From positions 1 to 36,676 of the forward strand of contig VXLT01000052.1 in assembly GCA_009841475.1 (NCBI GenBank): a DNA stretch of 36,676 nt, given 5' to 3'. The position numbers and the translations under genes were made by a program. The DNA comes from Gemmatimonadota bacterium (lineage in GTDB: Bacteria > Gemmatimonadota > Gemmatimonadetes > Longimicrobiales > Gaopeijiaceae). The notes under the pieces were generated by a model. That model saw nothing but the letters and a program-made list of their open reading frames with translations. It was not told the origin of the DNA and did not search any database. Below, piece by piece: positions 1 to 36,676 of the stretch; position 1 is the first letter of the stretch, and each line of letters opens with the position of its first letter.

Positions 1-474
1 CCCGATCGTCGAACCGAGATCATTCCTCACCCCGGCCACATCCTTTTCCAGGCGGGTCTCAACCTCCTCCAGCCCCGTCCCGATCCTGTCCAGATCGGTC
101 TTGAAACCCCCGATGGCCGAACCGAACTCGTTCCTCACGCCCACCAGATCCCTTTCCGAGCGACTCTCGGCCTCCTCCAGGCGGACTTCGACCTTGCCCA
201 GATCAGTCGTGACGCCTCCGATCGCCGACCCGAGATCGGTCCTCACCCCGGTCAAATCCTTGTCGAGGCGGGTCTCAACCTCCTCCAGGCTGTTTTGGAC
301 TTTCTCGAGGCGGGTGTCGGCCTCCCTCAGACCATTCGCGAAACCATCGCTCACCTCATCCAGACTCGCTTTCGTTCGTGCTCCGAGGCGACGCGGAACA
401 AAAGCTGCAATTGCAACGGCGATTGCGGCTACTACTAGCGCGGTTACGACCAAGATCTGCCATAAGAGACTCAT
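1..474 (-). CDS. Partial membrane-anchored coiled-coil repeat protein (C-terminus runs off the window)
   Basis: Reverse-strand translation from ATG at 474 is open to position 1: MSLLWQILVVTALVVAAIAVAIAAFVPRRLGARTKASLDEVSDGF...LEEVETRLDKDLTGVRTDLGSAIGGVTTDLGKVEVR LEEAESRSERDLVGVRNEFGSAIGGFKTDLDRIGTG LEEVETRLEKDVAGVRNDLGSTIG. N-terminal TM helix plus 36-aa repeats. Not in the supplied ORF list because no stop lies within the window. Confidence 0.8.
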   Translation of the reverse strand, partial: MSLLWQILVVTALVVAAIAVAIAAFVPRRLGARTKASLDEVSDGFANGLREADTRLEKVQNSLEEVETRLDKDLTGVRTDLGSAIGGVTTDLGKVEVRLEEAESRSERDLVGVRNEFGSAIGGFKTDLDRIGTGLEEVETRLEKDVAGVRNDLGSTIG

Positions 475-574
475 GGTTCACCTATCCAATGTGGCAATTC
501 GCACGGCACTTCCAATGTCAATCCTTCAGCGCTTTCGCAGCATAATAGGGTCGTTCGGCTTCGATAAGCAACCT

Positions 575-592
575 TAGCTAGATATCTAGCTA
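575..592. promoter_or_regulatory. 18-bp perfect palindrome TAGCTAGATATCTAGCTA in a divergent intergenic region
   Basis: Read directly; lies between the minus-strand gene starting at 474 and the plus-strand gene starting at 699. Confidence 0.5.
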
Positions 593-698
593 GATTTGTC
601 ACCAGGTTACGCCGCTGCTTGACTCCGGGGCTACAATCAACCCAAGACACTGCGCCGACCCGGTCGTCGGCCGAAACCACATCGAGAAGAGGACACGA

Positions 699-1593
699 AT
701 GCGATACAAGCTGCTGGGAAGAAGCGGCCTCCGCGTGTCGGAGGTCTGCCTGGGCACCATGATGATGTCGACGGAGTCGCCCAGCTCCGCCGGACCCGAG
801 GAGAGCCGCCGGATCCTGGAAGCGTTCGCGGACAAGGGCGGCAACTATGCATTCGGTCGAAGGGAGCCTGCAGCGCCTCGGCGTGGACTACATCGACCTC
901 CTCTGGATCCACTTCTGGGAGTACAGCACCGACATCGTCGACGTGATGCGCAACGTCAACGACCTCGTGCAGCAGGGCAAGGTCCTTCACTTCGGCCTGT
1001 GCAACACGCCAGCCTGGGTGGTGGCGCGCGGCCAGACCGTGGCCGAGCAGAGGGGCTGGGAGCCGATCTCGGCGCTGCAGTACCAGTACAACCTGGTCTC
1101 GAGGGATCTGGAATTCGAGATCATCCCCTGCGCCCGCGCGCTCGGAATCAGCGTGAACGCGTACTCGCCGCTGGCTGGGGGCTTTCTGACCGGCAAGTAC
1201 ACACGTGGCGACAGTACGGAGAGCCGGCGCTACGACAGCGAGTTCTGGCAGCAATTGGCCTTCCAGTTCGACGAGCGCGCGTTCGACATCGCCCGCAAGG
1301 TGGACGAGATCGCCGACCGCCTCGGAACCAGCTCGGCCGCGGTGGCCCTGGCGTGGGTGCGCGACCGCGGCGTGATCCCGATGATCGGGGCCCGGAAAGT
1401 TTCCCAGATCGAGGACAGCCTGCGATACCTGTCACTCACCTTGCCAGACGAGGACATGCAGGCGCTGACCGAGGCGAGCGCCCCGGTTCTGCCCTGGACG
1501 TACTACCTGCTACATAGCGACGAGATCCGGATACGCCAACTCGCGACTGGCGGCATGCTGGATGCGATCGATAATGAGCGGTTTCCGTTCTGA
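699..1593 (+). pseudogene. Aldo/keto reductase, disrupted by internal deletion and frameshift
   Basis: N-terminus MRYKLLGRSGLRVSEVCLGTMMMSTESPSSAGPEESRRILEAFADKGGN in one frame; SVEGSLQRLGVDYIDLLWIH...AALAWVRDRGVIPMIGARKVSQIEDSL in the next frame from 847. The segment that normally carries the DTA..Y motif and catalytic Lys is missing. Confidence 0.8.
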
Positions 1594-1600
1594 GGTGTCG

Positions 1601-1891
1601 CTACCCGATCAGCTCGATCCTCAGATTCAGGCCGAGAACGTTCGCAGCCGCGGTGAGCGTGTCGAGGCGAATGTGATCATTGTCCGGGTCGAGAATCCTG
1701 TCCAACTGGCTCCGGCTGGTGCACATCGCTCGAGCCATGGCGCTCTTGCTGATCTGCCTTCTTTCCATCGCCTGCTCCAGTTGCCAGGCCAGCACGCGCT
1801 TCACCGCACTGGCATTGGCCTCCTCCAGGGTTCCCTGCTCGGCCAGATAGTCCTCGAAGGAGGAGCCGATACGTCCCTTCTTCTTCGTCAT
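1601..1891 (-). CDS. XRE/HTH antitoxin-like protein (orphan)
   Basis: MTKKKGRIGSSFEDYLAEQGTLEEANASAVKRVLAWQLEQAMERRQISKSAMARAMCTSRSQLDRILDPDNDHIRLDTLTAAANVLGLNLRIELIG; typical helix-turn-helix antitoxin. No RelE-like partner recognised upstream. Confidence 0.75.
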   Translation of the reverse strand: MTKKKGRIGSSFEDYLAEQGTLEEANASAVKRVLAWQLEQAMERRQISKSAMARAMCTSRSQLDRILDPDNDHIRLDTLTAAANVLGLNLRIELIG

Positions 1892-2118
1892 GACGTGATC
1901 TCCCTTGCTCGTTTCCTCGCCAGGCCAGCCAAACTCCGCAGTGGCAATTCTCCACCAAGCGTACCTCATAGAGTACAGTGTACCACAGATCGTACAATCC
2001 GTCGACGGAAAAACCCATCCTCCAAGCGACCGACGGCCGGAGCACAACTCCTTCATGGCGCTGACGGTCGTCGGGTTGGGTACCCGGGCGGTGTAGGGGA
2101 GTCCACAACACCGGCGGC

Positions 2119-2667
2119 TCACCGGCCCACCCCCTCGTCGTACCGGACCGTCTCGATTTCTCCGTCAGTATTCCGTACCTGAAGCACCCGCTGATCCTCG
2201 GGGACCAACGTGTAGGGGAGCCCAAGCCGCTGGGCGGTCGCTTCAAACTGGCTTTCCGGGCTCGGGCCCATGTAGCAGGGAACAATCGGACAGCCGGGTG
2301 GCTGCAGGTGTCGGATAACAAGCATCCGAGCGTTGCTCAGCTCGCGGTCGGCGTGGGTCAGGGATCTGATGGATCCGTAACCACCGCCGGGTAGGCGACG
2401 CCCCTTCGACACGAGCTCGGCGTTGATCTCCTCTCTGGTGCGGAGCTCGAGCGGGAAGACGTCGAGTGACCTGCCCTCGCGGTACCACGTAACCCAGTCG
2501 ATATCGGGTCGCACGCCGTTCGCGAGTTCGTCGGCGAACTGGGCCGCGGTGATGTGGGTGGGTCGGCCGTCGGGGTCGACCTGGGCGAACCCGCGTTCGG
2601 TGTCTTCACATCCAAGGGTGAGCATCAACGCCGCGATCGCGGCACAGAGCGTACGAAGGTGTCTCAT
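2119..2667 (-). CDS. Hypothetical lipoprotein
   Basis: Signal peptide plus lipobox-like LTLGC near the N-terminus (MRHLRTLCAAIAALMLTLGCEDTERG); start codon overlaps the higA stop by 4 nt (ATGA, 2664-2667). Confidence 0.55.
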   Translation of the reverse strand: MRHLRTLCAAIAALMLTLGCEDTERGFAQVDPDGRPTHITAAQFADELANGVRPDIDWVTWYREGRSLDVFPLELRTREEINAELVSKGRRLPGGGYGSIRSLTHADRELSNARMLVIRHLQPPGCPIVPCYMGPSPESQFEATAQRLGLPYTLVPEDQRVLQVRNTDGEIETVRYDEGVGR

Positions 2668-2963
2668 GGGTGACCGGCCCCCGCCCGATACGCCTCGATA
2701 TCGAGTTCCCCTTCGCGACCCCGCGTGCGGGCGATATCGTAGGACGACTGCATCCGCATCAGCGTGTCCATCCTGACCCCGAACGCCTTTTCGATGCGCA
2801 GCGCCATCATCCCCGACAGGTCAGACCGGCCATTCAGAAAGGTGGAGAGCGCGGGCCGGGACACGCCAAGTACTTTCGCGGCGGCGGCCACAGTCAGACC
2901 CTGAGGCTCGATCACCTCGGTCCTCACGAATGCACCGGGGTGTGGAGGGTTCAGCATGCGCAT
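2664..2963 (-). CDS. higA: HigA family antitoxin
   Basis: MRMLNPPHPGAFVRTEVIEPQGLTVAAAAKVLGVSRPALSTFLNGRSDLSGMMALRIEKAFGVRMDTLMRMQSSYDIARTR, characteristic HigA/VapI sequence. Confidence 0.88.
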   Translation of the reverse strand: MRMLNPPHPGAFVRTEVIEPQGLTVAAAAKVLGVSRPALSTFLNGRSDLSGMMALRIEKAFGVRMDTLMRMQSSYDIARTRGREGELDIEAYRAGAGHP

Positions 2964-2978
2964 TTTTGGTGCTCCGGT

Positions 2979-3148
2979 CTAGTGGCAGTCTTCGAGCTTC
3001 AGGTCCACGATCTCGTTACCGGCGACTTAGAACGTCAGCCGCCAGTTCCGCGTTACGTGGAGACTCCAGAAGTCGACGGCGCGACCCCTCGCGGATCGTC
3101 TCTCAGGAACAGGCGGCGCAAGCCCCGGTGGGGGATGTTTCGGATCTT
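2979..3148 (-). pseudogene. higB: Degenerate HigB (RelE superfamily) toxin
   Basis: Reverse frames give IRNIPHRGLRRLFLRDDPRGV (N-terminal part), then in another frame WSLHVTRNWRLTF, an in-frame TAA, then VAGNEIVDLKLEDCH*. The middle of a normal HigB is absent. Lies directly upstream of higA. Confidence 0.75.
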
Positions 3149-3164
3149 CCCTGTATAGTGTTGC

Positions 3165-3185
3165 GTAACGCTTTACAGATGTCAA
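3165..3185 (-). promoter_or_regulatory. Possible higBA promoter/operator: TTGACA (3185-3180) and inverted repeat GTAA-N4-TTAC (3165-3176)
   Basis: Reverse strand reads TTGACATCTGTAAAGCGTTACGC just upstream of the higB remnant. No convincing -10 at 16-18 bp spacing. Confidence 0.4.
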
Positions 3186-3199
3186 GGTGTGCTCGAGGG

Positions 3200-3322
3200 A
3201 TTCCGCCTCAAGATGCCCATCGCGACCTGGGTGGCGAGAGGCCGGTCGACCTCATCGCGAGCGACAGAATGGATGAGGTTCTCGCGATCATCGATCGCCT
3301 GCAATCCGCCGCTTACGCCTGA
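3200..3322 (+). pseudogene. C-terminal remnant of a DUF2384 (Xre/MbcA/ParS) antitoxin-like gene
   Basis: Frame ending at 3322 reads DLGGERPVDLIASDRMDEVLAIIDRLQSAAYA*, like the C-terminal toxin-binding domain of Xre-RES/MbcA antitoxins. No intact N-terminus. Confidence 0.55.
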
Positions 3323-3596
3323 CTCCCTGTCACGAAGTGAGGCCGCGCGCGGGGCCCGCTCGCGTTGGAACTGGTCCGAGGGCCGTCCTTCGCGCGCGAT
3401 CTCAACTCGTCAGAAACAGACCGCTCTTGAATCGAATTGTCCGATTTACATACTATGTTCCGGCGACTCTTGACAAGATACGTCGCTTTCACGATCTTTG
3501 CATCGACCCACGCCGGTCGGCGCGACGACATGCTCACTCGGAGCCGAGCGGGCCCGGATGGCTCTGGAAGTCAGCCCGAACTAGAAAGGGCAGTTG

Positions 3597-4835
3597 ATGC
3601 CGATTACCCAGCTTGAACTCGCTCGACGGCTCCGGGCCGCGCGCAAGGCCTGCCAAATCACCCAGGCGAAGGCGGCAAGAGTTCTCGGGATTCCGCGCTC
3701 CGCCGTGTCTCAGATGGAGACGGGCCAGCGGGGTGTGTCGGGCCTGGAACTCCATCGGCTGGCGCAGCTCTATTCCCGTGATGTCGGCGATTTCCTGGAG
3801 GACCGGTTCGAAGAGGGCAATCCGGTCACGGCCATGTTCCGTGCGCATCCTGAGCTGAGGGCGAGTTCAGCCGCGACGGCGTCTCTCCGCCTCTGCGGTG
3901 AACTGAATCGTGAGGTTGCGAATCTGCACGAGTTGCTTGAGCTTGACCGCGGAATCTCGACCATCCCTGAGTACTCTCTACGCGCCCCACGAACGAAGTG
4001 GGATGCGGTTCGACAGGGCAACGCCGCAGCCGAAAAGGAGCGGCGGCGGCTCGACTTGGGCATCGCGCCACTCCCGGACGTTGCCAGCCTTCTGGGGGCA
4101 CAGGGTATCAGCACCGTTCTGGTGAGAATGGACGATGGCATTTCCGGGCTTACTCTGATCAGCGCCGATGGCAATGTCCTGGTCGCCGCAAACCGGACCC
4201 ATCACATCCTGCGCCGCCGCTTCTCGTTCGCGCACGAGTACGCCCATGTACTTCTGGATCGCGAGCTGAGGGCGATCTTGAGCCACGCCCGAGACCGGTC
4301 GAATCTGATGGAAGTGCGGGCCAACGCGTTCGCGGCTTCATTCCTCATGCCCGCCGAGGGCGTGCGAGGCTACGTCAATGCACTGTCCAAGGGACTGGGG
4401 AGCCGGACGAGGGCTGACACTTTCGATGAAGAGGCAGTAACCCGCGTTGAGGGCAGAAAGCGCGTCGATACACAGAACATCGAACTACACGATGTGGTCA
4501 GGATGGCGCACCATTTCGGAGTCAGTTGCACCGCCATGCTCTATCGGCTGAAGGGGCTTGATTTCTTGACGGAGGAGGAGCGCTCATCCCTGGCCGGGCA
4601 GGACAGCATGGGGCTCAGCAAGGCCCTCCGGGGATTCCTTGGCCTTCCCAAACTCGACGATTCCGACGGCGAGATTCGGGTCCACGCCAGGTTCGTAGCG
4701 ATGGCGATTGAGGCGTTTATGCGCGGCAAGATCACGCAGCGAAAGCTCGATGAGTTGGGAAGACTGGTTCAGATATCAGATCTCAGCCGGCGCCTACTGC
4801 AGGCCGGCATTGGGACGGCGCGGTGCCGCCCTTAG
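3597..4835 (+). CDS. XRE-type HTH regulator fused to ImmA/IrrE-family zinc metallopeptidase
   Basis: N-terminal HTH (LRAARKACQITQAKAARVLGIPRSAVSQMETGQR) and HExxH motif in RRRFSFAHEYAHVLLDRE; ATG at 3597. Confidence 0.85.
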   Translation: MPITQLELARRLRAARKACQITQAKAARVLGIPRSAVSQMETGQRGVSGLELHRLAQLYSRDVGDFLEDRFEEGNPVTAMFRAHPELRASSAATASLRLCGELNREVANLHELLELDRGISTIPEYSLRAPRTKWDAVRQGNAAAEKERRRLDLGIAPLPDVASLLGAQGISTVLVRMDDGISGLTLISADGNVLVAANRTHHILRRRFSFAHEYAHVLLDRELRAILSHARDRSNLMEVRANAFAASFLMPAEGVRGYVNALSKGLGSRTRADTFDEEAVTRVEGRKRVDTQNIELHDVVRMAHHFGVSCTAMLYRLKGLDFLTEEERSSLAGQDSMGLSKALRGFLGLPKLDDSDGEIRVHARFVAMAIEAFMRGKITQRKLDELGRLVQISDLSRRLLQAGIGTARCRP

Positions 4836-4844
4836 GCCCTTGCC

Positions 4845-4955
4845 TCAACCAGAGATAGATAGGACAGAGAGAAGGATGAGCGCGCCGAGCGCGAGCCCAA
4901 ATGCACTTCCTGCAAGGAACTTCCACCCATACCTATTCCTCCACACATGTTTCAT
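4845..4955 (-). CDS. 36-aa single-TM small protein
   Basis: MKHVWRNRYGWKFLAGSAFGLALGALILLSVLSISG; start preceded by AGGAGG with 6-nt spacing (reverse strand AAAAGGAGGATCGCCATG). Confidence 0.55.
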   Translation of the reverse strand: MKHVWRNRYGWKFLAGSAFGLALGALILLSVLSISG

Positions 4956-5093
4956 GGCGATCCTCCTTTTGTCCGCCTCGGGGGGTGGGCTTGGGAATGT
5001 GGTGAGCACCGGCCCTATGCCGACCGCATGGAAAACCGTAACCGGACAGGCGACGGGAGCGCAACCGTCAGTTGTCCAGATATGGAGCCACCG

Positions 5094-6186
5094 ATGATCG
5101 CCCCCCCTACCAGGGAAGTCACCGAACTTCTGCGGCGCGTCGACGACGCCCGCCACGCCAGGCAGGCAGAGTACGAGCGTTTTCTGACGGACCTGACACC
5201 GCGTCTGTCGGCGGCCGGCATCGCAGAGCGCAGGCGTGACCGCCATCTGGCGCACCGGTTCAACGTCTTCAGATACCTGAGCCAGGACGAACTCGGGCTG
5301 TCGCGCATCATCGCCGACCTGCTCGATCCGACCGCCGAGCACGGCCAGGGTGCGTCCTTTCTGGAAGCGATGCTGGACGCTCTGCCCGAAACGCGTGGTC
5401 GCTTCGGCACGCTGGATCGGACGGCTGCGGCCACCGGTGCGATCCGAGTGAGGACGGAGCGCCGGACCACGACGGGCAGGTTCATCGACATCACCGTGGA
5501 CATCCCCGAGGAGGGGGGTCGCTTCTGTCTGGCATTCGAGGCCAGCCCCGCCTCATCCACAAGTACCTGGCCGACAATCCGAGCCACCTGCGTGCCGCGC
5601 TGGCGGTGCATGACGCTTGGCGGCTTTTTCGGGAGGACGTGTGCCAGCGGTTCCTCGAACGCCTGCGCGTCACGGTGGAGAGTCGGCTGCGCGAGGAACC
5701 GTTCAGCGCCGATACCGACCTGCGCGTCCGGTGCCGTTACGATGGGAGGAAGAAGTACTCAAACGTCCTGTGGATCACTTCCGGCGTCTGGGGCAGGAAC
5801 GAAGACACGCCGTCCAACGAGGACGGCCGTAGCGCGATCAAGCTCCAGTCCGGGAAACGAGGCCCAAACAGCTGGTACTGGGGCGTCAGCAGCCCGACGC
5901 CCGAGAGCAGGATGACGGAACAGGAAAGGGAGTGCCGCGCCGAGCTTGTCGTCTCGCTACGCCGTCACGGACTTGCGCTGAAACACGGTGAGGAGGAGTG
6001 GTGGCTGTCGTGGGAATGGGTCCCACAGCACGGGGATTGGGATCACCTCGTACCCGAGCTACACGAAGAATGTGAGGCAGGGACCGGGCGGATCACCGAC
6101 TCTATGTCGACGGTTTGCTCCGGATTGCCGCGCACGCTATTCCGGCTATCAACGAGGTGGAGGCGGGCGAGCGGGCGGCCCATTGA
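5094..6186 (+). pseudogene. PD-(D/E)XK nuclease family protein, disrupted
   Basis: Frame 1: HRFNVFRYLSQDELGLSRIIADLLDPTAEHGQGASFLEAML...ERRTTTGRFIDITVDIPEEGGRFCLAFE. Frame 2: RLIHKYLADNPSHLRAALAVHDAWRLFREDVCQRFLERLRVTVESRL...WVPQHGDWDHLVPELHEECEAGTGRITD. Frame 3: DGLLRIAAHAIPAINEVEAGERAAH* ending at 6186. The expected ExK segment and following region are missing at the first junction. Confidence 0.75.
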
Positions 6187-6350
6187 CACGCGACACGCCC
6201 CGGAAACAGTATCGCTCCGACGCGCGACCACCGACTTCACCGCGAAGCATGCCGACGTTGAGCATGTCGAAGGTCAGCTCGGCAGTCCGCTCTCCCGCAG
6301 CGCGTCGGCCAGTTCCGGGCCAGATCGGCCGCCGAGAGGATCGCCCATTC

Positions 6351-7010
6351 TCACCGAAGTGAAGTACACTCCCTCAGCGCTTCAGACACCGGGATGCGGA
6401 GGGTCCTGATGGCGGGCTCGCCGCTGGTCTGTAGGGCGAATCGGTACTCCGACTGATAGGAAAACGACTTCGGCTTAATGAACCCGGTCCGTGAAGCCAG
6501 GTCAAAGGGCTCCTGGCCGGTGTCGAGCGTCCCGGAGATGTCCTCATAGGCGACCGGGCCGTGGGATACATGGACGACTCTATGGAACCCGGTGTCCGCA
6601 AGCGATAGCTTCTGCAGCAAGGGCTCGCCTGAGACGGGCTTGGTGTGAGTCAACTCGTCCAGCGTGATCGTGAGATCGACGCCCAGCTCCAGCGCGAAGG
6701 CATCGACATCCAGAATCTTCGTGATGGTGTCATTGTCGGGCGAGATGCGCTTCCCGAGCCTGTAGGCGTCTCGCTCGTTGGCGGGGCAGAATGCCGTGCA
6801 ATACACCCACGGATCAAGGCTGGTGGCGTATTGCGCCTCTGCCGAAAAGGAACTTGCTGAAACGTCAAACCCGGCTTTCGACAATTGCTTGGCGAAGAAG
6901 GGCGCGGCATTCAGCTTGACTCGTCCCTCCATCGGGTCATACCGGGCATCTTCAAGGTCTTCGCGCTCTCGGTATCGGGCCAGAGTCGACACCCATATCT
7001 CGTCACTCAT
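6351..7010 (-). CDS. DUF2971-like protein, possibly truncated
   Basis: MSDEIWVSTLARYREREDLEDARYDPMEGRV...FIKPKSFSYQSEYRFALQT; the KPxSxxxQxEYRF pattern resembles DUF2971-type proteins. The longer ORF to 7484 is chimeric with IS1380. Confidence 0.45.
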   Translation of the reverse strand: MSDEIWVSTLARYREREDLEDARYDPMEGRVKLNAAPFFAKQLSKAGFDVSASSFSAEAQYATSLDPWVYCTAFCPANERDAYRLGKRISPDNDTITKILDVDAFALELGVDLTITLDELTHTKPVSGEPLLQKLSLADTGFHRVVHVSHGPVAYEDISGTLDTGQEPFDLASRTGFIKPKSFSYQSEYRFALQTSGEPAIRTLRIPVSEALRECTSLR

Positions 7011-7189
7011 GCTTGGGGAATGCTCCCGCTTGGAAAACCGAACGACCGGCCGCCGGCCTCGCTCAGGGCGCAATGCACCATCGACTCGACGGATCACAAG
7101 GAGGGAGCGCTCCTGTCGCTCATCGTCGAGCACCTCGAAGCGCCGCTGCCCGGCATCAGGGGTACCGATCTCCTGGACGGCTATGCCCG

Positions 7190-7525
7190 CCCAGCCCTTC
7201 CGGCGTCCCTCGAGCCTGCCCGCCAGCAGGGCCAGCAGCGGGTCATGCCGCAGATCGTCGTGGTCGTTGAGGTCCTCGTACCCCAGGGCGATCCCCGTGA
7301 TGCGCTGCGCCACCAGCGTCCGAACCGAGTGCTCCGTGAGGCGGGGGTCGCGGTGATCCTTGAAGCACGCCGCCACCCGGTCGAAGAGTCCGACGAACCG
7401 GTCGATCTCCCGGAGCAGCAGCGCTCCGGCATCGACGTGATCGATCCGCCGTCGAACGCCGCGCTCACCGGACGGCGCCGGCACCCTTGAAATGCGAAGG
7501 AAAGCGGCTTACACTGTGTCGGCAT
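7190..7525 (-). mobile_element. IS1380-family transposase, N-terminal remnant (frameshifted)
   Basis: MPTQCKPLSFAFQGCRRRPVSAAFDGGSITS then, one frame over, AGALLLREIDRFVGLFDRVAACFKDHRDPRLTEHSVRTLVAQRITGIALGYEDLNDHDDLRHDPLLALLAGRLEGRRKG. Homology ends near 7190. Confidence 0.82.
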
Positions 7526-7546
7526 CGGTCCTCCGGTGTGGCTGCG

Positions 7547-7588
7547 GTTAAGTTATTGGTCTAACTAAACTTAACAGCCCCCGGGGGC
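7547..7588. repeat. Inverted repeat GTTAAGTT-N13-AACTTAAC (7547-7575) followed by 12-bp palindrome GCCCCCGGGGGC (7577-7588)
   Basis: Read directly; located just outside the 5' end of the IS1380 N-terminal remnant. Confidence 0.55.
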
Positions 7589-7910
7589 CGATGCCGTCCT
7601 ATGGGCTTGAGAAACCCGGACTAGGTCGTTGGCCTCCATTCTGACATTCTCGGAGGGCCGAGCCATTTAAGGTGCAGGTACGGTAGGGACTGCTCCCCGG
7701 CAGCCACCCTACGACTCGAGACCACTGGCGTCGAGACGGATGGACGGCTTTGCGCGGAGAACGTGAATGGCGATTTCCGGGAAAACCACCTATATTGGAA
7801 ATCGACTCTACTGGTGTACGGGCACGCCCGATTTTCCACCCCTTGGACAGACCCGAGGGAATTCATCGCGCATCTGCGAATGACTTCAACGAACAACGCG
7901 ACGACAGACC

Positions 7911-10900
7911 ATGAACACTCAGCCGGAAATCAGCCCCCGCTATAGGGCCTCTCGAGACATTGATGGCTTCCTGAATCCCGAAACAGGGCCACGAGATAGA
8001 TTGGGACAATTGTCCCGAGCGATGCTTGCGCATCAAGGAGCAGACGTTCGCTCTATCAGCAATGCCGATGCCATCACCCAGGTCCTGTCGCCACGCGAGC
8101 CCGCTAAGGACCAGCGGTTCTTTGCGGCAGTCTTTCTGCGCCTGCTCTCGACCGTACCGCAAGAAATCTACGATCTTGACAACAGCCGCCGGGTACTCGT
8201 CACGAAGCTTCTCGGCAGGTTCCCCGAGGTCTCACAGGCTCTCGAGATCGACAACAACACTCAGGGGTACGAGAGGCTTCACGCCTTCGAGGCTGCGGCC
8301 GCCGCGGCCGACGGATACCTAGCTCATGCTTTGGCTCCCAATAGATCCCTTGCATCCTTCGAGCAAACCCGCCAGCGCGTCATGCGCGTCTACCAGAATC
8401 CCCTAGTTGTCGCGATCGTCGTACCGTTTCTGCCTGACTTCCTGTCTAAGCGTAACATTGGTGTCCCTCTAAGCGCCGTTCACAGCCATGTCGTCTCGGA
8501 GCCGCGCCTCACGATCCCAACGTATACTGACGCGAAAGAGAGTCTTGAGACGATTCTCGACGACTGTACTCAATACGACACCCACTACGTCCGGGAGTTC
8601 TTCCGCCCGTTCTTCGCAGCCCTTCTCGATCGACTGACAACCGCGTTCGAATCCAGTCCCTTCAACCAACCCGCCCGCCTGTCACTAAAGGAACTGGGCA
8701 AGAACTATCCGTTCACGATCCCCGAGGCCGAGGTTCGCCTAGCATTCGCGGTCGAAAACGAGGGTCCCGGAATGGCGTTCGACGTCGGCCTGGAAATAGA
8801 CACGGACGACTATTTGTCCCTGAGCACCCCATCCCAATTCCTCGATCAAATTGACTCCGGCGAGCGACTTGAACCCATCGAGTTCGTGGCCAATGTGGCC
8901 ACGACCACCCCCACCTCGATACTTGTGGCCTGTTCCCTGACGTGGACCGACAGCGACGGGTCCCCCAGGACCGTCGAGGACTTCATTGATCTCCCGGCTC
9001 AACCAAGCAACATACCCTGGGAGGAACTCAAGCACGCCGAACCTTATAGCCTCGAACCTGTCACGAAGGCCAAAGACCTCATTGGACGCTCCCAGGAGAC
9101 GACACTGCTGATTTCAAAACTCCGAGCCGAAAGCGTTGGGTCGTTTTGCGTCTACGGTCAACGCCGCGTTGGCAAGACTTCTGTCGTCGTCACTCTGGAG
9201 GACATGCCCGAGCTCAACGGTATTACCATACTCAATCTCGAGACTGGAATGTTCATAGTCCCGGACGCGAGAGGTACTATTAACAACCTCGGCGCGATAA
9301 TCTGTAACGCCCTTATTGAACGGCACCCTAAGCTGGCAAGTTTGACGACGCCGGACTTTTCTGGAGCTCTCGCCCCACTCAGTGGCTTTCTCGCAGCAGC
9401 CTTTCGCCTCGATCCATCCCTGAGGCTCGTGGTCGTATTGGACGAGTTCGATGCACTGCCTCCTGCGCTCTATCGTAGGGGGGACATTAGCCATGCGTTT
9501 TTCACGACCATTCGATCACTCAGCGCTCGCCGACCGTTAGGGTTCATCTTGGTTGGAGGTGAGACGATGGCGGAGATACTGAGCACGCAAGGGGAGATGT
9601 TGAACAAGTTTCGCCCGCTCCGCATTGACTACCTAGAGAAGCAATCGCAATGGTCTGACTTCGTCCAATTGGTTCGCAGACCCATTGAGGATTGGGCAAC
9701 CATAACAGACGAAGCCGTGACAATGCTCTATGGCATGACCGCAGGCAATCCGTTTTTTACAAAATTCATATGCACAGAACTGGTCGAAGAGATGAAGCGG
9801 CGTAGGGACGCTTTCGTTACGGGCGCCGAGATGCGTCGTGCGATTGCAGTATCGGTCGGCCACGCCGGCATAAACAACTTTCAACATTTTTGGGATGACG
9901 GGGTTGTAGCATCTAGCGATGAGAGAATTGACGAGGAACGAGCGTGCCGGCGTCGAGTGATGTTGTCGCTCGGTGAGGTGCTTCGTTCGAAGGACCGATG
10001 TTCTGTCGAGAATATTGCCACGAGGGCTTCGCGCTTTGGCCTCGGCGAGACAGATGTCCACAGAGTGCTGGCCGATTTCGAGAAGCGAAAAGTGCTGGTT
10101 CAGAACAACGACGAGTATTCGTGTAAGGTCCGCCTTTTCGAGCGGTGGTTGGTTGACGAAGGCGTGAACGCATTGGATTTGACCTTGGTGGAAGAGGAGA
10201 GCTTGCGTACTAAGCTCGAGGCCGAGGAGAGACGGCGTGTGAAGGATCGGGAGATCAGCATCCTTGTGGACACCTGGGGGAATTACCGCGGAAGGCAGAT
10301 TACCGACATCAGAGTAAAATCCTGGCTGGAACAGTTCGAAACCACCGAGGAACAGAGAGTAGTGTTTGAGTTGCTAAAGAAGCTGCGTTTCTATTCGGGC
10401 GGCTTGATCCGCGAGAAGCTGCGGAGTGGACACGGGTTTGTGCTGCGCGAATTGGCCGGTCGCGGGGTGATTCGCAAGGCTCCAGAGGGTCGAGCGCGGA
10501 GAATGACGGACAATGTGCTGATCAGCTTCTACGGAGGCGACGGAAAGAGAGGGCACACGTATGCGAAGATGTATGCGGATGAGAATAACATCTATCATGG
10601 CCGGATAGTAGCGCCGAGACGGCTTCAGAAGAAGATTGAAAGCTTGGGAGACGTGGCCGGTGTTGTATTTGTTGACGATTTTATTGGGACAGGAAAGACT
10701 GCGGTTCGATCACTGCAGGACTACTTGCCCCCGTTGGCCCAACGTCTGGATCAGGCCCAAATTGATGTTTTTCTGGTGGCCATCTCGGGGTTTGCTAATG
10801 CTGCTGATAAGGTGAGCAGGGAAGTGTCGCCAATTGTTCACAGGTTTCGGGTCTCCGTGTCTGATCCACTTACCGATGCAGACAAGTGCTTTGGCGACAA

Positions 10901-11111
10901 ATCAGCAATCTTGCCGGTACCGACGGAAAGGGCGCGGGCCAAGGAAGTCATCGGCAGCTATGGGAGAAAGTTGTTTAAGGAATCGCCTTTTGGCTTTGGA
11001 AACTGTCAGGCGCTTGTAGTGTTTGAGAACACTTGTCCAAACAATAGTCTACCCATCTTGTGGGCGACCGGTTCCGAGGCCGGCTGGGAGCCGTTGTTCA
11101 GTCGGCCATGA
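7911..11111 (+). CDS. Large NTPase (AAA/STAND-like) with C-terminal phosphoribosyltransferase-like domain; putative conflict/defence protein
   Basis: 1066 aa. Walker A VYGQRRVGKTS (G at about aa 416, nt 9156); Walker B LVVVLDEFD (about aa 510, nt 9438); PRTase-like VVFVDDFIGTGKT (about aa 919-930, nt 10671); C-terminus NCQALVVFENTCPNNSLPILWATG...WEPLFSRP as in PRTase-CE type proteins; beta-sandwich-like region before the NTPase. Confidence 0.75.
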   Translation: MNTQPEISPRYRASRDIDGFLNPETGPRDRLGQLSRAMLAHQGADVRSISNADAITQVLSPREPAKDQRFFAAVFLRLLSTVPQEIYDLDNSRRVLVTKLLGRFPEVSQALEIDNNTQGYERLHAFEAAAAAADGYLAHALAPNRSLASFEQTRQRVMRVYQNPLVVAIVVPFLPDFLSKRNIGVPLSAVHSHVVSEPRLTIPTYTDAKESLETILDDCTQYDTHYVREFFRPFFAALLDRLTTAFESSPFNQPARLSLKELGKNYPFTIPEAEVRLAFAVENEGPGMAFDVGLEIDTDDYLSLSTPSQFLDQIDSGERLEPIEFVANVATTTPTSILVACSLTWTDSDGSPRTVEDFIDLPAQPSNIPWEELKHAEPYSLEPVTKAKDLIGRSQETTLLISKLRAESVGSFCVYGQRRVGKTSVVVTLEDMPELNGITILNLETGMFIVPDARGTINNLGAIICNALIERHPKLASLTTPDFSGALAPLSGFLAAAFRLDPSLRLVVVLDEFDALPPALYRRGDISHAFFTTIRSLSARRPLGFILVGGETMAEILSTQGEMLNKFRPLRIDYLEKQSQWSDFVQLVRRPIEDWATITDEAVTMLYGMTAGNPFFTKFICTELVEEMKRRRDAFVTGAEMRRAIAVSVGHAGINNFQHFWDDGVVASSDERIDEERACRRRVMLSLGEVLRSKDRCSVENIATRASRFGLGETDVHRVLADFEKRKVLVQNNDEYSCKVRLFERWLVDEGVNALDLTLVEEESLRTKLEAEERRRVKDREISILVDTWGNYRGRQITDIRVKSWLEQFETTEEQRVVFELLKKLRFYSGGLIREKLRSGHGFVLRELAGRGVIRKAPEGRARRMTDNVLISFYGGDGKRGHTYAKMYADENNIYHGRIVAPRRLQKKIESLGDVAGVVFVDDFIGTGKTAVRSLQDYLPPLAQRLDQAQIDVFLVAISGFANAADKVSREVSPIVHRFRVSVSDPLTDADKCFGDKSAILPVPTERARAKEVIGSYGRKLFKESPFGFGNCQALVVFENTCPNNSLPILWATGSEAGWEPLFSRP

Positions 11112-11159
11112 AGGTTGCAGTGGACGCGAGAGCTTCGGAATAGGCCAAGAGAAGCGGGA

Positions 11160-11985
11160 CGTTGCGTTTCGGCTCGGTGTCGCTGCCCTAACGAGGTCTT
11201 GGCGCTTGGTCTCGATACCCACATCACCTGCGGCGGCCGCCCGCTCTTCGCCCAGCTGCGGCCCGGCAACTCCGATCCCGCCGGGGGCGTGACTGCACCG
11301 CTCGGCCGCATCATCGAGCGGCTGCGCCAGGAGTGGCCCTGGCTGAAGATCCTGCTCCGGGCCGACTCGGCGTATGCCCGCGAGGAGCTGCTGGCGTGGT
11401 GCGAGGACAACGGCGTGGACTACGTCATCGGACTGGCGAAGAACTCGCGGCTCATCGAGAAGATCGGCTGGGAACTGGCCGACGCCGAGGGCCGAGTCAG
11501 CCCGTCACGGCCGGCCCGCACGCCGGTTCGCCGAGTTCCCCTACGCCACCCTGACGAGCTGGTCGCGACGGCGACGGGTCGTCGCCAAGGCCGAACACCT
11601 GCCGGGCAAGGCCAACCCCCGCTTCGTCGTCACCTCGCTGCCCGCCGCCACCTTCTCGGCCCGCACGGTCTACGAGCGCGTCTACTGCCCGCGGGGCGAC
11701 ATGGAGAACACCATCAAGGAGCAGCAGCTCGATCTGTTCTCCGACCGGACCTCGGCCTCACGCTTCGCCGCCAACCAGCTCCGGCTCCTCTTCGCGTCGG
11801 TCCTCTTCGACGCCCTCAGACGCATGCTCGCGGGCGCCCGCATCACGGTCTCGGTGCGAAGGGTCAGGGTCGCCATGGACTCCTCGCATCCCTCCGCCGC
11901 CGCCTTCGCCCACCTCCACGCCCGATTAGAGGGTAATCTCCCATCCTCTCCCGGACTCCCTCTCACGCCGCGCCGTGGGATCGCT
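11160..11985 (+). mobile_element. IS1380-family transposase, C-terminal remnant (frameshifted)
   Basis: LALGLDTHITCGGRPLFAQLRPGNSD...LRQEWPWLKILLRADSAYAREELLAWCEDNGVDYVIGLAKNSRLIEKIGWELAD, frameshift near 11500, then RRFAEFPYATLTSWSRRRRVVAKAEHLPGKANPRFVVTSL...VYERVYCPRGDMENTIKEQQLDLFSDRTSASRFAANQLRLLFASVLFDALRR. Confidence 0.88.
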
Positions 11986-13009
11986 GCGCCTCAGGACCGC
12001 CCCGAAGCCTCTCAGTCACCTGAATCCCCCTCCGCGCGCCTTCCACTGCACGTCCGAAAGACTCTTCGCTCCTTCGGGCGCGGTCCGACGTTACAATCAC
12101 GGCCTGGATACTGCCCTCAGGTCGCTACGCTGGTGCCATGTGACAAATGCGGGCTAGCACCGAGGCCGGAGTTTCGCCAGCGTTCGGTGGTACTCTGGGC
12201 GACAGGAGAGGGCTTTGAATAGGGCGTGGAGGAAAACCACGGCCGTGATGCCGCTGTTGTATACGCTCGACCAGTCTGCGACGGATGCCTGTGGATGCTG
12301 GTCACTATGAAGATTGCCTACAGCAACGGGGTTCCTGCCGTGGTCTATCGAGTACCAGATGGTGACGCCACGACCGACGGCTCGAAGGTTCCGGATGTCG
12401 TGGACCTTCCGGCTGGTGTGGGCTCCGGCCTGAGAGATTGCCGACAGAATCGAGGTCGTCACAGAGGCCTACGAGAAGGAGCACCTCCCGAATCACCCGG
12501 ATCCGCCGGACGTGCCGCCGGGACCCAGTCGACGGATGTTCGACACCATCACCGGGACGTTCGAGCGGTCGGTATCGACGGACTCTCCCGAGCCCGCGGA
12601 CGACTACCCGTCGCCTGAGGAGCTGCATGTTTCGACTCCGGTCACTTGGTGGTCCGAGGTTTTCACACTGCGCCACCGTCATCGGTGCCCGCGCTGTGGC
12701 CAACTGCGCCCAGGTGGACCGGGAGTTGGCGCCCAGTAGACTGAAGGACCGATCACCCTTCATTGTGCGCGGCAGGTAGGCAACATCCTCAAGTACCTGG
12801 AAGTGGGTGAACGGCCGCCGATCAGCTACAGCTACTACATGTAGGAGGGCGCGGGAGCCATCGCGCATCCGTTCTTACTCTTGGATGAGCCGTGAGGGCT
12901 CCCTTGAGCGGAGCTTCCCTGATCGAAGACATCCGGGAGCCCGATGACATGATGTCGCCCGCTCACCCTTCTGTGTATCGACTTGAAAGCCGTGATGTGA
13001 CGAGACCCG

Positions 13010-15013
13010 CTACGCAACTGCAGTGGCCACCCCCCCAACGATTTCGTCATCGACATACTCCTTGAAAGACTCAACGGTCGTGTGGCAGTCGAATCCAGCT
13101 TGGTTGACCGTCCGGTAGGTCTCCGCTGACTCGTTCAGCAGCAGCGCGACCGGGCGTCCCCGGCCCTCTGGCAGACCGGTCGGCCAAGCCAGGTCGATCG
13201 TCGCTTTGGGCTGTTGGGTCACGTCGTCGCGAAGCTCGTAGCCGAACTCGCCGGGAGGCAGGCCGCGCGCAGATATCCAGTCCTGAAGCTCCTCCAGAAT
13301 TCGGTCCTCATCCGCACTGGAGATGGGCGGTAGTACCGGTATCGAAACCACGGAGGGCTGTGGACCGGCCGGTTCGATTGCCTCAGCATGCGCGGCATAC
13401 AGGGTAGTCAGGTGCCGGTTGGCGGCGTCGGCAAGGAGACCGCGTCGAGCTTCAAGGAATGCCGGGTAGTTCCCGACCTTCCATAGCTCCTCGTCCATCG
13501 GAATCCACTGGGACTCCAGTACTCCGGGGTTCTTCTCCTCCACGAAACCGAAGTAGCCCTCAAGGCCGATCCGGCGGCGGTCGGGGTCGTGCGTACCCTT
13601 GACGTATTTGGATGGCCCTGCAGGACAGGCTGCGCCGATCCACTTGTTACACTCCGCGCTGAGAAAGCAGAGATTGGCCAGCGCGTTGACCTGTGGTTTC
13701 GTGTATTCGTCGTCATAGAGGACCGCCTTGGGAAAGATGTGGTGCACCTCCAGCTGGGCGCCCCCACCCAGAAGGCCCGCCTTGAGTTCCGTGCCATCGC
13801 AGAAGTTCCTTGATCCGCCTACGCGCGTCAGCCAGTAGAGCGCCGGATAGAGTCGCGCTCCCAGTGACCAAGCGTCGAAGTCGGAGGCCGTCACTCGGCG
13901 GCGCCCCCACTTCGTGCCGATGTCCGCGATCAATCGCTCTATGCCGTCCACGGTACCGTCCACCGCCCCGAGATCCTGCTTGATCTTGGTCTCAGTAGTA
14001 CCGGAGAAGCGACCGCGCATTCCCGCCTGCAAGAACCAGTAAAGCAATCGATTCCACTCTTCAGTGCTCATCATTCCAGATGGGCGTACTGCCAGATGGC
14101 GAATCATGACCGGGATCGAGAAGCGTCCGAAGAGAACACGGTTGTGGTCGAGCCCCAGCCGGAGCGAGATCTGATTCAACACCGTATCCACATGCTTGAC
14201 GGTGCGCTCCAGGCCAACCTTCACCTGCTCTCCCGGGGTGTCGTGCAGGTGCTGAAACGCTGCTTCACCCTTCACGACTGCGTTCATGCACCGGAGTAGC
14301 CAGTCCAGGGTGAAGTGGAAATCGTGATCCCGCCACTCCTTGACCTGCCGACCCATGTCCTTCCGCACCTCGGGCCACTTCGCCGCGATTTTCGCCAGTG
14401 CCAAGTCGCCACTCGACAATGTCGTGCCCGCGCTGTTCAGTCTGTTGAAGATGTCGACCACGGTGTCGATGTTCTTCTCTTCGTCCGCTATCTGCTCGAT
14501 GTGGAGATCTCTATTGGTCACACTGAGGAGTCGGAGCAGTCGATTGGTGACCTCGATATAGCGCGTCGCGTCAATGTCCTTGCCGGGGATCCCAAGCTTC
14601 TTCTCCAAGAGACTTGAAAGGCCACCGTCACCCGCCTTCATCACCTCAGTTACGTCGAACCAAAGCGGGTCGTCCCTCATCTTGATGGGCTGGAAGAACT
14701 CGAACTTTTTGCTGCCCGCGTGAAACCGCAGGTTCCTGAACGCCCGTTCGTCACCGCTAAAAAAGCTTGGCGCCCGCCCCTTGAGCACCCCGTACAGTGA
14801 GGTCACGCGTTGCTGGCCGTCCAGGAGGAGCTCTGTGGTTGCCCCATCGTCGTCGGTGGTCAGCCACGTCAGGAGACCGCCCACCGGATGTTCGCGGTAG
14901 AGTGAGTCGAAGAACTCACGGACCTGCCTGCCCTTCCAGACAAACCCGCGCTGGAACCTCGGGAGTGCGATCTTCCCTAGTTCGACGTTGCTCAGGATGG
15001 CGTCAACCTTCAT
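13010..15013 (-). CDS. GmrSD-like DUF262/DUF1524 (HNH) restriction-type protein
   Basis: DUF262-like N-terminus (LPRFQRGFVWKGRQVREFFDSLYREHPVGGLLTW, LLLDGQQRVTSLYGV) and HNH-type DUF1524 motif (EVHHIFPKAVLYDDEYTKPQVNALANLCFLSAECNKWIG). Confidence 0.85.
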   Translation of the reverse strand: MKVDAILSNVELGKIALPRFQRGFVWKGRQVREFFDSLYREHPVGGLLTWLTTDDDGATTELLLDGQQRVTSLYGVLKGRAPSFFSGDERAFRNLRFHAGSKKFEFFQPIKMRDDPLWFDVTEVMKAGDGGLSSLLEKKLGIPGKDIDATRYIEVTNRLLRLLSVTNRDLHIEQIADEEKNIDTVVDIFNRLNSAGTTLSSGDLALAKIAAKWPEVRKDMGRQVKEWRDHDFHFTLDWLLRCMNAVVKGEAAFQHLHDTPGEQVKVGLERTVKHVDTVLNQISLRLGLDHNRVLFGRFSIPVMIRHLAVRPSGMMSTEEWNRLLYWFLQAGMRGRFSGTTETKIKQDLGAVDGTVDGIERLIADIGTKWGRRRVTASDFDAWSLGARLYPALYWLTRVGGSRNFCDGTELKAGLLGGGAQLEVHHIFPKAVLYDDEYTKPQVNALANLCFLSAECNKWIGAACPAGPSKYVKGTHDPDRRRIGLEGYFGFVEEKNPGVLESQWIPMDEELWKVGNYPAFLEARRGLLADAANRHLTTLYAAHAEAIEPAGPQPSVVSIPVLPPISSADEDRILEELQDWISARGLPPGEFGYELRDDVTQQPKATIDLAWPTGLPEGRGRPVALLLNESAETYRTVNQAGFDCHTTVESFKEYVDDEIVGGVATAVA

Positions 15014-15191
15014 TGAGGTGCCTCTTGTCCCTTTCCCTGATGCGTCGGTTGATCAGTTGTGTGTTGGCGCTGGAGCCTGCGAAACAACCCAAATCGGTGT
15101 TCCGACGGGGGGCACAAGATCCTGGCGGTACAGGCCGGTTCGTACCGAGGTGCGACGGAAGGCAAGCCGAATCCCTGGGGAATTGACGTCT

Positions 15192-15506
15192 TCATTCATG
15201 GGCCTCGTTAAGCTGTGTCGCTGCGAGAACCTTCCGAGGAATTTCTCCGACGAACTGGCTGGCGTACGTGAATGCAATCGTATCCCCGAGAGAGTCGGTA
15301 CGGTGAGCAAGAGTCGCAAAGCCATCTGAGACCTCCTGGCAGATGTGCTGGAGGCCATCCTGCGTGGCGAACTCACAGCGGATCATAGCCGCCAGCACAG
15401 CAAAAAGCGCTTCTCGTTCAACTGCGTTTCGGTGCTCCTCTGGCACTTCAAGAGGCAGGTTCATGAGGGCTCCCCTCACTTGCTCAGGAATAAGGTGAAC
15501 TGCCAT
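15192..15506 (-). CDS. Hypothetical small protein
   Basis: 104-aa ORF MAVHLIPEQVRGALMNLPLEVPEEHRNAVEREALFAVLAAMIRCEF...; no family recognised. Confidence 0.4.
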   Translation of the reverse strand: MAVHLIPEQVRGALMNLPLEVPEEHRNAVEREALFAVLAAMIRCEFATQDGLQHICQEVSDGFATLAHRTDSLGDTIAFTYASQFVGEIPRKVLAATQLNEAHE

Positions 15507-15532
15507 TGGGAATCACCCTCCGGGGCTCAGCG

Positions 15533-15838
15533 TCAACTCGTCAGTCCTTCCACATTCGTGATGCACGGATACGGTAGCGGCGCCGTCAGCGCTTTGGCGC
15601 GCGGACTGGAGAAAGGCATCATAGGCCCGGCCACCCATGGTTTCCCTCCGCACTTCGGGCAGGTTGGGTATCCCGCCGGATACCGACACTCTCCACTGAA
15701 TGCTTTGCAGCATTCGATTTCCACTCCACACGCCGGACAGTACAGCGCGTCGCGGACAGACTTGCTCACACGATCACTCCTCAGTTCATCTCGGTCCGCA
15801 GTAGCCGACAGCGGCGTCCACGGGCGGCAATTCCGCAC
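15533..15838 (-). CDS. Hypothetical zinc-ribbon-like protein
   Basis: CPAC...CPKCGGKPW pattern in LYCPACGVEIECCKAFSGECRYPAGYPTCPKCGGKPWVAG; start uncertain. Confidence 0.4.
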   Translation of the reverse strand: MRNCRPWTPLSATADRDELRSDRVSKSVRDALYCPACGVEIECCKAFSGECRYPAGYPTCPKCGGKPWVAGPMMPFSSPRAKALTAPLPYPCITNVEGLTS

Positions 15839-15973
15839 CGCGGCACCAATGTGTCAACATTCCGACCGACGCGCGTCTACTTGACGGCCACATGGCATCG
15901 TTCCCACCCATCACACCTGGACAAATCCGTGGTGTGCACGATCACGGCACCTGCACATTCACCGGGAAACGAA

Positions 15974-16375
15974 CTACGATTCTGCATCATCGACCGAGCC
16001 GGCATGTACTCCCGCCGAGGGTTCGGTTTCCGCAATTCGCGCTCGAATCCTCTTCGTAATCCCGCCGACTTCCTTCCTAGCGCCATACCACAGAATAATC
16101 AGTAAGGCACCGCCGATGTTCCCAATGACAGTCAGCACCAAGAAAACAACGAGCGTTGTCAATGACTCTATATCGACCGTTAGTAGCGATGTCAGGAACG
16201 ACATGCCTAGTGTCACCAGGAAGATCCCGAAGTTCAGATAGATCGAATATGGTGAGCCTCTTTCCAACGCATCCAATTCGGTCTCAGTCACCTCGTAGAT
16301 TGATAGCGAATCGACTCGGCCGCGGACGATCCGCACCTCCTTCAGGCCCGTTGACTCTTCGTCTTGAGGGGTCAC
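15974..16375 (-). CDS. Small protein with two predicted TM helices
   Basis: ...YSIYLNFGIFLVTLGMSFLTSLLTVDIESLTTLVVFLVLTVIGNIGGALLIILWYGARKEVGGITKRIRARIAE. A GTG at 16375 overlaps the upstream gene's TGA (GTGA). Confidence 0.65.
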   Translation of the reverse strand: MTPQDEESTGLKEVRIVRGRVDSLSIYEVTETELDALERGSPYSIYLNFGIFLVTLGMSFLTSLLTVDIESLTTLVVFLVLTVIGNIGGALLIILWYGARKEVGGITKRIRARIAETEPSAGVHAGSVDDAES

Positions 16376-16644
16376 AGGTTTTCCTTCAGCCACTCGTTTC
16401 TGCATATGACGTTTCGCCAAGCGGCTTCAGCACCCGATCTAACGACAAACATGCGGTCATCGCGATCAATGACTCGACAAAGCTCGTCACGTACCTGCGC
16501 GGCTGTCTTTTCCGTTACGATTGCCCACGTTGATTCGGTTATATGGGCCCATTTGGGATAGGACTTGATCGCCCTATAGAGGCTATCATAATCCCGATTG
16601 CCTCGAAGATCGTAGGAAATGATGTAGCATTTCATGGTCGTCAT
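16372..16644 (-). CDS. Cas2-like / SinR family protein
   Basis: MKCYIISYDLRGNRDYDSLYRAIKSYPKWAHITESTWAIVTEKTAAQVRDELCRVIDRDDRMFVVRSGAEAAWRN; Cas2-like first strand and length, no other cas genes. Confidence 0.7.
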   Translation of the reverse strand: MTTMKCYIISYDLRGNRDYDSLYRAIKSYPKWAHITESTWAIVTEKTAAQVRDELCRVIDRDDRMFVVRSGAEAAWRNVICRNEWLKENL

Positions 16645-16712
16645 CCTGGTTTGTAGGTTGCAGGTACTCGCCTATTGGGGGCGGAGCAGCCTTGTGTGGG
16701 CTCCACTCGGGA

Positions 16713-16741
16713 ATTGTGCCATTCGTTTGCGAAGAATGCAA
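16713..16741 (-). promoter_or_regulatory. Candidate sigma70-like promoter TTGCAT-N17-CACAAT upstream of the Cas2-like gene
   Basis: Reverse strand TTGCAT (16741-16736), 17-bp spacer, CACAAT (16718-16713); about 70 nt upstream of the start at 16644. Confidence 0.35.
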
Positions 16742-16845
16742 CCCCACGGCTCCAATGCCGTAAGGGACAAATCACGCGCAACAGGTAGTATGGGGCCCCG
16801 AGCGGGATTCCGCAAGGACTGGGTTCCCTGCCTCCACTCCAGGCC

Positions 16846-19800
16846 TCACCCCATCCCCGCGTACCGCCTCAGCACCTCAACCCCTTGGTCCCTCAGCCGG
16901 TTCAGCATCTGCTGGAGCGCCCCCGGGTTCTTGCCATCCAATTCCGCCCGGTACGCATCGTCGGACGAGACCCTCGGTACCTGCCCACCAACAATGCTCC
17001 GAAGCCCCCGATAGGGTACGCCCCTTTCACACAGCCGCTCCACCGCATCGTCGTCCGCCGGAGTGAAGAATCCCTCTTGGACAGCCAGGATGTGGGCGCT
17101 CTCGAATAGAATCCGGCGGGCCTCCTCGCGGAGGCCACGGCGCTTCGCTCTTGTCATTTCTTCCTCCACCGCGGCAATAGCCCCGTCGAGTCGCGACCGC
17201 GCGTCTGCGAGGACCTCGCGGGCCCTACCGCGATCGGTGTCGGACCACCCGGCCTCGTGTTCCTTGGCGGCTCGCTCGTACGCCGAAATGGTGGCTACCT
17301 CACCAATCTGACCCTTCTCCTTGGCCACGCAGACCGCCACTGGGGGACGACCGCTGTCGCGCAGCAGCATGGCCGCCCCCGCCTCTTCGCTGTCCACCGT
17401 CCCCGCTGACTGATCCCGTGGTCCAATGACCTCGTCCAGCAGGGCGTCGAACGTGGGGTTTCCGTAGGTCAGCAGCTCAACGCTGGTCGGATGGCTATCG
17501 AATACCCAAGGGCTGAATGTCACTGCCCGGGGTGTGTCACCGGAATGAAGCCAGTATGCGTCGGGAATGGTGGCATGCGGGAGGAAACGCTGCCGCGTCA
17601 CATCGGAGCCGAGGAACGCACGCTTGATGTCCTCCACCCTAACCGGACTCTCGGGTGCAGTCGAGATTCCGATGCTCTCGTCCACCAACGCGTCCAGGTC
17701 GATTCCGGCCTGGTCATGGGCGTCGGCCTGCTGTTCGATCTCCGACAGGGTATCGTCGAAGTCCCTCTCCCGCTCTTGGCGGCCCATCATCGCCAGCTTC
17801 GTGATTGCGCGGCCGACATTGTGGAGAATGGGCTGGAGCGTCCCGACGACATGCTCGAACCAGTCGATCCGGTCGCTCAGCCGAGCGTAGACGATCGCCT
17901 CGACAGTGTCCCGGAAGAAGTAGTTATGGACATGGACCTCGTCGTGCCGCTGCCCGATGCGGTCGATGCGGCCGATACGCTGCTCGACGCGCATCGGGTT
18001 CCAGGGCATGTCGTAATTGATCAGGACTCCGCAGGTCTGGAGGTTCAAGCCCTCGCTGGCCGATTCCGTACAGATCAAAAGCCTGATGCTGTCTCCTCTG
18101 CGGAACGCCTCCTTGATTTCCTCCTTGTCGCGGAGCACCCATCCCTCTCCGTCCCAAGACTCGCCGCCCCGTCCCGAGTAGCAGGCGACACCAGACCCGT
18201 AGACCGAACGGAGACTCTCGCGCAGGTAGTCCATCGTGTCGGTGTACTGCGTGAAGAGGATCGCGGAGTCGTGAGTGTGAAAGATGGCCGTCAGTTGAGC
18301 CTTGAGGAATTCCAGTTTCGAGTCGGTGGCCAGGGCATTCAGGTCGGAGATGAAGTCGTCCAAGTAGGCCAGTTCCGTCTCGCGGGCCTGGCGGTCCAGC
18401 GTTCCCAAGTCCTCCACGGCGTCCATCCCGAGGTCATCCTGCTCCAGGTCCTCTTCGGTCAGGCCGATGTTCGCCACGGCATCGGCGTCACCGACGAGGA
18501 AGGCCCGCCGGCGTCCGAGACTCTCGCGAGCGGCATGGAAGGAGCTCGTGAGGCGTCGGCGGTACACCGTCATGACGAATCCGAGCCCCCTTCTACGCGC
18601 TTCGTATTTCCGGTAGAAATGGGAGATATATTCTTCGATCCGGTCGTAGAGCTCCTGTTCCTCCGGCGTGAACTCGATCCACTCGTTTCTCGGTTTTCGC
18701 TTGGGCACCCGTTCGCTCAGAATGCCACGCTGCCGATAGCGGTGGAGCAGATCACGACCGTTCCGCCAAACGAAGGTTCGTATGGGCGTATGGTGGCGGA
18801 TCATGTCACTGAGCACGGCTCTCGCTTCGGCGCCCAGTGCCTCGATCGTCGCGCGGCCTTTGATCGTGTGGGGAAGGGTCTTGACGGTGTTCCAGGTGAC
18901 CGGGCCGAGCTGACTGCGTGCCCGCTCCTCGAATGCCGGATCGATCTGGCCGCCGGTCTTGAGGAAATCCTTCCACATCCCGAGGAGAAACGGCCAGTCC
19001 CGCTGCTTGTAGGGATTCCTGACCTCCTCGAAGAACTTCAGGAAGTTCTCCTCATTCGCTCCCCAGCGGCCCTCGAGGCCGAGTAGCTTGAGCAGATCCC
19101 ACACCTCGATGGGATGCACCTGCATCGGTGTGGCCGTCAGCAAGTAGAGACACCGGGTGCGATCCTTCAGCCCCGGACGCTTGCCATGGCCCCCAAGTAG
19201 TTGCAGCAGGTGGTTGGGACGCCGGGCGCGGATGCCAAACTCCTTCCGCCTCGCGTGGTGCGCCTCGTCAACGAGGACCATGTCCCACTCGGGTTCCAGG
19301 ACTTCGTCCCGGCGGTCAGTGCGCTTGGCCAGCTGGCTGGAAGCGATCAGGTGATCGGCGCAACCCCATGGTGGCCCGTTGATCTGCCGCTCCACGCCGT
19401 GCACATCGACCAGAGCGCCGCGTTCGTAGCGAGGAATGTTGAGCGCGCACTTCTCCCACAGCTCCTCTTGCCACTGCCGGACGACACTCGCCGGCGCGAG
19501 GATTAGGGACCGCTGGACGCGCTTCGTTACGATGAGCTGACGGAGGGCAAGCCCCGCCTCGATCGTCTTTCCGAGCCCCACCTCGTCGCAGAACAGGAAG
19601 CTGCGCGGGAAGCGATCGACCACCGCGTCGATCACGCGGTCCTGGTGGGGCCAAGGGCTAACCGAGCTGGTCTCGATTCCGATTCGCGCGGCTTGCGGCA
19701 TGAACGGAGCGTCGCGAAGGAAACGGAACGTGGCCAGCTCGTGGCGCGATCGCCGCCTCTCCAAGGGATCGGTGGTAGGCACCTTGCTCGGTGCATAGTC

Positions 19801-20508
19801 CAGCAACCGCTGCCGCACGGCCTCTGGAAGCGGCAGCGCAATCCAGCCTGGATCTCCCGGTTCCCAGAGTGCCTGGAAGCGACGTTCGATCGGTGTGATG
19901 TAGTGGTCGGCGGGTGGCATACTGTGGGGGCCAGTCTGCCGCGGCCAAGACGCGAACACATGGAAGGTCTCGTAGTTCGACTGCCACCCACTTCGGGATT
20001 CGTTGCTGCTGCCGCTGAACGCCAACTTGTTTCCCTCGGCGTCCACGAAGACCCCCTCCTTGGGATGATAGTACTCCTGCGAGTCCGGCCTGGGGATGGG
20101 TTGGCCGTCGGGTCCCTTGGGGAGAACGACCCGGATCTCCAGCCTGTCGTGCGCGACGAGCCATGCCAGTGTCTCCAGCCGGGCAACCATGTCGGGGCCG
20201 GCCTCACTCTCGTGCTGATCGAACCGCCGGAGCATCGCCTTCTCCACGCTGCCCCTCAGCGATTCCCCGCGGAGGATCGCCTCCACATCCTCGGATGCGA
20301 GGTCCGCACCGCAAAGGAGCTGCATGGACCCACCGTTTGCGATCAGACGCGCGATCCCGGCCGCAGCAATGGCGAGCGCCGAGCTGGAGAAGTAGCCGGT
20401 GGACCGGCGGTAGAGCACGCTGCGTTCGAGCGCCGGCAGGTAGAAGTCGTGGAGGCGGTCGTCGCGCGGGCCGTAGGTGAACCGGAAGGGGTGGGACGGG
20501 AGGGTCAC
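16846..20508 (-). CDS. SNF2/superfamily II helicase with N-terminal phospholipase-D-like domain
   Basis: 1220 aa. N-terminus FYLPALERSVLYRRSTGYFSSSALAIAAAGIARLIANGGSMQLLCGADL...; Walker A FCDEVGLGKTIEAGLAL; DEAH in VLVDEAHHARRKE; LLTATPMQ; C-terminal LICTESASEGLNLQTCGVLINYDMPWNPMRVEQRIGRIDRIGQ. Confidence 0.92.
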   Translation of the reverse strand: MTLPSHPFRFTYGPRDDRLHDFYLPALERSVLYRRSTGYFSSSALAIAAAGIARLIANGGSMQLLCGADLASEDVEAILRGESLRGSVEKAMLRRFDQHESEAGPDMVARLETLAWLVAHDRLEIRVVLPKGPDGQPIPRPDSQEYYHPKEGVFVDAEGNKLAFSGSSNESRSGWQSNYETFHVFASWPRQTGPHSMPPADHYITPIERRFQALWEPGDPGWIALPLPEAVRQRLLDYAPSKVPTTDPLERRRSRHELATFRFLRDAPFMPQAARIGIETSSVSPWPHQDRVIDAVVDRFPRSFLFCDEVGLGKTIEAGLALRQLIVTKRVQRSLILAPASVVRQWQEELWEKCALNIPRYERGALVDVHGVERQINGPPWGCADHLIASSQLAKRTDRRDEVLEPEWDMVLVDEAHHARRKEFGIRARRPNHLLQLLGGHGKRPGLKDRTRCLYLLTATPMQVHPIEVWDLLKLLGLEGRWGANEENFLKFFEEVRNPYKQRDWPFLLGMWKDFLKTGGQIDPAFEERARSQLGPVTWNTVKTLPHTIKGRATIEALGAEARAVLSDMIRHHTPIRTFVWRNGRDLLHRYRQRGILSERVPKRKPRNEWIEFTPEEQELYDRIEEYISHFYRKYEARRRGLGFVMTVYRRRLTSSFHAARESLGRRRAFLVGDADAVANIGLTEEDLEQDDLGMDAVEDLGTLDRQARETELAYLDDFISDLNALATDSKLEFLKAQLTAIFHTHDSAILFTQYTDTMDYLRESLRSVYGSGVACYSGRGGESWDGEGWVLRDKEEIKEAFRRGDSIRLLICTESASEGLNLQTCGVLINYDMPWNPMRVEQRIGRIDRIGQRHDEVHVHNYFFRDTVEAIVYARLSDRIDWFEHVVGTLQPILHNVGRAITKLAMMGRQERERDFDDTLSEIEQQADAHDQAGIDLDALVDESIGISTAPESPVRVEDIKRAFLGSDVTRQRFLPHATIPDAYWLHSGDTPRAVTFSPWVFDSHPTSVELLTYGNPTFDALLDEVIGPRDQSAGTVDSEEAGAAMLLRDSGRPPVAVCVAKEKGQIGEVATISAYERAAKEHEAGWSDTDRGRAREVLADARSRLDGAIAAVEEEMTRAKRRGLREEARRILFESAHILAVQEGFFTPADDDAVERLCERGVPYRGLRSIVGGQVPRVSSDDAYRAELDGKNPGALQQMLNRLRDQGVEVLRRYAGMG

Positions 20509-20511
20509 GCG

Positions 20512-21354
20512 CTACGCATGGGGTGTCTGACGAGAGAAGACATATGACGCGACTTGACCTTCGTACACCTGGGCCGGGTTCAGAACCGCGTACTTCATCC
20601 AAAGACGCCACACGGCCTGCCATCTCTCGCCAGCGGGATCCGCTTCCTGTACCGGCAGCCCGAAACTCTTCGCGTCGGCCGCGGAAATGACGGCACCGTG
20701 ACTCTTCGGGCCCCCTATCAGAGGATCCTTCAGGGCCTCGGTGAGCGTCGCGACATCGGCCGGGGTGCGCTCAGCGACACACGCCAGCGCTTCCTTGACG
20801 AGATCATCCGTGCGGCCGAGTTGGTCGCGCGCCTGCTGCACCATCAGGGCGGTCACCGGTTCCAGCAAGGAGGCGTGAAGCGGATAGGTGCCGGGATGGT
20901 GCTGGATTCGCTGTTCCGCCGACTCGACCGCCGCGATTATGGCCCTGGCCGAGACGAGAGACCCGTCCGGCTGCTGGAACTGCGGGTCCACTGGCCCGAG
21001 GTCGCTGGTCGGGCCCATGTAGATGTGGTGAGCTCCCACGACGAATAGAGTGCCAGCGCTCTTCGCCTGGTCCGGCACGATCACAGTCAGTTCACGGCAT
21101 CGGGACTGCGCCTGACGGATCAGCCGGAGAGCGGTCTCACCGTCTCCCCCCTGCGTCGCCAGCATGACGTGAAGGTCTTTCTGCGGGTCGGCATCGAACA
21201 AGGTCTCTTCGAACAGCTGAATGCTGTGGGGGAAAAGGCCGTCCTGCATGACGACGAGCCGACAGTTGTAGTCCTCCTGATACTGGCGGATCAGACCCTG
21301 GCGCTCATACCGGGCTGCGTGGCCCGCCTCGTAGAGCGGCGTGCGGACGGTCAC
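20512..21354 (-). CDS. SDH_sah-type (ClpP/SppA fold) serine protease
   Basis: HVMLATQGGDGETALRLIRQAQ, VIVPDQAKSAGTLFVVGAHHIYMGPTSDLGPVDPQFQ match serine dehydrogenase proteinase-like signatures. GTG start at 21354 overlaps the upstream stop. Confidence 0.8.
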   Translation of the reverse strand: MTVRTPLYEAGHAARYERQGLIRQYQEDYNCRLVVMQDGLFPHSIQLFEETLFDADPQKDLHVMLATQGGDGETALRLIRQAQSRCRELTVIVPDQAKSAGTLFVVGAHHIYMGPTSDLGPVDPQFQQPDGSLVSARAIIAAVESAEQRIQHHPGTYPLHASLLEPVTALMVQQARDQLGRTDDLVKEALACVAERTPADVATLTEALKDPLIGGPKSHGAVISAADAKSFGLPVQEADPAGERWQAVWRLWMKYAVLNPAQVYEGQVASYVFSRQTPHA

Positions 21355-21569
21355 GGTTCGGGGAAACGCGACTGCCTCAAGATCGGGAGACCGCGTTTGT
21401 CGAAGGTCGCTGGCCGGTCGCCGCGGGCTTTTCGGGCCTGTACGCGGGCCTGCTTGGCGATCTCGATGCGCTCCCGCCAATCGGGATCGAACCCGGACGG
21501 GGGCGCTAGAGCCGGGGAGTGGTCAGAGCTCGCGGAAGCGGTTTCTTTCTTTGGCCGGGAATCGGTCAT
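21351..21569 (-). CDS. Small hypothetical protein (72 aa) coupled to the SDH protease
   Basis: MTDSRPKKETASASSDHSPALAPPSGFDPDWRERIEIAKQARVQARKARGDRPATFDKRGLPILRQSRFPEP; 4-nt overlaps at both ends. Confidence 0.6.
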   Translation of the reverse strand: MTDSRPKKETASASSDHSPALAPPSGFDPDWRERIEIAKQARVQARKARGDRPATFDKRGLPILRQSRFPEP

Positions 21570-21808
21570 TGATGGGCCTCCTTGGCAGCAAGCAAGATCA
21601 ATACGCGCGCGAGATTGTCGAGCGCCAGTACCGCATCAAGGTCGTTGGAGTTCCTTTCCAGTGCTTCGTGGATGATCCCGGAGTCCGTCAGGATGGTCCG
21701 ATTGGGAGTCTTGTGACGGCGCGTCCCACGCACGGGGCGCCAAGACGAAGTATAGCGGTTCCGATGGGCGGGTCCATGTTCTCGCGGGACTCTGGCCGGC
21801 CGGTTCAT
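21566..21808 (-). CDS. Small hypothetical protein (80 aa)
   Basis: ATG at 21808 overlaps upstream TGA (ATGA 21805-21808); stop overlaps downstream ATG (21566-21569). C-terminus DSGIIHEALERNSNDLDAVLALDNLARVLILLAAKEAHQ. Confidence 0.5.
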   Translation of the reverse strand: MNRPARVPREHGPAHRNRYTSSWRPVRGTRRHKTPNRTILTDSGIIHEALERNSNDLDAVLALDNLARVLILLAAKEAHQ

Positions 21809-22209
21809 CGCTCCACCCCAAACAGCAGATGCACCGCGAATGCCCGCTTGGCCCGAGCATCTGCATCCTCGAAGGCTTGAATCGCCTGCCGAGCCGTGGC
21901 GATCCGGTCCTGAACCTCCGACTTGAACCATTCGCCGTGCGGATCACGGTCTGCAGCGTGGCGGCGGTCCTGTGATTCCACGAATAACCGCGCGATTCCG
22001 CGAATGTTCTCTGGAAACGACGCGATCGCCGGGCGGGTGCACGCCTGCCGTGCGCTGTGGGGGTCCAGCGCCAAGTACACCCGGCGCCACTCGGTCTCTG
22101 TCGTTTCGGTGACCTTGCGACCCACCAAGGCGTCCGCACAGGATTTCGCCAGACAGTGGAAGAGCGCTTGGTACACGGTGCTCGTCGCACGGCGCAGGTC
22201 GGTCTCCAA
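21805..22209 (-). CDS. HEPN/UPF0332-like small protein (start uncertain, coding likely extends upstream to about 22257)
   Basis: TDLRRATSTVYQALFHCLAKSCADALVG...FVESQDRRHAADRDPHGEWFKSEVQDRIATARQAIQAFEDADARAKRAFAVHLLFGV; upstream in-frame sequence reads SDLIRSAERQLPRGRGRPLE. Confidence 0.5.
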   Translation of the reverse strand: METDLRRATSTVYQALFHCLAKSCADALVGRKVTETTETEWRRVYLALDPHSARQACTRPAIASFPENIRGIARLFVESQDRRHAADRDPHGEWFKSEVQDRIATARQAIQAFEDADARAKRAFAVHLLFGVER

Positions 22210-22258
22210 GGGCCTTCCGCGACCGCGTGGCAGCTGCCTTTCGGCAGACCGAATGAGG

Positions 22259-22570
22259 TCAGAAGCCTTCAGGTTTCCAGTCCCCCGCGTCGTCCTTGGC
22301 GATGAAGCGCGTGACCGGGATGGCGGTCACACCCATTTCCCCAAACATCTTCGCCACCCGATCCAGGAAAGCCGGTCGCCCGGGCGTCTGCAGCTCTGAC
22401 GCCTCTCCCTCGTAGACCGCATAGACATCCAGCACGACATCCCCGTACGCCGATTGTCGCGGTCGCACCCAGACACCGCTGAAAGCCACGCTGGGAAACG
22501 TCTCTGCGATGATTCGCTGGATTGCCGTTCTGACGTCGGTCAGGATCTCATCTCCGACGGATGCGTTCAT
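22259..22570 (-). CDS. Hypothetical small protein (103 aa)
   Basis: MNASVGDEILTDVRTAIQRIIAETFPSVAFSGVWVRPRQSAYGDVVLDVYAVYEGEASELQTPGRPAFLDRVAKMFGEMGVTAIPVTRFIAKDDAGDWKPEGF; operon position. Confidence 0.65.
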   Translation of the reverse strand: MNASVGDEILTDVRTAIQRIIAETFPSVAFSGVWVRPRQSAYGDVVLDVYAVYEGEASELQTPGRPAFLDRVAKMFGEMGVTAIPVTRFIAKDDAGDWKPEGF

Positions 22571-22658
22571 TGGAGGGTCTTTCGCTGCTCCCGTGGTTGG
22601 CCGGGCCGCGTGCCAAGTGGCTCCCAACCTGCCGGCCGTCCGGCGCGCCCGTCAACAC

Positions 22659-25541
22659 TCACAGCCGAAGATTGGCCTGCTCTACCTTCGGAGCCGGGTC
22701 GGGGGGTGCCTCGATGTCCTCGAAGAATGCCAGTCGCAAACCATCGAGGGCGCGTGCCTCGGGACGGACGAGCTTCCCGTTCTTTCTCACTCTGGGGACC
22801 GCGTTGACCAGAGCCTGAATGAGGGATCGGAAGGTGGCGTCGCGACGCAATGCAGCCCTCTTCAGGAATGCCTCGGTGGCCGCGGGACCTTCGTCCTCGT
22901 AGAGCAGCATGGCGGTGTGCGCGGCGTTTATCCACACCTCGAAACCCTCGGCATCCGGGTCCACCCGTCCGCGGCTGCGACGGTGGGACGCTGGCAGCAA
23001 CTCAACGCTGGCCCCCTTCTTCTTGAGAATCCGGTGCCCTGTGATGATGTCGCGCTCCAGATCGAGGCCCAACGCCAGGGCCAGCTTGCGAGCCTCGTCG
23101 GCCGGGAACTCCGCAGCCCTGAAGGCATCCCACGCCATTAGGTACCAGTCCGTGACCGGGTCGAACCGGGTGTCGCGTCCCAATAGGCCGCGCTTCCGCA
23201 ACTCCACCACCTCAGTGCGGGCCAGGTCCAGGGCGACATCCGGACGGAGCGGCTTCGGCTCGCCGGTCTCCTTGTCGAAGTCGGCGGAAAGCACCGGCCA
23301 GCTCTCCGAGAGAATGGCCAACGTGGGCCCGAACGTGGCGATGTAGAGGTCCACCCCGGAGATCCCCTGCTCCTGAAGCTCTTCAGCGGTATCGCGGGCC
23401 GTCCGGCGCACCCGTCCGCGAATGTCCTCCCACCACGCGGGTTCCGCCCCGCCCGGCCGCTTGCGGCAGGTCAGCAGGATGGTGCTCTTGGCGGCGTTCT
23501 TCTTCGCCTGGTGGAGCGAATGCTCGCTCTCGGTGTGAACGGGCCACGAGGAATGGATCGCGAACCCGGCTTCCAGCAGCGACATCGCGAGCGTGTCCCA
23601 CGCCTCTACCCTCTTGTGCGTGAACATGACGGTGAGCACTCCGTCGTCCGCCAGGACCCGGTGGGCCTCCCGGAACGCCGCAGCCATCTTGCGCTCGTAG
23701 TCGGCGCAAGCGAGTTGCTTCTTCTTGCGTCCCAAGCGGGCGAAGCGGGCCGGATTGGCGACGGCCTCGTCGTCCTTGTTCGCGAGCTCGTCCCCGAAGA
23801 GATCGGGGTGGACCGATCCCACGGTCCGCTTGAGCCACACGTAGAAGAAGTCCGACAGCTCCCCGTACATGACGTTGTCGTAATAGGGGGGGTCAGTGAG
23901 GACGACATCCACGCTACCGTCAGGGATGTGGGAGAGATCGGCAGCGGAAGCACGGGTCACCTGCACCGGAACGGGAGTCTCGGCGCGCTCGAAGACCCGG
24001 TGCGCCGGCTCGGCCAGTTTCGCTATTCCCTCGTAGGCGTCGCAAACCTGATCGAGGGCCCAAGGGAAGAGGTTCCGTGAGGCGTCGAACTCGCCGTAGG
24101 TCCACTTGAAGGCGAAGTCGTGGCGGTCGAAGACGCCGCGCATGACTTGGCGACCCGAGTGCCAGCTTGCCAGGTAGGAGTTGTAGTTGACCGCCTTGCT
24201 GAGCACCATTCCCAGGTACGTGACGACCGCCTTGGCCCTGTACCGGGGCAATTCCTTTTCGATTTCGGGGACCAATTCCTGGAGTGCTTCGACGTAGCTG
24301 CACAGCGAGAGGAGCTGGCGGGGCGCGAACATGTCGGCCCAAGTGGGCATGCCGTAGCGGAGGGGCCGCATGTCTGACGATACCTCCGGATACGCCTCTG
24401 TCGGGACGTACCCCTGCGCCTCCCAGCGAGGAAGCTCTGCGGCCAGCTTTTCTTCGGCCGCCTCAACCGCCCTCTGGTCGGCTTCGATTGGTGGCCGGTA
24501 ATCGAAACCACCGCGGGCACGCTTGACCGCCACGCAATACAGCTGGGAGCCCATGCGGCCTTCTTGAGCTTCCGTCTTGATGTACTTGCTCCCGACGGAT
24601 TGATCGTTGGCCCAAGGGGACCGGGCTGCGCCCCGCGCCAGAGTGCCCTCTCCGGGGTCGAAGCCGTCGGCGGCGGTCCCGTCGATCTCCGCGATCTCGA
24701 AACGGGCCGTTTCGGAGTCCGGGTCGAACACGGGTCGCACGGCGATTCCGGTGGACCCGGAGCGGGACAGCCACCAGTTGGGGGCGAGGGGGATGGGCTT
24801 GCCGGTGTAGGGGCAGCGGACGGTGCGGGCCCAGAGGTAGGCTACCCCGACGGCCTTGGCCTCGTCCTCGAGATGAGAGAAGTGAGGTCGCAGCCGCTCC
24901 TGGACACTCTGGCACAACACGCGGCCGTGTTTCTGGAGATCGTTCGTCAGCGCCGGGCCGAAGGCAAACGGGTAGTCCAGCGTGCCTCTCAGGATCGTGC
25001 AAGCGACCGGATTCAGCTCCGTCGCATGGGTATCGAATCCGTACCTGAGCGCTTCGAAAGGAATCGAACCGCCACCGGAGAACGGATCAAGAACCGTCCT
25101 ATTCCTGTGTCCGTTCGATTGCTCCAGCAGGTCTTCGAAGTCCTTCAACATCTCTGGCGGGGCGGCGACTGTAAACGCACGGTCGTGAGTGTACGGATTC
25201 GGGATACGATGTCCGGCCTCACCGGCCAGCTGCAGCTTGGCGCGAGCGGTTACAGGGTCGCCGTGAATCCCGCTGAGCCTCACAAACCAATCACGGTACT
25301 CGACCTCAGAGAGGAAACATCCTCTCTCGCGGCCGAAGCGGGCCACATCCTTGTTCCACCGGGGCACTACGCTGGCCAAGAGAGCGGCCCGGCTTGCCGC
25401 AAGGGGCCGCCGCGCCCACCACACATGGAGGAAGTAAAGTGGGGGCAGGGCGCTGGAGGCACCACGCTCTCGCATGGACTCGCAACCGACCGTCTCAATT
25501 GGAAACCAGTCCTCGATCAGGGTGCGGCGGCGTTCGTTCAC
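22659..25541 (-). CDS. DUF1156-containing adenine-specific DNA methylase
   Basis: N-terminus LIEDWFPIETVGCESMRERGASSALPPLYFLHVWWARRPLAASRAALL (DUF1156) and methylase motif DVVLTDPPYYDNVMYGELSDFFYVWLKR. Confidence 0.93.
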   Translation of the reverse strand: MNERRRTLIEDWFPIETVGCESMRERGASSALPPLYFLHVWWARRPLAASRAALLASVVPRWNKDVARFGRERGCFLSEVEYRDWFVRLSGIHGDPVTARAKLQLAGEAGHRIPNPYTHDRAFTVAAPPEMLKDFEDLLEQSNGHRNRTVLDPFSGGGSIPFEALRYGFDTHATELNPVACTILRGTLDYPFAFGPALTNDLQKHGRVLCQSVQERLRPHFSHLEDEAKAVGVAYLWARTVRCPYTGKPIPLAPNWWLSRSGSTGIAVRPVFDPDSETARFEIAEIDGTAADGFDPGEGTLARGAARSPWANDQSVGSKYIKTEAQEGRMGSQLYCVAVKRARGGFDYRPPIEADQRAVEAAEEKLAAELPRWEAQGYVPTEAYPEVSSDMRPLRYGMPTWADMFAPRQLLSLCSYVEALQELVPEIEKELPRYRAKAVVTYLGMVLSKAVNYNSYLASWHSGRQVMRGVFDRHDFAFKWTYGEFDASRNLFPWALDQVCDAYEGIAKLAEPAHRVFERAETPVPVQVTRASAADLSHIPDGSVDVVLTDPPYYDNVMYGELSDFFYVWLKRTVGSVHPDLFGDELANKDDEAVANPARFARLGRKKKQLACADYERKMAAAFREAHRVLADDGVLTVMFTHKRVEAWDTLAMSLLEAGFAIHSSWPVHTESEHSLHQAKKNAAKSTILLTCRKRPGGAEPAWWEDIRGRVRRTARDTAEELQEQGISGVDLYIATFGPTLAILSESWPVLSADFDKETGEPKPLRPDVALDLARTEVVELRKRGLLGRDTRFDPVTDWYLMAWDAFRAAEFPADEARKLALALGLDLERDIITGHRILKKKGASVELLPASHRRSRGRVDPDAEGFEVWINAAHTAMLLYEDEGPAATEAFLKRAALRRDATFRSLIQALVNAVPRVRKNGKLVRPEARALDGLRLAFFEDIEAPPDPAPKVEQANLRL

Positions 25542-26404
25542 TCAGCCTCCGTTCGGTGGCCGCCAGTTGCGTCCGGCGCCTGCGTCGCGAACAGGTTCGT
25601 CTGCCGCTCGTGCGGAACAGGCAGGACCCCGACGATCGTCCACGGATTCGGCGCGCGTTTGTGCCACGCGAGCGTGGTGCCGAGGAAGAGGTGCAGGTCG
25701 GACTCGCGGAACTGGTCGAAGTACTTCTGCCTCACCTTCGCGAGGGCCTCAGCCTCGTCGCCGTTAGTCAGCCGCACGCAGTTTCGATACAGTGCTCCGA
25801 GCTGCCACTCCAAGACCCGCATGCGGCTCCGCTTCCCGTCGGCGTCCTCGATACGATAGTGGAAGTTGTAGGGGACCTTGTCGACGACCTGAAAAGTCCG
25901 ATGCCACGACTCCTCGTCAAAGAGGTCCCGCTGGCTCACGATGGCCCGCGCTGCCTCCAGTCTCGCCGGGTCCCACTCGCGATCCGCCATCTCCCAACCG
26001 AAGTCGATCACGCGCGCAGGCTTGAAGATCGCGAGGGACACGCCATCGTCCTGCGCGGCGCGTATCAGCTCGTCGAGTCTGCGGTAGACCCGTGCTCGCC
26101 GGAGGAGAAGCTCCCGTCGCTCTCGCCAATCGTCGGAGGTGCCGACATGACTGATCCACTCGATCTCGCCGGTTGGCCGGTGCGACTCGGGACGGGGGTC
26201 CGCCGAATGCTTGATCAGGGGGCATTCGATCCAATCGTAGAGCTTGTACTGCTCTCCTTCGCCCAGCCGCCGAAACGGCACGGGATAGAGACGCACCCAG
26301 GTTCCGTCCTCGCGGATTCCCGCGGTACAGACGGTCTCGCCGTACTTCGAAGAAAGCTCCGGATAAGTCTTGACCGTGACGAGTATGCGCTCCCTGTCAG
26401 TCAT
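25538..26404 (-). CDS. Dual OB-like domain protein
   Basis: MTDRERILVTVKTYPELSSKYGETVCTAGIREDGTWVRLYPVPFRRL...KLYDWIECPLIKHSADPRPESHRP; stop overlaps DUF1156 GTG start (GTGA 25538-25541). Confidence 0.65.
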   Translation of the reverse strand: MTDRERILVTVKTYPELSSKYGETVCTAGIREDGTWVRLYPVPFRRLGEGEQYKLYDWIECPLIKHSADPRPESHRPTGEIEWISHVGTSDDWRERRELLLRRARVYRRLDELIRAAQDDGVSLAIFKPARVIDFGWEMADREWDPARLEAARAIVSQRDLFDEESWHRTFQVVDKVPYNFHYRIEDADGKRSRMRVLEWQLGALYRNCVRLTNGDEAEALAKVRQKYFDQFRESDLHLFLGTTLAWHKRAPNPWTIVGVLPVPHERQTNLFATQAPDATGGHRTEAE

Positions 26405-26408
26405 GGCG

Positions 26409-27353
26409 CTACAGGTGCTTCGGTAAGAAAGGGCGGGATGACCGGGCCGCTATCGCGCTCGCCACGCGGGATCGATGGCACTCGCGGAAGTCCCGTTCGT
26501 AGCATGTGAGCGCGACACGGTCTCCCCCGTTGATCCAGGTGAGTATGCGGTCTAGGGCGCCAGTCTCCTCTTTGAGAGTGGTGGCTTCGTAATCGTCGAA
26601 CAGGCGATCGTAATCGGGCGCTCCATTCAGGTCGGCACGCCGTTCGGATGCGATTCCGAGCTCCGGGAGCGATTCGTACTTGATTCCCAGCTGCCGACAA
26701 CCGTCGGCGAGCGTCCGCTTGGAGAAGCCCCACTTCCGGCTCGTCGGGCTCCGGCGAACATCGCAGAGGCGGGAAACATGGACCTGCCACAGCGCGTTGA
26801 AGTAGCCCTCGTAGCTCCGTCCTTCGTAGCCGACCGTGACCAGCGGACCAGCGGGACGGATGGAGCGCGCCGCGGCCAAGCGCTCTCGGGTTGCCGGGTC
26901 GTCCTGCAGCACCCGATTCACGATCCCGCTGCGGGAAGCGTGATATGGGGACCGGCGGTACGTTTCAGCCACTAGGGCATCGCCTCGGAGATCCCAGTTC
27001 CGCAGTGCGAAGAGGGTTGTGTGCCGGTTCGCGAACGATGCGGCGACTTGGTCGCCGGCCGGAGTAAGGTGCCAAGCGTCACCATCCGCGAGAATCCCGC
27101 GTCGGACGAGCTTGTCCCGGTCTGCGCTCGCAGTGAATGAAAACGCCCCTTGGCTGTGGGGAATGAAGTCGTAAGGGGGCGTCCCGCCACCTTTCTGACG
27201 GTGCAGCCCGAAGAGAAACAGAAGCTTCTGGAAATCCCGATCTCCCACCTCCCCGCCGAAGGCCCTCAGGAGGGCCACCAGCACGCGCTGACGAAGTAGC
27301 AGTCGCGGAACCGCCAGGGGCGCGACGCCCCCTGCACGAGATGTATCACCCAT
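26409..27353 (-). CDS. DUF488 domain protein with extra N-terminal domain
   Basis: VTVGYEGRSYEGYFNALWQVHVSRLCDVRRSPTSRKWGFSKRTLADGCRQLGIKYESLPELGI...VALTCYERDFRECHRSRVASAI. N-terminus RDFQKLLFLFGLHRQKGGGTPPYDFIPHSQGAFSF. Confidence 0.82.
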   Translation of the reverse strand: MGDTSRAGGVAPLAVPRLLLRQRVLVALLRAFGGEVGDRDFQKLLFLFGLHRQKGGGTPPYDFIPHSQGAFSFTASADRDKLVRRGILADGDAWHLTPAGDQVAASFANRHTTLFALRNWDLRGDALVAETYRRSPYHASRSGIVNRVLQDDPATRERLAAARSIRPAGPLVTVGYEGRSYEGYFNALWQVHVSRLCDVRRSPTSRKWGFSKRTLADGCRQLGIKYESLPELGIASERRADLNGAPDYDRLFDDYEATTLKEETGALDRILTWINGGDRVALTCYERDFRECHRSRVASAIAARSSRPFLPKHL

Positions 27354-27568
27354 CCGACGGAATCGCCGCCCTTGAGCTTGCATCCAGCCGTAAATCGCGG
27401 AGTTCGTCTTCGATCCAGCGCGCCGGTTCCTGACCGAGAGCCCGCTGGGAGCGTCGGCTGGCCTCACCCGTGTTGCTAGCGGATCGGGCGCCGTCGGATC
27501 GGTCGGCGACCTCTATGGCCCCGTCATGAACAACGCGGGAGCGTGCAGGGCTTCTTCTCTCCTCGCGG

Positions 27569-27590
27569 GTGGGGTGGCGAATCACCCCAC
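27569..27590. repeat. Hairpin GTGGGGTG-GCGAAT-CACCCCAC inside a small repeat-like intergenic block
   Basis: 8-bp perfect stem and 6-nt loop; flanked by CCCGTCAT (27520-27527), ATGACGGG (27594-27601), CCCGTCAT (27620-27627). Confidence 0.6.
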
Positions 27591-27638
27591 GGAATGACGG
27601 GTGCGGGGTTCTCTGTGTGCCCGTCATGCCTGGCGCGT

Positions 27639-27827
27639 TCACTCGCGGATCTGACCGCGGGCGCTGCGCACAAGCCGCCGCAACTCGTCGCGGACGTTGT
27701 CGAAGGACCGCTCAGCATCTGCGATAGCCTGCTGACGGATCTCCTCGTAAACGCGAGCCTTCCTAGGGTCGGTCCGACGTCCGTCCGGGTCCTCGATGCG
27801 CTCAAGCTTAAACGGCTTGTACTTCAC
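27639..27827 (-). CDS. Small charged hypothetical protein (62 aa)
   Basis: GTG start at 27827: MKYKPFKLERIEDPDGRRTDPRKARVYEEIRQQAIADAERSFDNVRDELRRLVRSARGQIRE; overlaps the upstream gene end by 20 nt. Confidence 0.6.
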   Translation of the reverse strand: MKYKPFKLERIEDPDGRRTDPRKARVYEEIRQQAIADAERSFDNVRDELRRLVRSARGQIRE

Positions 27828-29115
27828 TGTTGGCCTCCCGCTGTGTGTGATGTGGTGATCGTCTTTCGAAGTAGTCGCGATTGAGAGAGGGATCGAAGTA
27901 GTGTTTGCGCTTGATCCAAATGAAGCCATCTCCTCTTGAGATAACAGCAACATCAATCGGCCCGCCCACGGTCTCCTCCTCCATCGACACCCGCCGCTTC
28001 AGTGAGGTCAAGTTGACCAGCGCCTCGGCCATACTCGCCAATTCCTCCTTGGGAAGATGTCTGACAATACCCAATACGGGCTCTACAAACCTTGACCGAC
28101 AAAACGAGGCCATCGCCTGGTGGAAATCCGCGAGCTCAGTCTGCACGACAGCTCGTATTGCAGAGATCTGATTCTCACCAAGAGTCGCTCCCGCGTCCTC
28201 GGCCTCGACAAGGTCGCTTGTCGTCTTGGTGAGTAGCGCGTCGATGTAGTTCTCCAAGTAACTCATTAATTCGTTATCTACACCGTTCATAAAGCGACCC
28301 ACCATCTCACTTTGAGCAAACGCGTTTATTGATGTCTGGATGCCGTCGCGATCAAGATCAACTACATTCTTGACGTAACCCTTGACGGTATTGGCAATGG
28401 ATCCATCCGTTACAACCTCGACCAGGCTTGGAAGAATTTCATCCTGGCCAAACCCAGCGAATACCAGGCCCGAGTAGCCACTCGATCGTGTCTCACTCTT
28501 GATGAATGCTGTGAGAACGTCACAAAGTGACTGCCGAAGCGACTCGTTGATTGCGATTTCACGAAAGCGATGGTCGATCACCTCGTAAACGGCGGCTTCA
28601 TGCTCCCGTACGAGCGCGTCGGCATCGATGTGTTGCATGGAAGATGCTTCGCCGACACTGGCCAGTGCCGCCATGTGCTCGTTGACGACGGTGTGAATCA
28701 GGGCCGAAACGTCAAGGGCGCCACCCGGCGTATTATCGTTGAGCCGGTTTCTGACATCCCAAGCAATTCGTTGGAACAGGTCATTGGAGATGCGCAGCAG
28801 ATTGCTTTGACATTGTTCATCGGTACAAATCGCCGCGTTTCCGATATATCCAAGAAAATCCTCCGCGTATTCCTGTACAGTGGATTTGCTCGACGTACCG
28901 AGTTGCTGCCTATACATCTTGACGATTGTCTCCCATGGGACATTCATGAATTCGGCATTGTTGTAAATCATGATGCCTATGGGATGGTGCTTCGACAGCG
29001 CGAAGAGCTTGTTGGTCGGATATGTCTTGCGCGCGTTGGCAACGGAAACGGTCATCGCGCTGTCCGCCGCCAATGCCACAGCGGTCTTGTTCATCACAGC
29101 TACTTCCGCGGTCAT
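27808..29115 (-). CDS. Predicted proteasome/HslV-like Ntn-hydrolase
   Basis: MTAEVAVMNKTAVALAADSAMTVSVANARKTYPTNKLFALSKHHPIGIMIYNNAEFMNVPWETIVKMYRQ; Thr after Met and a downstream TNKLF Lys are arranged as in HslV/proteasome beta subunits. Long C-terminal extension. Confidence 0.6.
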   Translation of the reverse strand: MTAEVAVMNKTAVALAADSAMTVSVANARKTYPTNKLFALSKHHPIGIMIYNNAEFMNVPWETIVKMYRQQLGTSSKSTVQEYAEDFLGYIGNAAICTDEQCQSNLLRISNDLFQRIAWDVRNRLNDNTPGGALDVSALIHTVVNEHMAALASVGEASSMQHIDADALVREHEAAVYEVIDHRFREIAINESLRQSLCDVLTAFIKSETRSSGYSGLVFAGFGQDEILPSLVEVVTDGSIANTVKGYVKNVVDLDRDGIQTSINAFAQSEMVGRFMNGVDNELMSYLENYIDALLTKTTSDLVEAEDAGATLGENQISAIRAVVQTELADFHQAMASFCRSRFVEPVLGIVRHLPKEELASMAEALVNLTSLKRRVSMEEETVGGPIDVAVISRGDGFIWIKRKHYFDPSLNRDYFERRSPHHTQREANSEVQAV

Positions 29116-29133
29116 CGTCTCGGTTCCCTCCCG

Positions 29134-29616
29134 TCACTCATCCGACACCATGATCCGCAGGGCCCGCTGAACCCGGCCCTGCCCCGGCCCTGCCGTCACC
29201 TTGCTGAACCAGTAGTACACCTCCTCGCGCTCCATGGCCGAGATTGCCCCTGCGACCTCCTCGATGCGCCGGAACTTCCGCAAGGGCTTCAGGGCGGCGA
29301 ACAGCAGGCCGAGCCGAACCGCGTCCTCCTCGTTGATCCGGAACGGGGCGCGGCGCGTGGCCTTCAGGTCCGCCGAGCGATAGCCAGCCCGCCGGATGAC
29401 CGCGAGCACCTGATCCAGGATGGCCAGAAGAGGGTCACCCCACACGCGGACCACCTGCTCCCCGTCGGGCACGTTGCCGTTGCGGGAAGAACCACGGCGA
29501 TGGAGAGCGATCCCGTACCCGATATCGTCCCGGGGCTGGACCCGGAGCTCGTAGGCGGGCTCAGGGACGGGATGGAGGGTTGCAGCCGAGGCGTGGGGGG
29601 TCGGGGGCGGCGGCAT
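29134..29616 (-). CDS. DUF3780-like protein
   Basis: 160 aa; YELRVQPRDDIGYGIALHRRG...EEVYYWFSKVTAGPGQGRVQRALRIMVSDE, and position between DUF499 and methylase genes. Confidence 0.75.
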   Translation of the reverse strand: MPPPPTPHASAATLHPVPEPAYELRVQPRDDIGYGIALHRRGSSRNGNVPDGEQVVRVWGDPLLAILDQVLAVIRRAGYRSADLKATRRAPFRINEEDAVRLGLLFAALKPLRKFRRIEEVAGAISAMEREEVYYWFSKVTAGPGQGRVQRALRIMVSDE

Positions 29617-29625
29617 GATCCAAAC

Positions 29626-32600
29626 CTACCTCATCGAGAGCTGCGGGTCTACGCCCTCGTGCTCCTCCGCCCGCGCTTCGATCCGGCCCACATCGAGCTG
29701 CACGAGCACGTCCCGCAGCGTCTGGTAGCCGGTGGAGACAGGGGCGAGACCGTGGGCGTACGTCGCTGTCAGCACGTTCCGCACGCTCGCTTTGGAGGCC
29801 TCACGGGCCTGGGTCTCCAAGGGGGAACGAAGCCGCTTGTATCGCTTCCAGTCGCCACCGAAGGTCACGCTGAGCGATCCTTCGGCACCTGCGTCACCGA
29901 ACTCCGCCGTCAGTTCCTGGGCCAACCGGTACTCCCCTTTCGGAAACTGCGGTACGGCTACGCCGAGCGACTGCATGTCGGGTATTCCCTCGCAAGTAAT
30001 GACGAGCCTCCCGATGAGTTCTCGTCCGGCATCGTGGAAGCCGTCGGCGATGCGCTGGAAGACCCTTGCCGGAGCACCGCTCTCGGTGACGACGAGTAGC
30101 TTGGATTGCTCGGGTTCGGCACCCGTCCCGCACCTGCATTCCACCTGTCCGCAAAGCGGACACTGCTCGGGCTTGGGTTCCGTCCCCTTCTTCGTCGGCT
30201 GGTCAGGGAACACCCGTCGAGCCTCCTCGGGGGTGTACAGCATCGCGTCTTCGGAAATCTCGACGAGCGGGGCGGGCGATTCCTTCCCGTAGGCCCGGTC
30301 TCGCTTCGGGTCATGATACACCCACACGCCCTGACTGCAGCCGTTCTTGATCGTCTTCTTGAGTTGGTTCGGATCCAGAAGAACCTTGAGTCCCAGGCGC
30401 TTCGCGAATTCCCGGCGAAGATCCTCGGTGGACATCCTTTCCCGGCCCCTCAGCCATGCCTTCGCCTTGACGAACTGGGCGCTGAGGGCGGGGCCGTCAC
30501 CGGTCAGGACCTTCTCAAGTTTGCTGAGTACGCCCACGAGTGCGGCGGTCTGATCCCGGCTTACCTTGCCCTGCTCCTGGGCCGGCAATGCCTCGTATGC
30601 GAGGTGATCGGCACGCTTGGGAGCGTCAGCGGACGGATAGAACAGGTGTCGATAGGCCCGTGTGATCGCGACCCGAATATCCAGTTCGGCGGCATTTCCC
30701 ATGCTGCGAAGCCGCTTCTGCTGGTCCTTGCTGAACTGGGCCAAGCGCCCCCGGTCATTCACGATCCGGCGGATTCCGAGATGGCGCTGGGCGAGTTCCA
30801 CCATCCGCTCCGACGCGCTCTCGTCTGCCACGAGGAAGACGATGTTGTTCTTGAACGTTCGGTGGCTCTCGGCAGTCCCGGCGTGGGAGAACAGCTTTCG
30901 TACGAGGTCGGGTGGCTCGGGGCGGGCACCGGTACCCACATCGAGCGAGCAAGCCTCGAAGTGGGGTATCGCGAGCTTGGGAGTGCGCGAGTCGTCGGGC
31001 AGCTCCGCGGCTTCGGCCGGGAAGTAGACCGGCTTGAAGGTCCCAGGCCGCCACACGTGCTGGATGCGCTCGTCGATCTCCTGCTTGGCGCGAACCACGC
31101 CCACCAGGGACAGCTCGTCCTGGACGACCTTTTCGAGGCTCGGTTCGGTCTTGAAGAGGTAGAGGCGCCCATCCCAGTGCAGGAACCAGAAGGCTTCGCC
31201 AGCGGCACCTCGTTGCTCGCCCTGCGCCCGCGAGAGTGTCTTGCGTAGAAGCTGTGGGTCGTCGCCAGGCTGAATCGAAGCCGCGAGCAGATCCTGCAAC
31301 TCCACTCCGGCTGCTATGCCCTGCGTCAAACTGTGGACGAAGATGGTGGTGGCCAAGCGCCGGCCGTACGGGGGCTTCTCCTCCGCACGCCAGCGTTCAT
31401 CGAGTTTCTCGGCGTGAGCGGGCGTGCCAGGCCGACCGCTGGCAATGTCGGCCTCGACCACCTGCCGGAACACCGGCCGGGCGAGCCGCGATGTGAGGTC
31501 GTTGAGGATGTCATCGTTCCCGAGATCGATGTGGAACGGTGCTATCGTCCACGCGTCGGCTGGCTGCCCGTCCCAGAGTCGGCGGATCATCCGAGCGAGG
31601 AGCCGCAAGGCACCCCGCGTCTTCTGGAACTGCGGGATCGTCGCCGTTTTGCGGGTCAGCACGGTGAAGAGCTCGGGGTGGAACGGGTAATTCCTCACCA
31701 TTTCCGCGTGGAAATCCGCACGGAGCATGCGCTCGGGGATCTTGGCTCCGCGTTCCACCAGTCCACGGTAGTAGGCCTGGTAGGTGTCGGCCGTCTCGGC
31801 GGCAGCGGACTCGTCAAAGGAATCGAAGAGCCTGTGGCGCACGATGGCCGCGATCTCTGCTTCGGCGGCTGGCGTGATGACCCGCTCCTGGCGGGCCGCC
31901 ACCTTTCGGACCTCATCGAGTTCCTCCTGGAGCATGACGGTCTCGCTGCCGAATGCGTCGGAGGCATCGGCCAGGGTGAGAACGAATACGATGTTCCTGC
32001 GCCCAGCCGCCAACTCGATCAAGGTCATCAGGAAAGCCACCGTTTGCTCGGCCAAGTCGCTTTGGCGGTTGGCCGTCGCCACGGCCTTAGCAGTCCGAAG
32101 GTGACGCGCGATCTCGTCGAGCATGATCAGCGTGGGCCGATCGCCGACGATCCGATCGAGCGCTTGTGTGCCGGGCGCAATCAGCTCTTCGTCCGACCTT
32201 CGGACGTGGTCGTATGCCTCCGTACCGCCGTCAGCCCCGTTGCGGCTGGAGCCGAGCTGCCACGCCAATTCACCCCAGAGAGTCCGGGTCCGCACCGGCC
32301 CGTGGTCGATCCCCTCCACGGGGTCCAAGTCGGAGCCAACGACACCGGCGACCGACCATTCTTGGGTGGGAAGCCAATACGGACCCGGAACGATGTCTCC
32401 GTGAGGGATGCCACGGGCCGCGTTGCTCTCTGTGGCTTCGAGGGCGGCCTGCCCGCCGCCGCGCACGATGTGGTACAGGGCAATGAGGTTATGAGTCTTG
32501 CCCCCGCCGAATGAGGTCTCCAAGCGAATGAAGGGGCTATTGGATGCCTCCCGGCCCGAGAGTCGGCCGAGGACCTCGCGTGTCAGCGTCCTGAGCCCCT

Positions 32601-32760
32601 CGGTAGGGAAGGTGTTGCGAAAGAATGTGGCGGGATCCTGGTAGACGGGGTCGGCAGTGCCTTCGATCACATCGCGGAGGCGGGCCGCGAAGGTCTCGTC
32701 GGTGAGGTCCCCAGCCAGGACTTCCGGGCGAGGGCGGCAGGTTTCGAAGATCGGCTTCAT
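29626..32760 (-). CDS. DUF499-like AAA ATPase
   Basis: 1044 aa; Walker A FIRLETSFGGGKTHNLIALYHIV; Walker B-like PTLIMLDEIARHL; CPLCGQVECRCG cluster near the C-terminus. Confidence 0.92.
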   Translation of the reverse strand: MKPIFETCRPRPEVLAGDLTDETFAARLRDVIEGTADPVYQDPATFFRNTFPTEGLRTLTREVLGRLSGREASNSPFIRLETSFGGGKTHNLIALYHIVRGGGQAALEATESNAARGIPHGDIVPGPYWLPTQEWSVAGVVGSDLDPVEGIDHGPVRTRTLWGELAWQLGSSRNGADGGTEAYDHVRRSDEELIAPGTQALDRIVGDRPTLIMLDEIARHLRTAKAVATANRQSDLAEQTVAFLMTLIELAAGRRNIVFVLTLADASDAFGSETVMLQEELDEVRKVAARQERVITPAAEAEIAAIVRHRLFDSFDESAAAETADTYQAYYRGLVERGAKIPERMLRADFHAEMVRNYPFHPELFTVLTRKTATIPQFQKTRGALRLLARMIRRLWDGQPADAWTIAPFHIDLGNDDILNDLTSRLARPVFRQVVEADIASGRPGTPAHAEKLDERWRAEEKPPYGRRLATTIFVHSLTQGIAAGVELQDLLAASIQPGDDPQLLRKTLSRAQGEQRGAAGEAFWFLHWDGRLYLFKTEPSLEKVVQDELSLVGVVRAKQEIDERIQHVWRPGTFKPVYFPAEAAELPDDSRTPKLAIPHFEACSLDVGTGARPEPPDLVRKLFSHAGTAESHRTFKNNIVFLVADESASERMVELAQRHLGIRRIVNDRGRLAQFSKDQQKRLRSMGNAAELDIRVAITRAYRHLFYPSADAPKRADHLAYEALPAQEQGKVSRDQTAALVGVLSKLEKVLTGDGPALSAQFVKAKAWLRGRERMSTEDLRREFAKRLGLKVLLDPNQLKKTIKNGCSQGVWVYHDPKRDRAYGKESPAPLVEISEDAMLYTPEEARRVFPDQPTKKGTEPKPEQCPLCGQVECRCGTGAEPEQSKLLVVTESGAPARVFQRIADGFHDAGRELIGRLVITCEGIPDMQSLGVAVPQFPKGEYRLAQELTAEFGDAGAEGSLSVTFGGDWKRYKRLRSPLETQAREASKASVRNVLTATYAHGLAPVSTGYQTLRDVLVQLDVGRIEARAEEHEGVDPQLSMR

Positions 32761-32869
32761 GGTGGGGGCTAGGAGTGTTCGGATTCGGGTCGGTTGGTTG
32801 GGGTCACGAAGATAGAGGGGTGGCGTGACTGGGGACAGCCGCCCGTGAGCGCGCTACTTCTGGTCGCCG

Positions 32870-33300
32870 GGTTTTCTGTCGACACCCTTCAAGTTGGCAA
32901 CCTTGCCAAGGGTAACGTCCACCAGCCCCCATGAAGCCCAACACCAGAGCGGAGGTGATGCGCTCGTCGACGGAGCACGGTACACACGCCACTATCCAGG
33001 CCGTCGCCAGTGACGCCGATCGCGAAACCGATCACGACGCCGGTTAGGATCCAGCCGGCCCGAGTCCCATCGCGGGCGCCGCGCGGGCACGGGCATCAGC
33101 AGTCGAGGTAGACCACCGGGGTTAGTCCGGGGCATGTTCGGCCCCCCTGCGCACGCGAGGCCACACATAGGGGTAGCGATCGGCGAACGAAGCAAACCGT
33201 CCCGGACCCGCTCCCGGCCTCACGATGTCCGCGGCCGCCGTCCGGCACGCGCCGCCAAGCTCGACCCGGTACAGCGTCGCCACCGAAATCACGTACTCGC
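32870..33300 (-). pseudogene. Degenerate small membrane protein gene
   Basis: Reverse frames give broken coding-like segments: VISVATLYRVELGGACRTAAADIVRPG, ILTGVVIGFAIGVTGDGLDSGVCTVL, DERITSALVLGFMGAG, LVDVTLGKVANLKGVDRKPGDQK*, in different frames. Confidence 0.35.
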
Positions 33301-33587
33301 CGGCCTCGATGCCGCAAGAGGCCGTGACAGCGAGCGTGCCGGTGCCCCAGACTGGTCGCTGTACACCGACCGCCCTGATGGGTGCTGGCGTCGATCTCGT
33401 CGCTTTGGACCGCAGAGGCGTGTTAGGGCAAGGACTCGACGCCCACCTCAGATCCTTGACATGGCCGGTCTGGCCGGTTAGCGTTTTTCGTCCAGCAAGC
33501 TGATTGAGAACCCAGCGCTACCGGAGAGGACACGGATCTCATCAGAACGGTCAGGCGGGACGCGACAAATGCCGGCACGACCGGCCG

Positions 33588-33899
33588 TCAAGCAGCCCCG
33601 GCGGCTGACGTTCGGAAGCCGCCCTGAATCAGTGTGCGAGCTATGTCGGGAACCCTCGCGGGCTCTGAGTAGATTGAGAAGTAGGCCTGGATCGCTTGCC
33701 GCGCCGTACGGTATCGCATGAAGGGGAAGAGATCGATCTGGTGCTCCAGGAACACCCGGTGCTCTACGTAGTTGACGAACCCGTGAAGTTCCGCGAGTTC
33801 TTCCTTGACTCGCCGGGCTTCTTCACGTTTCTTCTCTAAGTGTTTGCGGAGGTCCTGGAGGACGAAATCCCAATGAACTAGCTGCCGCGCGATGTTCAT
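33588..33899 (-). CDS. Small coiled-coil protein with winged-helix-like C-terminus, possibly truncated
   Basis: MNIARQLVHWDFVLQDLRKHLEKKREEARRVKEELAELHGFVNYVEHRV...YFSIYSEPARVPDIARTLIQGGFRTSAAGAA. Confidence 0.5.
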   Translation of the reverse strand: MNIARQLVHWDFVLQDLRKHLEKKREEARRVKEELAELHGFVNYVEHRVFLEHQIDLFPFMRYRTARQAIQAYFSIYSEPARVPDIARTLIQGGFRTSAAGAA

Positions 33900-34559
33900 A
33901 CCGCCTCTCCGGTGATGATGTGTTCGCGGGCCACCGCGGCCTCGCTTTCGGGACGCGGAATTTAATTCTGCGCAACAGAAGACGCAAATCGGAATAGGTG
34001 TTGGCGTGATGGAACACCAACACGATTGGCACCGTCGGTTGCTAGGTCACCGGCGCGGTGCGGGAGGCATGACGTGTCAACTACACCTTCCATTTTGTAA
34101 GGTTCTGATTACATATAGGACGATCGAAGCGGTATACCCGGTCCACCTGGTCGCGGATCCGCACTCCCAAACTCGTATTGGGCGGCCCCCTCTCGGGCAG
34201 GGCTCGAAGGTGCGCGCCACCTGACCGGTCGCGTCCAGCACCTCCACCTTCGCATCCCCGATTGTCCGTTACGATGTCGGAGTGGGGAGATCAAGCGCAT
34301 CGGGAGGCGCGACAGGAGTCCGGGAGAGTTCGGGCGGCCGTGAGCGGCCCGTGGACAAAGCCCCCGTGGCATTCGAGCGGCGATGCATCCGCGTTGGACC
34401 GCGTCGCCGACCCGGCTCACACTGTAATGACGGCTTTACTAAATGTCATGTTTTCTTTACATCCCCCGTCCCCAAGGCTTCGCTCTTCGTTGCCTTTCGG
34501 ACGAATAGCGGTGCTATTCGCCTCTCAAGGCGCCTTGCCAACCCGGCGCCTCGCCGCTC

Positions 34560-35218
34560 TCGGTGCTCACGCGGGTTTGCCCACGGGCCGCTGTGGATGG
34601 AACCGTACGGTCCGGACTCACTGCTGGTGTACGACCTGGACCTCATCCAATTCTCCGTCTTTTCCAGATCCGGTGGCTTCGGCCGGACCTTCAGGGCTCA
34701 GGGGACCGGCCTCAGGGGAAAACAGGCCGAAGCGTTGGCCCGGCTGCCCACGGGAACGTGGCTGGGTGTCCAGTCGGGGACGCCGCAGGTGCTGATGGGG
34801 GTGGACACGCCGCCCGGAACGAAGGCGCGCGACTCGCTGACCGTCTACGCGATCGACGAGGAGGGCAACGCCCACAACACCATCGCGCGTGTCCCCCACG
34901 GGCTGTGGGAGCGGCTTGCGGACCCGACGTCCTTCAACGTCCGCCGCGATGAGGATGCCGGTGGGGCGGCGATCGCCGGCGGTGGGGACCGGCTGTTCGT
35001 CGCCGGCATCGGCGATTCGCTGGAGTCAGCATGACCCGGCGGCCGAATCTTCCGTCTTCAATGTGTTCGAGGAGTCATCGGACGGCTGGTTCCGGACCGG
35101 AACGCTCACGCTCCAGGGGAACGTCCGCATCCTCGATGCGTCTCAGGACAGGGTGCTTTTTGTGCATCGCGATTCGCTGGGGCAGGAGACGGTGGTGGTG
35201 GCGCGGCGGGGCAGCTGA
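34560..35218 (+). pseudogene. Truncated, frameshifted beta-propeller-like protein
   Basis: GPLWMEPYGPDSLLVYDLDLIQFSVFSRSGGFGRTFRAQGTGLRG...GDRLFVAGIGDSLES in one frame, continuing as SSVFNVFEESSDGWFRTGTLTLQGNVRILDASQDRVLFVHRDSLGQETVVVARRGS* in another. Confidence 0.6.
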
Positions 35219-35343
35219 GCCAGTTTCCCGCCCTGCGCCTTGAATCGACTGGACACCCATCCGCCGAAAGCCCATGGTGAATCTTGAACCGCTGAACTGA
35301 ACTGCATCTACCGCGCTGCGAGGAGCCAAGGAGAGAGCGACCG

Positions 35344-36534
35344 GTGCAAGTGCCGACGATCGTGGCGAGAGGCGCCGGGGGCGTGCTTTCGGCGGCGCTG
35401 CTGACGGCGTGTGCGGGGGACCCGAGCGCCGGGGCCCGAAGCGCCGGGGACGTTGGAGCGGTGCCGCTGGGCGAGGCGGATGCCGCGTGGGACGACGGGT
35501 TCTCGGTGCTCTCCACCGTGCGTGAGCTGCCCGGAGGCCGGGTCCTGGTGGCCGATCCGCTTAGCCAGATCGTCGTTGCGCTGGACTTGGACGCAGGTGT
35601 GGCCGACACGATTGGGGGGGTGGGCTCGGGTCCCGCCGAGTACCGCCAACCCGATGCGGTCTGGCCGCTGCCGGAGGGCCGGACGCTGCTGGTTGACCTG
35701 GGCAACGGACGCCTGACCGTGCTGAGCCCGGACCTGGAGTTCGGCGATACCCGCCTGTTCGCCACGGTCGACCCCAGGGAGGGCATGGTGCTGAGGGCCA
35801 TCCCGCACGCAGTGGACGGCGCAGGCCGCGTCTATTTCGGGGGACTTCGGGGGTCTGAGGCCAGTCCCGATTCGATGACCATCCTCCGACTGGACCTGGA
35901 CACCGATGCGGTCGACTCGGTCGGGGTGTTCAAGCGGGCCGCCATCACGATGGAATTCAGCGACGGGGGCGTCCGAACGCGCCCGGTGCCGCTTTCGCCG
36001 ACCGATGCGTGGGGGGTTGCCGCGGACGGCAGGGTCGTCGTCGCCAGGGCCCGGGACTACACCGTGGAGTGGATCGCCACGGGCGGGACGGTCACGAGCG
36101 GTGCGCCGGTGCCCTGGACGCGGCGGCGCATAGGGCGGCCCGAAAGGCTGGCGTGGCGCGATTCGCAGGCCGAGACCGGTGGCGGACTTACCGTGAGGGA
36201 CGAGCGTGTGAACGGCGAAATACGGAGGACGGTGCTACGCCCCGGATCCCGTGAAGACGAAGCCGAATTGGACAGCTACGAGTGGCCCGCTTTTCTGCCG
36301 CCCTTCTCGGACCGTCCGATCCTGGTGGATGGCACGGGCCGCGCATGCGTCCGCCGCCACCGCCAAGCGGACGGGGCCCTGCAGTACGACCTCTTCGACG
36401 GCGCCGGCGCGGTCGTGCTCAAGGTCGTACTGGACTCCCAAAGGCGCGTGGTCGGGTTCGGCGACGGGACGCTGTACGCGGTGCGGATGGACGGGCAAGG
36501 ACTGCAGTATTTGGAGCGGTACGTGCTTCCTTGA
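35344..36534 (+). CDS. Six-bladed beta-propeller-like lipoprotein
   Basis: Lipobox-like LLTACAG; repeated blade motifs VLSTVRELPGGRVLVADPLSQIVVALDLDAGVADTIGGVGSGPAEYRQPDAVWPLPEGRTLLVDLGNGRLTVLSPDLE. Confidence 0.72.
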   Translation: MQVPTIVARGAGGVLSAALLTACAGDPSAGARSAGDVGAVPLGEADAAWDDGFSVLSTVRELPGGRVLVADPLSQIVVALDLDAGVADTIGGVGSGPAEYRQPDAVWPLPEGRTLLVDLGNGRLTVLSPDLEFGDTRLFATVDPREGMVLRAIPHAVDGAGRVYFGGLRGSEASPDSMTILRLDLDTDAVDSVGVFKRAAITMEFSDGGVRTRPVPLSPTDAWGVAADGRVVVARARDYTVEWIATGGTVTSGAPVPWTRRRIGRPERLAWRDSQAETGGGLTVRDERVNGEIRRTVLRPGSREDEAELDSYEWPAFLPPFSDRPILVDGTGRACVRRHRQADGALQYDLFDGAGAVVLKVVLDSQRRVVGFGDGTLYAVRMDGQGLQYLERYVLP

Positions 36535-36676
36535 CGCGATCCGGGCAATGACGGCCCAGAATCAGTCCCATCCACCCATTCTTCCGCCCCCGACCCCCGG
36601 CGATCCTTCCCGCATGCCCACCGATACCCATCACCGAGCCCACCAGACAACAGGCAAGCTCGTGGGCGGTGGTAGG

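Follow-up and report, generated by a model that had tools for sequence, protein, structure and literature searches.

The analyzed stretch of DNA, in the following called the window, is 36,676 nt long and constitutes an entire contig of a 4.18-Mb Gemmatimonadota genome assembled in 369 contigs. A single open reading frame (ORF) at positions 7911..11111 on the plus strand, starting with ATG and lacking internal stops, encodes a protein of 1066 amino acids (aa) in which an NTPase is fused to a PRTase-CE domain. The region was thus correctly read as one protein in the earlier note, and the genome contains one copy of it.

Using motifs conserved in the family, we scanned 84,980 species genomes, found 163 relatives and kept the best 80. 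The closest relative among these is encoded in a Gemmatimonadetes MAG (L033) and shares 65% identity with the window protein across its full length, which gives a hint, but no proof, of the host phylum. In the alignment this homolog opens with MASQPEIS and the window protein with MNTQPEIS, which supports the start codon. Compared with L033, the gene is under purifying selection (dN 0.26, synonymous sites near saturation), with low dN across all domains. Because full-length homologs of 27–65% identity occur in about ten phyla and purifying selection is evident, a chance ORF is excluded. A decayed gene was also considered and is ruled out by the intact ORF and the purifying selection.

The GC content is 55.4% for the gene, 54.0% from residue 381 onward and 63.2% for the remaining window. 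The 3′ part had been noted before as less GC-rich, which is correct (54.0% versus 63.2%), but the low GC content is not limited to the 3′ part and extends over the whole gene. The gene was probably acquired by horizontal transfer. Fragments of IS1380-family transposases, recognized by Pfam and NCBIfam, lie on both sides of it: an N-terminal part on the left flank (7209..7433, minus strand, within ORF 6351-7484) and a C-terminal part on the right flank (11488..11823, plus strand, within ORF 11374-12222). The two remnants are located on opposite strands and point outward; they cannot be the halves of a single element that a simple insertion interrupted.

The window is a defense island. Upstream of the fused gene lies a gene for an HTH and peptidase M78 protein of the RmrA/CapP type (3594-4835), next to a PD-(D/E)XK_4 nuclease-like gene (4947-5915); downstream follows a GmrSD_N/HEC-05-like gene (13010-15013). 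The minus strand carries a BREX-related Type-1/Hma-like cluster (16846-32760) with genes for an SNF2 helicase (16846-20508), a ClpP-like SDH protease (20512-21480), a DUF1156 methylase/HmaB-like protein (22659-25541) and a DUF499/HmaC-like ATPase (29626-32760), in which the ClpP-like protease and DUF488/PDC-M19 (PDC-M19A/B) genes are inserted. The trio of helicase, DUF1156 and DUF499 genes represents the Type-1 BREX-related layout (PMC12839542).

Homologous loci adjoin genes for ZacC (L040), HmaB and HmaC (L038), a type IIG restriction-modification (R-M) enzyme (L042) and DrmA (L044), and CBASS, Ssp and R-M proteins were found in a pooled scan of their neighbors. The pool of homologous loci matched 184 PADLOC models compared to 94 for a control of 75 genomic ORFs, but this control pool was not clean (the matches listed for it are mostly type I specificity subunits, one member each), so we limit the claim to the named defense neighbors and give no enrichment statistic. 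At L038:4853-14712, HmaB and HmaC flank a frameshifted fused gene that has their orientation and looks as though it were nested within an Hma operon.

Domain architecture of the fused protein

An AlphaFold2 (AF2) model of the full protein, built from 18 relatives, reached a mean pLDDT of 88.8. The N-terminal region is all-helical (residues 9-248; 7935..8654, plus strand, as for all features of the protein) and, according to alignment and dN, is the least conserved stretch; we regard it as a candidate sensor or adaptor. It is followed by an Ig/CARDB-like beta-sandwich (residues 257-361; 8679..8993), identified from model and alignments, with eight strands in the model. The helical/beta-sandwich N-terminus proposed earlier therefore reappears in the model. 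A motif of the sandwich, NxGxGxAFDV, is common to both clades of fused proteins. The members of the second clade (L053, L055, L057, L058, L061, L064) are larger, with ~1300-1400 aa, and possess an additional N-terminal region that appears OST-HTH/LOTUS-like by eye; Pfam gave no confirmation of this in the two members scanned.

The NTPase module spans residues ~389-660 (9075..9890). Pfam (AAA_22 and AAA_16; AAA_22 at residues 410-556, E=2.7e-06), the P-loop NTPase fold in the AF2 model and Foldseek agree with the previous assignment as a Walker A/B NTPase. Walker A is GQRRVGKTS (residues 416-424; 9156..9182), and its lysine, invariant in the alignments, is K422 and not K423 as numbered before. 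The Walker B strand with DEFD (residues 506-514; 9426..9452) contains the invariant D511, E512 and F513. Upstream, an hhGR motif (LIGR) includes G392 and R393, which are invariant in 18 fused proteins, and downstream lies a STAND-like GxP motif, GNP (residues 612-614; 9744..9752). G612, N613 and P614 are likewise invariant in these 18 sequences, and the N and P also in the comparison with the second, longer clade. Altogether, Walker A, the Walker B hhhLDEFD, LIGR and GNPFF show little or no variation among the 18 proteins and are kept in the longer clade. Between NTPase and effector follow a helix, a winged helix (residues 699-738) and a long helix (residues 741-775; together 9918..10235); the AF2 pattern at 699-738 bears out the wHTH-like linker suggested earlier.

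Hence, hhGR, Walker A, Walker B, a GxP-like motif and a winged helix, which characterize STAND or ORC-Cdc6-type AAA+ proteins, are all present in alignment and model. Foldseek searches with the NTPase-containing model favored RuvB, ORC/Cdc6 and RFC, the NCBIfam orc1/cdc6 model TIGR02928 was matched by 5 of 18 members, and some relatives matched nSTAND (weakly) or archaeal ATPase profiles. Given these mixed matches, we call the module an AAA+/STAND-type NTPase and make no choice between the two classes.

The C-terminal part (residues 802-1065; 10314..11105) is a PRTase-CE domain, an effector domain family reportedly named by Nicastro et al. in 2023, a study that PMC10853773 and PMC12839542 cite. 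The HMM and structure searches proposed in the earlier note both point to this assignment: the PF24390 profile matches along its entire length (positions 1-253 of 253, E=1.3e-44, 153.4 bits versus a cut-off of 27), and Foldseek places PRTases first on the predicted model. Since searches with the full model were dominated by the AAA+ domain, the C-terminal domain was modeled separately from 51 sequences (pLDDT 93.7, pTM 0.90). Its best PDB matches are orotate and uracil PRTases (OPRT, E 2.8e-4; UPRT, E 6.4e-4), the sole matches below E=0.001, and UPRT/OPRT chains occupy most of the top ranks, with low Foldseek TM-scores to true PRTases of about 0.25-0.32 of the query. When PDB was searched with a profile built from these 51 sequences, the matches were weak, centered on the PRPP loop and nearly all to PRTases or PRPP synthetases. 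Sequence searches of PDB did not turn up an experimental structure for any true relative of PRTase-CE, and phmmer with the full protein yielded no real relative there.

Type I PRTases use a DD pair to bind PRPP or a nucleotide by its ribose hydroxyls. The window protein carries the PRPP-loop motif VVFVDDFIGTGKT (residues 918-930; 10662..10700), recognized in the earlier note and found here to be intact. Within its DDxxGTG core, D922 and D923 are identical in all 51 aligned homologs and G928 in 50 of them, with a near-invariant GTG/GSG loop; by analogy, D922/D923 would bind the same ribose hydroxyls. A second signature closes the protein, PNNSLPILW...W.PLF.R (residues 1043-1065; 11037..11105; family consensus PNN[ST]LPIxW...W.P.F.R). 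The conservation of this tail, remarked on before, is complete for P1043, L1047, P1048, W1051 and W1059 (51/51). The KSG loop of the family reads KRG in the window protein (residue 880, 10548-10550). The serine is found in 47 of the 51 homologs and the arginine also in the two nearest relatives of the window protein; as judged from this replacement, its catalysis may differ from that of the family.

Distribution and partner genes

Among the best 80 of the 163 relatives, approximately 33 loci encode the fused protein, several of them frameshifted or ending at contig ends. They are distributed over about ten phyla: Gemmatimonadota, Myxococcota, Verrucomicrobiota, Cyanobacteriota, Bacteroidota, Chloroflexota, Acidobacteriota, Thermodesulfobacteriota, Armatimonadota and Pseudomonadota. 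Looking at 98 related genomes, we detected the full-length protein in only one of 23 genomes of the genus, the one containing the window; the other 75 relatives lacked it. No full-length relative was found in plasmids and phages, and a scan of viruses with patterns derived from the single protein gave no match, the patterns being too specific. This patchy occurrence bears on the possibility that the protein regulates nucleotide salvage as a housekeeping or metabolic factor and takes no part in conflicts. The PRTase fold is mainly metabolic, but the rarity within the genus, the scattering over so many phyla and the position of the gene in an AT-rich island between IS remnants and among defense genes make such a role very unlikely.

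In a tree of PRTase domains, 29 fused proteins fall on one side of a branch with an SH-aLRT of 93 (no bootstrap). This one-sided grouping fits a single fusion event, followed by wide transfer.

Free-standing PRTase-CE genes have partners. Counting the PRTase-CE found with the chosen motifs, an ORC-CDC6-like ATPase was nearby in 34 of 52 free-standing loci, a retron-type reverse transcriptase (RT) in 14 and neither in 4. Probes for ORC-CDC6, RT, ThyX and methyltransferase (MTase) matched at none of the 33 fused loci, several of which are on short contigs. In addition, when stop-to-stop ORFs up to 6 kb away from the fused gene were compared between 30 loci, no family recurred in at least three of them. 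With an ATPase or RT at 48 of 52 free-standing loci compared to 0 of 33 fused ones, the fused NTPase apparently takes the place of a partner encoded in trans. That no conserved partner was seen with the cis form is our chief new argument for a single-gene system.

A conserved cassette among the free-standing loci consists of genes for a DNA methyltransferase, PRTase-CE, an ORC-CDC6-like ATPase (PF24389) and a 330-aa protein (L020:2745-8192, L025:4031-9892, L026:3992-10545, L027:3636-11670 and many of L065-L112). This operon shares the pairing of an ATPase and PRTase-CE with the window protein but encodes them in separate genes, and we detect no common family for its ATPase and the fused NTPase: hhalign gave a probability of 23.5% over 48 P-loop columns, and the similarity was non-significant beyond the P loop. 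PRTase-CE was therefore probably combined with an NTPase on at least two independent occasions, in trans on one and in cis on the other. An origin of the fused gene by fusion of the two-gene ORC-CDC6/PRTase operon was considered too, but the profile comparison of the NTPases gives it no support.

Two further observations concern the free-standing forms. A gene for ThyX, an FAD-dependent thymidylate synthase, adjoins the cassette in about ten loci, an association suggesting that thymidine metabolism or modified DNA is involved. At L021:1677-5047, a 515-aa protein combines a lactonase-like metallo-beta-lactamase domain with PRTase-CE, and its gene overlaps one for a 617-aa protein that appears RT-like by eye.

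Relation to known systems

With the PRTase-CE family (PF24390) the window domain shares the whole profile, the PRPP-loop motif and the NNxLPIxW C-terminal signature. In the window protein the domain is not free-standing but fused behind a module of sandwich, NTPase and winged helix. The effector family is already known and curated in Pfam. The literature searched contains no description of the fused family; the study by Nicastro et al. 2023 lies outside that search and may list an NTPase-PRTase-CE fusion. Neither PADLOC nor NCBIfam contains a model dedicated to it.

The closest NCBIfam entry is NF053875, the PRTase-like anti-phage protein DS32_1, which by its name we take to stem from DefensePredictor. 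It shares a C-terminal match with the window protein, limited to the C-terminal 36 profile positions and scoring 27.8 bits versus a cut-off of 250, so the window protein is not a member. Among its relatives, 15 of 18 match this profile, all weakly (best E 3.2e-12). The MTase/PRTase/ORC-CDC6 cassette, considered as a possible DS-32 system, gave no NCBIfam match.

Type III-A retrons consist of a PRTase, a winged-helix protein, an RT and a non-coding RNA (PMC12548924). Their PRTase effector is homologous to the window domain, but the window protein has its NTPase in cis and no RT was found with it. One alternative is that the protein derives from a type III-A retron as an orphaned or fused effector and still works with RT and msDNA. 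In its favor, residues 795-1065 are matched by PADLOC PRTase_III-A profiles (3e-35), and several free-standing relatives adjoin retron RTs. However, tblastn with three RT queries found no match in the window, no RT was detected at the 33 fused loci, no msr/msd RNA matched Rfam at gathering score (Rfam may lack type III-A RNAs) and the fused PRTase domains lie on their own side of the tree. The missing RT largely refutes this explanation, which we consider extremely improbable.

A DprA-PRTase pair protects against T7 and lambda (PMC9122126), and a PRTase-containing system was validated in DefensePredictor (PMC13092281). In the DprA-PRTase or ShosTA-type pairs (PMC9122126, PMC11878078), which we liken to the window protein by their described layout and not by sequence, the PRTase is the likely effector or toxin under a partner module. 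There, DprA is a separate partner, whereas the control module of the window protein is fused and of the AAA+ type; no DprA profile matched among the scanned flanking ORFs, the flanks consisting of IS1380 fragments and other defense genes. STAND/Avs-type immune NTPases also combine an NTPase switch and an enzymatic effector in one polypeptide. In the window protein, however, the effector is C-terminal and PRTase-like, and its relatives give only weak nSTAND profile matches.

Proposed function

The earlier note had called the gene a candidate single-gene conflict system. The PRTase-CE match, the PRTase fold, the NTPase, the defense island and the lack of a partner among 30 loci all agree with this. 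We consider a single-gene, NTPase-gated immune protein targeting nucleotides or PRPP the best explanation, and a reasonably probable one. Sensor and switch would be formed by the N-terminal helical and beta-sandwich regions, the AAA+/STAND-like NTPase and the winged helix. An invader-linked cue would alter the nucleotide state of the NTPase, perhaps with oligomerization, and this change would release or assemble the C-terminal PRTase-CE domain. Through its intact PRPP/ribose-5-phosphate-binding loop, this domain would then consume PRPP or break or modify nucleotides, stopping phage replication and probably the cell as well (abortive infection). The effector role is proposed by likeness to type III-A retrons, DprA-PRTase and the DefensePredictor system, in which PRTases are probable effectors; the trigger, the gating, the substrate and the outcome for the cell we infer. 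The literature searched contained no measurement of the reaction of any PRTase-CE.

The chief rival reverses the roles of the domains. PRTase-fold regulators such as PyrR or PurR are established, and the PRTase domain could correspondingly be a ligand sensor of PRPP or nucleotide levels disturbed by phage, with the NTPase and winged helix acting on DNA or another target. A conserved PRPP-loop motif combined with an altered KSG loop would fit such a sensor, as would the winged helix in the AF2 model. Yet free-standing PRTase proteins hold the effector position in type III-A retrons and DprA-PRTase, PRTase-CE has a large ATPase as its partner in trans, and the 30 fused loci show no conserved target or regulated neighbor gene; we judge the sensor role unlikely.

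Returning to the NTPase-gated effector, the presence of the fused protein across about ten phyla without the partner genes of its cousins suggests a self-contained anti-virus system. For the family as a whole, we see about even chances that the ~33 fused proteins make up a single-gene immune family that has no name so far. In such a family, PRTase-CE would be gated in cis by an AAA+/STAND-type NTPase acquired separately from the ORC-CDC6 partner of the free-standing systems, and one protein would unite sensing, switching and the attack on nucleotides or PRPP.

Retrons, DprA pairs and ATPase operons all contain PRTase-like effectors. The comparison of the cis and trans forms points to NTPase coupling as a general means of restraining a PRTase-CE effector. 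With switch and effector in one polypeptide and no RNA, RT or partner gene detected, the fused protein is the simplest bench system for studying the PRTase-CE reaction and its activation by the NTPase.

Follow-up and report, generated by a model that had tools for sequence, protein, structure and literature searches.

Between positions 16,846 and 32,760, the minus strand of the DNA analyzed here (the window, one entire contig of 36,676 bases from an assembly of 369 contigs) carries thirteen closely packed open reading frames (ORFs), which raises the question of whether they encode a single defence machine or a smaller core in which other genes are lodged. All thirteen lie on one strand and are separated by −20 to +18 bp, with three exceptions of 49–171 bp. 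According to Pfam, PADLOC, and NCBIfam, their 5′ to 3′ order is DUF499, DUF7680, a proteasome-like Ntn peptidase, a 62-aa ORF, DUF488 (PDC-M19A), PDC-M19B, a DUF1156 methylase (HmaB-like), four small ORFs, an SDH protease, and a PLD/SNF2 helicase. An earlier reading made from the letters alone (the sequence-only reading) had positioned these genes correctly, and the genes are real. Nine of them (the four core genes and those of the Ntn peptidase, its 62-aa neighbour, the SDH protease, the DUF488 protein, and PDC-M19B) were compared with a close relative and gave pN/pS values of 0.25–0.5, which shows that they are under purifying selection and are not chance frames. Pfam matches likewise bear out the DUF499, DUF1156, DUF488, SDH protease, and SNF2 helicase assignments of that reading.

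Four of the genes form a recurrent core. The first (29,626–32,760) encodes a DUF499 AAA+ ATPase of the HmaC/BrxC type (PF04465, 1e-38; HmaC, 2e-92) with a Walker A (GGGKT) and a Walker B (LIMLDE) motif, and the second (29,134–29,616) a small DUF7680 protein. The third (22,659–25,541) is an N6-adenine methylase that combines a DUF1156 head with a DPPY motif at residue 550 (PF06634, 1.5e-13; PF01555; HmaB, 1.3e-86) and whose affiliation is also supported by its tree. The fourth, an SNF2-type helicase (16,846–20,508; PF00271/PF00176), shares the operon with the DUF499 and DUF1156 genes. Its PLD (HKD) N-terminus is a weak match in Pfam (16.4 bits against a cut-off of 27), but NCBIfam model NF042964 matches the protein from residue 12 onwards, and an HxK...GSxN signature that accompanies the helicase motifs is retained across 16 aligned helicases, so the earlier PLD assignment is upheld. 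The NCBIfam equivalog models for the anti-phage DUF499, DUF1156, and PLD proteins reach 369 of 1100 bits (NF042964, helicase), 228 of 1000, and 213 of 1200 (NF042962, DUF499), that is, between one fifth and one third of the respective cut-off, which makes this core a divergent branch.

PADLOC and Pfam scans found no match to PglZ or BrxB in the operon, which sets it apart from Type-3 BR and BREX systems with their PglZ and BrxB/iSTAND components. The proposal of an RM-like core of methylase, ATPase, and PLD helicase without PglZ, BrxA, or BrxB is thus supported, and it fits the DUF499-centred BR and Hma systems (PMC8565338; PMC12839542). Hma is a three-gene system that, unlike the window core, has no DUF7680; its HmaB and HmaC models match the window methylase and ATPase, whereas the window helicase scores better with the PLD-helicase model (2e-71) than with HmaA (8e-62). 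Type-2 BR, as described by Rakesh & Krishnan 2026 (PMC12839542), shares with the window the DUF499 ATPase, the DUF1156-type N6 methylase, the HKD(PLD)-SNF2 helicase, a small protein between the ATPase and the methylase, and cargo within the operon. The Type-2 feature of an HKD domain at the helicase N-terminus in TUDOR's place also appears to be present in the window helicase, judging from its motifs.

The small protein is where the two differ. The sequence-only reading had called it DUF3780, the family that stands alone in 98% of Type-2 BR taxa according to the same paper. The Pfam profile rules this identity out and assigns the protein to DUF7680 (PF24728, 4e-31), which occupies the slot of DUF3780. 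A search for DUF7680 in 298 Gemmatimonadota genomes gave matches in 13, and the better-assembled loci among these repeat the order DUF499-DUF7680-DUF1156-PLD helicase. The bare four-gene core is present in one locus (L124) and on three IMG/VR contigs (L305–L307), and the identical order is found on plasmids of Rhodococcus, Aminobacter, Sinorhizobium, and Nostoc, in three of which a "hypothetical protein" of about 160 aa scans as DUF7680. In Haloarcula, where the order is likewise conserved, the DUF7680 match is weak (1e-9) and a core of this type is probable; the Roseomonas core is partial. Altogether, DUF7680 occupies the same slot in 15 related cores with a DUF7680 match and in L127 (PF24728, 2.4e-7). 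Gene order is also the same in loci annotated by NCBI as anti-phage DUF499/DUF3780/DUF1156/PLD, with DUF3780 taking the place of DUF7680.

Trees of the methylase and of the DUF499 protein separate the DUF7680 branch from the DUF3780 branch with support of 100/100 and 98/99, respectively; as they contain 22–23 sequences, some of them long rows, they are to be read as showing two branches without an order of origin. The DUF499 variants covered are those of the collections searched. Because DUF7680 replaces DUF3780, we file the core as a sister variant of Type-2 BR and not as a member of it. The two small proteins are plausibly remote kin: the AlphaFold2 (AF2) model of DUF7680 (pLDDT 76) contains four strands and five longer helices, and this predicted make-up resembles that described for DUF3780 in PMC12839542. 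Profile comparison with hhalign aligned an EE..W...AL(R) stretch at a probability of 2.7% (P 0.017), and a fold search of the DUF7680 model against the PDB returned no match. DUF3780 was found neither in 150 genomes of the phylum nor in 50 genomes with an Ntn homologue, in searches whose controls were equally silent, so that its absence is not proven. The DUF7680 branch adds to the BR/Hma family a form that is not named in the main text of the 2026 survey (PMC12839542), and it may be listed within Type-1 or Type-2 in the supplementary tables of that paper. Our literature searches found no publication that links DUF7680, DUF488, or proteasome-like phage defence proteins to defence.

Directly behind DUF7680 lies the gene of the Ntn peptidase (27,808–29,115). 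The protein has no meaningful Pfam match and falls in phrog_5990 (3.7e-111), a PHROG of unknown function. In an alignment of 50 relatives, M1-T2-A3-E4, D18, and K36 are invariant; the relatives were chosen by an MTAE-like start, so that the conservation of the start is partly a selection effect, while that of D18 and K36 is unaffected. Once the methionine is removed, T2, D18, and K36 are the equivalents of proteasomal Thr1, Asp17, and Lys33. A profile search against the PDB listed only archaeal proteasome β chains, at a non-significant E of 0.5. The AF2 model (pLDDT 85.8, pTM 0.85) retrieves 20S proteasome β subunits and Anbu first in Foldseek; because the window protein has long helical insertions, these matches extend over the common fold only (TM-score about 0.5 on the target). 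The Ntn-hydrolase-like nature suggested from the sequence is thus confirmed by proteasome-like residues and the predicted fold. In the model the insertions come after H1/H2 and split H3/H4 (helical stretches 99–206 and 314–351), which agrees with the PMI-4 pattern of insertions in the pore loop and between H3 and H4. The same fold, T1/D17/K33 triad, and insertions after H1/H2 and between H3/H4 characterize PMI-4, a "proteasome homolog with multiple insertions" (Fuchs, Alva, Lupas 2021, PMC8665760), which like the window family occurs in bacteria, Euryarchaeota, and phages. Going by these features rather than by alignment to the reference HDY66466.1, the window protein is most likely PMI-4.

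The Ntn gene overlaps by 20 bp at its 3′ end with the 62-aa ORF (27,639–27,827). This ORF, proposed earlier as a gene, proves to be one by its position, its homologues at the same place in two other genomes (G138 and G060), and a pN/pS of 0.25; a link of its product to Trypco1 was dropped (E 0.19). A small-partner HMM, trained on 30 of the 41 loci that it detects so that 11 are independent, finds a partner in 41 of 80 Ntn loci at E<1e-3, in every case directly 3′ of the Ntn gene and mostly overlapping it. The HMM misses the window's own 62-aa protein and most provirus partners; the position of the small partner is conserved more clearly than its sequence.

Relatives of the Ntn protein number 246 in bacterial and archaeal genomes, and only a few of the 80 loci kept are near BR or RM genes; the family is also present in 13 phage records, including Streptococcus satellite phages whose records end with it, and on at least 114 IMG/VR contigs. 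The PMI-4 paper reports no genomic context. The loci analyzed here add one, in the form of a small gene next to the peptidase, cargo sites in proviruses, and surroundings with RM/BR genes, and from it a hypothesis can be framed for a proteasome homologue that its discoverers had to leave without a context. We read the pair as cargo, plausibly a defence or lysogen-exclusion module. We tentatively propose that PMI-4/phrog_5990 and its partner of about 60 aa constitute a two-gene anti-phage or superinfection-exclusion module of proviruses, satellites, and restriction operons. If this is true, a proteasome-fold peptidase would serve as a phage-defence effector. Lysogeny control or element stabilisation fits the pair nearly as well, which is why we put defence at about one third.

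The strongest competitor, a serious one that we still regard as short of probable, is that the pair is a housekeeping or phage-lifestyle peptidase, processing for example a repressor or late regulator, that has no part in defence and is in this operon by accident. In proviruses its neighbours include Q antiterminators and CI-like repressors, as this explanation would have it, besides holins and endolysins; a Pfam scan of 102 neighbours returned mostly unrelated families, with at most a mild excess of methylases; and Fuchs et al. reported no telling context (PMC8665760). Yet RM/BR-type genes lie within 5 kb of the Ntn gene in 9 of 78 loci and in none only at 5–10 kb, a count that, with near and far spans of 608 and 448 kb and a small query set taken partly from the same loci, serves as a lead but does not measure enrichment. 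Moreover, RM/BR genes enclose or adjoin the Ntn gene in the window, L019, L024, L015, and L077, and satellite-phage and prophage records end with it, a position usual for cargo. A toxin-antitoxin-like pair that stabilises its host element and has no anti-phage role would account for the two-gene layout, the overlap, and the mobility, but the small gene is downstream and so variable in sequence that the HMM recovers only about half of the loci, and we consider this explanation rather unlikely. The two kinds of protease come together a second time in a Nitrospirae locus (L029, 2356–14149): there the Ntn gene comes after an Eco57I-type methylase gene, an SNF2 helicase is encoded upstream, and an SDH-family protease gene lies 1.9 kb downstream.

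Most of the remaining extra genes also fall into pairs. The DUF488 protein (26,409–27,467, start codon unsure; PF04343, 5e-23; PDC-M19A, 4.5e-80) and the protein read earlier as dual-OB-like (25,538–26,404), which is PDC-M19B (PDLC04508, 8.5e-99), both match the PADLOC candidate PDC-M19 strongly and are encoded by adjacent genes. In the window this candidate is nested in a BR core, whereas elsewhere in the phylum it stands apart from such cores: seven other genomes have the two genes, in most cases side by side, and the stretches read there contain no core gene. The SDH-type Clp-fold serine protease (20,512–21,354; PF01972, 33.0 bits against a cut-off of 31.3; NF047768, 2.7e-13; phrog_11747, 1.6e-31) has catalytic S, D, and H residues that are invariant in an alignment of seven relatives. 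Its three nearest relatives (65–71% identity) are encoded directly behind a homologue of the 72-aa ORF that precedes it in the window (o72, 21,351–21,569), again with no core gene on the stretch read. Remoter relatives, which share the protease family and the invariant triad, are instead placed behind ThiF and DUF6527 genes. Four such loci (L163–L166) may represent a ubiquitin-like-pathway operon with a protease.

The HEPN-like 134-aa protein (o134, 21,805–22,209) has no match in Pfam or PADLOC and no meaningful one in NCBIfam. Its family motif YYALFH...RHxADYDP resembles HEPN by eye, and an Rx4-6H motif was not seen by eye. Of 249 genomes, 12 have the family; all but one of these belong to the window's genus, where it is multicopy, and its members are often preceded by a small ORF in the position of the 103-aa ORF of the window (o103, 22,259–22,570). 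Among these small ORFs, just the one that precedes the HEPN-like gene in L184 (9e-29) clearly resembles o103; in some other copies the resemblance is weak. The 80-aa ORF (o80, 21,566–21,808), an open frame with 4-bp overlaps on both sides, has no homologue in the loci searched.

The window proteins were searched for directly in 26 related cores, drawn from Gemmatimonadota genomes, plasmids, archaea, and viral contigs; L212 has no DUF499 on the stretch read, and L222 and L223 are other DUF499 systems. None of the 26 carries the genes of the Ntn peptidase, its 62-aa partner, the SDH protease, o72, DUF488, PDC-M19B, o134, o103, or o80. The sequence-only reading had taken the locus for one system with the peptidases, small ORFs, and HEPN-like protein as its regulators or effectors; neither idea is supported, since all 26 homologous cores do without both peptidases and the small ORFs, the pattern that this reading had itself named as its refutation, and each extra occurs elsewhere in a pair of its own (Ntn with its small ORF, o72 with SDH, DUF488 with PDC-M19B, o103 with the HEPN-like gene). 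The census also rules out a conserved protease-BR system. In the core, cargo occupies two slots, one after the small second gene and the other between the methylase and the helicase. Other cores hold VapBC (Nostoc, Thiodictyon, Deinococcus), an MBL protein (Roseomonas), SLFN_AlbA (L114), or DUF932 (L122) in these slots, and nested protease cassettes like those of the window are not described in the main text of PMC12839542.

We therefore conclude with considerable confidence that a four-gene DUF499-centred RM-like defence core has taken up four or more independent gene pairs, lodged in two slots within it. A new multi-gene machine with the peptidases, the DUF488/PDC-M19B pair, and the small ORFs as genuine subunits is improbable, for despite the tight same-strand packing with 4-bp overlaps and a second species that keeps DUF499-DUF7680-Ntn-s62-DUF488 in the same order, the census is empty even for the two cores nearest to the window (L122 and L124, about 70–75% identity), the cassettes are found alone elsewhere, and the second species' copy is decayed in its core but intact in the Ntn pair. 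The thirteen-gene puzzle thus resolves into testable units, and the two slots illustrate how such operons accumulate independent modules.

The decayed composite copy (G138:C196, L012/L018) contains DUF499 remnants in several frames and DUF7680 and DUF488 genes that are apparently frameshifted, and its Ntn and 62-aa genes remain open. This suggests that the Ntn pair is maintained by itself, but it also means that the composite lasted or spread at least once. That persistence counts against fully independent cassettes, as do three further Ntn loci (L030, L046, and L077) in the vicinity of BR genes. Another composite of this kind is found on a Klebsiella plasmid (L222), where DUF499, a SIR2 protein, an ATP-binding protein, DUF1156, and an SNF2 helicase are encoded together. 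In an otherwise intact core (L116, 8452–9396), a transposase-like ORF splits the DUF1156 methylase gene.

The analysis shows (i) the gene content, (ii) the independence of the cassettes, (iii) the conserved catalytic residues, (iv) the Ntn fold, as a prediction, and (v) the carriage by proviruses; every functional step of the following model goes beyond these observations and is inferred. The methylase would mark host DNA at adenine. The DUF499 ATPase would assemble a complex and, with DUF7680 as a possible reader, check DNA, whereupon the helicase would move on unmarked DNA and its PLD nuclease would cut. Such RM-like working is argued for BR systems in PMC12839542, and the motifs of the window core are consistent with it. 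Each cassette would be a module of its own, in which a toxin, protease, or effector is joined by a small cognate protein; transcribed together with the core, it would be stacked on it as a second layer without becoming part of one machine. In the Ntn pair, the small partner may dock on, or be processed by, the N-terminal-threonine peptidase; our working guess is that it restrains the peptidase until infection, upon which the peptidase would degrade a host or phage protein. The overlapping starts throughout the operon suggest joint expression, and cooperation between cassettes and core within this operon is possible.

The window contig carries further genes of interest outside the operon. Just downstream of it, positions 16,372–16,644 of the minus strand encode a 90-aa Cas2-like protein (PF09827, 1.2e-4, just under the cut-off; PADLOC Cas2b, 1.2e-7). 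A GmrSD-type restriction protein is encoded at 13,010–15,013 on the same strand (PF03235, 3e-28; PADLOC HEC-05, 5e-36), and a weak GmrSD match is also located downstream of the related core in L122. What looks like a further defence gene lies on the plus strand of the contig (7911–11,111): its 1066-aa product has an AAA domain, ends in a PRTase-CE domain (PF24390, 1.3e-44), and matches the PADLOC model for the retron type III-A PRTase (3e-35).
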